A DNA stretch of 64,000 bases from the NCBI GenBank assembly GCA_003970805.2, contig CP051152.1, positions 2,170,001 to 2,234,000 of the forward strand, read 5' to 3'. Below are positions 1-64,000 of this stretch, one piece after another (positions within the stretch are counted from its first letter, which is position 1; every line of letters begins with the position of its first letter). The notes beneath the pieces were generated by a model. That model searched no databases. It was not told the origin of the DNA and saw nothing but the letters and a program-made list of their open reading frames with translations. The translations under genes were made by a program, and so were the position numbers. The DNA comes from Undibacterium piscinae (GTDB lineage Bacteria > Pseudomonadota > Gammaproteobacteria > Burkholderiales > Burkholderiaceae_D).

Positions 1-774
1 AGTCTGCGGCGCTATGCCGATGCCAAAAAGAATGCCGAATTAGCGCGGCAGCACTTCCCGCAAGAGAGAATCTTCGCCGACCAGCTGGGCAGTATCCACT
101 ACGCGCAAGACGACTACAAGGCGGCCGAAGCCGCCTTCAAGCTCAGCATACAATTGCAACCGGATGCAGTATTTTCCTACGCCAATCTGAGTGGTGCCCT
201 TATGAGCCAGAACCGCAATGACGAGGCGCTAGAGGTCTTGCAACAAGGTCTGCAACTACGTCCTAGTGCCATGCTGTACGGCAATCTAGGCAATGCCCAA
301 TTCTTGCGCGGCGATTATGTCGCCGCTGCTGCCGCCTTTGAACTGGCAGTATCACCCGACAAAGGCAACCCGGCAGACTATCTGGGTTGGGCCAATCTAG
401 CCGATACCCTGCTGTGGATACCCGGGCGCAAGGAAGAGGCACGTAAGGCCTACGACAAAGCAAAACTCTTACTTGCACCGAAGCTGGCACGTAGCCAAAA
501 TGATGCCACTTTAACGTCACGTATGGGCTTGTATGCGGCACGTACTGGCGACAAGAGCAAAGGTTTAGAATTATTGCAAAAGTCGGTCAACCTGGCTCCG
601 GAAGACGCCGCTGTGTTGTTCTACGCTGGACTAGGATATGAATTACTGGGAAACAGGGCGGAAGCGCTAGAGGCTATCGCCAAGGCTAAGAAGTTTGGTT
701 ATCCCATCAGCTTCATAGAAAACGAGCCGGATCTATTAGCACTACGCAGAGATGCGCGCTATTCGCGCCCTTAG
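1..774 (+). CDS. TPR-repeat protein, C-terminal part (5' end outside window)
   Basis: The reading frame is open from the first base, so the gene starts upstream of the window. The visible 257 residues are helical repeats of the tetratricopeptide type, with typical W/LG-Y-A-F-P positions (for example LSGALMSQNRNDEALEVL, then LYGNLGNAQFLRGDYVAAAA), and they end in a short tail, LRRDARYSRP. TPR solenoids bind partner proteins. Tails of this kind are common at the C-terminus of bacterial Ser/Thr kinases and adenylate-cyclase-like regulators, but no catalytic domain is visible here, so the enzyme identity is open. The next gene downstream has a sigma-54 promoter, and a convergent gene encodes an FHA-domain activator. 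That context would suit a kinase, but this is inference only. Confidence 0.75.
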   Translation, partial: SLRRYADAKKNAELARQHFPQERIFADQLGSIHYAQDDYKAAEAAFKLSIQLQPDAVFSYANLSGALMSQNRNDEALEVLQQGLQLRPSAMLYGNLGNAQFLRGDYVAAAAAFELAVSPDKGNPADYLGWANLADTLLWIPGRKEEARKAYDKAKLLLAPKLARSQNDATLTSRMGLYAARTGDKSKGLELLQKSVNLAPEDAAVLFYAGLGYELLGNRAEALEAIAKAKKFGYPISFIENEPDLLALRRDARYSRP

Positions 775-794
775 TATCGACAAGACATATCGTA

Positions 795-811
795 TTGGCA
801 TGAAAATTGCT
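795..811 (+). promoter_or_regulatory. Sigma-54 (RpoN) -24/-12 promoter
   Basis: The sequence TTGGCATG-AAAA-TTGCT matches the RpoN consensus YTGGCACG-N4-TTGCW with one mismatch. The invariant GG (797-798) and GC (809-810) are separated by exactly 10 bases. Transcription would start near 822, leaving a leader of about 70 bases before the ATG at 895. The convergent gene at 1277-2866 encodes a sigma-54 activator and is the obvious candidate regulator. Upstream activator sites would lie inside the TPR gene. Confidence 0.7.
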
Positions 812-894
812 AAATAGCCGCATAGTACTTGCTTTCTATTGCTAGAAATCTTGCCCTATGTTTTACCCCTCTTGTTAACTTTAAGGATATATCG

Positions 895-1269
895 ATGACC
901 ACGTTTACCTATACCGTCAACTGCCCGCCGGGCGTCGCAGGACAAGTTACCAATACCACGTGCACTCTAGCGCCCGCTGGCGACATCTACGATAACGATT
1001 TAATTGAATTTGTGTTTGTAGATAGTACAGGTGCAACAACCATACCTTTCGCCTGTACCATGCTGGTCATCAAAGCCCCGGGTAACCCGCATGAAGTGAT
1101 GGAGCCCTTTGTCGGCTACAAGGGACAAACCTGCATCAATTTGCTCACACTTACGACACCACTGACGATACGCCCTAGTGTTTCTGGTGCCTGGTCATTC
1201 TCGCTGCTATTTGTAGTCGATGGTCAAGCTTATTTCCTTGATCCAGTAATCATTATCAAACCCAACTAA
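895..1269 (+). CDS. Small protein of unknown function behind a sigma-54 promoter
   Basis: This encodes 124 residues. The ATG at 895 is chosen because AAGGAT lies at the right distance upstream and the preceding in-frame codons contain no better start. I do not recognise the family. The sequence is rich in V, I, T and aromatic residues in alternating patterns that suggest a beta-sandwich. It has no charged helices, no signal peptide and four cysteines (in NCPPG, TTCTLA, FACTM, QTCINL). It is the only gene directly behind the RpoN-type promoter at 795-811, and it ends 7 bases from the end of the convergent FHA/sigma-54 activator gene. The arrangement suggests that this protein is the regulated output of that activator, but its role is unknown. 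Confidence 0.7.
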   Translation: MTTFTYTVNCPPGVAGQVTNTTCTLAPAGDIYDNDLIEFVFVDSTGATTIPFACTMLVIKAPGNPHEVMEPFVGYKGQTCINLLTLTTPLTIRPSVSGAWSFSLLFVVDGQAYFLDPVIIIKPN

Positions 1270-1276
1270 TCCCCCA

Positions 1277-2866
1277 TCACCCCAGCAAACCCAAGCCCCG
1301 CAGATGACGCCGCAAGGCTTCGCTCGGGGTTTTGAGTAAGGCGGCGCAGCGTTCTACGTCGCCGCCACTGTTTGCCAGTGCCGCGCGCATTTCTTCCAGC
1401 GCGATTTGTTCTACCCTGCGTATCTGGCTATGCGTCTCTAGCAGCTTATACATAGAGGGACGCGAGACCCCCAGTTGTTGCGCGGCGGCCTGGATGTACC
1501 AGTCGTTTTCTTCCATCGCGCTCAGCACTTCGGCCTCGCTCAGTTCAGTCAATTTTTTGCGCACCGGTGCTGCTGGCGTGGCCGCGGCGTTGGCGCTGCT
1601 GGCGGTGTTGTTGCTCGTTGCGGGCGCTGCACTCGCCCCCAGCACGGTACACGCACTGAGTGTTGCGCTAGACAGAAAACTACTGGTGATACGCTCGGGC
1701 GAAATTTTCACCAAGGTCTCGAACAGAGGCACCTCTCCCATTTGCAGGGCCAGCATCACGCGCTTAAGTACATGCGCCAGCTGCCGGATATTCCCGGGCC
1801 AATCGTAACGCGCAAAATCGGTAATCAAAGAGTGCGGCAAACTCAAGCCCAGTTCTGCCATCTGAGTATTACTCTTGAGCAGATGCTGCATCAAGACGCC
1901 GATATCTTCACGGCGCGCGCGCAGCGGCGGCAGCTGGATCACAAAACTTTCCAGACGACGCAACAGGGCTTGATTGAAATGATCGCTATCGAGATCCTGA
2001 TCGGTAGCGGCGATTAGCCGGGCGCTAGAGTGCTGATCGTGCTGCGCACCGAGCGGGCGATAATCGCCGCCCTCTAACACTCGCAATAGCATGGGCTGCA
2101 CGCTGTCCGGCGTATTGCCGATTTCATCAAGAAACAGGGTGGCGCCTTCGGCTTCGGCAAACAGACCTTTGCGGCCGGTTTGCGCGCCAGTGTAGGCACC
2201 CTTAACCGCGCCGAACAGATCGGCGGCGGCCAGCGATTCATTCAGGGCCGCCATATTCACGGTAACTAAAGCACTCTTGGCGCGCAGGCTTAGGGCATGC
2301 ACGGCACGCGCCGCGATCTCTTTGCCGGTGCCGGTTTCGCCCAGCAACAAGACCGGCAAATCGGTGCCGGCGACCTGACGAATCTGGTCGCGCGCCACGA
2401 TGGCATGGCTGCCGACACCGAGCAAACCAGTCACCGGATTATTCTTGGGCAGGCAGCGCATCCAGTGCAGGCACAAGATGATGCTGCGCCCCAGACCGAG
2501 TATCTGGCCGCCTTCGATTTGATCGGCACTCAGGCTATGCGGTGCCAGCAGCTCTTCACCATTCAGTTCAACCACCATGCGGCTGGCCGACGGTACGATC
2601 TGCAAGCCGTTCTCGGCGTCGCGCACCAGCTTAAGCGGATCGCGCGAAATCCCGCCATGCCCAAGCGCTAAGCCCTCAGCACCAGGGCGGCGAAACAGCG
2701 GCAAGTAGCGACTTACTTCCAACACCCCGGCTCCACTACCGGCGATAAATTGCTCGCCTATGCGACTCGCATCGGGATGCCAGACTATCGTCAAGCCCAG
2801 CAAAGGATTGGCATCCTGACTGAGGGTAGACAAGGGCGAGGTAAGGGTGTGCTCGGTATCGATCAT
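1277..2866 (-). CDS. FHA-domain sigma-54-dependent transcriptional activator
   Basis: This is a bacterial enhancer-binding protein of 529 residues. The N-terminal third (about 40-135) has the layout of an FHA domain, including GHGGISRD at 69-76, which would bind phosphothreonine. The AAA+ domain follows, with Walker A GETGTGKE (176-183), the sigma-54-contacting loop GAYTGA (223-228, the accepted Y variant of GAFTGA), Walker B LFLDEIG (244-250) and the arginine-rich [10 protein letters not shown] region. An A/T/S-rich linker leads to two consecutive Fis-like helix-turn-helix units ([17 protein letters not shown], then [20 protein letters not shown]), where one is usual. FHA-type activators are typically controlled by Ser/Thr phosphorylation rather than by a response-regulator receiver domain. 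The gene is convergent with the small gene behind a sigma-54 promoter, its probable target. Confidence 0.88.
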
Positions 2867-3387
2867 GGCGTCGCTGCAGGCTTAAAAATACGTAAGCTGC
2901 TATTTTCACCGTTTTTGCGGATTTACGCTGGAATGCTTTGGGGAGTGTGGGTATTTTGAAGCGTTTTGAAAAGGCATAGGCCGGACGCGCATATCCCATG
3001 CGGCTTGGCAGCCATGCTGGCCTGCAAGGCGCATGGAATATGCGCGCTGGCGGCATGCCCTGTTGCGATCGCAATTACTGTTACTGTTCAGCCTTATACA
3101 AAGCCCTTCTCCCGTAGCGGGAGAAGGGTTGGATGAGGGTTGTCCAAATTAAAGCGCAATATTTGATTTTTCCATGGCGTTAAGCGTATCAGCTATTTTG
3201 AGGCAAGCGTTACTCAATCACCCTCCCTTGCAGGGCGCATATTCGCTTACTAAGCGAATTTGCTACACAGGTGGTGGCATGCCATTCAATCCCTGTTCCG
3301 CCCCCGGCCCTCTCCCGCTGCGGCGGGGCCGAGGAGTTTTCATCGCTGCCGGAACAGTTAGCAATGACTGCGCAACCAAGCGCAGAC
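2867..3387. other. Non-coding interval with palindromic repeats
   Basis: These 520 bases lie between the sigma-54 activator start and the end of the YaeR-like gene. The promoter of the activator must lie at the left end. The interval holds a GC-rich imperfect palindrome around 2979-3065 that shares the AACAGGGCATGCC motif with the element at 23731-23808. It also holds a perfect 11-bp stem at 3104-3128 and a G/C-rich tract near 3295-3335. No reading frame here has coding character. Confidence 0.5.
3104..3128. repeat. Perfect 11-bp inverted repeat
   Basis: CCCTTCTCCCG and CGGGAGAAGGG are exact reverse complements around a TAG loop, followed by TTGGATGAGGG. This short palindrome type is scattered through the intergenic DNA of many proteobacteria. 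There is no T-run, so it is not a clear terminator. Confidence 0.6.
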
Positions 3388-3777
3388 TCAGTCGCAGCTT
3401 TGATACAACTCTAAAGGCAAGCCGTCCGGGTCGGCGAAAAACACGAAGGGCTGGCCGGTGTATTCATCGATGCGTATTGCTTCGAGCGCGATGCCTTTCG
3501 CTTCCAGCGTCGCCTTGCACAGTGCTACATCGTCCACCGCAAACGCCAGATGCCGCAAGCCGCGTGCTTCCGGGTAAGAGGGGCGCGGCGGTGCATCCGC
3601 AAATGAAAATAGCTCGATTTGCGAGCCATCCGGCAAAGCAAGATCGAGCTTATACGATAGTCTTTGCTCACGATAATGTTCAGCCAGGACGCGCAGGCCG
3701 AGCAGCTCGGTATAAAAATGGCGCGAGACCTGGTAGTCAGAACAAATGATGGCGGCGTGATGCAGGCGTTTTAGCAT
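3388..3777 (-). CDS. gloA2: VOC family protein, YaeR/GloA2-like
   Basis: This encodes 129 residues with the single betaalpha-beta-beta-beta pair of modules of the vicinal oxygen chelate superfamily. It matches E. coli YaeR closely from memory: H-AII-DY-VS--FY at the start, the central segments IELFSF and GLRHLAFAVDD, and the end DPDGLPLELYQ. The metal-ligand positions of the fold are present (His near residue 7, Glu in IELFSF, His in LRHLAF, Glu in LELYQ). Members are annotated as glyoxalase I-like lyases, but the substrate of the YaeR branch is not established. It is followed on the same strand, 8 bases upstream, by a second and damaged VOC gene. Confidence 0.85.
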   Translation of the reverse strand: MLKRLHHAAIICSDYQVSRHFYTELLGLRVLAEHYREQRLSYKLDLALPDGSQIELFSFADAPPRPSYPEARGLRHLAFAVDDVALCKATLEAKGIALEAIRIDEYTGQPFVFFADPDGLPLELYQSCD

Positions 3778-3785
3778 GGTCGAGC

Positions 3786-4218
3786 TTAAGCTGAGTGGGC
3801 TGGCATATCGGATCGCGCATAAGGCGGCCCCTTGAGTTCGACCACATTGCCTTCCGGGTCATTGAGGTAGAGCGAGGGGCCATCGCCTTCGGCACCATAA
3901 CGGGTATCCACCGCACCGACCGTTATCCCCTTGGCCTGCAAAAATTCGCGGATGGCGTCGGCATCGAAGGGCTCTAAGCGCAGACAAAAATGATCGAGAT
4001 TGCGCCCGCCAGCGCCAGCAGCGGCACCGCCACTCTTGCCCAGCACGCCGTCTACCGGCACCAGATCAATTAAATGCTGACCAGCGCGCAATTGCACCAG
4101 ACCGATATCGTCCAGCCTGCGCTCTACGCTACAGCCCAAAACGCCACAGTAAAAATCCAGATGCGATCGAGATCGCTGACACGTAACACCGATGATCTAT
4201 ACCAACAATATGTATCAT
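3786..4218 (-). pseudogene. VOC family protein with two single-base deletions
   Basis: The in-frame 3' part (117 residues, ending in a LNDPEGNVVELKGPPY-type VOC tail) starts abruptly at MGCSVERR. Upstream, the expected N-terminus is present in the two other frames: ATG at 4218 reads MIHIVGIDH, the next frame reads VLRVSDLDR, and the third frame reads LDFYCGVLGC straight into the open frame. Restoring one base in the codon after GATCAT (near 4188) and one after GATCGC (near 4164) yields a complete VOC protein of 144 residues with the usual length and start. GAGAAAG precedes the ATG. The deletions are not in homopolymers. The gene lies beside the YaeR-like VOC gene and a decayed adhC. Confidence 0.8.
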
Positions 4219-4299
4219 ATTTTCTTTCTCGGGCCTGACTAAGGGAGGTTTTCTTCCGGAAGCGGGCAAAAATCAAGCCGGCAATCTAGCGCTTAGTTT

Positions 4300-5231
4300 A
4301 CTGAAGGACGGCATCACTTGTCGTGGTCGATACCGGCCCGGGCGTGACTAGCCTCCGCGTCTAGGCCGATCATGTGATTCCGCTCTACACGCCAGAATGC
4401 CGGCAGTGTAAATACTGCCTATCACGCAAGACTAACCTGTGTCAGGCGATACGCTCTACCCAGGGACGCGGCCTGATGCCGGATGCTACCTCACGCTTCT
4501 CGCTCGATGGCAAACCGCTGTTCCACTACATGGGTACCTCAACCTTTTCCAACTACATCGTAGTACCCGAAATCGCAGTCGCCAAAGTACGTAGCGATGC
4601 CCCTTTCGACAAGATCTGCTATATCGGCTGCGGCGTCACTACCGGCGTCGGTGCCGTCGTATTTAGCGCCAAGGTAGAAGCCGGCGCCAACGTGGTGGTA
4701 TTTGGCTTGGGCGGCATAGGCCTCAATGTGATACAGGCGGCCAAGATGGTCGGCGCGGACAAGATCATCGGTGTCGATATCAACCCGAGGCGCGAAGCGA
4801 TGGCGCGTAAATTCGGCATGACGCATTTCATCAATCCTAACCAGGTCGAAAACGTAGTCGACCACATCGTGCAACTAACCGACGGCGGTGCCGATTATTC
4901 GTTTGAATGCATAGGAAATACCAAGGTGATGCGGCAAGCGCTGGAATGCTGCCACAAAGGCTGGGGCCAATCTTTCATCATCGGTGTGGCGGAAGCCGGT
5001 GCCGAAATCAGCACCCGCCCGTTCCAACTGGTCACCGGGCGCGAATGGAAAGGCTCTGCCTTCGGCGGTGCGCGCGGCCGTACCGACGTACCGAAAATCG
5101 TAGACTGGTATATGGAAGGCAAACTCAATATCGACGATCTGATTACCCATCGCCTACCGTTAGAACGCATCAACGAAGGCTTTGACCTGATGAAGAGCGG
5201 TGAATCGATACGTTCAGTCGTGCTGTTCTGA
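4300..5231 (+). pseudogene. adhC: 5'-decayed S-(hydroxymethyl)glutathione dehydrogenase (class III ADH)
   Basis: From GTG 4374 the frame reads 285 residues of a glutathione-dependent formaldehyde dehydrogenase. It contains the structural zinc cysteines (PECRQCKYCLSRKTNLC), GCGVTTG, the NAD-binding GLGGIGLNVIQ and the normal C-terminus IRSVVLF. Family members are about 368 residues, so some 83 are missing. Immediately upstream the same frame still resembles the family (VDTGPGVTSLRV before ADHVIPLYT) but is interrupted by a TAG at 4362-4364. Further upstream the segments with the catalytic zinc ligands (GxCHTD and GHEGAG) are absent. The product would lack two of the three catalytic zinc ligands and should be inactive as an alcohol dehydrogenase. 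A hairpin follows at 5253-5283. Confidence 0.85.
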
Positions 5232-5252
5232 GTTAGGAATTAGTTCCCCCTG

Positions 5253-5283
5253 ATTGCCCGGTGCGGCTGCCGCGCCGGGCAAT
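5253..5283 (+). terminator. Stem-loop after adhC remnant
   Basis: ATTGCCCGG pairs exactly with CCGGGCAAT around a 13-base GC-rich loop, 22 bases after the adhC stop. Only a short TTT-containing tail follows, so termination efficiency is uncertain. Confidence 0.55.
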
Positions 5284-5533
5284 TTGGTGCGTTCTGTCAA
5301 ATCGAAAAATCGACATGAGCCACATCAAGTTAAGCTGAAATAATATCGCGAATTTTGCTGCTATTTTATTATTAGTATTGATTTCATTGATTAAAATTAG
5401 GTGTAAGTACCCGCAAACAAGACTCGAATAAGCATTCTATTTAGGCGCTAAATTGCCTTTCGTTAGCGCAAAATTGTGTAAAATTGAGCGACATGGTCGC
5501 GCATCGCGCCCACCCCGATAAGAAAGTATCAAG

Positions 5534-6658
5534 ATGAGCAAAGTAGTCATCAGTGGCACCGGTCTGTTTACTCCTCCAAATTCGATTTCCAATGAAGAAC
5601 TGATCGCCAGCTTTAACGCTTACGTCGCGCAATTTAATCTCGATAACGCCAACGCAATCGCCAACGGTAGCGTCACTGCACTAGAGCCTTCCAGCGTCGA
5701 ATTCGTAGAAAAAGTATCCGGCATTAAATCGCGCTTCGTCATGGATAAAGAAGGCGTACTTGACATCACACGCATGGTACCGCGCATCCCGGAACGTAGC
5801 GATGATGAGCCTTCCATCATGTGCGAAATGGCCGTGGCCGCTTCACTACAGGCTCTGGAACGCGCTGGCCGCAGCGCTGCGGATGTAGATGCCGTGATCG
5901 TCGCCTGCAGCAATCTGCAACGCGGCTATCCTGCAATTGCGGTTGAAGTGCAAAGCGCATTGGGTATCGATGGCTATGGCTACGATATGAATGTGGCCTG
6001 CTCTTCTGCCACGTTTGGCATTCAGGCTGCGGTCAGCGCGATTCAAAGCGGACAGGCACGCGCCGTACTGGTAGTCAATCCTGAAATCACCAGCGGTCAC
6101 CTGAACTGGCGCGACCGCGACAGCCACTTCATCTTCGGTGATGCTTGTACCGCGATTCTGTTAGAACGTGCCGATCTGGCCACATCAAAACATCAGTTTG
6201 AAGTGGTCGCAGTTAAACTGAAGACGCAATTCTCGAACAACATCCGTAACAACTTTGGTTTCCTGAACCGCGCTGATGAATCTGGCGTAGGCAAGCCAGA
6301 CAAACTATTCCGCCAGCAAGGCCGTAAAGTGTTTAAAGACGTCTGCCCTATGGCTGCCGCCATGATCACCTCGACTACGGCAGCCGCCGATATACAGATC
6401 GACGACATCAAACGCTTCTGGCTGCATCAGGCTAACCTCAACATGAACCTGCTGATCGCCCGCCTGATTCTGGGCCGCGACGCCACTGCGGAAGAGTCTC
6501 CAACGATTTTGGACACTTACGCCAACACCTCATCGGCTGGTTCCGTCATCGCCTTCCACAAGCACCAGGACGATCTGGCAACTGGCGCGGTAGGCGTGAT
6601 CTGCTCGTTTGGCGCCGGTTACTCGATAGGCTGCGTAGTAGTGAAAAAACTGGGCTAA
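5534..6658 (+). CDS. Beta-ketoacyl-ACP synthase III (FabH2-like)
   Basis: This thiolase-fold condensing enzyme of 374 residues carries the complete KAS III triad. Cys156 is in NVACSSATFG, His298 in WLHQANLNMN and Asn331 in ANTSSAGS. It is about 50 residues longer than the FabH of fatty-acid initiation. From memory it resembles the Pseudomonas PA3286 type, which feeds medium-chain acyl-CoA into fatty acid synthesis. That function is inferred from family resemblance only. It is a single gene, preceded by a 300-base AT-rich upstream region and followed directly by a strong intrinsic terminator at 6682-6710. Confidence 0.85.
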   Translation: MSKVVISGTGLFTPPNSISNEELIASFNAYVAQFNLDNANAIANGSVTALEPSSVEFVEKVSGIKSRFVMDKEGVLDITRMVPRIPERSDDEPSIMCEMAVAASLQALERAGRSAADVDAVIVACSNLQRGYPAIAVEVQSALGIDGYGYDMNVACSSATFGIQAAVSAIQSGQARAVLVVNPEITSGHLNWRDRDSHFIFGDACTAILLERADLATSKHQFEVVAVKLKTQFSNNIRNNFGFLNRADESGVGKPDKLFRQQGRKVFKDVCPMAAAMITSTTAAADIQIDDIKRFWLHQANLNMNLLIARLILGRDATAEESPTILDTYANTSSAGSVIAFHKHQDDLATGAVGVICSFGAGYSIGCVVVKKLG

Positions 6659-6676
6659 AATTGCCGCTCTGAAGTA

Positions 6677-7837
6677 ATGCCAAAAAGCTCGCGACATGCG
6701 AGCTTTTTTTCGGCTTCGGCTGCCGCCAGCGCTAGCGCGACGGCTGAAAAAGTCGGCGACAACAAAAAGAAGGCCGAAAAGCCGGCGCCAAAATTGCTGA
6801 TCGCCGCCGAAGACATCATGACTGTGCAAAACAATGCACTGGCTTCCGGCCCGGTCGTGACCGGCTCGATACAGCCGGAACGCAAGGCTGATCTGCGTGC
6901 TGAAGTGTCAGCCGTGGTACTGCAGGTGCTGAAAGAAAATGGCGAGAGCGTCAAGCGCGGTGATGTGCTGGTCAAACTCGATGAAACCTCGATCCGCGAC
7001 AATCTTAATTCCGCCGAAGACAATGCGCGCAGCGCCGCCATGTCTATGGATCAGGCCGAGCGCGCCCTGCAGCGTCTGAAAACCCTGCGTGCCTCGGGCA
7101 TGGCATCCTTACAGGCCTTAGATGAAGCCGAGATGCGCAAGAACACCGCACAGAGCGAACTCTCGGCATCCAAAGCGCGTGCTGCGGCGGCGCGTCAGCA
7201 ATTACAGCGCACAGTGGTGCGCGCCCCATTTGACGGCATCGTCAGTGAACGCAAGGTATCGAATGGCGACACCGCATCGATCGGCAAGGAAATGGTCAAG
7301 GTGATAGATCCAAGCAGCATGCGCTTTGCCGGCCGCGTCTCTACCGACAAGATTGCCATGGTCAAGGTAGGCCAGGCGGTGAGTTTTCGCATCAATGGTT
7401 ATGCCGGGCAAGAGTTTCGCGGCAAGGTGACGCGGGTAGACCCGGCCGCCAACGATGTCACGCGCCAGGTCGAAGTCCTGGTTGCCTTCGCCGATGCCAG
7501 CCAGCCTAAAGTCTCGGGCCTGTATGCGGAAGGAAATATCGAGGCGCAAACCGTGAATGCCTTGATGCTGCCGGAGGCGGCAGTAGTCAAGGTCGGCGAT
7601 AAATCCTATGCCTGGCAAGTCAAGGGCAAGAGTCTGGCACGCGTCGATCTGCAAATCGGCAAGCGCGACCAGCGCACCGGCAATTTTGAAATCCGCAGTG
7701 GCCTTAGCGCAGGCGACATCGTCATGCGTAGCCCCAGCTCTAGCTTTAAAGACGGTCAGAGCATAGAGATGGCTGTGCCGAAAGTGGCGGTACCTAAGCT
7801 GGCAATGGCTGACATCACTGACGCGCAAGGAAAATAA
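6677..7837 (+). CDS. RND efflux periplasmic adaptor (membrane fusion protein), abnormal N-terminus
   Basis: The protein has the order of an HlyD/AcrA-type adaptor: the first lipoyl half (RAEVSAVVLQVLKENGESV), an alpha-helical hairpin rich in A/E/Q (about 115-175), the second lipoyl half (VRAPFDGIVSERKV), then the beta-barrel and membrane-proximal domains. The stop codon is followed 2 bases later by the pump gene, so the pair is one operon. The N-terminus is odd. The only ATG (6677) opens inside the terminator hairpin of the preceding gene and gives MPKSSRHASFFSAS, which has no signal peptide or lipobox, although the family needs export. The A/S-rich stretch up to SATAEK may be the remains of a signal sequence. 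The true start is uncertain. Confidence 0.8.
   Translation: MPKSSRHASFFSASAAASASATAEKVGDNKKKAEKPAPKLLIAAEDIMTVQNNALASGPVVTGSIQPERKADLRAEVSAVVLQVLKENGESVKRGDVLVKLDETSIRDNLNSAEDNARSAAMSMDQAERALQRLKTLRASGMASLQALDEAEMRKNTAQSELSASKARAAAARQQLQRTVVRAPFDGIVSERKVSNGDTASIGKEMVKVIDPSSMRFAGRVSTDKIAMVKVGQAVSFRINGYAGQEFRGKVTRVDPAANDVTRQVEVLVAFADASQPKVSGLYAEGNIEAQTVNALMLPEAAVVKVGDKSYAWQVKGKSLARVDLQIGKRDQRTGNFEIRSGLSAGDIVMRSPSSSFKDGQSIEMAVPKVAVPKLAMADITDAQGK
6682..6710 (+). terminator. Intrinsic terminator of the KAS III gene
   Basis: AAAAAGCTCGC pairs exactly with GCGAGCTTTTT around GACAT, followed by a run of T (6704-6710). It sits 24 bases after the stop codon of the synthase gene. It lies inside the first codons of the open frame assigned to the RND adaptor. 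Confidence 0.9.
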
Positions 7838-7839
7838 TC

Positions 7840-10800
7840 ATGTTCCTATCCGACTTCAGCATTAAGCGGCCGACCGCCACCATAGTCCTGATCCTCGCCC
7901 TGATGGCCATGGGTTTGCTGGCCATGAGCAAATTGCGCGTGAATCAAAATCCCGATGTCGAGGTGCCTGGCCTGGAAGTATCGATCGCCTATCCCGGTGC
8001 ATCGCCCGACACGGTAGAGCGCGAAATCATCAACCGCATAGAAAAATCCCTGCAAAGCATTTCTGGCGTGAGCGAGGTGTATTCCAGCGCAAAAGAGGGG
8101 CGCGCGACTTTTGAGGTCTTGTTTTCCTTCAAGAAAAACATGATAGAAGCCAGTGACGAGGTACGCAATGTGATCTCCAGCGTGCGCTACAAACTGCCTA
8201 GCGAAATGCGCGAACCGGTGCTCACGCGTTTCGATCCTTCGACTCAGCCTATCATGAATATGGCGCTGTCTTCCAGCAGCCAGACCCATGCGGAAATCTC
8301 GCGTCTGGCCGAAGATACGCTCGCCAATAAGCTGCGCGGCATCAGCGGTGTCGCCACCGTGGTGGTCAACGGCGCACTGAAACGCGAACTGTCGGTACTG
8401 TTGCGGGCAGAAAAGCTGCGCGAATACAATGTCTCGGTAGGCGAAGTGGTCGCCGCTTTGCGCAACCAGAACACCAATGCGCCGGTCGGCAAGGTACGCG
8501 GTGCACTTGATGAAGAGAGCATACGTCTGGTCGGTCGCATAGAGTCACCGGAAGAGTTTCAGAATATTGTCGTCAAACGCAATGGCGAACAGATTGTGCG
8601 TCTGGCGCAGGTGGCCACCATACAAGACGGTTTTGCCGACCTTAACGGAATGAGCATACGCAGCGGCAAACCGAATGTCGGCATACAGGTCACCCGCTCA
8701 CGCGATGCCAGTACCGTCAGCGTCGCCACTGCCGTGCGCGAGATGGCCAAGGAAATCAATCAGGATCTGGAAAAAACCCAGCCCGGCACCAAGCTGGAAG
8801 TGACGCGCGATGGTGGCAAGGATGCGCAAAACAGCCTCAATAATGTGATCGAATCGCTGATCTTCGGCGCGGTCCTGACGATTTTTGTGGTGTATGCCTT
8901 TTTAAATTCCTGGCGCTCTACCCTGATTACGGCATTGAGCTTACCGACCTCGGTGGTGGCCGCTTTCATCGCAGTCTGGCTGTGCGGTTTCACCCTCAAC
9001 TTCATGACTTTGCTAGGGCTGTCGCTGGCGATCGGCGTGCTGATTGATGATGCGATCGTGGTACGCGAAAACATCGTGCGCCATATGCAGCGCGGCTCGG
9101 ACCGCCGCACGGCGGCACTCGAAGGTACGGCAGAAATCGGCATGGCGGTAGCCTCGACCACCTTCTCCATCATCGCCGTGTTCATACCGGTAGCCTTCAT
9201 GCCTGGCATGCCGGGTGAATGGTTCCGCCCGTTTGCACTGACCGTAACTTGCTCGGTATTGGTCAGCCTGGGGATTTCGTTTACGCTAGACCCTATGCTG
9301 TCCGCTTACTGGGGCGACCCGACTGACCATCACACGGCACCCAAGAAAGGCATCAGCCTATTGCTGGCGCGCTTTAACGATTGGTTTGATCATCAGGCCG
9401 ACCGCTATGGCAATGTGATCGCCTGGGCCTTGCATCACCGACGTGCGATGGGTGCGATTGCGCTGATCAGTCTGGTCAGTGCGCTGGCCTTGCAAGTGAA
9501 ATTCGGCGGCAGCAGTTTCTTGCCGGTGGCCGACTCCGGCAACCTGATGATAGAAGTGCGCACACCGTCATCGTCTTCGCTCGAATATGCAAGACTGAAA
9601 ATGGAAAGAGCCGCCGAACTGGCGCGCACCCTGCCGGAAACCAAGGACACCAATAGCAACATCACGACCGCCGGTGGCCGCATCTATGTCGATATCGGCA
9701 AGCGCACCGAAAGAAAACGCAGCGCCAAGGAAATCGCGGTCGAACTGCGTGAAAAAGTGCGCGTTCTGGTCGGTGCCGAATATATGGTGCTCGACGATCT
9801 GAACAACGGTGCCCGCAAACCGGTACAGATAGAATTTACCGGGCCCGATTCACGCAAGCTGCTGGAAATCACTAACGCTTACATGGAAAAACTGCGTATG
9901 GTACCGGGTGCCGTCGATGTCGGTCTGTCCGAGCAAGATCCCAAGAAAGAGCTGAAGATAGAACTCAATCGCGGTCTGGCCAATTCCATGGGCATCTCGG
10001 CCAACGATGCGGCGCAAGCGCTGCGCGTGGCATTTGCCGGAATCGAAGTGGGTGACTGGGTCGATCCTACCGGCGAGGCACGTGATGTGGCGGTACGCCT
10101 GCATCCGGATGACAGGGTCAGCAAGGAAAATATCGAACGTCTGCCGATCGCCGTCACCGGCACCAATCAAATGGTGCCGCTCGATCAGATCGCTAGCCTG
10201 AGCATGGGCAAGGGTCCGTCCGGCATAGAACACGCCAACGGCAAACGCACCATTACGGTATCAGCCAATGCGCAGGGTCGCTCGAACGGCGAAGTGATTG
10301 CCGACGCCATGAAACTGGCAGAGTCGTTTAACTATCCACCCGGTTATGGCTTATCGCTCGGTGGTTCAGGCCAGGATCAACAGGAAGTGTTCGGTGCCAT
10401 GCTGATTGCCCTGCTGTCCGGCATAGGCTTGATGTATCTGATCCTGGTGATACAGTTCGGCTCCTTCACGGCACCGCTGAGCGTCATGCTGTCTTTGCCC
10501 TTGTCATTGATAGGCGTAGTGCTGGCATTGATACTGACCGGCAGTACCCTCAATCTGATGAGCTTCATCGGCATCATCATGCTGATGGGTCTGGTCGCCA
10601 AGAACGCCATTTTGTTATTGGATGCCGCCCGCAAACAGGAAGCCGAAGGCGCCAGCCGCGAAGACGCCTTGATGCAGGCCGGACGCATGCGGTTGCGCCC
10701 TATCCTAATGACTACCTTTGCGCTGATCGCCGGCATGCTGCCGGTCGCCATCGGTCTCGGTGAAGGTGGTGAGTTTTACCGCCCGCTGGCCATTGCCATC

Positions 10801-11082
10801 ATAGGCGGCACCATCACCTCAACTATCCTGACCTTGCTGGTGGTGCCGACCTTCTACGACAGCATAGAGATAGCGCGTGACCGTATGATGGAGAAAATGC
10901 GGCTACGCATGGCACGCTATAACCCGCTCATCGGATTTTGTTTGACGATGCTGGAAGCCTTGATGACCCTCACTTTCCTGCGTTTAATCTATCGCGGCAT
11001 CAAGCGAGGCTGGAAAATGATCGCACGCCGCAGCAACAAAATGCCGGTAGCGCCTGCCGCGCAGATCTTCAGCGAACGGTAG
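7840..11082 (+). CDS. RND efflux pump inner-membrane permease
   Basis: This proton-driven RND transporter has 1080 residues and the AcrB/MexB-type architecture. It has TM1 at residues 11-31, a large periplasmic porter domain, TM2-6 with the proton-relay pair Asp403-Asp404 in GVLIDDAIVVREN, a second periplasmic domain, and TM7-12 with GLVAKNAILLLDAA. The N-terminus starts MFLSDFSIKRP, as is usual for the family. The C-terminal tail runs some 40 residues beyond the usual end and holds another hydrophobic stretch (FCLTMLEALMTLTFLRLIY). The adaptor gene precedes it with a 2-base gap. No TolC-type outer-membrane gene is nearby, so an unlinked channel must serve. A terminator follows at 11138-11162. 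The substrate cannot be read from the sequence. Confidence 0.93.
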   Translation: MFLSDFSIKRPTATIVLILALMAMGLLAMSKLRVNQNPDVEVPGLEVSIAYPGASPDTVEREIINRIEKSLQSISGVSEVYSSAKEGRATFEVLFSFKKNMIEASDEVRNVISSVRYKLPSEMREPVLTRFDPSTQPIMNMALSSSSQTHAEISRLAEDTLANKLRGISGVATVVVNGALKRELSVLLRAEKLREYNVSVGEVVAALRNQNTNAPVGKVRGALDEESIRLVGRIESPEEFQNIVVKRNGEQIVRLAQVATIQDGFADLNGMSIRSGKPNVGIQVTRSRDASTVSVATAVREMAKEINQDLEKTQPGTKLEVTRDGGKDAQNSLNNVIESLIFGAVLTIFVVYAFLNSWRSTLITALSLPTSVVAAFIAVWLCGFTLNFMTLLGLSLAIGVLIDDAIVVRENIVRHMQRGSDRRTAALEGTAEIGMAVASTTFSIIAVFIPVAFMPGMPGEWFRPFALTVTCSVLVSLGISFTLDPMLSAYWGDPTDHHTAPKKGISLLLARFNDWFDHQADRYGNVIAWALHHRRAMGAIALISLVSALALQVKFGGSSFLPVADSGNLMIEVRTPSSSSLEYARLKMERAAELARTLPETKDTNSNITTAGGRIYVDIGKRTERKRSAKEIAVELREKVRVLVGAEYMVLDDLNNGARKPVQIEFTGPDSRKLLEITNAYMEKLRMVPGAVDVGLSEQDPKKELKIELNRGLANSMGISANDAAQALRVAFAGIEVGDWVDPTGEARDVAVRLHPDDRVSKENIERLPIAVTGTNQMVPLDQIASLSMGKGPSGIEHANGKRTITVSANAQGRSNGEVIADAMKLAESFNYPPGYGLSLGGSGQDQQEVFGAMLIALLSGIGLMYLILVIQFGSFTAPLSVMLSLPLSLIGVVLALILTGSTLNLMSFIGIIMLMGLVAKNAILLLDAARKQEAEGASREDALMQAGRMRLRPILMTTFALIAGMLPVAIGLGEGGEFYRPLAIAIIGGTITSTILTLLVVPTFYDSIEIARDRMMEKMRLRMARYNPLIGFCLTMLEALMTLTFLRLIYRGIKRGWKMIARRSNKMPVAPAAQIFSER

Positions 11083-11137
11083 TTGTCAACAAACCTGACA
11101 AAGAGGAATAAATTTTTTTTACCGGAAGTAAGCCTTG

Positions 11138-11162
11138 GGCCTGCGTTTGCAGGCCTTTTTTT
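11138..11162 (+). terminator. Intrinsic terminator after the RND operon
   Basis: GGCCTGC pairs with GCAGGCC around GTTT, followed by seven T residues. It sits 56 bases after the permease stop codon. Confidence 0.85.
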
Positions 11163-11339
11163 GTTTGCGAAACCTGCAGCATGCCGTTTCGATTGCGGCA
11201 TATCATCAAACACGCCGCCGAATCCGAAGATAATGTGGTGCAGCTACTGCTACAATCTCGCCCCTCTGCCGCTTCGTACTGCGCTGCTTTACTGCACTAC
11301 TGCGATCGGGCATCTCACTCTCTAAGAAAGATTCATCTC

Positions 11340-12707
11340 ATGGGCCAACACAACAATAATACGAAGCGGGCCGGCTTCAGTTCCGGCTTCGGCGTACTTG
11401 CCGCTACCCTAGGTTCCGCAGTGGGCCTGGGCAATATCTGGAAATTCCCTTACCTGACCGGCGCCAACGGTGGTGCCGGATTCTTGCTCGTATATGTACT
11501 GGCGACCTTGCTGGTTGGCTTGCCGGTCATGATTGCGGAAATCACGCTGGGGCGTCAGGCCAAGGCCAACCCCATCAGCACGCTTAAATCACTGGCACCC
11601 AAGAACCAGCCATGGTGGCTGATCGGTGCGGCCGGCATGCTGGCGGCGTTTCTGATCCTGTCGTTTTACTCGGAAGTGGTGGCCTGGGTCTTTGCCTATG
11701 TCGCCAAGGCGATCAGCGGTTCTATCCTCAGCTCTGACAAGCAGGTCACCGAAGCGGCATTTAGCGCGCTCATCAGTGATCCGCTGCAATCGCTGTTGTG
11801 GCAATGGGGAGTGCTGGCATTTATCGGCGGCATCTTGCTATTGGGCGTAACCAAGGGCATAGAAGCGCTGACCAAGAAACTGATGCCGTTGCTATTTGTG
11901 CTGCTGTTGCTGCTGTGCGCAGTCAGCCTGACGCTGGACAAGGCGGCGCAAGGCCTGGCGTTTTCTGTTTAACCCCGACTTTAGCAAAATCACCGCCTCG
12001 GTGGTGCTGACCGCAATGGGTCTGGCCTTCTTCAAGCTGTCGATAGGCATGGGTACGATGATGACCTATGGCAGTTATTTCCGTGATGATCAGGATATTC
12101 CGGTGACTGCCTTGCGCGTGATGGCGGCCGATCTGTGCGTCTCCATGCTGGCCGGGATTGCGATTTTTCCGGCGGTATTTAGCTTTGGTTTTGCGCCTGC
12201 CGCCGGCCCGGCACTGGTGTTCATCACCATCCCCGCGGTGTTCTCGCAGATTCCTATGGGACAAGCGCTGATGGTGGTATTTTTCGTACTGGCGGCGGTA
12301 GCGGCCACCGGTGCCATGCTGTCGCTGATGGAAGTGCCGGTACTGATTTTCCATGAGCGCTTCGGTCTGTCACGCCCGCGCGCCACCTTGACCATCAGCA
12401 TGCTGGCGGTATTGGGTTCCAGTTGCGCACTGACCAATAGCACACTGGCCGATTTCAAGCTGTTCGGCATGACCATGTTCGACCTGTTTGATTTCGTATC
12501 CTCGAACATCATCCTGCCGGCCGGTGGCATCTTTATCGCGCTGTTTGTAGGCTGGATCTGGGGTAAGGAAAACTTCAGGAAGGCCTTGTCGAATCAGGGT
12601 CAGCTAGGTAACCAGCGCACGGCACGCATAGTATTTTTCCTGCTGCGCTATGTCTCGCCATTACTGATATATTGGCGGTAATGCTGAAGGGTTTGAACGT
12701 ATTCTAA
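11340..12707 (+). pseudogene. Sodium:neurotransmitter symporter (NSS) family transporter, two frameshifts
   Basis: ATG 11340 opens an NSS transporter with the TM1 signature GSAVGLGNIWKFPYLTGANG and a run of further TM helices. The frame ends at 11972 (GLAFSV-stop). Removing one T near 11960 continues it without a gap (GLAF then LFNPDFSKITASVV), through the conserved GTMMTYGSYF and later helices. A second fault lies near the C-terminus: the frame ends RYVSPLLIYWR-stop at 12681. Removing the extra TA in ATATAT near 12667 gives LLILAVMLKGLNVF and a stop at 12705-12707. The corrected protein has 454 residues, the normal bacterial size for a Na+-coupled amino acid symporter (TnaT/LeuT type). As written, only about the first half would be made. 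Confidence 0.85.
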
Positions 12708-12711
12708 AATA

Positions 12712-12753
12712 ATACCCTGCCAGGCTCAGCATGGATGCGGCCTGGCAGGGTAT
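12712..12753. terminator. Long perfect stem-loop after the NSS gene
   Basis: ATACCCTGCCAGGC (12712-12725) pairs over all 14 bases with GCCTGGCAGGGTAT (12740-12753). It begins 5 bases after the restored NSS stop and lies between that gene and the convergent DUF3149 gene. It probably acts as a bidirectional terminator. Confidence 0.7.
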
Positions 12754-12816
12754 CTGTTTAGAACACGCTGCGAGTTGTACTTTCCGGGCAGTGCCAGCAT
12801 CTGGCAGTGGCAAATT

Positions 12817-12972
12817 TTACTTCTTGGCTTTTTGCTGTTCCGCTAGCGTCTCTTCTTCCATTTTGCGGAAGAAATAACGAATGAAAAACACCCCCATGCC
12901 TATCATGAAGGCAATTCCGGCAATACTTGCACGACCAGAATCGGTAGAAAAAAGTTCGCTTAACAGTCTCAT
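12817..12972 (-). CDS. DUF3149-type small membrane protein (51 aa)
   Basis: ATG at 12972 is preceded by AGGAG at 7 bases and reads MRLLSELFSTDSGRASIAGI, then one hydrophobic helix containing MIGMGVFFIRYFF, then a charged tail EEETLAEQQKAKK. A short lead, one transmembrane segment and a Lys/Glu-rich cytoplasmic tail match the DUF3149 family of small proteobacterial membrane proteins. The function is unknown. It stands alone and convergent to the NSS transporter gene. Confidence 0.75.
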   Translation of the reverse strand: MRLLSELFSTDSGRASIAGIAFMIGMGVFFIRYFFRKMEEETLAEQQKAKK

Positions 12973-13123
12973 CTGATACTCCTGAATTTGAATAAGCTCA
13001 GTATGAACCTGTTTAATTTAGCAACCCTTGATCTCGGTCAACCCTCATTCTTTTTCAGCCTGTAACTATTCCGCTTGCGGAGAAGACCAGGGCAAATCGA
13101 TGCGTAGACGAGAATGAATCTTC

Positions 13124-13193
13124 GCCGCAGAGGCGCAGAGGACACAGAGTCGCTGTTACGCTCTTTTCCCTGTGTCCTCTGCACCTCTGTGGC
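13124..13193. repeat. Imperfect 26-bp inverted repeat after nirN
   Basis: GCCGCAGAGGCGCAGAGGAC at 13124 recurs, inverted and with about four changes, as GTCCTCTGCACCTCTGTGGC ending at 13193. The full arms are 26 bases and the loop is 18. It ends 8 bases before the nirN stop codon position. The CAGAGG-type motif is a dispersed element in many proteobacteria. It could form a strong hairpin at the 3' end of the nir transcript. Confidence 0.6.
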
Positions 13194-13200
13194 AAACCCC

Positions 13201-14757
13201 TTAATGACTAGTACCCGCCGAGCGTGAAATCTTGTTGAAGATATTGTACTTGCCGCTAGGTTTTCTCATGGGCAGGCGTTTCACCACTTGCAGGGTTTTG
13301 GCGTCGTAAATCACCAGTTCGCCATCGTTTTCCCAGATGCTGACCAGTGCGTATTTACCGTCACGGGTAAACTCGGTATGCGCTGCCACTTTGCCAGGAC
13401 TAGGCCGCAGTTCAGCAATCACCTCAAGTTTTTGCTTATCGATGATCTGAATCACGTCACGGTCTTTGCTGCCGTTAAACACGTCAACCCAGGCGTAAGG
13501 CGTATTTTCATGGCTGCGCATAAAGAAGCCCGGCCCCAGCGTAGGAATTTGCTTTTCAGTTTGCCAGGTGTTCATATCGACTACGGTGACCACGCCTTCT
13601 TTCAGGTTAGGCGTTGCCAGTACCGGTTTGCCCTGATATTCCCAGGTAATGCCGGAACCCAGATGCGGCATGCCGGGTAAGGCAACGCTAGTGAGTTTTT
13701 TCCCGGCATCGAGGTCTATGACCTGGCCGACGCCGCCGCGCGACGAACCTATCAGATGCTTGTAGCTACCGTCAAAAAAGAAATCATCCAGATAATCATC
13801 GAGTCGCAAGCGACGCGGCTGGAACGATGGTTCTTCGATTTTTTTGCTGTTGAGCTTACCCGCTTTGCCGTCATAGCTAAATTCCCAGACTTCAGGAATG
13901 TCTTTCAAGGCAGCGATAAAGCTCTTGCGCGGAGCGGCGTCATACACGGCCGACACCCTTGAAGATTTTCCGCTATCGTCGGTCACGTCAACGATCTTGA
14001 GCGGGGTCAGATCCTTGGTATCCAACACCACCATGGTATGCGGCAGGTAATTGGCGATCATGGCATAGCGACCATCGCTAGAGATCGCCAGATTGCGGGT
14101 ATTGATACCGACCCGGATTTCCGAGATCAGTTTCAGGTTCCAGATATCGTATTTGGCCACCCAGCCATCGCGCGAGGCAAAGTACACATACCGCCCATCC
14201 GGTGAAAACTTAGGGCCGCCATGCAGCGCATAACGTGTGGAAAAACGCGTAATCGGCTCAAACTTATCGCCATCGAGGATGGTTGCGTGATGATCGCCGA
14301 GTTCTACGACCACAAACAAATTGAGCGGGTCAGCCTTAAACACCGGCTTGTCCTGCAATTTGCCGGTTTGATGAACTATGCGCGAAGCCCGCATTTCACG
14401 CATGCCCCAGGCTGGCGTGGTGGCCAGCGGCGTATAGATCAACTCGGTCAGCGCTTTCACTTCGGCGCCATTAAGCTTATCGCCAAAGCCCGGCATCTGG
14501 GTGGCGATGCGCCCTTCGGCAATAGTTTTGATCGCATCCGGACGACGTAAACGTTCCAGATTACCCGGCAACAAGGCCGGGCCATTAAGGCCTAAGCGGT
14601 CAGCGCCGTGACAGGAGGCGCAATTGGCCTGATACAGCGCATTGCCATCTATCTTGGCTTCGGCTGGCGCAGTCGCAATATCGGCCGCTGCTGCAAAAGA
14701 CGAAGCGGCAAACAAGCCCAACAACAAACCAGTCAAAGGTGTAAGTCTATACATCAT
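13201..14757 (-). CDS. nirN: NirN, cytochrome c / d1 protein (dihydro-heme d1 dehydrogenase)
   Basis: This encodes 518 residues. It has a signal peptide ending near AAAADIA, a cytochrome c domain with CASCH (Cys46, Cys49, His50) and a distal Met region (IATQMPGF), then an eight-bladed d1-type beta-propeller. It resembles NirS, but the C-terminus RKPSGKYNIFNK and lineage features fit NirN, which oxidises dihydro-heme d1 in the last step of heme d1 synthesis and hands it towards NirS. It is the last gene of the leftward nir operon, and its ATG overlaps the nirJ stop by 4 bases. No nirS gene is in the window. Confidence 0.85.
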   Translation of the reverse strand: MMYRLTPLTGLLLGLFAASSFAAAADIATAPAEAKIDGNALYQANCASCHGADRLGLNGPALLPGNLERLRRPDAIKTIAEGRIATQMPGFGDKLNGAEVKALTELIYTPLATTPAWGMREMRASRIVHQTGKLQDKPVFKADPLNLFVVVELGDHHATILDGDKFEPITRFSTRYALHGGPKFSPDGRYVYFASRDGWVAKYDIWNLKLISEIRVGINTRNLAISSDGRYAMIANYLPHTMVVLDTKDLTPLKIVDVTDDSGKSSRVSAVYDAAPRKSFIAALKDIPEVWEFSYDGKAGKLNSKKIEEPSFQPRRLRLDDYLDDFFFDGSYKHLIGSSRGGVGQVIDLDAGKKLTSVALPGMPHLGSGITWEYQGKPVLATPNLKEGVVTVVDMNTWQTEKQIPTLGPGFFMRSHENTPYAWVDVFNGSKDRDVIQIIDKQKLEVIAELRPSPGKVAAHTEFTRDGKYALVSIWENDGELVIYDAKTLQVVKRLPMRKPSGKYNIFNKISRSAGTSH

Positions 14758-15956
14758 GCTATTTTTACCCCGCGAATCGGGATGTAAGGAGACAAGGTGA
14801 CGCGTTCGCGCTCACTACTGACGCCTATCTCTTCGTCGGACAAATAACAGGCGGGATCTTCCTGCCATGGATCATCGGTCAGTTGCAGCGCGCGTACCCG
14901 GGTATTGCCGCCGCAGACATCAAAATAGCTACACTCACCGCAACGCCCCTTGATCTTGCGCGGCACCGCTTTCAGGCCCGCCATCAAAGGATCGGAGACA
15001 TCGGTCCAGATATCGGAAAACTTACGCTCGCGCACATTGCCCAGCGGGTAGTGCCACCAGAACGTATCCGGATGCACGACACCGAGGTTGTCGATATTGG
15101 CGACATTCACGCCTGAAGAATTACCGCCCCATTGCGCCAGTTTGGCACGCAATGCCGCTTCGCGCTCAGGGAAACGGGCGCGCACCCATTGCAACAGGTA
15201 AACGCCGTCGGCATCGTTATTGCCGGTGACAAATTCTTTTTCCAGACCACGCTGCAGGTAATCCCAGCAGGTGTCAAACAACAGATCCATCGCATTGCGG
15301 GTAGTCTGCAGGAAAGCGTCACGGCCACGGTTCTTGTTACCACGACCGGCGTAATTGAGGTGCGACAGATAAAACTTGTCTATGCCTTCGTCTTCTACCA
15401 GTTTCAGCAAGGCAGGCAAATCGTGGGCATTGTCTTGCGTCAGCGTAAAGCGCACGCCGATCTTGATACCGGCATCACGGCACAGGCGCACGCCATGCAG
15501 CGATGCGTCAAACGCGCCTTGCTTGCGGCGGAATTCGTCATGGGTTTCACGCATGCCATCTAAGCTGATACCGACATAATCAAAACCGATCTCGGCGATT
15601 TGCGCGATATTGCTTTCATCGATCAGGGTACCGTTGGTCGACAGGCCGACGTAAAAACCCATCTGTTTGGCGCGTCTGGCGATCTCGTAAATATCCGGGC
15701 GCAACAACGGCTCGCCACCGGACAAGATCAACACCGGTACGCGGAAGTCTTTCAGGTCATCCATGGTGGCATTGACTTCCGCCGTACTCAGTTCGCCGGC
15801 AAAATCCTTGTCGGCAGAAATCGAATAGCAGTGCTTGCAAGTAAGGTTGCAACGGCGGATCAGATTCCAGATCACCACCGGCCCCGGTGGATTACGTTTT
15901 GGGCCTAATGGCGTAGGGCTGGCGATTTCGCGCATGTATTGGCTGATACGAAACAT
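14754..15956 (-). CDS. nirJ: Heme d1 biosynthesis radical SAM protein NirJ
   Basis: This encodes 400 residues. The radical-SAM 4Fe-4S motif CNLTCKHC is at Cys36/Cys40/Cys43, followed by the SAM-binding GGEPLLRPD. A C-terminal cysteine set (GRCGECSYFDVCGG and DPACYL) matches the auxiliary-cluster region of NirJ and related SPASM/twitch proteins. NirJ removes the propionate side chains of 12,18-didecarboxysiroheme to give the heme d1 precursor. It lies between nirH (11-base gap) and nirN (4-base overlap) in one operon. Confidence 0.92.
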   Translation of the reverse strand: MFRISQYMREIASPTPLGPKRNPPGPVVIWNLIRRCNLTCKHCYSISADKDFAGELSTAEVNATMDDLKDFRVPVLILSGGEPLLRPDIYEIARRAKQMGFYVGLSTNGTLIDESNIAQIAEIGFDYVGISLDGMRETHDEFRRKQGAFDASLHGVRLCRDAGIKIGVRFTLTQDNAHDLPALLKLVEDEGIDKFYLSHLNYAGRGNKNRGRDAFLQTTRNAMDLLFDTCWDYLQRGLEKEFVTGNNDADGVYLLQWVRARFPEREAALRAKLAQWGGNSSGVNVANIDNLGVVHPDTFWWHYPLGNVRERKFSDIWTDVSDPLMAGLKAVPRKIKGRCGECSYFDVCGGNTRVRALQLTDDPWQEDPACYLSDEEIGVSSERERVTLSPYIPIRGVKIA

Positions 15957-15967
15957 GATTTTTTCCT

Positions 15968-16567
15968 CTATGCGGTAATAGGCTGAGTTGATTCAGTTGG
16001 CGCGTTTTTTACGCGGTTTTTTGCGCGATTTTTTTCTGCTAATCTCAAGCCAGTCTTTTTCAAAATACGGGTGCTATACAAGACCTGATGCGCACGCACA
16101 GGCTCGCCCTGCAATTGCGTCAGCAAAGCGGCGATACTCGCCACCTGGACTTCGACTTCTTCACGGGTTTTGCCGTGCACCATGGCAAACAGGTTATAGC
16201 GCCATTGCGGCAAATGGCGCGGACGACGGTAACAATGGCTGACAAACGGCAAGCTGCCGATACGCTCGCCTAGCAGATCTATCATCTCGTCGGGAACATC
16301 CCAGACCGACATGCCATTGGCGCGATAACCGAGCGCATAATGATTCGGCACCACGCCGATGCGACGTATCACGCCACGGTCCTGCATCTGCGTCATGCGC
16401 TGCATCAGCAACTCGGGGCTGATCTGCAATTGCCCGGCGATCTGATGATAAGGCCGCGCCACCAGCGGCAAGCCGCCCTGGGTGGCGACGATGATGGCGC
16501 GGTCGAGCTCGCTGTAATCCACGCTGTAATCCATATTATGGTGATCGGTAGTATTCATATTCTTCAT
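15968..16567 (-). CDS. nirH: Siroheme decarboxylase subunit NirH
   Basis: This is an AsnC/Lrp-like protein of 199 residues. A winged-helix N-terminus (ELDRAIIVATQGGLPLVARPY) is followed by the family motif CYRRPRHLPQWRYNLFAMVHGK-type segment shared with NirL. With NirD, NirL and NirG it forms the enzyme that decarboxylates siroheme to 12,18-didecarboxysiroheme. Its ATG overlaps the nirG stop in an ATGA. A basic tail (KNRAKNRVKN) extends it beyond the usual length of about 170. Confidence 0.88.
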   Translation of the reverse strand: MKNMNTTDHHNMDYSVDYSELDRAIIVATQGGLPLVARPYHQIAGQLQISPELLMQRMTQMQDRGVIRRIGVVPNHYALGYRANGMSVWDVPDEMIDLLGERIGSLPFVSHCYRRPRHLPQWRYNLFAMVHGKTREEVEVQVASIAALLTQLQGEPVRAHQVLYSTRILKKTGLRLAEKNRAKNRVKNAPTESTQPITA

Positions 16568-17007
16568 GCGCGCAGCTTTAGCTCGACAAAATATTCCTTA
16601 CTCTTAGGAAAATTAAACACCGCACATCCGGTCTCTTGCTCTATCACTTTAATGACATCGAAAATCTGTTCCGGCGTTTCGGTAGCGACCACAAACCACA
16701 TATTGAGTTCATGCTCGCGTTCATAGTTATGCGCCACTTCCGGCAAGGCATTGACCTTGGCGGCAACGGCATCGTAATGTTCAGCCGGTGCATGCAAGGC
16801 TGCCAGCGTAAACGCGCCACCGGCCCGTTCAATCTGAAACAAGGGGCCGATACGGGTCAGGATGCCGCGCTCCAGCAGGCTGGCCAGACGCGTGATTAAC
16901 TCGTCTTCACTGGTCCCTAGTTCATTGGCTGCGACCAGATAAGGCTGTTCGCAAACCTGCAAACCGCCCTGCAAATGGTTAATGATGGCCCGGTCTAATT
17001 CATCCAT
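16564..17007 (-). CDS. nirG: Siroheme decarboxylase subunit NirG
   Basis: The ATG at 17007 (MDELDRAIINHLQGG) gives 147 residues, the known NirG size. An upstream extension would overlap the previous gene by 40 bases and is not needed. It has an Lrp-type winged helix, then NYEREHELNMWFVVA, the NirD/NirG version of the active-site region. It overlaps the nirDL stop by 8 bases and the nirH start by 3, which indicates translational coupling. Confidence 0.87.
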   Translation of the reverse strand: MDELDRAIINHLQGGLQVCEQPYLVAANELGTSEDELITRLASLLERGILTRIGPLFQIERAGGAFTLAALHAPAEHYDAVAAKVNALPEVAHNYEREHELNMWFVVATETPEQIFDVIKVIEQETGCAVFNFPKSKEYFVELKLRA

Positions 17008-18106
17008 GGAGAGTCTCTTTGTTGATATCCGGGCGGGCAATTGACATGCCCGCTATCACCGTTTTTGTAGTGACAGCCGGATTCATATAATGCGCGCCGC
17101 GCTGCTTGAAACGGCGCTGGCTAAACAGCGTCGTGTGCGTATAGTGGGACAGGCCGCAAGCCTCGGCCAGCGCAGTGATGCGCGCTTCCACATCGGCCCT
17201 GTCCTTGCCATGTATCATGCAAAACAGATTGTAAGGCCAGTGCGGTAATTGTCTTGGCCGGCGATAGCACAGCGTCACCCGGCCGGAAGCGGCAATCTTA
17301 CGCCCGACTGCGCTGACCTCGGCATCTGGCACATCCCACACCACCATGGCATTGGCACTAAAGCCGAGCTCATGATGCCGCACGATGACACCGAAGCGCT
17401 TGATCACGCCCTGCTGGCACCAGCGTGCAATGGTTGCCAGCGCCAACTCCTCTGCCACACCCAGTGTGGCAAAAGGCCGGGCGACCAGCGGCAAACCATG
17501 TTGCAGGGCTGCCAGCAAGGTTTTTTCCGTCTCGTCCAATGGCAAAATGCCGTCGCTATGGTCTTTGGCAGAGATGGCTGGCGGCTCTGTCACTGGGCTC
17601 TGCTGACGATAATGCGGTCCGGAAGCGCTCAGGTCAAAACCGAGATCGATATGAAAATCTTCCAGCATAGGCAGGATCAGCACCGCACCACAATCGCAGG
17701 CTAGTTCGATCTGATGCAAGGCGGCATGCAAAAGCTCTAGCGTGGCGGCAGTCGCCACAAACCACAGATTGTAGTGATGTTCGCGTTCGTAATTGTGATT
17801 GACCTCGCTGCGGGCGCTAACGAAAGCGGCCACTTCAGCCAGCCGCTCGCCGGGTACCGCCAAAGCCGCCAATGCACTGGCACCGACCGCATTGGGCCTA
17901 AATACCGCACCGATGCGGCTGATCGCGCCATCCTGCTGCAATTGCTGCAAGCTCGTGATGACACTCGCTTCATCACAGCCAAATTGTTCGGCCAGCGCCG
18001 CATACGGCCTGGACACCAAAGGAAAATCGCGCTGAAACGCATTGAGCAAACGAAACTCAAAGGCATTCGATGGCCCGCTCTGGCTTAAATCTACACTAGC
18101 GTTCAT
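17000..18106 (-). CDS. nirDL: Siroheme decarboxylase fused subunit NirDL
   Basis: This natural fusion of 368 residues has NirD-like residues 1-165 (winged helix, then NYEREHHYNLWFVA) joined by a linker (SPVTEPPAISAKDHS) to a NirL-like half (DETEKTLLAALQHGLPLVARP, then CYRRPRQLPHWPYNLF). Fused NirDL is known in several denitrifiers, where the protein alone or with NirG/NirH decarboxylates siroheme. It is separated from nirF by a single base. The last codons overlap nirG. Confidence 0.9.
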   Translation of the reverse strand: MNASVDLSQSGPSNAFEFRLLNAFQRDFPLVSRPYAALAEQFGCDEASVITSLQQLQQDGAISRIGAVFRPNAVGASALAALAVPGERLAEVAAFVSARSEVNHNYEREHHYNLWFVATAATLELLHAALHQIELACDCGAVLILPMLEDFHIDLGFDLSASGPHYRQQSPVTEPPAISAKDHSDGILPLDETEKTLLAALQHGLPLVARPFATLGVAEELALATIARWCQQGVIKRFGVIVRHHELGFSANAMVVWDVPDAEVSAVGRKIAASGRVTLCYRRPRQLPHWPYNLFCMIHGKDRADVEARITALAEACGLSHYTHTTLFSQRRFKQRGAHYMNPAVTTKTVIAGMSIARPDINKETLHG

Positions 18107-18107
18107 C

Positions 18108-19376
18108 TTAGAATCCTATACGTCCGGCGCGTGTGGTGAAAAAAATGCCGCTAGGTGCCTGCGCCGGCAATTCCTTGCGTACCGCAAAATTGCTGGTGTC
18201 ATAGATCACCACGCGGTTATCGTCACGCGCCGAGATCCAGACCGATTCGCCACGCGGGGTAAATTCCATGTGCAGCACCGCCTTGCCCGGCTCGATTCGC
18301 TTGATCACGCTGCGGGTTTCCACGTCTATCACTTGTACCTGGCCATTATCAGGGAAGGCAAAATTGACCCAGACCTGACGGCCATCAGGGCGCGCAATCA
18401 CGAACACAGGTTGACCGGCGACCTTGACGCGGCCCACTTCCTGCCAGGTCGCGGTATCCATCACCAACACCTCATTACGGCCGATTGCCGGCACGTAAGC
18501 GAAACGTCCCGCCACGGCCCAGCCGCGCAAATGCGGCATCTTATACACGGGAAGTTTTTCGCTACCCTTGCCATAGCCATCGAGAATGCGGCGCACGCCT
18601 TTTTCCGGATGCCACATATCAAGCAAGGCCATGCCATCTTCACCGAACAAACCGGCCATATAAAAGCGGCCGTCAGGAGTGATCAGGCCGTCATACGGTT
18701 CACGCCCGATGTTGGCAAATTTTGTCACGCGCGGATGCGCATTTTTGTCGCTTTTGTCGCTTTTGTCGCTGATATCGCTGATATCGGCAGTCCAGATTTC
18801 GCCGGCATCAAACAGGCTCCAGACGAAACGGTTACCCGGTGCATCGGCCAAACCCACCACTTTGGAAAATTTCCCTTCCTTGCCGTAAGCGGCGGGAATA
18901 TCGGCCACCAGTTCCAGCGTATCGGCCCTGAATATTTTCACGCCGCCCGGCGCATAATTTTGCGCCGCGACAAAACGGCCATCCTGGGAAATCGCACCGC
19001 CTATGCTATTGCCGGCTTGTATCACGCGCAAGGCAATCTCGCCTTTCAGCAAATCAAGCTTGGTCAGGCCACCGTCACGCCCGAACACGTAGGCGTAACG
19101 CCCGTCACGCGAATACACCAGCGAGGCATGCGAGAGATCACCCAGGCCAGGTATGCTGGCGATCGATGTCATTTTACTGGTGTCGATGACCTGTACACTG
19201 CCACTGGCACGTTCTATGATCACGCCCAGGTCACCGGTGCCGCGCAACACGGTGGCATTGGCAGTCTTGGCAACGGCAGCAACCGGAGCGGGCGTGACGC
19301 TAGCGCAGCCACTCAACACGCCTAAGGCGGCAATCAGCAATACGCTGAGTAAAGTTTTATTTGATTTATTTTTCAT
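18108..19376 (-). CDS. nirF: NirF, heme d1 biosynthesis lipoprotein
   Basis: This encodes 422 residues with a lipoprotein signal (LLSVLLIAALGVLSGC, lipobox LSGC) and a d1-type beta-propeller similar to that of NirS/NirN but without the cytochrome c domain. NirF binds heme d1 precursors in the periplasm and is required before the NirN step. It is longer than the usual 390 or so, in part because of a low-complexity insert (DISDISDKSDKSDK, residues about 199-212) encoded by a 9-bp tandem repeat. Its start overlaps the nirC stop by 11 bases. Confidence 0.9.
   Translation of the reverse strand: MKNKSNKTLLSVLLIAALGVLSGCASVTPAPVAAVAKTANATVLRGTGDLGVIIERASGSVQVIDTSKMTSIASIPGLGDLSHASLVYSRDGRYAYVFGRDGGLTKLDLLKGEIALRVIQAGNSIGGAISQDGRFVAAQNYAPGGVKIFRADTLELVADIPAAYGKEGKFSKVVGLADAPGNRFVWSLFDAGEIWTADISDISDKSDKSDKNAHPRVTKFANIGREPYDGLITPDGRFYMAGLFGEDGMALLDMWHPEKGVRRILDGYGKGSEKLPVYKMPHLRGWAVAGRFAYVPAIGRNEVLVMDTATWQEVGRVKVAGQPVFVIARPDGRQVWVNFAFPDNGQVQVIDVETRSVIKRIEPGKAVLHMEFTPRGESVWISARDDNRVVIYDTSNFAVRKELPAQAPSGIFFTTRAGRIGF
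18743..18787. repeat. 9-bp tandem repeat inside nirF
   Basis: Five 9-base units occur in a row on the + strand: TTTTGTCGC three times, then TGATATCGC and TGATATCGG. On the coding strand they encode a Ser-Asp-Lys / Ser-Asp-Ile repeat. Unit gain or loss would keep the frame. Confidence 0.8.
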
Positions 19377-19812
19377 CGGGGAATCCTTTTTGTAACTGCT
19401 CCACTATCCATGCCGCTTCCGCTTCGCTCAGGAAACGTTTCCATGGTGGCATTGCCGTGCCGGGGCGACCATACACAATGGTGGCCTGCAGGCTATCAGC
19501 CGGTTTACCCCTGAGCGTATCAGGCAATAAAGCCGGCCCCAGACCGCCTTTCAGGGTCAGCCCATGGCATGAACCGCAATCCTGGCGTACCAGGGTGATC
19601 AACTCACCGCGCCGTGCCGGACTTGGAGCCGCCACCTCGGCTTGCGCTGCTGCAGGCGACGCTGCCAAAGCCGTATTGAGCGGTAGCAAATTGAGCGCAC
19701 AGGCACAAACGATCAACGGCAGCTTGAGTATGGATGCGGGCGTTAGCCACATCGGCCTTGCCGAAATGGCGTCAGGCTGTTTTCTTTGCTTCAAATGACG
19801 CACTTCTTTCAT
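19366..19812 (-). CDS. nirC: c-type cytochrome NirC
   Basis: This is a monoheme cytochrome c of 148 residues. It has an N-terminal export signal (LKLPLIVCACALNLLPLNTALA), heme site CGSCH (Cys79, Cys82, His83) and a distal Met in GTAMPPWKRFLSE. NirC is a small periplasmic electron carrier for nitrite reductase and heme d1 maturation. It is the first gene of the leftward nir operon. The FNR/DNR-type box lies about 120 bases upstream. A shorter start at the ATG giving MWLTPAS would also leave an intact signal peptide. Confidence 0.82.
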   Translation of the reverse strand: MKEVRHLKQRKQPDAISARPMWLTPASILKLPLIVCACALNLLPLNTALAASPAAAQAEVAAPSPARRGELITLVRQDCGSCHGLTLKGGLGPALLPDTLRGKPADSLQATIVYGRPGTAMPPWKRFLSEAEAAWIVEQLQKGFPDEK

Positions 19813-19926
19813 GAAGATAATGTTATTAAGATGATAGTACTACGGCCTCAGGGTTAAGCTTAAGCGCGACTGATTGCGCAATCTCACCGAGTGCCACAAG
19901 ATTACTCTGCGCCAAATTCTTGTTCA

Positions 19927-19940
19927 TTGATAAGCGTCAA
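19927..19940. promoter_or_regulatory. FNR/ANR/DNR-type box between nirC and nirE
   Basis: TTGATAAGCGTCAA fits TTGAT-N4-RTCAA, the site for oxygen- or NO-sensing Crp/Fnr regulators, and is the form preferred by Pseudomonas ANR/DNR. It lies 115-130 bases upstream of nirC and 63 bases upstream of nirE, so it could serve both divergent promoters. A perfect 12-bp palindrome, GATTGCGCAATC, lies in the same spacer at about 19871-19882. Confidence 0.7.
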
Positions 19941-20002
19941 CGATTTTCTAGCTATGCGGCTTTAAAATCAATTTATCCTGAACAGCACACCGAGAACACC
20001 TC

Positions 20003-20560
20003 ATGACGCAGCCGCCCGCCACTTCATTCATAGTTAAAAAGCAAAATACGGGCACGGTATATCTGGTCGGCGCCGGCCCTGGCGATCCGGAATTACTGAC
20101 CGTACGCGCAGCAAAATTACTAGGCCTGGCCGATGCCGTGGTCTACGATCACCTGGTCAGCACAGAAATACTGGCACTGGTACAAACTGACGCCGAGCTG
20201 ATTTATGTCGGCAAGCAAGAAAGCATGCATACGCTGCCGCAGGACGGCATCAACGCTCTACTGGTACGTCTGGCAAAGCAGGGAAAAAATGTGGTCAGGC
20301 TCAAGGGCGGCGACCCTCATGCGCTGCCCCCTGCTCTACCGAAAATGCCAAGAGTCCGCCGCGGCGCAAGGCCAATCGCGCACCTTCAAACACCGCCTGC
20401 AGATCACCGATATACACCAGCACATCGGCTGCCGCAATCAAGTCAAAACAGTCCGGCTGCAACGCTAAAAACTGGCTCAGCTCTGCGCATATCAGTTCGT
20501 CGTATAACGCCGTTTGCGCGGCCTTATCCAGCATTTTTTCAGACAAATCAACGCCAGTGA
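20003..20560 (+). pseudogene. nirE: Uroporphyrin-III C-methyltransferase (NirE/CobA), truncated
   Basis: The first 105 codons are a clear SUMT N-terminus: [31 protein letters not shown], then [10 protein letters not shown]. Family members are about 260 residues and continue PFIFGRGGEE. Here homology stops right after GGDP at about 20317. The frame then runs on to 20560 in sequence that is antisense to the TPR-methyltransferase gene and has no SUMT character. The SAM-binding C-terminal half is missing, so the fragment should be inactive. In its place and orientation, divergent from nirC across an FNR-type box, the gene would supply precorrin-2 for heme d1. See the entry for 20301-21665, which is cut at the same point. 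Confidence 0.85.
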
Positions 20561-21665
20561 GTCGATGCGAGTAAGGCCGTAAAAACGGCGCGCACAAGCC
20601 AGTACCACAACCGGCATCGAGCGTATCTAGTTCGCCCTTTGCCCTATGTCTATCGATAGCCTCGGCTAACAGTCGCGGCACCTGATACTGTAAAACCCCT
20701 TGCAGATGCTGATCAAAATGCCCGGCATACTGATCAAACAATTCTTTGACATAGCTGGCCGGCGCAACGGCTGGGGTGTCGCCCACGCCTAGCGCAGCGA
20801 GCAGATAATTGAGTTGGCTAGCGTCAGCGCCATGCGCCAGGGCTTGTTGGTAAGCGCCTATCGCCTGCTGCGGACGGTCCAGCGCACGCAAAGCATTGCC
20901 ACGATAGTGATGGGCATTAGCGTAATCTGGCCGTATCTGCAGCGCCAGCTCAAAACTATCCAGCGCCGCTTCGTATTCATGCAGCTTGTGCAGCGCGGTA
21001 CCGCGATTACACCAGGCTTCGGCATAATCAGGATTGATGCGCAGCGCACCCTCATAACTGTGTATCGCCTCTTCATAATGCTGCAGGCTTTGCAGTGATA
21101 CGCCGCTGGCACACAGCGCCTGCGCATAGGATGGCCTTAGCTGCAGTGCGCAGGCACAGTCTTCCAGCGCTTGCTCATGTAAGCCCGACATCTGCAGGCT
21201 GAGAGCACGGTGGTAATACGCTTCCGGATAGGCAGGTAAAATCTGCAAGGCCTCATCGTAACTGCGTAATGCCTCGTCTAGCCTGCCCAATATGCGCAGG
21301 GCGTTGCCGCGGTTGTGATGCGCCATCGCATAGTCAGGCTTGATGGCGATGGCACGCTCATAGCTGGCCAAGGCCGCCGCTGCTTGCGCCAGATCTTGCA
21401 AGGCAGCGCCCAGATTGCAGTGCGCTACCGCTTGCCTGTCGTCAATCGCGATGGCCTGACTAATCAATTCAACCGCGGCCTGCGCATCGCCGCTTTGCCT
21501 GGCGATCACCCCCGACAAATGCAAGGCATCAAACTGCTGCGGCTGTAACTGTAGCACCTGTCGATACGCTAGCCCGGCCTGTTGCAAATCACCTCGCTGA
21601 TGTAAGCTTAGTGCATGCTGCAACAGCGCGCTGATATCTGAGGACGCGGGCAAAGGAGGCTGCAA
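20301..21665 (-). CDS. TPR-repeat SAM methyltransferase, 3'-truncated
   Basis: About nine TPR units (roughly residues 5-300, each with patterns such as [24 protein letters not shown]) are followed by a class I methyltransferase domain ([17 protein letters not shown], motif [28 protein letters not shown]). The domain ends abruptly after [16 protein letters not shown], where relatives continue for about 60 more residues, and the last codons derive from the antisense of nirE. The fold lacks its last strands. The start is a TTG at 21665 without a clear ribosome site. The frame stays open upstream into the FKBP gene, so the start is uncertain. The target is unknown. Confidence 0.75.
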
Positions 21666-21679
21666 ATTCGCGTCGATTT

Positions 21680-22147
21680 TTATTTCACGCCGAGCAATTC
21701 AATATCGAATACCAGATGGGTATTCGGCGGAATCCCATTCGAACCGCCGGTGCTATACGCCATGTAGCTAGGAATGATCAGGGTGCGCTTGCCACCGACT
21801 TTCATACCTGGTACGCCCACATCCCAGCCCTTGATGACCTGACGCGCGCCTATCATGAAAGTGAACGGTGCGCCGCCATTGCGTGAACTGTCAAACTGCG
21901 CGCCATGCAAATCGGCCGCCTTGGGATTGTAGATCCAGCCGGTGTAATGCACTTCTACGTTCGATCCATAGACCGCTTCGGCACCGTTACCGATCTGGGT
22001 ATCGGTCTTGATGAGTGAGCTGACATTTTTAGGTGCCTGCGCGACCGGCATTTCTGCTGGTGCGACATTAGCATCTTGCGCATGCAGCGCTGGCGTGATC
22101 ATGGCGCTGGCGCACACGATGGCAATAGAAACAAAACCGGATTTCAT
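21680..22147 (-). CDS. FKBP-type peptidyl-prolyl cis-trans isomerase, exported
   Basis: This encodes 155 residues with a cleavable signal peptide (FVSIAIVCASAMITPALHAQ) followed by one FKBP domain. The active-site residues are recognisable: Tyr in VEVHYTGWIY, FDSS, VIKGWDVGVPGMKVGGKR and the final FDIELLGVK. It accelerates proline isomerisation during folding of periplasmic proteins. A second FKBP gene at 27267-27719 has the same core but is a lipoprotein. Confidence 0.9.
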   Translation of the reverse strand: MKSGFVSIAIVCASAMITPALHAQDANVAPAEMPVAQAPKNVSSLIKTDTQIGNGAEAVYGSNVEVHYTGWIYNPKAADLHGAQFDSSRNGGAPFTFMIGARQVIKGWDVGVPGMKVGGKRTLIIPSYMAYSTGGSNGIPPNTHLVFDIELLGVK

Positions 22148-22229
22148 CTAAATAGCTTTCAAAACGGGCAGCAAGCCCAATGACAAAGGAGATAAGGCCA
22201 GCGCGCATTTTACTCCGCCAACAAGCCGC

Positions 22230-23630
22230 TTACCACTGCGCCGCATGCGTACCCAAAGGCACCGCAGGCTTATCAAAATACGCGGGTGTTTCTGTCATCA
22301 GTTCGACCGGTCTGACTGCGCTGATCTGGCCGTAGTCACTATCGCTCACTTGTAAGCTGGCGGCAATTTCTGCAGGACTTAATTCTGCCGCATTTTCTTG
22401 TAAACCACGCCTGCCCATAGTCTGCAACCAGTGGCCAGTTTGCGCCAGCGATACCCTGACCTGCCAACTGCCGCCCTCTTGCGCTCGCCTTTGTACCGCC
22501 AGCATGGTAGCGAATGCCGCCAGATAACCGGTGGCGTGATCGAGTGCCTGACACGGCAATTTACCGGGACCAGCCAAACCGCCCGCCTGCCCTTCTTCAA
22601 AAGCGATCCCGCTGGCCGATTGCACCAGACTATCAAAGCCACGCCGCTCCGCCCACGGCCCGACATGGCCATACGCCGACAGGCTGACATGGATGATACC
22701 CGGGTACTGCAGCGCCATTTCCTGCGCCGAAAATCCCTGTACCGACAAAGCGCCGGGGCGATAAGCTTGTAAAAATACATCGGTATCACGCAGCAGATGG
22801 TGCATTTGCGCACGCCCGCTGGCTTGCCGCAAATCGAGCTGCGCCGAACGTTTGCCACGCCCGGTATCAATCACCAGCGGCATGATATTGGGCAGATGGG
22901 CGGCGCTAATGGCCAATACATCAGCACCATGTTGCGCCAAGCTACGCGCCGCTACCGGTGCCGCGATGACGCGCGATAGATCAAGCACCTTCAGCCCGCT
23001 CAGTGGCCGCGCATTTTGCGCAGCAGAAATACCTGGCAAAGACCGTGGTGCCGCATCACCTATGCGCTCGATTTCAAACAAAGGCAGGGTCGCAATCGCT
23101 CGCGCCTGGGGGTGCGCCTGCCACTCTTGCGGCGTGCGTATCATAGAGGCACACATACCGGCCAGCGCCAGTTGCGACTCAAGCTCAGCCGCTTGCCAGC
23201 CGGTAATTGCCTGCGCCACTGCCGCCCTATCGTCAGCGCATTGCAAGAGCTTGAGCACGCCGTCGCGATGATGCGGGAAATTCGTATGTAATTGTATCCA
23301 GCGGCCGTCACCACACTGGTAATAGCCCGCGATAGGGCTCCATGGATCCGCCGGAGCTTGGCCGTCTATCGTCAGATAACGCTCACTGCGAAACATCGCC
23401 AGCGCATGTCGTTGATCTATGCATACTTGCTGCAAAGCGCCGCCGCGGTGATGCCAGATCTGCGCTGCCATCAGGGCTTGTGCCGCAATACTGGCCGAGG
23501 CAATATCCCCGACCTGAAACACCGAGGGCAATTGTGCGCTATCACCGGTAAATTGCAGATGCCGTAAAAAATCGGGGTCAGCCCCGGCGGAATTCCAGAG
23601 CGATTGTAGTGTGCGTGCTGCCGACATCAT
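22230..23630 (-). CDS. Family III (CaiB/BaiF) CoA-transferase
   Basis: This encodes 466 residues. The second half is typical of the family: LKVLDLSRVIAAPVAARSLA, RGKRSAQLDLR, the segment DVFLQAYRPGALSVQGFS and FDSLVQSASGIAFEEG. The first 190 residues are a divergent first domain. Such enzymes move CoA between organic acids through an acyl-aspartyl intermediate. The substrate cannot be deduced, and the upstream and downstream genes give no pathway context. The start at 23630 is followed by a second ATG, and either may be used. Confidence 0.85.
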   Translation of the reverse strand: MMSAARTLQSLWNSAGADPDFLRHLQFTGDSAQLPSVFQVGDIASASIAAQALMAAQIWHHRGGALQQVCIDQRHALAMFRSERYLTIDGQAPADPWSPIAGYYQCGDGRWIQLHTNFPHHRDGVLKLLQCADDRAAVAQAITGWQAAELESQLALAGMCASMIRTPQEWQAHPQARAIATLPLFEIERIGDAAPRSLPGISAAQNARPLSGLKVLDLSRVIAAPVAARSLAQHGADVLAISAAHLPNIMPLVIDTGRGKRSAQLDLRQASGRAQMHHLLRDTDVFLQAYRPGALSVQGFSAQEMALQYPGIIHVSLSAYGHVGPWAERRGFDSLVQSASGIAFEEGQAGGLAGPGKLPCQALDHATGYLAAFATMLAVQRRAQEGGSWQVRVSLAQTGHWLQTMGRRGLQENAAELSPAEIAASLQVSDSDYGQISAVRPVELMTETPAYFDKPAVPLGTHAAQW

Positions 23631-23730
23631 CTAGTCTCTCAATAAATACGTTTGAGAAATGTGCCAGTCAAGCGCAGCATAGTGCAACTGCGAACGCTTA
23701 AAGCTGGTCCGTTTTAAGAAGTGTAACAGG

Positions 23731-23808
23731 GCATGCCCGCTCACGCATAGCCGATGCGGCTTAGCGGGCATATGCCGCCAACAGGCGCATAAAATATGCC
23801 TGTTGGCG
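23731..23808. repeat. Double hairpin, GC-rich palindromic element
   Basis: Two adjacent stems occur. GCATGCCCGCT (23731-23741) pairs with AGCGGGCATATGC (23763-23775) apart from a two-base bulge. CGCCAACAGGC (23776-23786) pairs perfectly with GCCTGTTGGCG (23798-23808). It lies between two leftward genes. A related but more degenerate copy sits at 2979-3065. Confidence 0.65.
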
Positions 23809-23828
23809 TTGCCGCTTTTAGAAATTTA

Positions 23829-24554
23829 TTAGGGGTTTGCCAAATAGCGCGTGTAGAACCGTAAATTGGCGCGGTGCATGGGTACGAAAGAAAAAGCACC
23901 GAAACCATGCTGAAGAAATAGTTGCCGGATATTGGCTTTATTAAAAATCGCCAGATGCTCGGTAGGTCGCAACTCCGACCAGGCAATCAAATCTTTTTTC
24001 GAGACCCGGAAATGACCGGAATCAGGCGTGGTAAAGAACAGGATCGCATCCGGATTCAAGACCTGGGTCAGTGCCTGCATGAAGCTGTGCAAATCACGCA
24101 CGTGCTCTATGACTTCGGTGCAAAACACGATATCGAATTTCTCGCCGCGACCGGCGAATTTCTCTAAAGTCTCGTTATAGAAACGGCAGTCCGGCCACAA
24201 TTGTTTGGCGTGGGCAATGGCGCTAGGACCAACGTCTATGCCAACTGCATCACAGCCCATGGCGTGCGCCGCCGACACCATACTGCCGACGTTACAACCT
24301 ATGTCGAGGAATTTTTTGCCGGGTGCCAGCAAACGCAATAGCAAGACCCGTAGGCGGAACCGCAGCCATTTTTTCCGGGGATTGACGACACGCTCGGTGT
24401 ACACATAGTTTTGATAAAAAACTTCAAGCTCTTTATCGGTCGGATGCGGCTCTATGCGTATCAGACTGCACGCCTTGCAGCGTACAAACACTGAGCCTTG
24501 CTTTTCGCCTACCGGTGAAGATTCTACCTGTCCACATAAACTACATTGCGCCAT
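23829..24554 (-). CDS. Zinc-ribbon class I SAM-dependent methyltransferase
   Basis: The ATG at 24554 (MAQCSLCGQ) is chosen because GGAAAGG lies 6-8 bases upstream. An in-frame upstream start at 24605 would add 17 residues. The N-terminus has a CxxC...CxxC zinc ribbon (CSLCG, CKACSL), then motif I LDIGCNVGSM, acidic motif II GIDVGPSAI and FDIVFCTEVIEHV. This is the layout of methyltransferases found in polysaccharide and secondary-metabolite clusters. The protein has 241 residues. The substrate is unknown, and neighbours do not help. Confidence 0.85.
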   Translation of the reverse strand: MAQCSLCGQVESSPVGEKQGSVFVRCKACSLIRIEPHPTDKELEVFYQNYVYTERVVNPRKKWLRFRLRVLLLRLLAPGKKFLDIGCNVGSMVSAAHAMGCDAVGIDVGPSAIAHAKQLWPDCRFYNETLEKFAGRGEKFDIVFCTEVIEHVRDLHSFMQALTQVLNPDAILFFTTPDSGHFRVSKKDLIAWSELRPTEHLAIFNKANIRQLFLQHGFGAFSFVPMHRANLRFYTRYLANP

Positions 24555-24705
24555 CGAATACACCTTTCCGTCATCCATTGATTCATCATCAGCCGATACC
24601 GCCACAAATCAGAAACTTCGTGGCGCTTTGTAGCGATATCATACTGCTTCACAGATGATTAAGCGAATCAAAAAAGCAACAAAAATAAGGGATGCAAACA
24701 CACGC

Positions 24706-26001
24706 TTAAATCAAATGCATTTGCCGGGCAGCTTCCCTTAATTCTGCGCGAAAATCCGGGTGCGCTATCGAAATCATCTCCTGTACCCGCTGTTTGGCAC
24801 TCTTGCCGCGTAGTTGCGCCACGCCATATTCACTGACGACGTAATTGATATCGTTCTTACCGGTAGTGACGTGAGTGCCTGGCGTTAGCGTAGGGACGAT
24901 ACGCGAAATCGTGTCATCTTTTGCGGTAGATGGCAGCACGATAAAGGCTTTACCACCATTGGAACGATTGGCGGCACGGACAAAATCGACCTGGCCGCCA
25001 GTGCCGGAATACGGCAAAGGCCCGAGACTTTCCGAGCCGCACTGACCCAGCAGATCAATCTGCAAAGTGGCATTAATCGCCATCAGCTTGTCATTTTTGG
25101 CCGCCAGATACGGGTCATTGGTAAAGTCGACCGGATGAATTTCCAGAGCCGGATTTCTATCCATCAACTGATACAGTTTTTTCGATCCCAGCGCAAAAGT
25201 GGCGATCATCTTGCCTGGCATATAGGTTTTCTTGCGATTGGTAACTGCACCGCTTTCCAATAAGGTTAAGATGCCATCGCCTATCATCTCGGTGTGGATG
25301 CCCAGATCATGCTTGCTAGTGAGTTGCATCACCACCGCATCGGGAATCCCGCCATAGCCTATCTGCAGCGTAGAGCCATCATCGATCATGTCGGCGACAT
25401 ACTTACCTATCGCTTCCTGTACCGGTCCTATCTTGGGCAGGCCGACTTCCATCACCGGTTCGCTGCTTTCGACCAGGGCCGCCACCTGCGAAATATGTAC
25501 ATGGCAGTTGCCATAGGCGAAAGGCACATTGGGATTCACCTCCAGCACCAGCGCGCGCGCTTTGGCCACTGCCGCCATGGTGTAATCGGCACCCAGGCTC
25601 AGTGAAAAATAACCATATTGGTCCATAGGCGAGGCCATACTGAACACCACATCAGCGGGAATCTGGCCGCGCTCTATCAGGCTAGGCATTTCAGAAAAAT
25701 AGCTGGGAATAAAATCTATCCAGCCGGCCTGACCACCGGCGCGCGAAGCGGCACCGTAAAAAAATGCCACATGCCGCACATGTTCTACCGTCTCAGGATC
25801 AAAGTAGCCAAACTTGCGCACCGCCAGAATCTGGCCGACCTTAACATCACGAAAGCGTCTGCGCTGCTCTGATAGGGCAGTCAGCAAGGCAGGCGGTTCG
25901 CCCACTCCGGTAGGGACAATAATAAAGTCGCCATTCTGAACCTGGCCGATGGCATCTGCTGCGCTACAAAGTTTTTTACGGTAAAGCTCTTGAACTGACA
26001 C
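24706..26001 (-). CDS. Acetyl-CoA hydrolase/transferase family protein (4-hydroxybutyrate CoA-transferase-like)
   Basis: This family I-related CoA-transferase has 431 residues. It contains the catalytic-glutamate segment LGIHTEMIGDG, the C-terminal oxyanion/CoA-binding part TGGQVDFVRAA and the conserved end SEYGVAQLRGKSAKQR. The length and these motifs match the Cat1/AbfT group, which transfers CoA from acetyl-CoA to acids such as 4-hydroxybutyrate, succinate or propionate. It is a single gene read leftward with its own upstream gap of 130 bases. Confidence 0.88.
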   Translation of the reverse strand: MSVQELYRKKLCSAADAIGQVQNGDFIIVPTGVGEPPALLTALSEQRRRFRDVKVGQILAVRKFGYFDPETVEHVRHVAFFYGAASRAGGQAGWIDFIPSYFSEMPSLIERGQIPADVVFSMASPMDQYGYFSLSLGADYTMAAVAKARALVLEVNPNVPFAYGNCHVHISQVAALVESSEPVMEVGLPKIGPVQEAIGKYVADMIDDGSTLQIGYGGIPDAVVMQLTSKHDLGIHTEMIGDGILTLLESGAVTNRKKTYMPGKMIATFALGSKKLYQLMDRNPALEIHPVDFTNDPYLAAKNDKLMAINATLQIDLLGQCGSESLGPLPYSGTGGQVDFVRAANRSNGGKAFIVLPSTAKDDTISRIVPTLTPGTHVTTGKNDINYVVSEYGVAQLRGKSAKQRVQEMISIAHPDFRAELREAARQMHLI

Positions 26002-26131
26002 GCTACGCTCCTTATTACACTCTTGGAAAGACCTGCTGTAACGAAGATCATAGGCGCGATCGGATCAGAAGCGCTGTCATGCAGATGACATTTCGACGCA
26101 TTTCTGCTCCCGGCTTGAGCTAGCGCATGCT

Positions 26132-26710
26132 TCAAATCCTCGCCGCCAGTGCGCGGGTCTGTAGCAACCAGCGTTCTCGCTGCCCGGGTTGCGAGCTAAG
26201 CACGGGACCAAACATCAAAGACTTCAGCGGCTTTATGCCGCAAAACGCCAGCGTGGTAATTTCCATCTGCGCCACCGGTGACATCCGATATACCCATTTA
26301 AAATACCATGCCGGTGTATCCATCGTCACTAACAGATGGGCAGTGCGCCCCTTCAGTAGCTTTTCCTGAAAATTTGAATCAGGAGAAAATTTGAAGGCAA
26401 AGCCGGGTAACAATACCCTATCCAAAAAACCCTTCAACAGCGCTGGCATGCCTCCCCACCAAATCGGATAGACGAAACACAGGTGTTCAGCCCATTTAAT
26501 GTCTTGCTGGGCCTCTAGCAAACCGGGTTCGAGCTCCTGAATTTTCTTGTAGCCCTGATGCAAAACCGGGTCAAACACCAAGTCAGCCAAACGCAGAAAT
26601 CTGACTTCATGCCCGGCAGTCTGCGCCGCCGCAATGTAATTGCCGGCCAACGCGGCGCAAAAACTGCCACCGTCCGAGTGCCCCAGCACTACCAGTATTT
26701 TTTTGCCCAT
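26132..26710 (-). CDS. NAD(P)H:quinone oxidoreductase, flavodoxin-like fold
   Basis: Start ATG 26710 (MGKKILVVLGHSDGGSFC) is preceded by GGTGG at 8 bases. A GTG 12 bases upstream has no ribosome site. The protein has a flavodoxin-like alpha/beta fold of the KefF/NQO1 type: the N-terminal FMN-phosphate loop GHSDGGSF and the FVYPIWWGGMPALLKGFLDR segment lining the flavin. It probably performs two-electron reduction of quinones or electrophiles. The MerR-family gene 73 bases upstream on the same strand is a likely regulator. Confidence 0.85.
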   Translation of the reverse strand: MGKKILVVLGHSDGGSFCAALAGNYIAAAQTAGHEVRFLRLADLVFDPVLHQGYKKIQELEPGLLEAQQDIKWAEHLCFVYPIWWGGMPALLKGFLDRVLLPGFAFKFSPDSNFQEKLLKGRTAHLLVTMDTPAWYFKWVYRMSPVAQMEITTLAFCGIKPLKSLMFGPVLSSQPGQRERWLLQTRALAARI

Positions 26711-26783
26711 TACGATCGCCACCGGAAATTAAAGATAGCAGGATAAGTCTGCCCCTAAGGACAGAGTCAAGCGGATCAGAAAT

Positions 26784-27185
26784 TTACACGCCAGCTACCG
26801 GCATGGGATACGGCAGCGCGCATGAATCCAGGACAGAGGACTCATAGGCAGGACAGGAAAGTATTTCCTGATTGATCTGGGCCAGTTGCTGGTCCAGCTG
26901 TGTCAGCCGCCGTATTTCCGCTTGTATGCTGAGTCGTTTTTGCTGTATCTGCAGGCTCAGGCGCGACCAGTCTGAGCCTGCTCCGGTAAGTGCTGCCAGC
27001 AATTCGGATAAACGAAATCCCAGCGCCTGCGCTTGCTTAATCAGCCTGACCTGCGCCAACTCGCTCTCCGAATACACGCGGTAAACACCGCTGCGCGCTA
27101 CCTTCCCCAGCAAACCCAGTGCCTCGTAGTGACGTATCGCTTTGGGGCTGGCTCCGCTTAGTTTTGCTAATTCACCGATAAACAT
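26784..27185 (-). CDS. MerR family transcriptional regulator
   Basis: ATG 27185 gives 133 residues. The winged-helix N-terminus MFIGELAKLSGASPKAIRHY and the YEALGLL-to-YRVYSESEL segment are diagnostic for MerR. A dimerising coiled coil of Q/L/R residues follows (about 75-110), and a short C-terminal tail has two cysteines (SCPAYESS and DSCALPY) that could sense a thiol-reactive signal. Regulation of the adjacent quinone reductase is inferred from position. Confidence 0.87.
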   Translation of the reverse strand: MFIGELAKLSGASPKAIRHYEALGLLGKVARSGVYRVYSESELAQVRLIKQAQALGFRLSELLAALTGAGSDWSRLSLQIQQKRLSIQAEIRRLTQLDQQLAQINQEILSCPAYESSVLDSCALPYPMPVAGV

Positions 27186-27266
27186 TGGGACTCCCAAGTG
27201 AGCATAAGCTAGAAAAAAATAACGACAAGCAGCGCCAGTTTTCCGGCCAGGCATTGAGCTATCGGA

Positions 27267-27719
27267 TTATTGGACGCTGACCAATTCCACATCAAAGACC
27301 AGAGCGGTATTACCTGGAATCGGGCCATTGCCTTGTGGGCCATAACCCAAAGAGCTAGGAATAATGAGCGTGCGTTTGCCACCAACCTGCATCCCCGGTA
27401 TCCCTTGGTTCCAACCTGCAATGACGTTGCCGCCAATGGTAAATGTAAAGGTACCGCCATCAAATTTTGCGCCGCGCAAATTTGTCGCCTTGACGTCATA
27501 CAGCCAGCCTGTGTAGATAACCGTGACCTTGTTATTGGTATTGACCGCGACTCCGCTACCAACCGTGGTATCAATCGTTTTAAGTGCCACTACAGAGGCA
27601 GAACCTGAAGTGTCTACTACGGGAGCACTAGGCGTACTGCCACCACCACAGGCACTAATACCTACGGCAATACTGGCAGTTAAAATCAGGGAAGCAATGC
27701 GATTGAGCGATGTAGTCAT
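27267..27719 (-). CDS. FKBP-type peptidyl-prolyl isomerase, lipoprotein
   Basis: ATG 27719 gives 150 residues with a lipoprotein signal ([15 protein letters not shown], lipobox ISAC) and a Gly/Ser/Pro linker. One FKBP domain follows ([40 protein letters not shown], final [11 protein letters not shown]). It is a paralogue of the protein at 21680-22147. The IS element at 27884 lies 165 bases upstream and may have separated the gene from its promoter or supplied a new one. Confidence 0.9.
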
Positions 27720-27934
27720 AATATTTATCAAAATGGACGGAATTGACGGATGGCGATTATAGGCTGCAGGGGTGCGTCGGGCAAGTTGCAAGATAAATGC
27801 AACGATGTCGCAGATCGTTACTCGCATAAACTCTCGATGAATTTCAGAACTGATCAAGCCCAATAAAAAAGCCACCAGACTTATGAACTGCACCCCAAAA
27901 GTTGGACACCAGTCCTAACTTTTGGGGTGTTTTT

Positions 27935-28462
27935 ATGAGTAAGTACACGAAGCAGTTTAAATTAGGCGTCGTTAAACGGTATCTCAACAAGTCGACCAGC
28001 TTCAACGCCATCGGGCAGCATTACTGTATTAATGGGTCGATAGTGCGTCGCTGGGTAAAGCGCTACGAGCACTACGGCGCTGAAGGTCTCGGAAAGAAGT
28101 TCAGCCATTACAACCTGGAGTTCAGGCTCTCGGTATTGCAACACATGTGGGATCAGCAGCTCTCCTATGCAGAAACCGCACTCGTGTTTGATATCCGCAG
28201 CCCAGGTTGCCTCGGAGTCTGGGAACGCAGTTATCATAGCGGTGGTATCGACGCCTTAACTCCACGCACCCGAGGACGCCCTAAAAACATGTCAGCCCCA
28301 CCAACACCAAAAGCACCGCACGCCAAAGAAGATGAAAGCCGCAGCCACGAAGAATTGCTGGCGGAAGTGGCTTATCTGCGCATGGAGAATGCCTACCTAA
28401 AAAAGTTAAAAGCCTTAGTTCAGCAACAAGCACAGACAACACCGCGCAACAAGCGCAAGTAG
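27935..28462 (+). CDS. IS3-family transposase OrfA
   Basis: ATG 27935 (MSKYTKQFKLGVVKRYL) gives 175 residues with two helix-turn-helix units that bind the IS ends (FNAIGQHYCINGSIVRRWV and SYAETALVFDIRSPGCLGVW), a basic/proline linker and a C-terminal leucine zipper (ELLAEVAYLRMENAYLKKLK). It matches IS150-group OrfA in length. The stop codon overlaps the orfB frame by one base. Confidence 0.9.
   Translation: MSKYTKQFKLGVVKRYLNKSTSFNAIGQHYCINGSIVRRWVKRYEHYGAEGLGKKFSHYNLEFRLSVLQHMWDQQLSYAETALVFDIRSPGCLGVWERSYHSGGIDALTPRTRGRPKNMSAPPTPKAPHAKEDESRSHEELLAEVAYLRMENAYLKKLKALVQQQAQTTPRNKRK
28399..28405 (+). other. Programmed -1 frameshift site (A_AAA_AAG)
   Basis: In the orfA frame the heptamer reads A AAA AAG, the classic slippery sequence of IS3-family elements. 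The -1 frame is open from here into orfB, so slippage would give an OrfAB fusion transposase. Confidence 0.85.
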
Positions 28463-29298
28463 TGCAAGAACTAAGGCAGCAGTACCCGATAGCCGGCTTG
28501 CTCAAACTTGCCGGTCTGGCACGCAGTACGTTTTACTATCAACAGAAAGCCTTGCTGGCAGCAGATAAATATGCGGATTTGAAGGGCCGCATCCGCAGCA
28601 TTTACGCACGCCATAAGGGGCGTTATGGTTATAGGCGCATCACCGCGACCATCCAGAAAATGGGTACGCTTGTAAACCACAAGACAGTGCAGAGATTGAT
28701 GACGTCGCTCGGACTCAAGTCACTGGTCAGAATCAAAAAATACCGTTCCTACAAGGGCGACGTGGGCTGTGCTGCGCCCAATATTTTACAACGTCAGTTC
28801 GAGGCACAAGAGCCGAATCAGAAGTGGGTAACGGATGTGACGGAATTTAATGTTGCCAGAGAAAAGTTGTATCTCTCCCCGGTATTGGATTTGTACAATG
28901 GCGAAATTATTGCCTATGAGACGTCCAGACGCCCGGTGTTTGAAATGGTGAGCAACATGCTCAAGAAAGCGTTGGTCAAATTAAAGCCAGGCGAAAAGCC
29001 AGTCTTGCATTCGGATCAGGGGTGGCAATATCGAATGCCCGCCTACCAACGGCTACTCGGGAAAAATCAAGTCACACAGAGCATGTCACGCAAAGGAAAC
29101 TGTCTCGACAATGCAGCGATGGAAAGCTTTTTTGCAGTGCTGAAGTCTGAGTATTTTTACCTCGACAAATTTAAAAGCATTGATGAGCTTCAAAAAGGGC
29201 TGGCAAAGTATATTCACTACTATAATTACGATCGCATTAAGATGAAACTAAAAGGGCTGAGCCCTGTGCAATACAGAACCCAGCCCTTGGTAACCTAA
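28462..29298 (+). CDS. IS3-family transposase OrfB (rve integrase core)
   Basis: This encodes 278 residues from a GTG, but production as an OrfAB fusion by -1 frameshifting is more likely. It has an HTH_21-like N-terminus (RIRSIYARHKGRYGYRRI), then an RNase H-like core with the DDE triad: Asp in WVTDVTEF, Asp in LHSDQGWQY and Glu in AAMESFFAVLKSE. The end, SPVQYRTQPL, is typical of the family. Confidence 0.93.
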   Translation: MQELRQQYPIAGLLKLAGLARSTFYYQQKALLAADKYADLKGRIRSIYARHKGRYGYRRITATIQKMGTLVNHKTVQRLMTSLGLKSLVRIKKYRSYKGDVGCAAPNILQRQFEAQEPNQKWVTDVTEFNVAREKLYLSPVLDLYNGEIIAYETSRRPVFEMVSNMLKKALVKLKPGEKPVLHSDQGWQYRMPAYQRLLGKNQVTQSMSRKGNCLDNAAMESFFAVLKSEYFYLDKFKSIDELQKGLAKYIHYYNYDRIKMKLKGLSPVQYRTQPLVT

Positions 29299-29390
29299 GC
29301 AATTAATCTGTCCAACTTAATGGGGTCAGTTCACTTACTCTGATGGCTTTTTTAGATAGCGAATTTCGCTGATCTGAAATTTATAGCATT

Positions 29391-30266
29391 TTATCGAATG
29401 ACTTTACATTGGCGCATTTCACATTTAGCGACGAAATTCTTGCCGCCATCACAGGCCATGCGATAAACCTCGGTAACGCCCTTGGGCGTCACCAGACCTG
29501 CGCCTTTGCCACCGAAGCAGCCAGCCTTGTTGGCCATTTTTTCAACCGTGACCGACGATACCCCGGTGCGAAATTCTATGGTTTGAATATTCTCCATGGC
29601 CGTCTGGCTACCGCTATAGGCAGGAGCAGCAGTCGCCGCTGGCGCCGTGGAATAATTTGCTATCGCATTATTTGAAGAAGCTACTGCGCCAGCACCTGAG
29701 CGGCCATTGATGACCTCAGTGACGATCTCATTACTCACCAGTTGAACCTGCTTATCAGTCACCGCGAAAAAAATACCTTCCCATGCGCTGGAGGTAGTAT
29801 TGTACTTGCGGGTACCAACTATGCGCCGCGACTGTAAATCAATAAATTCAACATCTGCGTCAAGAAATGCGTTGCCGGTCATAATGCCCAAAAAAATTCT
29901 GCCGCCCTGACTCACATAGCGATAATCGTTGATTTTTACGCCGATCAACGTGCCGGTTTCGGATGCAGGCAAGGCATCCCCTTCATAAAGGGAAAATGCC
30001 AGTCCCTTGCTCAAGGCTGCGGCAGACATACCCGCGCGCCACTCTTCACGAAAGGCTTGCCAGTCTGACGTGGCAGACACGGCCGGACTGCCCTTCACTA
30101 TCATCACAATTTTTTGGGCGGAAGCGGCAGGTATCTGAAGACGCGCGACATTCGCCGGAGGATTAGCCGTACTATCCTTAGTCTCCGTGGGTTTGGTGAC
30201 GGTAGCGGCACAACCAGTCAATATAATACTGAAAGCGACAAGCGCCATTTTTACTGACTTAAGCAT
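29391..30266 (-). CDS. DUF4410-like lipoprotein
   Basis: The ATG at 30266 (MLKSVKMALVAFSIILTGC) is chosen for GAGG about 10 bases upstream and because it places a lipobox, LTGC, at the right distance. An upstream start would add 11 residues. The mature part includes SDWQAFREEWRAGMSAAALSKG and GGRIFLGIMTGNAFLDADVEF, as in DUF4410 proteins, then a low-complexity A/S/N linker, then a cysteine-containing C-terminal module (AGCFGGKGAGL, RMACDGGK, CEMRQCKVIR). The function is unknown and outer-membrane anchorage is likely. Confidence 0.7.
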   Translation of the reverse strand: MLKSVKMALVAFSIILTGCAATVTKPTETKDSTANPPANVARLQIPAASAQKIVMIVKGSPAVSATSDWQAFREEWRAGMSAAALSKGLAFSLYEGDALPASETGTLIGVKINDYRYVSQGGRIFLGIMTGNAFLDADVEFIDLQSRRIVGTRKYNTTSSAWEGIFFAVTDKQVQLVSNEIVTEVINGRSGAGAVASSNNAIANYSTAPAATAAPAYSGSQTAMENIQTIEFRTGVSSVTVEKMANKAGCFGGKGAGLVTPKGVTEVYRMACDGGKNFVAKCEMRQCKVIR

Positions 30267-30450
30267 GCGGTGATATCCTCGAGAATAAATAAAAAACAAG
30301 TATTTTAGTCAGCCATTTTAAATGGGAAGTTAACAAAACGTATACCTAAAGTTCGATTCAGCCAGCACTTTCACGGCCTGACAGCAGGCTGCCGGAAAAC
30401 TGGGCATAATGAATTCCCCCCAACGACCATGATCGAATCGAGAACATCAC

Positions 30451-31062
30451 ATGATAGAAGTCCACCACTTAAGAGAATCACGTTCGCGCCGCATTACCTG
30501 GATGCTGGAAGAATTGGGGTTAGATTATGAGGTCATCAATTACGACCGCGATCCGGTCACCCACCTGGCGCCGCCAGAACTGAAACAGATACACCCTTTG
30601 GGCAAGGCACCGGTATTGCGCGACAAGGGCGAAGTCCTGATCGAGTCCGGTGCGATCATAGAATATCTGGTACGCCAGTACGGCAAGGGTGAGTTTGCCC
30701 CGGCCATAGGCACGCATGACTACAACCGTTACAGCCAATTTCTGCACTATGCCGAAGGCTCGGCCATGCTGCCGCTGATGCTCAAGCTCTACGTCGGACG
30801 TCTGGGTGAAGCCGGCGCGCCACTACAACCGCGTATCGCCAGCGAAATGCAAAATCATCTGGGTTATCTGGACGGGGAATTGGCGAACCGCGATTATTTC
30901 GTCGGCAACAGCCTCAGCGGTGCCGACGTACAGATATCCTTCATCGCCCAGATCGCCGTCAAGTTTGCCGGACGCGATGCCTATCCTAACCTGACGCGTT
31001 TCGTCGATATGTTCGAGGCGCGCCCGGCTTACCAGCGTGCCATCGCCAAAAACGGGGCTTAA
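30451..31062 (+). CDS. Glutathione S-transferase family protein
   Basis: This encodes 203 residues. The N-terminal thioredoxin-like domain contains SRSRRITWMLEELGLDYEV, the cis-Pro loop GKAPVLRD and the glutathione gamma-glutamyl-binding ESGAIIEYL. The C-terminal helical domain ends LTRFVDMFEARPAYQRAI. It is closest in layout to the beta/theta-like bacterial GSTs that detoxify electrophiles. It is a single gene with GAGAAC upstream of the ATG, followed by a hairpin shared with the convergent MipA gene. Confidence 0.9.
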   Translation: MIEVHHLRESRSRRITWMLEELGLDYEVINYDRDPVTHLAPPELKQIHPLGKAPVLRDKGEVLIESGAIIEYLVRQYGKGEFAPAIGTHDYNRYSQFLHYAEGSAMLPLMLKLYVGRLGEAGAPLQPRIASEMQNHLGYLDGELANRDYFVGNSLSGADVQISFIAQIAVKFAGRDAYPNLTRFVDMFEARPAYQRAIAKNGA

Positions 31063-31087
31063 TCAGCCCCGGTAGTGATCAATAAAA

Positions 31088-31122
31088 TGCGGGTGTGCCA
31101 CCAATTTGGCAGCACACCCGCA
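31088..31122. terminator. Hairpin between convergent GST and MipA genes
   Basis: TGCGGGTGTGC pairs over 11 bases with GCACACCCGCA. The position between two converging genes suggests bidirectional termination, although the T-tail is weak. Confidence 0.6.
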
Positions 31123-31179
31123 AGATGTAAAACAGCGCGGATTCAAATCAATGAATGAAACCGCGCGGAGTCAGCACGA

Positions 31180-31992
31180 TTAGAAGCGATAGCCTATCGT
31201 TGCACCTATCCCTGATACCGTACGACGGTCTGTCAATGGGCTGTCAGTTGCCACATCGGTCAGACGTGTTACACCTGCGCCGACAGTAGTCACCCAGTTT
31301 TTGTTCAATGCATGACGCCATGTCACACCAACGCCGGTACTAGTGATACCAGCGTCAGCCTTGTAGGCTGGATTGCCGCTGCTGACAGCTTGCGCCTGGG
31401 TCACACCGAAGAAAGTCTGGTTCTGTGTGCTGCTGCCAAAATTCACGCCTGCTGCCAATTCGACCAAATCAGTCTTGGTAGAGAGCACATCGTAACGGCC
31501 AACCAGGTCGACTGAAGTACCGTGGCGGTCACCCATGGTCTGGTGCACACCGGCATTGACATGGAAAGCGCCCATATCGTAATTGAGGAATAAGTTCACC
31601 TGGGCACGCGGATTCACATCGCCCATGCCGCTCAGATGATTCTTGCCATTATTGTCGCCGAACGATTCCTTGCGCCATGGGCTGACACCCAGACTGGCGG
31701 CGGCGGAAAAACCGGAAGAGTTGTTCAGGAAGCGATAGCCGATACCGTCTACCGTGCTTAGAAATACGCCGTTGGAAAAATTCGCTTCACCCAGCAAACC
31801 ACCGGCCCATCCGGTTTTTTCGCTGTATAAGGCGGTACCGTAACCAACGCCTACGCCTAACACTTGCTCGGCTTGTTCATTAGAACGCTGGCTGGCCTTG
31901 ACCGGTGCCAGGTTACCGGCATCTTGTGCCATCACCGGCAATCCAAAAAACGCTGTGCTCACGGTAAGTAAGGCAAGTAAATGAGGTTTCAT
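31180..31992 (-). CDS. MipA/OmpV family outer membrane protein
   Basis: This encodes 270 residues with a signal peptide (LLALLTVSTAFFGLPVMAQ). Alternating hydrophobic strands separated by short turns follow, then a terminal IGATIGYRF ending in Phe, the signature of outer-membrane beta-barrels. The segments YGTALYSEKTGWAGG, GVSPWRKESFGDN and RADVVVRY-like strands fit the MipA/OmpV family, which scaffolds murein enzymes in some species and is stress-induced in others. A specific role cannot be stated. Confidence 0.8.
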   Translation of the reverse strand: MKPHLLALLTVSTAFFGLPVMAQDAGNLAPVKASQRSNEQAEQVLGVGVGYGTALYSEKTGWAGGLLGEANFSNGVFLSTVDGIGYRFLNNSSGFSAAASLGVSPWRKESFGDNNGKNHLSGMGDVNPRAQVNLFLNYDMGAFHVNAGVHQTMGDRHGTSVDLVGRYDVLSTKTDLVELAAGVNFGSSTQNQTFFGVTQAQAVSSGNPAYKADAGITSTGVGVTWRHALNKNWVTTVGAGVTRLTDVATDSPLTDRRTVSGIGATIGYRF

Positions 31993-32343
31993 GATAGCTA
32001 ATCCTTATGATCTTGTTTGAACGGTTGAAGCTGAACTGGTATGCCGCGTTGAGTATTCACGCCCAGCCACAAGCTCGGAACAAAGCTTAATTGCCAATAG
32101 AAAAAAGTACCAATAAGACCGCAAAAGCCCAGCCTAACGATGCATCAGGTAGCGTAAAACGGTGCTTTTTATTGATTCCCCCCTAAATTTGAACTTATTT
32201 CAAAAAATGCTGACTGCTGTAAATAGCTGCATATCGTTTGCTGTAATGCCTCGGTCACCGCGCGCAATACGCCGGCCTGACACGCCTAATTTATTACCCG
32301 TTTGCTGCTATAGTGCGCGCTGGAATTTTTTTGTGGAAATGTC
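31993..32343. other. Divergent intergenic region between mipA-like and PepSY genes
   Basis: This is a 351-base spacer with no coding frame of merit. It must carry both divergent promoters. A TATAGT hexamer at 32309-32314 is placed correctly for a -10 element of the rightward gene. I see no Fur-box-like palindrome or other operator. Confidence 0.4.
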
Positions 32344-33495
32344 ATGTTTAAACGCGCGTGCTTACAACTACACTGGCTGATAGGCATCAGTGCCGGACTG
32401 GTATTGGCTGTCATCGGTCTGACCGGTGGCATGTATAGTTTTTCCAATGAGTTTATTAAGCTGCTTGATCCGCAGATCACCTCAGTCAATCTACCTGCCG
32501 ATTCGACTCGCGCATTGACACCGGCGGTGCTGCTGGCGCGGGTCAGCGAGCGCGCGCCTTACGTCTCATCCCTGACGCTCAGCGCCAAGCCGGATGAGGC
32601 GGCCAGGGTTGGCTTCATGAAGCCCGTACCCGGCAGTGACAAGAAAAAATTCGACCTGCAATACCTCAATCCATATACCGGTGAGCTATTGGGTAAGCCC
32701 GCTTCGGAAGATTTTTTCCGCCAGGTGCTAGACCTGCATCGCAAGCTGGGCCTGGACGAAACCGGCAAGGCCATCACCGGTGCCGCGACCCTGGCGTTGC
32801 TATTGCTGATCCTCTCCGGCCTCTATCTGCGCTGGCCCAAAACTACGGCACTTAATTGGCGCTCCTGGCTATACATAAATCGCCAATTAAGCGGCAGAGA
32901 TTTTTTAAGCAATTTACATGCGGTACTCGGCACTTGTGCCATATTGGCCTATCTGCTGTTCGCCCTGACCAGTCTCTCCTGGTCTTATGACTGGTATCGC
33001 AAGGGGCTCAATACGCTGGCAGGCAAGGACACGACTCAGACCGTCAAGCCCGCAGCTAAAACCAGCAAAACTGCCAGCGCTAGCATGCCTTCACAGACTG
33101 ACCTTGATGCGGTCTGGAATAACTTTAAGGCGGAAGTTCCGCATTACCGGAAACTGATATTGCTACTGCCTTCCGGCGCAGGGAAAAGCGCAGCAACGGT
33201 ACAGATACTCTACCTAGATACTCAGGCACCGCATCCGTATGCGAATAGCCGTATGGTGTTTGACGCTGCCAGCGGAGTTTTGCAAAGCCATGAGCGCTAT
33301 GCTGACAAGAGCTTGGGCGCCAAGCTGATGGCCAGCCTGTATGCGCTGCATTCCGGCAGTTTTTTTGGTACACCCGGGATGCTGATCATGATGCTGGCCG
33401 CCTTGCTGTTGCCGGTATTTGCCCTCACAGGCTGGATCATGTATCTGCACAGACGCAGAAAAAAATCACCCTACGCGCAACCGGCGAAGGGATAG
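32344..33495 (+). CDS. PepSY-associated transmembrane protein
   Basis: This encodes 383 residues. It starts with a TM helix carrying the family motif LHWLIGISAGLVLAVIGLTGG, then a periplasmic PepSY-type region, the strongly conserved DLHRKLGLDETGKAITG segment followed by a TM helix, LHAVLGTCAILAYLLFALTSL, and a final helix before HRRRKK. This four-helix PepSY_TM layout occurs in proteins near siderophore receptors, some of which reduce ferric complexes. No iron-uptake gene is adjacent here, so the role is left open. Confidence 0.87.
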   Translation: MFKRACLQLHWLIGISAGLVLAVIGLTGGMYSFSNEFIKLLDPQITSVNLPADSTRALTPAVLLARVSERAPYVSSLTLSAKPDEAARVGFMKPVPGSDKKKFDLQYLNPYTGELLGKPASEDFFRQVLDLHRKLGLDETGKAITGAATLALLLLILSGLYLRWPKTTALNWRSWLYINRQLSGRDFLSNLHAVLGTCAILAYLLFALTSLSWSYDWYRKGLNTLAGKDTTQTVKPAAKTSKTASASMPSQTDLDAVWNNFKAEVPHYRKLILLLPSGAGKSAATVQILYLDTQAPHPYANSRMVFDAASGVLQSHERYADKSLGAKLMASLYALHSGSFFGTPGMLIMMLAALLLPVFALTGWIMYLHRRRKKSPYAQPAKG

Positions 33496-33502
33496 GCGCC
33501 TA

Positions 33503-33865
33503 TCAGGCAAAGGTGTCTATACCCCCTTCGCGCACGGCAGGGGTGCGTATGGCGGTATGGCTGATGTTTTGTAGCAAGCCTTTGACGCCGTCGCCCTGCG
33601 CCGCCTGAGCGCCCCCCTTCTGACCGGCAGACTCAAGCTCAGCAATGCGCTGCATCAGCATTTGTATCTCTGCCTGCAAAATCTTTTGCAGCTCTTTTTT
33701 AGCCTTGACATCAAGACTGCCATCTCCCGACATATCCTTCGCCAACTTCATTAACGATGTCAGTCTGGTCTTAAGCTGAGCCAACTCGCTACCGGCGTTA
33801 TTGCCGGCAGCATGCGCAGTTACCAATTTCGTACTAAAGGCAATCGCGCCCGCATCTAAACTCAT
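33503..33865 (-). CDS. FlxA-like coiled-coil protein
   Basis: ATG 33865 (MSLDAGAIAFSTKLV) gives 120 residues. A G-run lies about 11 bases upstream. The centre is one long helix with coiled-coil heptads (LAQLKTRLTSLMKLAKDM, then LQKILQAEIQMLMQRIAELE), followed by a Gly/Gln-rich tail. Length and layout resemble FlxA-like proteins of proteobacteria, of unknown role. It converges with the PepSY gene with a gap of only 7 bases. Confidence 0.6.
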   Translation of the reverse strand: MSLDAGAIAFSTKLVTAHAAGNNAGSELAQLKTRLTSLMKLAKDMSGDGSLDVKAKKELQKILQAEIQMLMQRIAELESAGQKGGAQAAQGDGVKGLLQNISHTAIRTPAVREGGIDTFA

Positions 33866-34056
33866 AGGATATATTCCCCCCCAAAAAAATATCTTTATCG
33901 ACATAATTCCGGACATCTTGAATCCAGCTCATATACAAGCCTTCGATACAAGACTCAATACCAACAAGGGGAAATCAATATTTAATGTATATCAAGATCA
34001 ACGTTCACTTTTAATACTAGGCTAAGGCTAAAAACAAAAATGGCTATTCCAGATCA

Positions 34057-34878
34057 ATGACTAAATACCTGAATCAACCTCCTCAGTGCGCTCTTCAATT
34101 GCAAGCTAAGCGGCAATCTGTCTTCACCATCGCATTTAACCTATTGTGCTCAGTGAGCCTGGCATTCACTTTTTTCTCCTCGGCACAAGCTGAAACCATC
34201 ACCTTAGTCAGCGAAGACAATTGGTATCCGTATGCGGCACTGAGAAATGGCAAAGTCAGTGGCTTCACCGTCGATGTCATAGAAGCAGCCTATGCCAAAT
34301 CCGGTATCACGGTAGAGTTTGTGTCGGCGCCTTACTCGCGTTGTCTGATGATGACCAAAAGCGGTAAAGCCTTAGGCTGCTTTAACAGTTTGAACGACGC
34401 CAGTCTGGCCTCAGACTTCCTGTTTCACCAAGAACCCTTGTTTAAGGCGGTGATAGGCATCTACGCCAAAGAAAAAACCCAGGAAAAATCGCTCAAGGCG
34501 ATCGATCTTCGTGGCTATAGGGTAGGTGTCACGCATGAATATACGTATGGCGAAAAAATAGACAGCGACAAGAAAATCGTCAGGGAAGTGGCGCCCTCTG
34601 ATTTATCCAGTCTGCGCAAGCTAACGATGGGGCGCTCCGACTATTCGCTGGTGTATACCCGCGTGGCCGACTATCTGCAAACCGCATACCCCACTGAGCT
34701 CAAGGGGAAAGTACAGCAGGTTGGGGTCGCGCTGGAAGATAAACTATTCGTCAGTTTTTCGAAAATGCGGCCGGATGCAGCCCGTTATGCAGCCTTGCTG
34801 GATCAAGGCCTGCTGGCAATCCGCGCTGACGGAACGTATAGAAAACTGGAGAAGAAATGGGAAAGCCCTAGTCCTTAG
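34057..34878 (+). CDS. Periplasmic solute-binding protein, family 3 (SBP_bac_3)
   Basis: This encodes 273 residues with a signal peptide (LLCSVSLAFTFFSSAQA). The amino-acid-binding fold follows: ITLVSEDNWYPYAALRNGKVSGF, DVIEAAYAKSGITVEFV, then RGYRVGVTHEYTYG and the final IRADGTYRKLEKKW. No permease or ATPase gene adjoins it, so it may be an orphan binding protein feeding a distant transporter or a sensor. The ligand is unknown, probably a small polar compound. Confidence 0.85.
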   Translation: MTKYLNQPPQCALQLQAKRQSVFTIAFNLLCSVSLAFTFFSSAQAETITLVSEDNWYPYAALRNGKVSGFTVDVIEAAYAKSGITVEFVSAPYSRCLMMTKSGKALGCFNSLNDASLASDFLFHQEPLFKAVIGIYAKEKTQEKSLKAIDLRGYRVGVTHEYTYGEKIDSDKKIVREVAPSDLSSLRKLTMGRSDYSLVYTRVADYLQTAYPTELKGKVQQVGVALEDKLFVSFSKMRPDAARYAALLDQGLLAIRADGTYRKLEKKWESPSP

Positions 34879-35030
34879 CAAGCGACGTTTGCGATTTTTA
34901 GCCGCCCTGAGAGCGTCGACAGACGCGCATCTCAACAAGCACGCCTGCCAACACGCAGCAATCATGCGCCTTGCCAGGCACATGCCGCCACGATGCCCGG
35001 CTACAATGGGCTGCAGCGGCTCAGATTTTT

Positions 35031-35402
35031 TTAACGGCGATATGCCGCCCACGCCAGCATCGCCCACCCCAGCAAAAATGCCAGACCACCTAAAGGCGTA
35101 ATCGCGCCCAACACACGTATGCCGCTCAGCGCCAGCGCATACAGGCTACCGCTAAAAATGACTATGCCCGCCAACATGCTATAGCCGGCGCACAGCGACC
35201 AGACCGAATCAAGGCGCGCCATTAACAAGGCAATCGCCAACAAACCCAAGGCATGCACCATCTGATAATGCACCGCAGTTTGCCAGATCGCCAGCATCTC
35301 GGCACTCAGCGCTTGCTTGAGCGCGTGTGCACCAAAAGCACCACAAGCGACCGCGATAAACATATTGATGGCAGCGGCGGCGATGAAACGTCGTTCTTGC
35401 AT
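35031..35402 (-). CDS. DUF423 family membrane protein (YgdD-like)
   Basis: ATG 35402 (MQERRFIAAAAINMFIAVAC) is preceded by GGAAAG at 9 bases and gives 123 residues with four hydrophobic helices. The conserved start region GAFGAHALKQ and the MVHALGLLAIALL and GSLYALALSGIRVLGAITPLGG segments identify DUF423. The function is unknown. The corresponding E. coli gene is ygdD. Confidence 0.9.
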   Translation of the reverse strand: MQERRFIAAAAINMFIAVACGAFGAHALKQALSAEMLAIWQTAVHYQMVHALGLLAIALLMARLDSVWSLCAGYSMLAGIVIFSGSLYALALSGIRVLGAITPLGGLAFLLGWAMLAWAAYRR

Positions 35403-35447
35403 GTGAGGCTTTCCGTGAAATTTAAATGCCACATTGTAGAGCAGGAT

Positions 35448-35476
35448 AAAAAAATGGCCGGACTTGATGCCGGCCA
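35448..35476 (-). terminator. Intrinsic terminator on the minus strand after the indolepyruvate oxidoreductase gene
   Basis: On the minus strand TGGCCGG pairs with CCGGCCA around an 8-base loop and is followed by seven T residues (A-run at 35448-35454 on the + strand). It lies between the large leftward gene and the DUF423 gene. Confidence 0.8.
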
Positions 35477-35481
35477 TAATG

Positions 35482-35508
35482 TATTTCCCTTATTTCCCTT
35501 ATTTCCCT
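35482..35508. repeat. Three tandem copies of a 9-bp unit
   Basis: TATTTCCCT occurs three times in direct succession. It lies between the leftward terminator and the end of the oxidoreductase gene. The function is unknown. Confidence 0.85.
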
Positions 35509-35560
35509 TACTTCGATCCCTGATGGCTTGTATCTTCCGCAAACCAACAGGGGTTTTACA

Positions 35561-38500
35561 TCACGCTGCCTGTCGCCCTTGCGCCTGGAATTCTGCCAAC
35601 AGGCTTGCTTCCTTGGCCTTGGCTGCGCTCAAATGCCTTTCCTTGACGTGACCGTAACCACGGATGTCTTCCGGAATGCTGGCGATCGCCACTGCCTTGG
35701 ACAAATTGGCTGCATTCAGTTGCGGCAACAACTGTGTCAGGGTCTGACGATATTCGACGATCAGGGCACGCTCCATCTTGCGCTCTGCGGTATAGCCAAA
35801 GATATCAAAGCTGCCGCCACGCAAAGACTTCATTTTCGCCATCAGGCCGAAAGCTTTCATCATCCACGGGCCAAACTTTTGCTTCACCAGATGACCTTGC
35901 GCATCACGCTTGGCAAACATCGGTGGCGCCAGATGGTAGTTGATTGCATAGTCGCCTTCAAACATGTCGGCGATTTTTTTCTCGAACTTGCCATCGGTGT
36001 AAAGACGCGCCACTTCATACTCGTCCTTATAAGCCATCAGCTTAAAAAAATACTTAGCGGCCGCTTCGGTCAGGCGCAAAGGCTTACCGTCAGCGATCTT
36101 GCTTTCAGCCGCTTTTACCTGACTGATAAAGTCGCTATAAGCTTGCGCATAAGCCGCATCCTGGTAGTCAGTCAGGAAGGCGATGCGCTTGCTGATGGTG
36201 TCGTCCAAGGTCGGTGCACGCTTGAGCTCTATCACTTGGGCAGGCGTGATTAAGCGCTTGACCGCAACCATGTCATTGGCGGCGATACGGCCCCAGTTAA
36301 AGGCTTCCTTATTGAAACCGATCGCCACGCCATTGAGTTCTATCGCGCGCATCAATGCCGCTTCCGTCAAGGGTACCCAGCCCTTTTGCCAGGAATAACC
36401 AAGGATGAACATATTGGTGGCAATCGTGTCACCCATCAAGGCGGTGGCAATCGCGCCGGCATCAACCAGATCGACCCGATCGCTACCGCAAGCTTTGCGG
36501 ATATCGTCCTCTGCGGAATCCGTCGGGAACTGCCAGTTAGGATTCTTGATGAAGGTCGAAGTCGGCGTGCCATTGGTATTGATGGCGGCAAACGTACGGC
36601 CTTCGCCCATGCGCGACAAGGCGTCTTTGCTGGCAGTGACAATCAGATCGCAACCGATGACCAGGTCAGCCATGCGGTACCGACGCGTGTCGATTGTATG
36701 TCGTCAGCATTATCGGCAAGCCGGACATGCGACATCACTGCACCGCCTTTTTGCGCCAGACCTGTCATATCCAGCACTGAACATGCCTTACCTTGCAGAT
36801 GCGCGGCCATCGCCATGATCTGGCCGATGGTAACCACGCCGGTTCCGCCGACACCCGTGACCAGCACGCCGAACGGCCTTGCCGTGCCCGGCAATACCGG
36901 CAACGGCAAGCTTGCTACGTCAAGTGATTTACCCGGTTCTATCTTGGCCTTCTGTGGCTTCTTCAGCTTGCCGCCTTCTACCGTGACAAAGCTTGGGCAA
37001 AAGCCAGTGACGCAAGAAAAATCCTTATTGCAAGATGATTGGTTGATCTGACGCTTGCGGCCGAAATCGGTCTCCAACGGCTCCACCGAAAGGCAATTTG
37101 ACTGCACGCTACAATCGCCGCAGCCTTCGCAGACCGCTTCATTGATCACGGCGCGCTTGGCGGGGTCAGGAAAGCCCGGTTTGCCATTCTTGTCGATTTG
37201 CTTCCTGCGGCGGCGTTTTTCTGAGGCGCAGGTCTGATCGTAAATCATGGCCGACACGCCCTTGGCGACGCGCAATTCGCGTTGCACGGCATCGAGCTCG
37301 CTACGGTGACGCACGGTAACACCCGCTGCCCAAGGATAATCGGCCGGATATTTTTCCGGCTCATCGGTGACGACGATAATAGGGCCCACGCCTTCCGCGG
37401 CGATCTGGCGCGAAATCATGCCGGGATCAAGCGGACCATCAAATGGCTGACCACCGGTCATGGCAACCGCATCGTTAAACAAAATCTTGTAGGTGATATT
37501 CACGTCACCAGAAACGGCAGCGCGTATCGCCAGTAAACCGGAATGGTAGTAAGTGCCATCGCCCAGATTCGAGAACACATGATCCTCAGTGGTGAACGGT
37601 GCCTGGCCTACCCATGTCACGCCCTCACCGCCCATGTGGGTGAAGGTCGAGGTCTGCCGGTCCATCCAGGTCACCATGTAATGGCAGCCGATACCGGCCA
37701 GCGCACGGCTACCTTCCGGCACTTTGGTAGACGTGTTGTGCGGACAGCCGGAACAGAAATGCGGAGTCCGGTCTTTATTCGGATCAGGTTTACTCACTAC
37801 GTTGAGCATCGCCTCTTTGGACTCCAGATAGGCGACCCTTTCTTTGACGCGCTGCTCGACCGGATGACCGGCGAAATAGCGGCTGATGCGCGAAGCGATG
37901 GCGCGCGCGATCTGTGCCGGGCTCAACTCGTAAGTGGCCGGCAACAGCCATTCACCATGGCCAGAACCGTGTAGATTGCTCCACTCGCCGCTATCGTCGA
38001 ACTTACCGACCACGCGCGGACGCACTTTATCTTCCCAGTTGTATAGCTCTTCTTTCAGCGCATATTCGAGGATCTGGCGCTTCTCTTCCACCACCAGAAT
38101 CTCGTCCAGGCCAGTGGCAAATTCGCGCACGCCTTCCGATTCCAGCGGCCAGGTCATGCCTATCTTGTAGAGGCGAATCCCGATATCTTTGGCAATTTTT
38201 TCGTCGATACCAAGATCGGCCAAAGCCTGGCGCGTATCGAGATAAGATTTACCGGCGGTGATAATACCGATCTTGGCAACCGGACTATCCCAGATAATTT
38301 GATTGAGCTTGTTGGCACGCGCATAGGCCAGCGCCGCATACCATTTGTAGTTATTCATGCGGGTTTCTTGCGCCAGCACCGGATCAGGGGTGCGGATATT
38401 CACGCCATCGGCAGGCAACACGAAATCAGCAGGAATAATGGGCTTGACGCGGTCCGGATCAATTTCGACCACGGCACCGGATTCAACAATATCAGTCACA

Positions 38501-39135
38501 CATTTCATCGCCACCCACAAACCGGTGTAACGGGAAATCGCGATACCGTGCAAACCGTAATCGAGATACTCTTGCACCGAGGACGGATACAACACGGGGA
38601 TGCCGCATGCCTTAAGGATATGCTCGCTCTGATGCGCGGCCGTCGAAGATTTTGCCGCATGATCGTCACCCGCCACCACCAAGACACCACCAAATTTGGA
38701 GGTACCAGCCAGATTGGCATGCTTGAAAACGTCACCGCAACGGTCTACGCCCGGCCCCTTGCCGTACCACATGGCAAACACGCCATCGTATTTGGCTCCG
38801 GGGAACATATTCACTTGCTGGGTACCCCAGACCGAGGTCGCCGCCAGATCTTCATTCACGCCTGGGTGGAACTTAACATGATGTTTGGCCAGATGCTTCT
38901 TGGCTTTGGCTGCGGTCAGATCGACGTTGCCCAGCGGAGAGCCGCGATAACCGCTGATGAAGCCGGCGGTATTGAGACCGGCTTTTTCATCGGCCTGGCG
39001 TTGTAGCATGGTCAGGCGTATCAGTGCCTGGGTGCCGGTCATAAAAGCTCGACCACGTTCCAGGGTGAATTTATCGTCTAGCGAAATGGTGTTATCGACC
39101 AGCGCCTGCTGTTCGGCTTTGTTCGGTGCATTCAT
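35561..39135 (-). pseudogene. Indolepyruvate:ferredoxin oxidoreductase, fused subunits, one frameshift
   Basis: The first frame (39135 to 36643, 830 residues) holds the pyrimidine-binding and ThDP-type domains (SGYRGSPLGNVD, HFCSGCPHNTS, DGTYYHSGLLA), a ferredoxin-like cysteine motif (CEGCGDCSVQSNC) and the start of the gamma domain (GVGGTGVVTIGQIM). It runs out at TRVGTAWLTW. The next frame continues exactly as expected (MADLVIGCDLIVTASKDALSRM) to 35561. One missing G near 36674 (ACCGC for ACCGGC) explains the break. Restored, the protein has 1191 residues, the normal size of the fused beta-proteobacterial enzyme. It oxidatively decarboxylates aryl-pyruvates or branched 2-oxoacids to acyl-CoA with ferredoxin as acceptor. 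A GGAG site precedes the ATG. Confidence 0.88.
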
Positions 39136-39645
39136 GGTGTCTCCGTGCTTTTTATTGTGTGGCGAGGATATCGCTGCAAAACTGAATCACTTTGTAAATG
39201 AATCATATCCCTTTAGGATGGCTGGCACATTAACATTGTGTATTGCCAAACGCTAGGGACAGTACGCGACAAAAAGACCAGTACAGTATGACTGACAATT
39301 ATGCAAAGTGTACTGGCTACCCTATCAGGGCACTCACATGAAGAAGCCCAGGTTTAAACCTCATGCAAGGCCTACATCAGCACTTTCATTTAGAGACGGC
39401 AGGGCATGGGCAAAGCGAGAATTTTCGCTCGTCATATTTCTATTTATACGATTCCCCCTCGTTATTACCTTGTTGCCACCCTGTTGTTAATCTGTTGTTA
39501 CCCTGCGGTTACCTTGTTTGTCGCAAAGAAAAATGTTTATCAAAGACAAATTACTTACTTTTCGCAATTAGTCACTTCAAGTGTATAAAATCTGAGAAAA
39601 TAGAAATGAGCATTCCCACTGGAAAACCAAAAGGAAGACAGAAAC
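39136..39645. other. Divergent promoter region with 11-bp direct repeats
   Basis: This 510-base spacer separates the leftward oxidoreductase from the rightward chemoreceptor. It contains five 11-bp units at 39467-39521 (separate entry). Small open frames in the spacer have no ribosome site or family resemblance. Confidence 0.5.
39467..39521 (+). repeat. Five imperfect 11-bp direct repeats (iteron-like)
   Basis: The consecutive units are ACCTTGTTGCC, ACCCTGTTGTT, AATCTGTTGTT, ACCCTGCGGTT and ACCTTGTTTGT. An 11-base period places each unit on the same face of the helix, as in regulator arrays. The array ends 124 bases before the chemoreceptor start codon. Confidence 0.75.
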
Positions 39646-42024
39646 ATGCCGCCAAACATCAAAGATCTGTTCGTCCGCCTTACCCCTACTTCCCTGCCAA
39701 AATCTGCCGATGAATTGATCACGCGCATCATGCTCCCCTGCTCGAACCTTATGAGCAAACTTAGCCTGCGCACCAAGCTTTTATGTATGTTTGGCACCTT
39801 CATTGCCGCCATTTTGGTGCTTGGGTCCTACACTGTATTCAAGCAGAGTAGTGAGCTCCATATTGCCAAATCCGAACTGCAAGGCGTTTTACTGTCACGG
39901 CAGATCATGGATATCGTTATCCAGACCCAAAAGCATCGTGGTCAGGTCAATTTAAAGCTTTCAGGTCAGGATATTGAAGCGGCGTTAGCTAAAACCCGCA
40001 CTGCCCTGAGCACCGGGCTAGATCGTCTTGCCGCCTCGATTAAGCAATACCCGGAATTCGGGCTTGATGAAAACTGGAAACCCATTGCAGATGAGTTACG
40101 CCAACTGGCAGCCGGAAAAATCGCCAGCTCCAGCGCTGAAAACGTCGCACAACACAGTCGCCTGATCGCGCAAATCCTGCGTTTCTCCCACCTGAACAAT
40201 GAAAAAAGTGGCTTACTGTTTGACCCGGAAGCGGCCAGTTATCTGCTGATGGATGTCGCCATTCAGAAAATACCGGTGTGGACTGAGCATCTGGCAATTT
40301 TGCGCGGGGTGGGCGCCGGCTATATTAAGTCCGGGACGATAGAATTCGCCGGTAAGGCAATGCTGATCTCGCGCCTCGATGGCATGCAGGCAGCCATTAC
40401 CGCAGTAACCGATAACAATGAGTCGATGAAACGTGCGGGAGTGTCGGTAGTTAACGAACAACAGGCGGCACTCAAGGCCAGCCAGGATTTCGCTGTGACG
40501 GTAAGAAAAAATTTGCTGGGCGAAAGCGTCAGCGGTGATGCCAGCGCCTATTTTGCGGAAGGGACGCTAGCGATAGAAAAAACCATCGCTTTACAAGTAG
40601 ATCTGCAAAACCGCCTGACCTCATTACTCAATGCGCGCACCAGCACGCTCAAGCTGCAACGCAATCTGATCCTGCTCACCATGTTACTGACCTTATTGGC
40701 CACCAGTTACCTGGTATTTGGCTTTTATCGCGGCTTTATGTCGGCAATGAATGACGTCGGCACTTCTGCAATATCAGTAGCGACGGGCGATCTCACCAAA
40801 CAAATCCATATCGACGGCAAAGATGAACTGGCACAAACTGGTGATGCCCTGGAACAGATGAATCTCAACCTTTCGGCATTGGTGGCAAATGTCCGAACCA
40901 ATGCCAGCATGGTGTCCCAACTCGGCCAAATATTGGCAACCGGCATCAGCGACATGGCGATCCGGACCGAACAGCAGGCATCTAGCCTGGAACAGACCTC
41001 GGCCAGCGTCGAGGATCTGGCTGCAACCGTCAAGAAAAATGCGGAGAGCGCCAAAGCGGCCGATAATCTGGCATCGAATGTGCGCATGATCGCCGAATCG
41101 AGCGGTGACATCATGGATGCGGCAGTTGACTCCATGCAAGGTATCCATAACGCTGCGATCAAGATGCAGGAGATCGTCAGCATGATAGACAGAATCGCTT
41201 TTCAAACCGACATTCTGGCGCTTAATGCTGCGGTTGAGGCATCGCACGCCGGCACCCACGGACTGGGCTTTGCCGTCGTCGCGACCGAAGTGCGCGCCTT
41301 AGCGCAACGCACCGCCGATGCGGCAAGACAAATCCGTCGCCTGATCGATGATGCAGTTTCCAGGGTCGAGACTGGCGTCGAACAGATCAACGATGTTAAT
41401 GTCACATTGGCGGATATCGTCAGCGGCATACAAAATCTGGCAGGCAATACCAACTCTATCTCTACCGCCTCGGCGGAACAAAGTAACGGCTTGGCGCAAA
41501 TTTCGGAAGCGATACGCCATCTGGATGAAATTACCCAAAGCAACGGAAAAATGGCAGAAGATGCCAAGGACGCCTCAATTGATCTGGAAACCCGTGCCCG
41601 TGCGCTGACTCAGGCGGTTTCCACGTTCAAGCTAAGACAAGGTACCGCTGACGAAGCCTATGCGCTGGTCAAGAAAGCGGCCGCGCTATATCACGTCAAT
41701 GGTATCTCGACCTTACAGAGGATTACCGATGATTATGACAAAGCCTTCGCCGACCGCGATATGTATGTATTTGCATTTAACCGTGCCGGCCAATATCTTG
41801 CCTTCGCCGGTAACCCGGCCAAATTACAAGTGAACCTCATGAATGTCAGCGGGCTAGATGGACGCCAACTGGTAGAGGATGCATTTGCGATAGGCGCTAT
41901 CGGTGGCTGGGTTGACTATACGATCATCAATCCAGTGACACAAAAGATAGAAACCAAGAGCTCGTATATAGAACCGCTATCGGATGACCTAGTACTAGGC
42001 TGCGGTGTCTACAAGTCGGTATAA
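39646..42024 (+). CDS. Methyl-accepting chemotaxis protein with C-terminal Cache domain
   Basis: This encodes 792 residues. TM1 is at about 42-65, followed by a periplasmic helical region of about 290 residues, TM2 (LILLTMLLTLLATSYLVF), a HAMP domain and the cytoplasmic signalling hairpin, whose tip reads FQTDILALNAAVEASHAG with the usual E/R-V-ALAQRTADAARQI. After the hairpin a second sensory module follows (about 670-792): a single Cache-type fold with MYVFAFNRAGQYLAFAGNP, GGWVDYTIINPVTQKIETK and LVLGCGVYKS. A Cache domain at the C-terminus must be cytoplasmic. GGAAG precedes the ATG. Confidence 0.9.
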   Translation: MPPNIKDLFVRLTPTSLPKSADELITRIMLPCSNLMSKLSLRTKLLCMFGTFIAAILVLGSYTVFKQSSELHIAKSELQGVLLSRQIMDIVIQTQKHRGQVNLKLSGQDIEAALAKTRTALSTGLDRLAASIKQYPEFGLDENWKPIADELRQLAAGKIASSSAENVAQHSRLIAQILRFSHLNNEKSGLLFDPEAASYLLMDVAIQKIPVWTEHLAILRGVGAGYIKSGTIEFAGKAMLISRLDGMQAAITAVTDNNESMKRAGVSVVNEQQAALKASQDFAVTVRKNLLGESVSGDASAYFAEGTLAIEKTIALQVDLQNRLTSLLNARTSTLKLQRNLILLTMLLTLLATSYLVFGFYRGFMSAMNDVGTSAISVATGDLTKQIHIDGKDELAQTGDALEQMNLNLSALVANVRTNASMVSQLGQILATGISDMAIRTEQQASSLEQTSASVEDLAATVKKNAESAKAADNLASNVRMIAESSGDIMDAAVDSMQGIHNAAIKMQEIVSMIDRIAFQTDILALNAAVEASHAGTHGLGFAVVATEVRALAQRTADAARQIRRLIDDAVSRVETGVEQINDVNVTLADIVSGIQNLAGNTNSISTASAEQSNGLAQISEAIRHLDEITQSNGKMAEDAKDASIDLETRARALTQAVSTFKLRQGTADEAYALVKKAAALYHVNGISTLQRITDDYDKAFADRDMYVFAFNRAGQYLAFAGNPAKLQVNLMNVSGLDGRQLVEDAFAIGAIGGWVDYTIINPVTQKIETKSSYIEPLSDDLVLGCGVYKSV

Positions 42025-42091
42025 AACACAAGCATTACAATAGAGTAGCGTTCGTACAAGAAAAAAGCCGCGTAGCGGATATAATGGCAGG

Positions 42092-42943
42092 ATGAAACTT
42101 AAATTCACTAAAATGCATGGCGCAGGCAATGACTTTATCGTCATTGATGCGATCAATCAAAATATTTCGTTTACGCCTGAGCAGTGGATGCATCTGGCCG
42201 ACCGGCGCTTCGGCATCGGTGCCGACCAGATTTTGGTGGTAGAACGCCCGGTCAGCGAAGGCGTCGATTTTCGCTATCGCATCTACAATGCCGATGGCGG
42301 TGAAGTTGAGCAATGCGGCAATGGTTCTCGTGCTTTCGTGCGTTTTGTAACCGATAAAAAACTCACGGACAAAACCGCGATACGCGTCGAAACCATGTCT
42401 GGCATCATAGAACCGCTGCTGCAGGCTGATGGCAGCATTACCGTGAATATGGGTGCCCCGGTTCTCGATACTGCCAAAGTACCATTCAATGCCGATGGAC
42501 TCACGCCAATAAGCCAGGCAGACGATGTTTCCTGGCCGCTCACCATCAATGACAAGGTAGTTTATGTCTCGGCAGTTTCCATGGGCAATCCGCACGCAGT
42601 ACAAGTGGTGGAGAATAGCGAGACCTTCCCTGTATTACAGGACGGACCTCTGATAGAGCACCACCCCAGATTTCCAAAACGCGTCAATGCCGGTTTCATG
42701 CAAGTACTGAATCCTCAGCATATCCGCTTGCGTGTCTATGAACGTGGCGCCGGAGAAACCCTGGCATGCGGCACCGGCGCGTGTGCGGCGGTTGTCACAG
42801 GCATACGACGTGGCCTGCTTACCTCACCAGTGCGTGTCAGCATGCATGGCGGTGAATTATCTATCGCCTGGCAAGGTGAACACCATCCGGTTTTTTTGAG
42901 CGGCCCTGCCGTCACCGTTTTTGACGGCGAAATCGATATCTAA
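42092..42943 (+). CDS. dapF: Diaminopimelate epimerase
   Basis: This encodes 283 residues. The two catalytic cysteines are in place: Cys75 in [10 protein letters not shown] and Cys226 in [12 protein letters not shown]. The N-terminal [11 protein letters not shown] and GNPHAV complete the family signature. It converts LL- to meso-diaminopimelate for lysine and peptidoglycan synthesis in the cytosol. It is first in a run dapF-DUF484-xerC, a gene order shared by many proteobacteria. Confidence 0.97.
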
Positions 42944-42973
42944 ATCCGCTTTAAATTAGAAATATAAAGATCC

Positions 42974-43630
42974 ATGAATTCCAATGACATTGCCGAGTAC
43001 CTGAGCAATAACCCGCATTTTTTTGAAGAACATGTAGAACTGCTGGCAAAAGTAAAACTCAGTAGCCCTATCATGGGTCGCACCATTTCGCTGCAAGAAA
43101 GGCAAATGGAAGTAGTCCGCGAAAAGCACAAAGTCCTGGAATTACGCCTTTCGGAATTAATGCGACTGGCGCAGGAAAATGACGCTATCACCTCCAAATT
43201 CCAGCTATGGACACGTTCACTGCTATTAGCGCGCAATGACGTCGATTTGCCACATGTACTGACGCAAGGCTTGCAGGATATTTTTTCCTTGCCTTACGCC
43301 ACACTCAGGTTATGGGATGTCGATGAAGATTTCACGCATACCTGGTTCGCCCAGCCAAGCACAGATGACGTGCAGTTGTTTGCGAAAGGCTTGAATGCAC
43401 CGTTTTGCGGCCAAAATCAGGATTTTGAAGCCGCTACATGGATAGAGGCAGATGCGCCGATACTCTCATTGGCGATGCTGCCTTTACGCTTATCCGCCAA
43501 CGGCACTACCTTTGGTTTATTGGTACTTGGTTCACCAGACCCGGCCCGCTTCACCAAAGAGATGGCGACAGATTTTCTGGCAAAAATCGCCGATACCAGC
43601 AGTGCCGCACTGAGCTGCATGATCAAATAA
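42974..43630 (+). CDS. DUF484 family protein (GAF-like)
   Basis: This encodes 218 residues. The N-terminal DIAEYLSNNPHFFEEHVELL and the following helix SLQERQMEVVREKHKVLELRL are hallmarks of DUF484, and the rest is a GAF-like alpha/beta domain (MLPLRLSANGTTFGLLVLGS). It sits 30 bases after dapF and 6 before xerC, the standard position of this family. It is likely cotranscribed with them. The molecular function is not established. Confidence 0.92.
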   Translation: MNSNDIAEYLSNNPHFFEEHVELLAKVKLSSPIMGRTISLQERQMEVVREKHKVLELRLSELMRLAQENDAITSKFQLWTRSLLLARNDVDLPHVLTQGLQDIFSLPYATLRLWDVDEDFTHTWFAQPSTDDVQLFAKGLNAPFCGQNQDFEAATWIEADAPILSLAMLPLRLSANGTTFGLLVLGSPDPARFTKEMATDFLAKIADTSSAALSCMIK

Positions 43631-43636
43631 ATTGCG

Positions 43637-44535
43637 ATGAACCAAAATATGCAAGACCCGTATTTAGATGCCTACCTACAGGTCTTGCGCACACAGCGCA
43701 GCTTATCCGCGCACACCATTAGTAATTACCAGCTAGATTTAGCCGATCTGGCTGACTTCGCCCATGGCCGTGATTTGGCGACGCTTAGCTATGCCGACCT
43801 GCGTCGTCTGACCTCAATGCGGCACGCCGAGGGTTTAAATGCCCGTAGCATTGCGCGCAGATTATCGTGTTGGCGTGGTTTTTACCGTTGGCTGGCCGAA
43901 CAAGTCACGCTCGCGGCAAATCCGGTCGATGGCATCAAGCCCCCAAAAGAAGTAAATCCCTGCCCAAAGCCTTAGGCGTCGATGATGCGGTGCGCTTAGT
44001 CTCGCAAAGTGCCAGCAATGAAGCGACACCTGCCGCCAACCGCGCCATGTATGAACTGCTGTATTCCAGCGGGCTGCGGGTTTCCGAACTGGTTGGTCTG
44101 GATGTGGCCGACGTCAAGCAAAATGGCTATGCCAGCCTTGGCTGGATCGATATGGAACAGCAAGAGGTACACGTCACCGGCAAAGGCAATAAACAGCGTA
44201 TCGTCCCGGTTGGCAAGCCAGCACTGGCCGCCGTCCGCGACTGGCTGGCATTGCGACCCACGCTATTAAAAGCCGACCATTTTCCGTTATTTTTAAGTGA
44301 ACGCGGCACCCGCATCTCGGTACGATTAGTCCAGTTACGCCTGAAAGCCTATGCGCAAGCCATAGGCATCCCTGCCGATGTGCATCCGCACATGTTGCGA
44401 CATTCATTCGCTTCCCATGTATTGCAATCCTCAGGCGATTTACGCGCGGTGCAAGAAATGCTGGGCCATAGCTCAATTGCCGCCACTCAAGTGTACACAT
44501 CACTCGATTTTCAGCATCTGGCAAAAAATTTATGA
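43637..44535 (+). pseudogene. xerC: Tyrosine recombinase XerC, one frameshift
   Basis: ATG 43637 opens the core-binding domain (LRTQRSLSAHTISNYQLDL) and runs to GIKPPKEVNPCPKP-stop at 43975. The other frame supplies the missing continuation RSKSLPKALGVDDAVRLV. One base lost in CCCCCAAAAG (about 43942-43951) explains it. The catalytic domain is complete: Arg in SSGLRVSELVGL, Lys in VTGKGNKQR, HMLRHSFASH and the nucleophile Tyr in AATQVYTSL. Restored length is 299 residues. XerC with XerD resolves chromosome dimers at dif. Loss would be costly, so a sequence error is plausible. Confidence 0.9.
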
Positions 44536-44593
44536 CGCCACCCACCCGCGTGCAAAAAAATAAACTCAGACAAACGGCATTTTGCAACTCAAT

Positions 44594-44607
44594 TGCATTT
44601 TGATGCA
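44594..44607. promoter_or_regulatory. Candidate Fur/Zur-family operator
   Basis: TGCAT-TTTG-ATGCA is an inverted repeat directly upstream of the Fur-family gene. It lies between a TTGCAA (44582-44587) and a CATAAT (44606-44611) that could be -35 and -10 elements 18 bases apart. A repressor bound here would block the promoter, so autoregulation is inferred. Confidence 0.45.
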
Positions 44608-44639
44608 TAATGTGATTTTGACCGCATCTCTCCACGCCA

Positions 44640-45146
44640 ATGAAAACCAGCCGCATCAATAGCATCGCTGCCGATATTTCGCCGACCGGGCGGCAACTCG
44701 CGGAAAGCATGCTGCGTCAGGCGCAAGTGCGCGTGACCGATGCCCGGCTTAGCGTACTTGAGGTACTGCTAGAAACTCACAGTGCGCTTTCGCATCTGGA
44801 GATACAAGATGCCTTACAGGAATTGGATCGCGTAACGCTGTACCGCGCCCTCGATTGCCTGACCGATGCCGGTCTGGCTCACAAGATCACCGGTGATGAC
44901 AGGATATTTCGATACAGTACCGGCAATGAAAAACTAGCGGTCAATGCACCGCGCGGCGTACAGCATCAGCATGCGCATTTCAAGTGCAGCCTTTGCTCCA
45001 GGGTATTTTGCCTTGATGATGAACAACCGGTAAGCTCACTTAAAGAGCAGTTACAGGCCACGCTGCAAACTACCCTAGCCAAGGGTTTTCAGAATCACGA
45101 CATAGAACTCACCATCAAAGGCTGGTGCGCAGATTGCTCCAAGTAA
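44640..45146 (+). CDS. Fur family transcriptional regulator, probably Zur
   Basis: This encodes 168 residues. The winged helix (VTDARLSVLEVLLETHSALSHLEI, then DRVTLYRALDCLTDAGLAHKI) and the dimerisation domain with His-rich HQHAHFKCSLCSRVFCL and a second CxxC, CADCSK, fit a metal-sensing Fur-family repressor with a structural zinc site. It is followed 27 bases later by a CobW-type zinc GTPase gene, a pairing typical of Zur. An alternative start at MLRQAQ (44709) would shorten it by 23 residues. Confidence 0.82.
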   Translation: MKTSRINSIAADISPTGRQLAESMLRQAQVRVTDARLSVLEVLLETHSALSHLEIQDALQELDRVTLYRALDCLTDAGLAHKITGDDRIFRYSTGNEKLAVNAPRGVQHQHAHFKCSLCSRVFCLDDEQPVSSLKEQLQATLQTTLAKGFQNHDIELTIKGWCADCSK

Positions 45147-45173
45147 CTTATTTTCATAGAAATTACCTCTCTT

Positions 45174-46241
45174 ATGGCTCTGATACCAACCACCATTCTG
45201 ACCGGATTTTTAGGCTCAGGTAAAACCACACTTCTCAATCGTATCCTCCAAGAAAATCATGGCTACAAGATTGCCGTGATAGAAAATGAATTTGGCGAGG
45301 AAAACATCGACAATGAAATTTTGCTACAGGATAGTAACGAGCAGATCATAGAGATGAATAATGGCTGCATCTGCTGCACCGTGCGTGGTGATCTGATCAT
45401 TGCGCTAAGCAAGCTGATACAGCAAAAACACGAGGGCAAAATTGATTTTGACCGTGTCGTCATAGAAACCACAGGGCTCGCCAATCCCGGCCCGGTCGCG
45501 CAGACCTTCTTTGTTGATGAAGAAGTGGGCATGTACTACATGCTAGACGCCGTAGTGACGGTAGTCGATGCGCGCCACGCAATGCAAACCTTGGATGAGC
45601 ATGAAGAAGCGCAAAGACAAGTCGGGTTTGCCGACAAAATTTTGCTTTCCAAAACCGATCTGGTAGACGCCACGCAAATTGCTGCCTTGCGCCAACGCTT
45701 AAGCCGCATGAATCCGCGCGCCACTATCAGCACCATGGATTTTGGGAAAATTGCGATTGCCGAAGTGCTGGACCTAAAAGGTTTCAATCTCAATGCCAAA
45801 CTGGAACTGGATCCAGACTTCTTGCTGGCCGAAGAAACGCATGCGCACAATCATGAGCATCACGGCTGCGATGACCAATGCACGCATGAACACCATAGTC
45901 ACGGAGACGCACATGAACAGAATCACCATCATGCCCGGCACTCCGATGATATCGCCGCTTTTGTGTTTAAAAGTACACAAGCATTCCATACCGCTAAACT
46001 CGACGAGTTTTTGGGTGGACTGGTACAAGTATTCGGCCCGCGCATGTTGCGCTATAAGGGTGTACTGCTGATGGAAGGCGCTGATCGCAAGGTAATCTTC
46101 CAAGGGGTACATCAGATTATGGGCACTGATGTAGGCGCAAAGTGGGCGGAAGGCGAATTACGCGAAAGCAAAATGGTATTTATTGGCAAAAATTTACCAA
46201 AAGATGTTTTTATTCAAGGTTTAAACCTATGTTTGGTATAA
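45174..46241 (+). CDS. CobW/ZNG-type GTPase, zinc metallochaperone
   Basis: This G3E-family GTPase has 355 residues. It has Walker A GFLGSGKTT (11-19), the metal-binding GCICC (64-68, Cys65/67/68), NEFGE switch, the SKTDLVD guanine motif and a C-terminal CobW_C domain. Between the domains lies a long His-rich segment (about 225-260, with HAHNHEHHGCDDQC and HHSHGDAHEQNHHHARH), a zinc buffer or handoff element. The family transfers zinc to client enzymes when zinc is scarce. It probably forms an operon with the upstream Fur-family gene. Confidence 0.92.
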   Translation: MALIPTTILTGFLGSGKTTLLNRILQENHGYKIAVIENEFGEENIDNEILLQDSNEQIIEMNNGCICCTVRGDLIIALSKLIQQKHEGKIDFDRVVIETTGLANPGPVAQTFFVDEEVGMYYMLDAVVTVVDARHAMQTLDEHEEAQRQVGFADKILLSKTDLVDATQIAALRQRLSRMNPRATISTMDFGKIAIAEVLDLKGFNLNAKLELDPDFLLAEETHAHNHEHHGCDDQCTHEHHSHGDAHEQNHHHARHSDDIAAFVFKSTQAFHTAKLDEFLGGLVQVFGPRMLRYKGVLLMEGADRKVIFQGVHQIMGTDVGAKWAEGELRESKMVFIGKNLPKDVFIQGLNLCLV

Positions 46242-46420
46242 ACTAGCGCCCTATTGGAGACAGGCGGGGTTAAACTCTGCAGTTCCAGTTGCAAAGTTAA
46301 ATGGCGAAATTTGCCATTTACTTTATTAGTAAGGGGAGGATAATGGTTATCGAAGTCAAGAGTTTATAAGACTTAACCGTTATTTGTGTGTATTAACCCG
46401 TTGTATCGAAAGTAAGCGAA

Positions 46421-46876
46421 GTGGCAACTAAATCACCTAAATCGACTGCTACAGTCAGTGCACCCGCAGCCCTACTCACCGAAGAAGAAATTCTGGCCAT
46501 GGGTGAGCAGGACTATATGAACGACGCCCAATTGGCATTTTTTAAAGCTCGTTTACAACAGCTTGAAAAAGATTTGCTTAAGAACGCCGACGAAACAACC
46601 GAGCATCTGCGTGAGACGGTATTGGTACCTGATCCGGCTGATCGTGCCACGATAGAGGAAGAGCATTCCCTGGAATTGCGCACCCGTGATCGTGAACGTA
46701 AGTTGCTGAAAAAAGTTCAGCAATCAATCGCCAGCATTGATGCAGGTGACTACGGCTGGTGCGAAGAAACCGGTGAACCTATCGGTGTTCCACGTCTGGT
46801 AGCGCGTCCGACTGCAAGTTTGTCGCTGGAAGCGCAGCAAAGACGTGAAATGAAGCAAAAGCTGTACGGCGACTGA
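46421..46876 (+). CDS. dksA: RNA polymerase-binding transcription factor DksA (zinc-finger cysteines reduced)
   Basis: This encodes 151 residues from a GTG. It has an N-terminal helix and coiled-coil (DYMNDAQLAFFKARLQQL, then IEEEHSLELRTRDRERKLL) with DPADRAT at the tip, the acidic position that reaches the polymerase active site. The C-terminal globular part reads YGWCEETGEPIGVPRLVARP and keeps one of the four zinc cysteines of E. coli DksA, as in other beta-proteobacterial and C-minus DksA proteins. It works with ppGpp on rRNA and amino-acid promoters. It lies after the zinc-linked genes, and a terminator follows. Confidence 0.93.
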   Translation: MATKSPKSTATVSAPAALLTEEEILAMGEQDYMNDAQLAFFKARLQQLEKDLLKNADETTEHLRETVLVPDPADRATIEEEHSLELRTRDRERKLLKKVQQSIASIDAGDYGWCEETGEPIGVPRLVARPTASLSLEAQQRREMKQKLYGD

Positions 46877-46911
46877 ATAGCTAAATCAGTTTGTACGCGT
46901 TTGTTGATATC

Positions 46912-46943
46912 AAGCGCGCAGTGTCTATCTGCGCGCTTTTTAT
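46912..46943 (+). terminator. Intrinsic terminator after dksA
   Basis: AAGCGCGCAG pairs over 10 bases with CTGCGCGCTT around TGTCTAT, followed by TTTTTA. It starts 36 bases after the dksA stop codon. Confidence 0.9.
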
Positions 46944-47728
46944 TTGCAAAAAAAATGCAACAGAGTTGCAATTTCGCACAATAAATACATACAGTAACTT
47001 AGTCTTCGTTGTTTATAAACGACAAACCACAAACAACAGATGCATCGAGCAAATTCAAGCCCCCATCACCAAGCGCATGTCCTAGAACCAAACGACTAAG
47101 CATAGACAAATTGAATCACTCACTCATCAATTACCGAGCAATGATAACTTGCTTACATCTAGATGCAGATCCGATCCGATCAAGTCACACTTCCGAATTC
47201 TGATAACACTCCCAAATTCCGCGCACACAAATTAAATCTATCATCGATCGATAATTCACATCGATCTAATTATTTTTGATAAGAATTTTCATCCTGTTTT
47301 ATAAAATAAAAACGGATATTCCGCAGACGTGAAAAGCTCCGGCTCAACTGACAAAGTGATACAAATAAGCTTTAAAAATCGGGGGAAATTTGTAATTTTG
47401 TGTAAATTTAAAAAATTAAGACTTTCCAGCCGACTTATAAAGAAAAAATAAATTTCCGATAAAAAATAAACAATAAGCTCTTTTATACTCACTTAGAATA
47501 ATGAAGGGATCAATTAAAGCCATTTAATCAATTCAGGGCTTACCCCTCCGACCACCAAAAAGAAAATATTCTTTCAAGCAATCAATCGAAAAAGTCAGGG
47601 TGGAGACTAACAATAAAGACACGATTCAGACTATACTTTAGGCAGGTAAATGTGATCGGATTCGATCATTGAAATCATTTACAAACACAATAACAAAATA
47701 TACATTTTTATTTACATTCAAGGTCAAC
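46944..47728. other. Long AT-rich region without a gene
   Basis: These 785 bases have no coding frame that I can support and are much richer in A+T than the flanks. Short palindromes occur (GTTTATAAAC at 47011-47020 and ATCGATCGAT near 47243), with A/T runs at 47395-47470. The right end must hold the promoter of the STAS gene. It could contain a small RNA, a relic of decayed DNA or a nucleoid-protein-bound segment. None of these is demonstrable here. Confidence 0.5.
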
Positions 47729-49148
47729 GTGGGGATTTTTTCGCTTTTCGGCAAGAAGAATAATGGTCTGGAGAAAGCTTCCTCAGACAAAACTTCTTCC
47801 AAAAAAACAAGATCCAAAAGTTTAAATAACGCCATTGCTGCGCCGCAGGATGACGAGGCCTTCTCACAATCTGTCATGGCGCAAAGACATATCGCACGCG
47901 CCACGGAACGTAAGATTGATGCAATAGAATTTGAAATGTCCCGGGACATGGGCAGGGCTACCCCCTCCGCTACGCCGGCAACTCCGGCACCGAATAGTCT
48001 TTTAGCCGATGCGATTACCCAAAACCCGATCAGCATAGAACTCGACAACGTAGTCACGATCACGGATTTTCCGGCGACATTACCGGCGAGCGATTTTTTG
48101 TTCAACCAAAGTACGGATATGGCAGCATCTGCGCTGACACACTCCGAATCCGTGCCCTTACTGGAAGAAGCGGCGATTTTATTTGCCAGCGGTCAGAAAG
48201 AAGTCGCGGAGCAGATGCTGCAATCAGCGATACAGGAAGACAATATCGGATCAGCAATCCGGACCGCATGGTATATGCTCTTTGATCTTTATCAAATAAG
48301 CAATGACAAAGTTGCTTTTGAGAAGCTTTCCTTGGAATATGCCAGTACGTTTGAAACCTCGCCCCCGGTATGGGATAGCGCGGCAGCGAAAGCCAAAGAG
48401 TTATCCAATACCAACAACAGTGACGATGTCACGCCGAACCTGACTTTTCCTAGCCAACTTGATGCCAACGTCGTCAAGTTGCTTGGAAAACTGCAAGAAT
48501 TGAGCAAACAAAGCCGTAGTTTGCGTCTGGACTTTACCCGTGTCAAATCAGTGGATCCGGTTGGTTGCGGACTACTATTGCGCACTCTCAACAACCTCAA
48601 GAAAACTAAGCATGAACTTGTTTTGGTTAGCGCCCAGGATCTGACAGAAAAAATTCGCGCCATACTCGAGGTAGGACGCCGCGACGAAACCGAAGCCCCA
48701 TGGCTGCTGTTACTAGAAATATTACAATTGCTGCATTTTGAAAAGGCGTTTGAAGAAACCAGCATCGATTATTGCGTCACCTTCGAGGTCTCCCCTCCGT
48801 CTTTTGAGGCGCCGAAAAATCGCGTCATAACGGCAGCACAAGACTTTAAATTGATTGAAGAAAAATTAAATCATTTTATGATGCCCGCCATCATCGAAGG
48901 CAGAACCGACATCCTGATCAGCCAAATCGCTGAATATGCAAAGTCACATACGACGGTATTCCTTGATTGCTCATTATTAGAGCGCGTCGAATTTGGTGCT
49001 TCCGCCCAATTACTGAGCGGTCTGGTTCCTATCGCGGCGAAAAAAAGAAACCCAGATTCAATTTCACGAAGTTAATCACTTAGTCATGTGCCTGTTCAAC
49101 GCAATGGGCCTGAAAAACGTCGCAGCCATTTTTCCGCGCAAGCGTTAA
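47729..49148 (+). pseudogene. STAS-domain protein, one frameshift near the 3' end
   Basis: A GTG at 47729 (reading GIFSLFGKKN after the start) follows AAGG at 5 bases and is preferred over an ATG 60 bases upstream. The N-terminal 150 residues are low-complexity, then a helical segment follows (LLEEAAILFASGQKEVAEQML), then two STAS-like regions (about 230-350, with LDFTRVKSVDPVGCGLLLRT; and about 385-472, with FLDCSLLERVEFGASAQLL). The frame breaks after PIAAKK: one extra A in an A7 run at 49040-49046 shifts it, and without it the protein continues ETQIQFHEVNHLVMCLFNAM to 49148 (472 residues). STAS domains mediate regulatory protein contacts. The partner is unknown. Confidence 0.78.
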
Positions 49149-49166
49149 AACGCCTAAAGTTACAGC

Positions 49167-49195
49167 CTTGTAATTCGGGGACTACATCCCCACCT
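49167..49195 (+). promoter_or_regulatory. Heat-shock (sigma-32) promoter of hslVU
   Basis: CTTGTAA, 14 bases, then CCCCACCT closely fits the sigma-32 consensus CTTGAAA-N13/15-CCCCATNT. It lies 93 bases upstream of hslV and just behind the STAS gene, which agrees with heat-shock control of HslVU in proteobacteria. Confidence 0.7.
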
Positions 49196-49287
49196 CTGCT
49201 ATATTCAACCATACCCTTGGCAACGCCAGGCATTCATGTCTGGAAAAGCGTTAACGCTAGCCACGGGAACTTTCATTCGAGGATTTC

Positions 49288-49824
49288 ATGGAACAATTTC
49301 ACGGCACCACCATCCTGACTGTGCGACGGGGAAATCTAGTTGCGCTCGGTGGTGATGGTCAAGTCACCTTAGGCAATATTGTCATGAAGGGTACGGCACG
49401 AAAAGTACGCAAGCTGTATCACAATAAGGTACTGGCCGGTTTCGCCGGCGGCACGGCTGATGCCTTTACGCTGATAGAACGTTTTGAAGCAAAATTAGAG
49501 AAGCATCAAGGAAACCTGATGCGCGCCTCGGTAGAATTGGCCAAGGACTGGCGCACTGACCGCATGTTGCGCAGATTAGAGGCCATGTTATTGGTGGCTG
49601 ATCGTGATACGACACTGATCATTACCGGCAACGGGGATGTACTGGAGCCAAATGACGGCATCGGTGCGATAGGTTCTGGCGGTACGTTTGCCCAATCGGC
49701 AGCGATCGCCCTGTTTCAAAATACCGATATGCCAGCCATCGATATCGTGAAGAAATCACTGACCATCGCCGGCGAACTGTGCATTTACACAAATTTGTCA
49801 CACACCATAGAAACACTGGAATAA
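49288..49824 (+). CDS. hslV: ATP-dependent protease subunit HslV
   Basis: This encodes 178 residues. A six-residue propeptide (MEQFHG) precedes TTILTVRRG. Thr7 becomes the N-terminal catalytic nucleophile. The proteasome-beta-like fold is complete ([45 protein letters not shown]). HslV dodecamers degrade proteins fed by the HslU ATPase. It lies behind a sigma-32-type promoter and 80 bases before hslU. Confidence 0.97.
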
Positions 49825-49904
49825 CAGCCGCTTCTGAGTTGTACGGTCAATACAGACCCGCTGAGCGGACACGCTGCCACACGACATTACAGAGATAAAC
49901 GAAT

Positions 49905-51266
<1,362 letters not shown>

Positions 51267-51269
<3 letters not shown>

Positions 51270-51302
51270 CTGCGGTTGTAACTGCGGTTATAACTGCAGA
51301 TT
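51267..51302 (+). repeat. 12-bp tandem repeat starting at the hslU stop codon
   Basis: TAACTGCGGTTG, TAACTGCGGTTA and TAACTGCAGATT follow each other. The first TAA is the hslU stop codon. The array places stop codons in the same frame three times. Confidence 0.75.
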
Positions 51303-51345
51303 CTAATCTCAGCGTAAATGATTGTAGTAAAAACGGAGAACCATC

Positions 51346-51540
51346 ATGGCAAAGAAAACTTTAAGTAGTCGCCAGAAACTGGTTTTCCGTCTTGCGCCAT
51401 CACTGAGTAAACCGCGCAATCCTATCGTCATGGCGGCCCGCCAAAGCGGTGCCGGTAGCCATCAGAAATCGGTCTCGTCGGTGCGGCAAGCGCAGAAACG
51501 GGCACTGAAAAAAATCCTGTTGAAACCCGAACCGGATTAA
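51346..51540 (+). CDS. Small basic protein of unknown function (64 aa)
   Basis: ATG 51346 is preceded by GGAG at 8 bases. The 64 residues are rich in Lys/Arg, Ser and Gln (KKTLSSRQKLVFRLAP, RQAQKRALKKILLK) with no hydrophobic core and a predicted pI far above 10. This suggests nucleic-acid or ribosome contact. I do not recognise the family. It follows hslU by 76 bases and may share its transcript. Confidence 0.65.
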   Translation: MAKKTLSSRQKLVFRLAPSLSKPRNPIVMAARQSGAGSHQKSVSSVRQAQKRALKKILLKPEPD

Positions 51541-51662
51541 ACTCTGTTGTATGCATCTCCCGCCAATTTCTAGGGGCCATCGTGCCGGGAAACAGACGTA
51601 GAAAAAATATCTGCCAACAGCTATACCAAGATCTGCCCCACCCTGTTTCCAGGAGGGCAGAT

Positions 51663-51812
51663 ATGCTCACACGCATGCTCGTCGATGTGGGGATCTCTTA
51701 CTCACCGACACTGGGAGTGAGTAAAACTGCAGAGTTTTTACGCGAAAAAAATGTGCCGGAAACAGTGATTGTACGGGTATTACACCGTCCGCCTAAGCGG
51801 CGAACGGCTTAA
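51663..51812 (+). CDS. Small protein of unknown function (49 aa)
   Basis: The start ATG 51663 is set by a perfect AGGAGG 6 bases upstream. A longer frame from 51582 lacks a ribosome site. The 49 residues MLTRMLVDVGISYSPTLGVS to HRPPKRRTA form an amphipathic segment with a basic tail. No known domain is seen. It ends 26 bases before the convergent gpsA gene. Confidence 0.6.
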   Translation: MLTRMLVDVGISYSPTLGVSKTAEFLREKNVPETVIVRVLHRPPKRRTA

Positions 51813-51838
51813 AAATATCCAACAATAATTCAGAGATG

Positions 51839-52834
51839 TTAGTGAAGTTCCTGCTTGGCATCACGCGCCAGCAAACGCTCTATCATCTGCGGTGCAGAAA
51901 CACCGTCGAATAAGACGCCCGCCACCGCATCGGTAATCGGCATCTCCACCGCCAGACTAGCCGCCAGGGTTTTTACGGCTTGCGCGCAACGCACCCCTTC
52001 CGCTACATGCCCTAATTCCTCGACTATCGTCGCCAGTGACTTGCCCTGTGCCAGCGCCAACCCGACTTTACGGTTACGTGACAAGTCGCCGGTACAGGTG
52101 AGTATCAGATCGCCTACCCCGGTCAAGCCCATCAAGGTTTCATTACGGCCGCCGAGCGCACAACTAAGCCGGCTGATCTCGGCCAGACCGCGCGTCATCA
52201 GGGCGGCACGGGCATTGAGGCCCAAACCAAGGCCGTCTGCGATACCGGTAGCGATCGCCAGAATATTTTTGACGGCACCGCCAACTTCGACACCTACCAC
52301 ATCATCGCTGGAATACACGCGCATCGCATTGCCATGCAGCGCTGTCACGACCTGCTGGCAAAGCGCAGCGGAAGCCGACGCGATAGTCAATGCACAAGGC
52401 AAACCGCGCGCCACTTCCTGCGCAAACGAGGGACCGGAAAGCGCACCTGCCAACACCTGCTCGCCCAACACTTCCCTTACTACCTGATGCGGTAATAACT
52501 GACTACCCTCTTCAAAACCCTTACACAGCCAGACGATCTGTTTGATCCCATAAGGCCGGCACTGCTGCAGTGTCGGGCGCAGTCCGGACACCGAAGTGCC
52601 AATAATTAGCAAGCCTTGATCCTGTACATGGCGCAAGGCCAGATCAAAATCGGCACTCGCCTGTATCGAAGGCGGTAAGCTAAAGCCTGGCAGGTAATCC
52701 TGATTGCTGCGCTCCGTCTGCATACGCTGCATCATTTCGGGATTGCGCCCCCACAAAACCACCTCATTTTTGGATGCCAGAGAAAGTGCCAATGCCGTGC
52801 CCCAGGCACCTGCACCAAGTATCGTAATTTTCAT
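51839..52834 (-). CDS. gpsA: NAD(P)-dependent glycerol-3-phosphate dehydrogenase
   Basis: This encodes 331 residues. It has a Rossmann N-terminus [18 protein letters not shown], the catalytic lysine in [27 protein letters not shown], and [17 protein letters not shown] with the substrate-binding Arg. It reduces dihydroxyacetone phosphate to sn-glycerol 3-phosphate for phospholipid synthesis. It belongs to the leftward block rhodanese-grxC-secB-(SH3)-gpsA usual in Burkholderiales. A bidirectional terminator separates it from the SH3 gene. Confidence 0.96.
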
Positions 52835-53004
52835 ATCTAGACCTGCGCTGATAAACAGCTCGCGTAAACCAAAATGGAAGTATAAATCCTAATGACAAAA
52901 ACACCCCGGAGATTTAACTCAATATACTCATCCCAGTATATTTCCGAGTCACCCTTTGCGCTTGTGCAGCGAGGTAATCGAAAGGAGTAATTGATGGAGT
53001 ATAT

Positions 53005-53034
53005 AAAAAAAGGACAGAAAACTGTCCTTTTTTT
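53005..53034. terminator. Bidirectional intrinsic terminator between SH3 gene and gpsA
   Basis: AAAAAAGGACAG pairs with CTGTCCTTTTTT around a loop of five A, with A- and T-runs on both sides, so it can end transcripts on either strand. It mainly serves the SH3-domain gene. Confidence 0.9.
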
Positions 53035-53059
53035 AAAATAGCTCAGCCTGCACTGTACT

Positions 53060-53506
53060 TTAGATACCCCAGACTTCAGAGACCTTGACGTAACCAAGCT
53101 GACCGTCCTTGTGCTTGACCTTGAGCCAACCACCAGACACCGGCTCAGCCATTTCCAATAAAACGTTTTTGTCTGCGCTAAATACCAAGGAAGAAGACTC
53201 ATCGGCTGCGACGCGCACCTTGGCATTGGCCACCCGGACGATGACATTGCGTCTGGCCACCAGTTCCTTCGATTCGACCCAGCTCAGATCACCGCTCACG
53301 TCACGTACCTTACTCCAGGTACCGTAAGTGAGTATCACCTCAACCGGCATGCCGCGCGGGGCGACATATAACTTACTGCCTTTAGCCGAAGGCGCATCAT
53401 ACAAAATCACGGGGGATGCGCCTACCGCCTTGAATTCCAGCGCATGCGCCAGTCCGCCAAGCAAGCTCAGAGTAACAAAAACCAGAGGGGAAAGACGAGG
53501 CATCAT
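53060..53506 (-). CDS. SH3-domain exported protein
   Basis: This encodes 148 residues with a signal peptide (PLVFVTLSLLGGLAHA), followed by two bacterial SH3-like repeats (about 25-85, YDAPSAKGSKLYVAPRGMPV to DLSWVESKELV; and about 88-146, ANAKVRVAADESSSLVFSAD to GQLGYVKVSEVWGI). Such domains bind cell-wall peptides or proteins in the periplasm. The gene sits between secB and gpsA. Confidence 0.85.
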   Translation of the reverse strand: MMPRLSPLVFVTLSLLGGLAHALEFKAVGASPVILYDAPSAKGSKLYVAPRGMPVEVILTYGTWSKVRDVSGDLSWVESKELVARRNVIVRVANAKVRVAADESSSLVFSADKNVLLEMAEPVSGGWLKVKHKDGQLGYVKVSEVWGI

Positions 53507-53618
53507 GGTAGATCCTGAAGCTAAATCGCCCTAGTCACATGGCTAAGGCGATCATTCATAATTAAGCGCGTACTAAGTTATAGCAAACTGCACTTAATTC
53601 GCAGAGAAAATAGAAAAC

Positions 53619-54114
53619 TTAGTGCGTAGTTGCCGGTGCAGCCTGATCACCTGCTTCTGCCAGCAATTTTGCCTGCTGCTCAGCAACGTTTTGCAAACGC
53701 TGTTGATAGAAAGCCTCAAAATTGATTTCGGTCAGATGAATCGGTGGGAAGCCGGCACGAGTGATGGCATCAGCGATGTTCGAACGCAGGTAAGGATACA
53801 AAATATTCGGACAACCTATGCCCAGCAACGGATCGAGTTGGTCTGTAGGAATATTGCGCGCTTCAAATATACCGGCTTGCTTGCCTTCTACCAGGAACGC
53901 AACTTTATCATTGATTTTTTGCGGTAACAGTCACTGTCACTGTCGACTCCACTACGCCTTCAGCCAATTGCTCTGCGCCTACATCGAGGGAAACTTCTAT
54001 CGTCGGAGCTTCTTGCTCCAAAAAGATTCCTGGCGAATTTGGCTGTTCAAGCGACAAATCTTTCAGATAAACGCGTTGAATTTGAAATACGGGCTGCAGA
54101 TTTTCGTCAGACAT
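53619..54114 (-). pseudogene. secB: Protein-export chaperone SecB, one frameshift
   Basis: ATG 54114 reads [20 protein letters not shown] and then [17 protein letters not shown], the SecB peptide-binding core, but ends at [12 protein letters not shown]. With one A fewer in the run at 53925-53930 it continues [20 protein letters not shown] through [17 protein letters not shown] to the usual end at 53619, 164 residues in all. SecB tetramers hold preproteins unfolded for SecA. As written, the dimer/tetramer interface and SecA-binding tail are lost. The indel is in a homopolymer, so sequence error is likely. Confidence 0.9.
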
Positions 54115-54296
54115 GTGAGGCTTTCTAAAAATTCTAAGGGATTAATATAGGAATTCGATTGGACTGCGATTGGACTTCGATTCAACAACGGCCAAACAAA
54201 ATTGCACTGCAAGTCGATAAGATATGGCTGTTACCAGCCATTTCAAGATCTAGCCGCAATATTTTACAATTTGCTTACACTATCAGCAATCAAGCA

Positions 54297-54560
54297 TTAT
54301 GCGGGGTTAAGCAAAGCGTCGAGCTTGCCGGCCCTATCGAGCGCCGACAAATCGTCAAAGCCTCCCACATGAGTCTCGCCTATGTAAATTTGCGGCACGG
54401 TACGGCGACCGGTCTTTTGCATCATCGCCTCGCGAACCTCAGGATCCAGATCTACCCTGATTTTCTCTATTTCTGCCACGCCCTTAGACTTCAACAAACG
54501 CTCCGCCATTGTGCAATAAGGGCAAACAGCGGTGCTATACATAACAACTTGTACACTCAT
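54297..54560 (-). CDS. grxC: Glutaredoxin 3
   Basis: ATG 54560 (MSVQVVMYSTAVCPYCTMAE) follows AGGAAA at 7 bases. Its 87 residues carry the dithiol active site CPYC, the cis-Pro in RTVPQIYIG and the GSH-binding HVGGFDDL. It reduces disulfides and glutathione mixed disulfides in the cytosol. It lies 13 bases after the restored rhodanese stop and upstream of secB in a leftward block. Confidence 0.95.
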   Translation of the reverse strand: MSVQVVMYSTAVCPYCTMAERLLKSKGVAEIEKIRVDLDPEVREAMMQKTGRRTVPQIYIGETHVGGFDDLSALDRAGKLDALLNPA

Positions 54561-54573
54561 GATCGTTTCCTGT

Positions 54574-54977
54574 TTATTTAACTGTAGGTAAACCTTGCGA
54601 CTTCCATGCCGCAACGCCGCCTTCAAGACTTGACACCTGAGAAAATCCGGCTTTGCTTTAACAAACTCGCTGCGCTGGCAGAACGTACGCCGCGCTCGCA
54701 TACCGTGATCACAGTACTATTCTTGGATTTTTCGATTTCCTTGAGACGCTCCGCCAACTCCGCCAATGGAAATATGTTTTGCGTTCTGTAAATGTCCGCT
54801 GGCAAATTCGGCCGCATTGCGCACATCCAGCACCAGGGTTTTACCTTGATTGATCAACTGGGTTGCTTGCAATTGAGTCACTTTTGCACCGCGACGCTGC
54901 AAGGCAGGAAGCAGCAAAGCCGCGCCTGAAACCAAGGCAATGCCGATGAACCAGATGTTGTCGATAATGAATTTCAC
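54574..54977 (-). pseudogene. Rhodanese-like membrane-anchored protein, two frameshifts
   Basis: ATG 54977 encodes one N-terminal TM helix (NIWFIGIALVSGAALLLPAL), then a rhodanese domain (KTLVLDVRNAAEFASGHLQN). The frame breaks after AKHISIGG. Dropping one G/C near 54763 continues ELAERLKEIEKSKN to the active-site loop VCERGVRS (Cys at the sulfur-carrying position). It breaks again after LLKQ, and dropping one A near 54657 gives AGFSQVSSLEGGVAAWKSQG and a stop at 54574. Restored length is 133 residues. It is a sulfurtransferase-like protein facing the cytoplasm, and is the usual first gene before grxC and secB. Confidence 0.85.
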
Positions 54978-55092
54978 AGTATTCCTGAAGTTTGAATGGT
55001 TATAAAGAAGCTCGTCATTATAAAATAGATGGCGGTACTACATCCGACTCACTTATTTTCTTAATTTATTTCTCACAGAATATCTGCAAATC

Positions 55093-55839
55093 ATGTACAA
55101 AATCGTTTTAATGCGCCACGGCGAATCCACCTGGAACCTAGACAACCGATTCACAGGCTGGACCGATGTCGACCTGACCGAAAAAGGCGTTGCCGAAGCG
55201 CGCGAAGCCGGCAAACTGCTGAAGGAGGCGGGTTTCAGCTTTGACCTGGCCTACACTTCGGTACTCAAACGGGCGATCCGCACGCTGTGGGGCACACTCG
55301 ATGAAATGGATCTGATGTGGCTGCCGGTCATCAATGACTGGCGCCTCAATGAGCGCCACTACGGTGCGCTGCAAGGTTTGAATAAGGCGGAAACTGCCGC
55401 CCAGTATGGTGATGAGCAGGTATTGGTATGGCGCCGCAGCTACGACACGCCGCCTAACCCTCTGGCGGCAGACGATGTCCGTACCTCGTATAACGATCCG
55501 CGCTATGCGGGTTTGCAACGTTCGCAAATTCCATTGACGGAATGCCTGAAAGATACGGTAGAACGCGTGATCCCGGCATGGAATGACTCTATCGCACCGG
55601 CAATTCGCGCCGGCAAGCGCATCATCATTTCCGCGCACGGCAATAGCCTGCGCGCCCTGATCAAGATGCTCGATGGCATCAGTGACGCTGATATCGTCAA
55701 CCTGAACATCCCTAACGGCCGGCCGCTGGTATATGAACTCGACGCCGATCTGAAACCAATCACGCATTACTACCTTGGCGACCAGGAAGCGATTGCCGCC
55801 GCCCTGCAAGCGGTTGCCAGCCAGGGAAAAGCCAAATAA
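55093..55839 (+). CDS. gpmA: 2,3-bisphosphoglycerate-dependent phosphoglycerate mutase
   Basis: This encodes 248 residues. The phospho-acceptor His9 is in [10 protein letters not shown], and [10 protein letters not shown], the SVLKRAIRT and [10 protein letters not shown] segments and the second histidine in [10 protein letters not shown] follow. It interconverts 3- and 2-phosphoglycerate in glycolysis. It is divergent from the rhodanese gene with a 115-base spacer and is followed closely by the EnvC-like gene. Confidence 0.97.
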
Positions 55840-55847
55840 TTACCTTG

Positions 55848-57240
55848 ATGCCGTACTTGCAACAACTTAGGCGCAGCCCGCTGCTGCTGCGCCTGCTCTC
55901 GTCCCTGCTGTTGGCAGGGACGTTTTCTCACGCCCAGGCCAACAACACGCCACGCGCAGCGCAAAAAAAAACAAGTGGAAGCCGAGCGCGCCGAATTACA
56001 GCAAAAACTCAAAGCGCTGAAAACCGACATCAACAAGACCGAGTCGGCGAAAGATAAGGCCAGCGATGCCCTCGAGGACTCCGAACAAGCCATTTCGGAC
56101 GCCAATCGTTCCTTACGCGAATTGCAGGCCGAGCAAAATCAAACCACCGACAAACTAAGCCAGCTAAAAGAGCAGCAAGCGCAATTAAGCCTCAAGGTCG
56201 AGAAGCAGAAAAAACAATTATCGGATTTTTTACGTCGTCAATACATGCGCGGCGATAGTGACCGCATTAAATTGCTGCTATCGGGTGATAATCCGAACCG
56301 CATCAACCGCGAGTTGCAATACATGAGCTACGTCTCCCAGACGCAGGCCAAAATGATTGCCGGACTGCGTTCCAGTCTGGCGGCCATAGAAATAAACACG
56401 CAGGAAGCGCAAGACGCCAAAGATGACCTGGATGACATTGCCCGGGAAGAGCGCGAACACAAAGCCCTGCTGGAGACCGAGAAGAAACGCCGCGCCACTT
56501 TACTGACGCAACTGGCCGACAAGCTGCATGCGCAAAAAAAAGAAGCGGATAACCTACAAAAAAATGAACAAAGATTAACTAGCCTGGTCTCACGCTTGAA
56601 TCAGATTATGGAAGAGCAGGCAAAAGCCGATCTTGCCAAAGCGGCGCAAGTGGAAAAACAGCGCCAGGAAAAACTGGCTGCGGAAAAAGCCCGCCAAGAA
56701 AAAGAAAAACAGAACGCCCAACAAACCAAGCCCAACGGAAAATCAGGCAAGATCAACAATCGTAATACGATTGACGCCGATGAACCGCCGGCTAAAGTGG
56801 CAATGAAAGTGGACGCGACTCCGGTTGCCACCGGCAATGACGGCAGTGAATTTAGAAGCCTCAAAGGCAGCCTGCGTTTGCCGGTAAAAGGTGAACTGAT
56901 TGCCAAATTTGGCAGTAAGCGCGGTGACGGGCCAAGCTGGAAAGGCCTGTTCATCAAAGCGACTGAAGGTGCTGAAATCAAGGCGATTGCTGCCGGAAAA
57001 GTGGTTTTTGCCGAGTGGCTGCGCGGATTCGGCAATATGATCATCGTCGATCACGGTGGCCAGTACCTAAGCTTGTACAGCAATAATCAGGCGGTATTCA
57101 AGCGTGCAGGTGACAGCGTCAGAACCGGTGACGTAATTGCCAGCGCAGGCAATAGCGGTGGCAATGAGGAATCAGGTTTATACTTTGAGCTAAGACATCA
57201 GGGGCGGGTATTTGACCCTTTGAGCTGGGTCGGTAAATAG
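55848..57240 (+). pseudogene. EnvC/NlpD-like murein hydrolase activator (M23 family), frameshift in A9 tract
   Basis: ATG 55848 encodes a signal peptide (LLLRLLSSLLLAGTFSHAQA), then AAQKK. An A9 tract at 55963-55971 shifts the frame. With eight A the protein continues KQVEAERAELQQKLKAL without a break. Long coiled coils follow (about 35-245), then a degenerate LytM/M23 domain at the C-terminus (FGSKRGDGPSWKGLFIKA, MIIVDHGGQYLSLY, NEESGLYFELR). Restored length is 463 residues. EnvC-type proteins activate amidases at the division septum. As written, the mature part lacks an export signal. The gene lies 8 bases after gpmA and is probably cotranscribed. Confidence 0.87.
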
Positions 57241-57342
57241 CCACGGTTCCGGCAAACAGAACCGCCCGGCACGATAGCGCTTGAGAGCGACATAGAGAGC
57301 AGCATAGAGAACAGCGGGAAGCTCCCGCAACAAAGGTGAGAC

Positions 57343-58815
57343 ATGGGTAGCAAATTCAAGAATTTCAGTTTAATCAGCCTGGGAATGGTGGCTGGTATCG
57401 CCGCCTCCGTGCAGTTTTCCGCCATGGCACAAAAAGCCAGCGGCCCCCTGCCTATAGAAGAACTACGGCAACTTGCCGACGTTTTTGGACTCATCAAATC
57501 GGATTATGTAGAACCTGTTGAAGACAGCAAATTACTCACCGAAGCCATCACCGGCATGGTTGCCTCACTAGATCCGCACTCGGCCTATCTGGACAAGAAA
57601 GCCTTCAAGGAGTTACGTGAAGGTACCGAAGGCAAGTTTGTCGGGCTAGGTATAGAAGTGGGCATGGAAGACGGCTATGTCAAAATCATTTCCCCGATTG
57701 AGGATTCGCCAGCCTACCGTGCCGGGATTAAACCCGGTGATCTGATCACGCGTCTCGATTCGGTCCCGGTAAAAGGCTTATCGCTAGATGAAGCCGTTAA
57801 AAAAATGCGCGGCGAGCCCAATACCAAGATCACGCTGACGATTGCCCGTAAAAACGAAGACAAACCTATCGTCGTGACTGTGGTACGGGAACTGATTAAG
57901 CAGCAAAGCGTCAAGGCCAAAATGGTCGAGCCTGGTTATGCATGGCTGCGTATCTCGCAATTCCAGGAACCCACGGTCGAAGACATGGCGAAAAAGATTC
58001 AAGCCCTGTATGCGCAAGACCCTGCCATCAAGGGACTGGTGCTGGATTTACGCAATGATCCGGGCGGAGTGCTGCCTGGCGCGATCGGTGTCTCTGCCGC
58101 GTTTCTGCCTAAAGATGTCGCAGTAGTCTCGACCAACGGCCAGTTGGCCGATTCCAAGGCGACGTTTTATGCCAAGCGTGAATTCTATGGTACCCGTGCG
58201 CTCAGTGACCCGCTGGCAAAATTGCCCGAAGCGGTGAAACATGTCCCTATGGTGGTATTGATCAATACCGGTTCGGCTTCCGCTTCGGAAATCGTGGCGG
58301 GCGCTTTGCAGGACTACAAGCGTGCCACTATCCTCGGCACCCAAAGTTTCGGTAAAGGTTCGGTACAGACCATACGTCAGATTTCGGCAGATACCGCAGT
58401 CAAGCTGACCACGGCGCGCTACTACACGCCAAATGGCCGCTCAATTCAGGCCAAGGGCATACTCCCCGACCTGAATGTGGAAGAAACCGCAGATGGCGAT
58501 GGCTTTAATGGCTTACGTACCCGTGAATCAGATTTGCAGAAGCACCTGAGTAATGACAAGGAAGCCGAGCAAGCCAAGCTCAAGGTTGATGAACTGGAAG
58601 AAGAGCAACGTTTGATAGCGCTGGCGAAGAAAAGCAAACCGCTGGAATATGGCAGCAAGGATGATTTCCAGTTAGCGCAAGCGCTGAATCACCTGAAAGG
58701 CTTGCCGGTGAAAGTGACCAAGCCAGATGCCGGCAAAGATAGCGCTAGCGATGCTGAAAAAGACAGCAAAGCCGAAGCCAAGCCTGACGGCAAAGCGGAC
58801 GATAAGAAAAAATAA
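57343..58815 (+). CDS. ctpA: S41-family carboxy-terminal processing protease
   Basis: This encodes 490 residues. It has an N-terminal signal/anchor (FSLISLGMVAGIAASVQFSAMA), a PDZ domain (about 100-180, with GLGIEVGMEDGYVKIISPIE) and the protease domain. Ser313 in GSASASEIVAGA and Lys338 in SFGKGSVQT form the Ser/Lys dyad, 25 residues apart as in E. coli Prc. A Lys/Asp/Glu-rich tail of about 30 residues ends the protein. It trims or degrades periplasmic proteins by their C-termini, often with EnvC/lytic partners, and the EnvC-like gene stands directly upstream. Confidence 0.95.
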   Translation: MGSKFKNFSLISLGMVAGIAASVQFSAMAQKASGPLPIEELRQLADVFGLIKSDYVEPVEDSKLLTEAITGMVASLDPHSAYLDKKAFKELREGTEGKFVGLGIEVGMEDGYVKIISPIEDSPAYRAGIKPGDLITRLDSVPVKGLSLDEAVKKMRGEPNTKITLTIARKNEDKPIVVTVVRELIKQQSVKAKMVEPGYAWLRISQFQEPTVEDMAKKIQALYAQDPAIKGLVLDLRNDPGGVLPGAIGVSAAFLPKDVAVVSTNGQLADSKATFYAKREFYGTRALSDPLAKLPEAVKHVPMVVLINTGSASASEIVAGALQDYKRATILGTQSFGKGSVQTIRQISADTAVKLTTARYYTPNGRSIQAKGILPDLNVEETADGDGFNGLRTRESDLQKHLSNDKEAEQAKLKVDELEEEQRLIALAKKSKPLEYGSKDDFQLAQALNHLKGLPVKVTKPDAGKDSASDAEKDSKAEAKPDGKADDKKK

Positions 58816-58837
58816 GATAGCCTTCCTATTCCCCCTG

Positions 58838-58865
58838 ATAGCCGCCGACCATGCGGCTATTTTTC
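58838..58865 (+). terminator. Intrinsic terminator after ctpA
   Basis: ATAGCCGC pairs with GCGGCTAT around a 7-base loop and is followed by TTTTCT. It lies between ctpA and the MoeB/ThiF gene. Confidence 0.8.
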
Positions 58866-58878
58866 TATAGAAGCCTTT

Positions 58879-59643
58879 ATGAACGATCATCAATTGCTGC
58901 GTTACTCCCGTCATATTCTGCTCGATCAGATCGGCATAGAAGGCCAGCAAAAAATTACCGAAGCGCATGCGCTGATCATAGGTGCAGGCGGCCTCGGCTC
59001 ACCGGCAGCATTTTATCTGGCCAGTGCCGGCGTGGGGAAAATAACGCTGGTCGATGATGACAAGGTTGATCTGACCAATTTGCAGCGCCAGATCCTGCAC
59101 ACCACAGAACGCATAGGTCAAGCCAAGGTAGCATCAGCCAGACAAACTCTGGAGCAGATCAATCCTGAAATCGAGATATTTACCGTACAGGAAAGAGTGC
59201 AAGGTGAACGACTTGAGCAACTGGTGCAAGCGGCCAGTATAGTGCTCGATTGTTGCGACAACTTCACGACCCGCCATGCGGTCAATCAGGCTTGCGTCAA
59301 GTATGGGGTACCGCTGGTCTCGGGTGCTGCCATCTCGTTTGACGGCCAGATCAGTGTATTTGATACGCGCGATACTGCCTCACCGTGTTATGCCTGCCTA
59401 TTCCCGCCCGATCAAGAGTTTGAGGAAACCCTGTGCTCCACCATGGGTGTGTTTGCCCCCTTAGTGGGAATCATAGGCAGCATGCAGGCTGCCGAGGCAC
59501 TCAAAGTCGTCATGGGTATAGGTAAGCCGCTGAGCGGTCGCTTGTTGATGCTCGACGCACAAAGCATGGAGTGGACAGCGATACGGGTAGCGCGCAATCC
59601 CGCCTGCCCGGTTTGCGGCGCCAAGCATCAATTGCCAGCTTAA
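58879..59643 (+). CDS. moeB: HesA/MoeB/ThiF family adenylyltransferase
   Basis: This encodes 254 residues. It has the ATP-binding GAGGLGSPAAFYLASAGVG (35-53), VDDDKVDLTNLQRQILH, the zinc-binding pairs CYACLFP and CPVCGAK and the crossover-loop cysteine in ETLCSTMGVFAPLVG. The family activates the C-terminal glycine of MoaD or ThiS by adenylation, for molybdopterin or thiazole synthesis. Sequence alone does not separate MoeB from ThiF in this group. The presence of a single such gene after ctpA is common in Burkholderiales, where it is usually called moeB. Confidence 0.9.
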   Translation: MNDHQLLRYSRHILLDQIGIEGQQKITEAHALIIGAGGLGSPAAFYLASAGVGKITLVDDDKVDLTNLQRQILHTTERIGQAKVASARQTLEQINPEIEIFTVQERVQGERLEQLVQAASIVLDCCDNFTTRHAVNQACVKYGVPLVSGAAISFDGQISVFDTRDTASPCYACLFPPDQEFEETLCSTMGVFAPLVGIIGSMQAAEALKVVMGIGKPLSGRLLMLDAQSMEWTAIRVARNPACPVCGAKHQLPA

Positions 59644-59684
59644 ACGAAGAGCGTGTCAATCGGCTGCACTGATACGCTCTTCGT
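59644..59684. terminator. Stem-loop between convergent moeB and GGDEF-EAL genes
   Basis: ACGAAGAGCGT pairs over 11 bases with ACGCTCTTCGT directly after the moeB stop codon. The T-run is missing, but the place between convergent genes supports a terminator role. Confidence 0.65.
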
Positions 59685-59741
59685 AAGCTGAAAATGGCTG
59701 ACAGCCCGCAACGGAACTGCATAGCGCAAGGGATAATTCTA

Positions 59742-61918
59742 TCAGGCGATGTGTTTAATCACGCTGTCCGGGCATGGTATGACTTCTGGTCTAATCTCAA
59801 CAGGAACACCCGGCCCCATCCGTGGTGCGACGCCTGATGCCGACTCCGGCCTCAGGTTGGCCTGTGCAAACTGTTCAAAACGTGGTGCCGGCAATGGCTG
59901 GCTAAATAAAAATCCCTGGCCGTAAGTGCAACCTAGCTGACGTAAGAAATCCGCTTGCTCCGGCGTCTCTATACCCTCGGCAACTACCTTCATTCCCATA
60001 TGGTTGGACAGCGAAACGATGACTTGCGCAATCGCCGCATCATCGACGTCATGCGGCAGATCAGAGACAAAACTACGGTCTATCTTGAGCTTATTGATAG
60101 GGAAACGCTTCAGATAAGCCAGTGAGGAATAGCCGGTACCAAAATCGTCAAGGGATAACTGAAAACCCCTTCCCGATAAATCGTCCAGGATCTTCATGGT
60201 CTCGGAAGTCTGCGACATCAGCATGGTCTCGGTCACCTCCAGCTCAAGCACATGCGGCGGACATCCGGTTTCCCTGACGATGCGCTCAACGTTGTCAGCA
60301 AAACCCGGATCGCGAAACTGTCTTGCCGAAACATTAACGGCAATGAACAGCTGACCAAAACGCTGCTCCCACAATTTAGCCTGGGTACATGCCTGCTGTA
60401 ATACCCAGTTACCGATGCTGACGATCAGATGGCTTTCTTCCGCAACCGGGATAAACTCTACCGGAGAAACGAATCCCAGCACCGGATGCTTCCAGCGTAG
60501 CAAGGCCTCCATGCCCGCAACCCGATTGTCGGCCAGGTGCATGATAGGCTGGTAATACACTTCCAGTTCCCCATTTTCTATCGCCTTGCGTAAGCCAGAT
60601 TCTATGGTAAAACGCTGTACGGTACGTTGCGACATTTCCGGTGTCCAGACCTGTACATTGTTTTTACCCAAGGCCTTAGCTGCATACATGGCGGCATCAG
60701 CGCAACTGAGCAACTCATCAAAGCGACCGGCATGCTGCGGCATCATGGCAAGACCTATCGAGGCACTGATGATAAATTCATGGTTTTCACAGTTAAACGG
60801 CTCACTCATTACCGTCAGCATTTTATGCGCAAGACGCAAGGCTAGCTCAAGCTCTTTGGGATCATCGAGCAACACCGAGAATTCATCGCCGCCAAGCCGC
60901 ACCACCAGATCGCGGGTGCGCAAGGCATTTTGTAAGCGCTCCGCTACCGCCACCAGCAGCAAATCCCCTACTCGATGACCGAAGGTATCATTAACGTACT
61001 TAAAATTATCGAGATCAATAAACAGCAAGGCAAAATTAGCACCCTGTTGGTTAAATTTACGGTCCAGCTCTATCGTATGGCGGTTGAAAAAATGACGGTT
61101 AGGCAAACCGGTCACGCTATCGTAATGGGCGATATGGTCAAGCTGGATTTCTGCGCGTTTACGCTCTACCAGTTCTTTCCCTAAAGCGGTGTCACGGCGC
61201 TGTATCTGCTCCAGCATAAAATTAAATTTTTCACCTAACTGACCAATTTCATCATCACTGCTGACCATGGCGCGCTGGGTATATAATCATCGTTACTCGA
61301 TACGTCATGCATGGTAGTGACCAACTCATTGATAGGATTGAGTATCCCGCGCAAAGAGTGCTTCAACAAACGCCATGCCAGCAGTACCGCGCCCAGTGAT
61401 CCGAGAAAAACCACGAGTACAAGGCTAACGATGCGCTGATAACTGGCGCTCAGGTCCACGTACAGATACAGTGAACCTACCGTCTGGCCTTCTGCCAGCA
61501 CCGGTGTCACCACCTCCAGATATCTCGGATAGAAATTCGATTGGATGGAAACCGTTCCCGGTGTTTTGGGGGCAGCAGAGCGCTGCCAGCTGGCATTGGC
61601 ACTTTCCTTGCGCCTGTAACTGGCAAACAGCCTGTCATCAGCCAGGTATAAATCTGCGCCCTGCACATTTTCATCCTGACTCAATGCATTGATGACTTCA
61701 CGCGCCGCTTTCTCATCGGCAAACAAAAAAGCAGGTGCACTGTTTTGAGAAATCACCTGCGCCGTGATTTCAGTATTGCGCCGCAAGTCAGCGCGCGTGG
61801 CGACAAAGAAGTAAGAGGCAATGAGCAGGCAGGCAAAAGCCGAAGCAAGACCAAAAGCCGTCAGATTGACGAATATCAGTTTTTTTTCAAGCGTGCGTTT
61901 GACAAAACCAAACTCCAT
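59742..61918 (-). pseudogene. YfiN-like CHASE8-HAMP-GGDEF-EAL protein, one frameshift
   Basis: ATG 61918 (MEFGFVKRTLEKKLIF) follows a strong GGGGGGAGG and is preferred to an ATG 21 bases earlier. TM1 and a periplasmic CHASE8-type domain (ITAQVISQNSAPAFLFADEK) are followed by TM2 (IVSLVLVVFLGSLGAVLLAW) and a HAMP segment, where the frame stops at SSNDDYIPSAPW. Removing an extra AT in TATATACC near 61280 restores YTQRAMVSSDDEIGQLGEKF and the rest of the protein, 724 residues. The GGDEF motif (VRLGGDEFSV) and EAL motif (GMEALLRWKHP) are both intact, so synthesis and hydrolysis of cyclic-di-GMP are both possible. It lies directly downstream of yfiR. Confidence 0.88.
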
Positions 61919-61951
61919 TGCCTCCCCCCTTTCGCTCATTTTTCCAATTAT

Positions 61952-62485
61952 TTACCTGATGCTACGTGCCAGCCGCAGAAGTTTTGAACTAAACGTCAGA
62001 CCCGCGATTTTTGCCGCACCCTGATTAATATCGAAGGTATAACGTTCACCCTCTGACACCAGATTAATCATAACAGCAGGCCATTTGTCATCATGCGCTG
62101 CATCAGTGACGGTCAAGATTGCTTGTTGGCTGATTGCTGAAGTAATGCGTGAATATTGGTCTCTTTCGATGGCCGGGACAAATAGCACATGACAGCCCTT
62201 TACTTCAGCAACAGTGTTGATGCGGCGAATTTTTATCGCCTTTCCTTGCAGGGTTTTATGGCCGATCCGATCTAGCCGCGTACCAAACGGATCTTTTCCT
62301 AGTACACAAAAATCAAAAGCGTCGACTGGCGCTACCGGCCATTCGGTATATAAGGCAAAGTTATACAAAAACGCTGCCTTAAGTTCATATTCTGACGGTG
62401 CAGAAACTTCCTGAGATGAACTTTGCCGTGACGGCAATAACAAGAAAACCGCCAATAAAAGGGCGGCAGGAAAGCTAAAACCCAT
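61952..62485 (-). CDS. yfiR: YfiR family periplasmic protein
   Basis: This encodes 177 residues with a signal peptide (FPAALLLAVFLLLPSRQSSS). The YfiR/TpbC-like domain follows: EYELKAAFLYNFALYTEWP at the start, FDFCVLGKDPFG, then the central CHVLFVP and INLVSEGERYTFDIN. In Pseudomonas, periplasmic YfiR binds the sensor domain of the diguanylate cyclase YfiN and keeps it inactive. The next gene here encodes a CHASE8-GGDEF-EAL protein, so the same relation is probable. It overlaps the TonB receptor gene end by 11 bases. Confidence 0.9.
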   Translation of the reverse strand: MGFSFPAALLLAVFLLLPSRQSSSQEVSAPSEYELKAAFLYNFALYTEWPVAPVDAFDFCVLGKDPFGTRLDRIGHKTLQGKAIKIRRINTVAEVKGCHVLFVPAIERDQYSRITSAISQQAILTVTDAAHDDKWPAVMINLVSEGERYTFDINQGAAKIAGLTFSSKLLRLARSIR

Positions 62486-64000
62486 AATTGAGCCCTAACT
62501 GCCAGCTTCTACCATCCATACGCCATGTGGCCACACTGGATTCATTGGAAGCCGGGTGAAAAATATCACTGTTAAACAGATTGACTATACGCAACTGCAA
62601 TTCCAGTCCCGGAGCTAAACGGGTCGCAGTCAGGCTCAGGTTCAGTTGCGACTGCCGCCCTATCTCGCGAGAGGTGCCACGCCACTCCGCCGAACGCGGG
62701 CCAATTGCGTTGGCCTCCAGCGCGGCCACCAACTGATCTTGCAATAAAGGCTGAGTGAGCCTGAGTTTGGCCAGCCAGCGCGGACTATTACTCAATGTCT
62801 GTCCAGCCGCATCATGGCTTTGATTGAATGCCAAACTAGCCATCAGATTCAAGCCGTTTTTTGCTGCGTAATTTATAATACGCCTCCAGTCCATTGGCAC
62901 ATACCGGAGCCTGGTTCTGAAACTGCAAGCGCAGGTTGCCGGTATCGATCTGGCGTATCAAATCGATTAGCTGGTAATCAAACACCGATGCACCGATTTC
63001 CTGGCTAGCGTCAAGCCGATATTCCGCCACGGCTTCCACCGTACGTATGGTTTCCGGTTGCAAATTCGGATTCGGCAAAAAATTGGGCTGCCGGCTATAT
63101 TCCGACTCATACATATTCGGCGTACGATAGGCGCGTCCAGCCAGCAGTTTCAGCGTAGCTTTATCGGTGGCATTCCAGATCAAGCCTAAACGCGGACTAA
63201 AATTTGACCTGTCGGTAGAATAACTATCGCTGCGCAAGCCGACGTTTAGCCGCCAGTCATCTGCAAAATGCCACTCATCCTGAAGATAGACGCCATATCT
63301 GCGTTGCGTGGCATTGAGGGTAAATGCGTCGCTCAAGCTCACCGCGGGAATCGAATATTTCAAAGTGGCATGAATATCGGATTGAAAATCAAGGCCGGCA
63401 ATGAGCTTATGATCACGGATCCCCGCATACAAAAATCTCGCTTCACCCGAAAGCCAACTACCTAAGGCCTCATCACGACTGACAAACGAGCCAAAATTCG
63501 CATCAAAATACGGTGTATTCCCCTGATAGGTAAGCTTCTGATAAGCGAGGCGAAGATTCAAATCCAAGGTTTCGCTGATGGCGCGCTGGTAGGCACCCGC
63601 GAAACCATAACTGCTATCGATCAGATGCAAGCGCGCATCATCAAGATTACTGCCAAATAAAGCGGAAGATGGCTGCACATCGCGTCGGGCGGCCCATGCC
63701 GACAGGCTCAGACCACCTTGCTTAAGTCCGCCATAAGCCCGGGTCACCATCATTTGATCAAGATTATGCGTCCAGCCCCCGGGGGAAGGACTACCATCGG
63801 CGGTAAGCTGGCCTATGCCATCAGGATAACGCAGGTCACGTCCGGATTTATTACTGCGGCTGAGCGAATACACCAGATCCGGGCCATTGCCGGCACCGCG
63901 ATGCGCGCCGCTTAACTTAACTTCACGCAAGCCGTCCCGCTGCACCCTCAGGCCTACGCTGATGCCCGGCAAACTGGCAGCACTACGCGTGATAACGTTA
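62475..64000 (-). pseudogene. TonB-dependent receptor, 5' end outside window, one frameshift
   Basis: The minus-strand frame enters the window at 64000 and shows the 22-strand barrel of a TonB-dependent receptor (YQRAISETLDLNLRLAYQKL, DDWRLNVGLRSDSYSTD, RAYRTPNMYESEYSRQPNFL). It ends at LRSKKRLESDG-stop. One A fewer in the run at 62857-62862 restores RSKNGLNLMASLAFNQSHD and the barrel end LQLGLNYGF at 62475, with the terminal Phe needed for outer-membrane insertion. The layout suits BtuB/FepA-like or catecholate receptors, but the ligand cannot be told. It forms an operon with yfiR and the GGDEF-EAL gene, an arrangement that recurs in Burkholderiales. Confidence 0.88.

Follow-up and report, generated by a model that had tools for sequence, protein, structure and literature searches.

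Two cut genes at one site beside the nir cluster

The window analysed here is a stretch of 64,000 nucleotides (G000:C1:2170001-2234000) from the Undibacterium piscinae genome (G000), a single contig of 4,186,344 bp. A complete-looking nir cluster for heme d1 synthesis runs leftward from 19812 to 13201 with all frames open, and is headed by the remnant of nirE, the gene for a SAM-dependent uroporphyrinogen III methyltransferase (SUMT; TIGR01469/PF00590), which is linked to these genes and starts divergently at 20003. The features at this locus are as follows.

13201..14757, minus strand: nirN-like gene (cytochrome c and Cytochrom_D1 domains), named by size and domains, open frame
14754..15956, minus strand: nirJ, TIGR04051 over its cut-off, open frame
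15968..16567, minus strand: nirH-like siroheme decarboxylase subunit, open frame
16564..17040, minus strand: nirG-like siroheme decarboxylase subunit, best family score under its cut-off, open frame
17000..18106, minus strand: nirDL-like siroheme decarboxylase, open frame
18108..19376, minus strand: nirF-like gene (Cytochrom_D1), named by size and position, open frame
19366..19812, minus strand: c-type cytochrome in the nirC position, open frame
20003..20317, plus strand: nirE (SUMT) remnant, 105 of about 280 codons
20318..20560, plus strand: continuation of the nirE frame as a chimeric tail that reads the antisense of the methyltransferase gene
20316..20317: join, with the last methyltransferase-matching base at 20316 (minus strand) and the last nirE-matching base at 20317 (plus strand)
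20301..20315, minus strand: last, chimeric part of the methyltransferase frame, which reads antisense nirE
20316..21665, minus strand: remnant of the TPR-methyltransferase gene (about 451 of 506 codons), with a complete Methyltransf_11 core but without the 55 C-terminal residues

The name nirC given to the cytochrome gene is our assumption, made from its position. Between nirC and nirE, TTGATAAGCGTCAA (19927-19940) is a candidate FNR/DNR-type box.

The open reading frame at 20003-20560 (plus strand) encodes 185 residues, and in profile searches its SUMT match is limited to residues 17-106, which cover positions 1-90 of 238 in TIGR01469 and 1-89 of 212 in Pfam TP_methylase. The N-terminal SAM-binding half is present, including GAGPGDPE with the GAGPGD motif of that half; a complete SUMT domain is absent, the TIGR01469 score being 130.6 bits, below the curated cut-off of 185. 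Over its first 105 residues the product is 95-96% identical to the three nearest database NirE proteins (P0001-P0003, each 280 aa), which it tracks to ...KGGDP (nucleotide 20317) before the alignment diverges, and it lacks residues 106-280 of full-length NirE. The opposing frame at 20301-21665 (minus strand, 454 aa) likewise tracks the two nearest TPR-repeat methyltransferases (P0121, 98%, and P0122, 96%, both 506 aa) to ...SVEQGAAHE (residue 451, nucleotide 20316) and then diverges. It keeps the TPR array and the class I SAM core that follows it (Methyltransf_11, 1-95 of 95), while the 55 further residues that form the full C-terminal end of its relatives are replaced by three of antisense nirE. 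The initial annotation had claimed that SUMT homology ends right after GGDP at about 20317, that the methyltransferase loses some 60 C-terminal residues at the same point, and that each gene ends by reading the antisense of the other; the alignments bear this out, with the methyltransferase shortened by 55 residues. As the two homologies overlap by just 2 bp (20316-20317), there is no long microhomology at the join, and microhomology was rejected as its cause.

It had further been claimed that heme d1 synthesis would lack its dedicated methyltransferase unless a second SUMT substitutes. One other full SUMT gene, which is CobA-like, does exist in the genome (L001, 259 aa, TIGR01469 243.8 bits against the cut-off of 185); the gene upstream of it looks like cysN. 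An intact second SUMT is thus present and might substitute for NirE; if the join is artefactual, nothing would be missing in the organism. Elsewhere in the same genome, a 269-aa protein of tetrapyrrole-methylase fold (L004 1480-2289), with a 133-aa ORF downstream, presumably resembles peptide backbone N-methyltransferases. Many genomes of the genus carry just one full SUMT gene. In Paracoccus denitrificans, at least two SUMT genes are reported, one of which heads its nir operon (PMC4063343).

Uncut relatives and the missing DNA

Synteny in relatives, which had been proposed as a check, reveals the uncut convergent pair in Undibacterium parvum (G014; contig of 4,910,324 bp). The gene order there is that of the window, and nirE (282 aa) and the methyltransferase gene (501 aa, P0124) lie intact, tail to tail, 356 bp apart; in the collinear alignment, 1,080 bp of U. 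parvum sequence correspond to 11 bp of the window. When the 43 genomes of the genus were queried with nirE at E 1e-30, the genomes that matched besides the window's own were G014 (U. parvum), G035 and G023, in each of which the open frame is longer; the nir cluster of G024 holds a further SUMT. The five nearest full-length database proteins (three NirE and two methyltransferases) are presumably metagenomic, and for these near-identical proteins, whose gene arrangement is not visible, the evidence is protein length. Among the best 120 of 241 NirE relatives, 118 have at least 250 residues, and the remaining two, P0095 with 130 and P0113 with 181 residues, sit on contigs of 1,406 and 802 bp; the best 120 of 698 methyltransferase relatives all have at least 486 residues. 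None of the best 120 of 241 relatives of the chimeric 185-aa ORF (E 1e-30, from 8000 candidates scored) aligns over more than 68% of it. A further 80 loci on named genome contigs, the nearest 64% identical, lie outside this analysis.

Relatives with the same compact junction, which the initial annotation had named as the observation that would refute a truncation, were thus found neither in the genus genomes nor among the best 120 of 241 and 120 of 698 database relatives. It is extremely improbable that both proteins work, and are conserved, in their short form: the complete methyltransferase core would be compatible with it, yet nearly all relatives are longer, as counted above, and the nirE product lacks 148 of the 238 SUMT profile positions.

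Relative to the database proteins, nirE is short of about 528 bp and the methyltransferase gene of 168 bp (stops included), and the intergenic stretch is absent as well, in total about 1.05 kb if the latter is as long as in U. parvum. A search of the single-contig genome for the missing halves, as had been suggested, recovered neither: the missing nirE half matched only the CobA paralogue at 30% identity, and the methyltransferase domain with its end matched only the remnant itself and a further sequence at 23%. Since the lost halves were not found elsewhere, the join is of deletion type, and of the deletion, inversion or assembly join that had been placed at 20313-20318, a join stands (at 20316/20317), whereas inversion, like relocation, is disfavoured. 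Neither remnant has decayed. At positions where the relatives agree among themselves, only one of 105 NirE residues departs from the six compared and none of 451 methyltransferase residues from the five compared, and the distances of both remnants to outgroups resemble those of the intact proteins, which implies an event that is either very recent or not real.

The main alternative to an assembly fault is that the sequenced strain has genuinely and very recently lost about 1 kb, a deletion by which nirE and the methyltransferase gene were both knocked out; the CobA-like SUMT could then feed heme d1 synthesis, or nitrite respiration may be in the course of being lost. The clean join, the native flanks, the open frames of the other nir genes and the intact CobA-like SUMT are all consistent with such a deletion, as is the damage in the nirS region of the same assembly described below. 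In addition, U. parvum carries a hairpin between nirE and the methyltransferase gene (L086 2536-2615; 16 of 16 arm positions paired), inside the stretch absent from the window, which could provoke a deletion. Against it, no relative shares the event (among the best 120 of 241 and 120 of 698), and the condition of the assembly in the regions compared below renders it unlikely.

Joins, frame breaks and U. parvum-like blocks in the compared regions

Three regions totalling 362 kb were compared with U. parvum: region A around nirS (158 kb), region B with the window and its flanks (104 kb) and region C around cobA (100 kb), of which A and B were picked for their nir genes and C alone was picked independently, by cobA. 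With a join defined as at most 60 bp in one genome against at least 600 bp in the other, 13 joins are short in G000 (6, 4 and 3 in A, B and C) and one is short in U. parvum (1, 0 and 0), an average of one deletion-type join for every 28 kb or so of compared sequence; the short joins lack 0.8-3.4 kb of U. parvum sequence. ORFs of at least 150 aa behave alike. Out of 267 in U. parvum, 202 are complete in G000, 17 are partial (13 + 2 + 2), 47 have no homologue of 60% identity in the compared region and one edge ORF was left out, while in the opposite direction only 4 of 270 G000 ORFs (2 + 2 + 0), the fused nirS among them, have a partial counterpart in U. parvum. Frameshift-like splits, some of which may be alignment breaks, number 29 in G000 (6 + 12 + 11) versus 3 in U. 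parvum (0 + 0 + 3). In a control pair, G020 and G021, which at 95.5% identity is less diverged than the test pair, partial ORFs amount to 0 of 86 and 1 of 88, and frameshift-like splits to 4 (86 ORFs) in one direction and 1 (88 ORFs) in the opposite one; given these 4 in 86, the split rate of G000 (29 of 267) is raised, though not without parallel. A second control pair, G006 and G037, is not collinear (6.9 kb aligned of 100 kb).

Within the window, besides the nirE join, the comparison yielded the following.

1..4323: U. parvum-like tract, 98.7% identical in a background of about 80%, beginning about 2.5 kb left of the window
4321-4323: deletion-type join at the end of this tract, where U. 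parvum has 1792 bp
6710..6712: deletion-type join, 1 bp here versus 2695 bp in U. parvum
53622..54114, minus strand: secB, frameshifted after about 66 codons, the frame ending after 68 codons

Frames are broken in secB, fabI and gcvP (three places; those of FabI and GcvP in L187) and, according to protein alignment, in mrdA (PBP2); a XerC-like protein, just under its cut-off, is also among the frameshift-like splits. Eight blocks of at least 1 kb and at least 97% identity to U. parvum, 58.4 kb in total, stand in a background of mostly 72-90%, a 5.2-kb block at 95.9% having been left out of the count. Those elsewhere than in the window (97-100% in about 80%) lie within G000:751562-808580, G000:1508615-1515008 and G000:1555614-1559801, and the longest extends over 23,348 bp at 99.996% identity with a single mismatch. 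Of the five blocks in region A, three show 0-2 mismatches and 2-7 gaps, every gap being in G000; another has 8 mismatches and 13 gaps (9 in G000, 4 in U. parvum). In the region-B block, at the left end of the window, 25 mismatches were counted along with 30 gaps, 19 of them in G000 and 11 in U. parvum. Seven of the 13 joins border on one of the eight blocks.

Not included among the 13 joins is another convergent double truncation, which affects nirS and NnrS near 808.6 kb of G000 (about 8581-8630 of L142, which is G000:800000-818000). Here nirS is identical to that of U. parvum up to codon 588 of 597 and then runs into NnrS, which is cut to its first 265 of 386 residues; nirM and a 421-aa Cytochrom_D1-like gene of U. 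parvum are absent, and the truncation coincides with the end of the 23.3-kb block.

Gene-truncating joins and indel errors are characteristic of noisy or mixed-strain assemblies. G000 shares with these its many deletion-type joins, breaks in normally indispensable genes and blocks that resemble a second strain, and differs from them in that single-letter-run errors account for a minority of the gaps inside the near-identical blocks (1 of 7 and 1 of 6, for instance). The many broken genes, several of them normally indispensable, together with pieces near-identical to another species, speak for a faulty, probably mixed assembly, of which we regard the U. parvum-like blocks and the short joins as signs. 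Because of this state of the rest of the assembly, with an uncut arrangement in a relative and with the same faults recurring elsewhere but far more rarely in the comparator, we favour an assembly join: judged from comparative sequence data, the nirE/methyltransferase junction is most probably an artefact rather than biology. In the organism, nirE and the TPR-methyltransferase gene would most probably be complete and tail to tail as in U. parvum, and the contig would skip about 1.05 kb, namely the last 175 or so nirE codons, the intergenic stretch and the last 55 or so methyltransferase codons, as if two pieces of sequence had been wrongly joined. Reads or contigs of two related strains may have been mixed, in which case the reads should fail to support the join.

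Some observations count against an artefact. The nirE join adjoins no U. parvum-like block, both flanks being native (78% and 72% identical to U. parvum), and the single contig has an estimated completeness of 97.39% with a contamination of 0.74%. The scarcity of single-letter-run errors among the gaps and the presence of gaps in both genomes in the block at 1-4323 point the same way, and the choice of regions A and B for their nir genes and the splits in the control pair weaken the case for an artefact. A real deletion, however, would be one of 13 alike joins in 362 kb that also contain 29 frameshift-like splits, some in normally indispensable genes. Hairpins in the U. parvum segments missing here (9 versus 4.5 expected, at least one in 7 of the 13 segments) are only weakly enriched, too little for a palindrome-driven deletion to be relied on. 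A very recent exchange of DNA with U. parvum, whose illegitimate ends caused deletions such as the nirE join, would explain blocks of up to 23 kb that are essentially identical to U. parvum and the DNA missing at several of their ends, but no such block flanks the nirE join on either side, the exchange would have to be very recent to leave eight blocks within 362 kb and just one mismatch in the longest, and the frameshifts in native stretches would be left unexplained; we consider this highly improbable.

nirS without heme d1 synthesis genes in the genus

A NirS (PF02239, E < 1e-150) was called in 15 of the 43 genus genomes, G000 being counted with its fused copy in a U. parvum-like block. NirJ exceeds its cut-off in five of the 43, and the siroheme decarboxylase family does so in the same five. 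Ten genomes (G001, G002, G003, G006, G007, G008, G012, G016, G018 and G033) hence possess nirS with neither NirJ nor siroheme decarboxylase over cut-off, nine of them being at least 98% complete and G033 89%; G019 (73% complete) adds a nirS fragment as an eleventh genome. In G006, NirS aligns with the Pseudomonas aeruginosa enzyme along almost its entire length (E 2.4e-258). In G031, a 3-kb contig (L216, G031:C38:1-3011), possibly a stray one, carries a nirN-like C-terminal fragment 91% identical to the window's nirN beside a 385-aa NnrS; the 43-genome profile search gave no NirJ over cut-off and no NirS match in this genome.

One clade of TonB-dependent receptors, 57-67% identical to the G006 copy, is confined within the genus to these 11 genomes, the five heme d1 synthesisers and the 27 other genomes all lacking it (up to 24 candidates scored per genome); family-wide, it is found in the same 11 of 392 genomes (best two candidates per genome scored). 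Receptor relatives of only 32-37% identity are present in others, including the synthesiser G024. In the nine genomes with enough flank read, the distance between the receptor gene and nirS is never more than about 7 kb (L144, L149, L203-L209), for instance at 9612-11933 of L149 in G006 with nirS at 6644-8395, and on another contig than nirS in the fragmented G033 and G019. On a NirS tree of 14 rows (G000 and G019 left out), in which 5 of 11 inner branches are weak, the synthesis label needs three changes, at least two of them forced by well-supported branches, so that the receptor association is probably not due to a single inheritance. Its distribution suggests that the receptor may be an uptake system for heme d1 or a precursor that replaces synthesis. 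Literature searches on heme d1 combined with a TonB-dependent receptor, auxotroph or missing biosynthesis genes returned no such report among the papers listed.

Were the nirE deletion real, it could be read as the beginning of a loss of heme d1 synthesis, within a genus that would have gained or lost this ability more than once and in which the ten nirS genomes may import the heme d1 of their neighbours; the window strain, which lacks the TonB receptor clade, would then be a decaying synthesiser with CobA as a stopgap for NirE. We give this scenario little credence. A real join would make it testable whether CobA can replace NirE. On the favoured reading of an assembly artefact, the finding is a warning that gene loss should not be inferred from this single-contig genome: taken at face value, the record suggests that the strain has lost nirE, the end of nirS, nirM and part of NnrS, and the blocks that apparently belong to U. 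parvum include most of the nirS copy itself.
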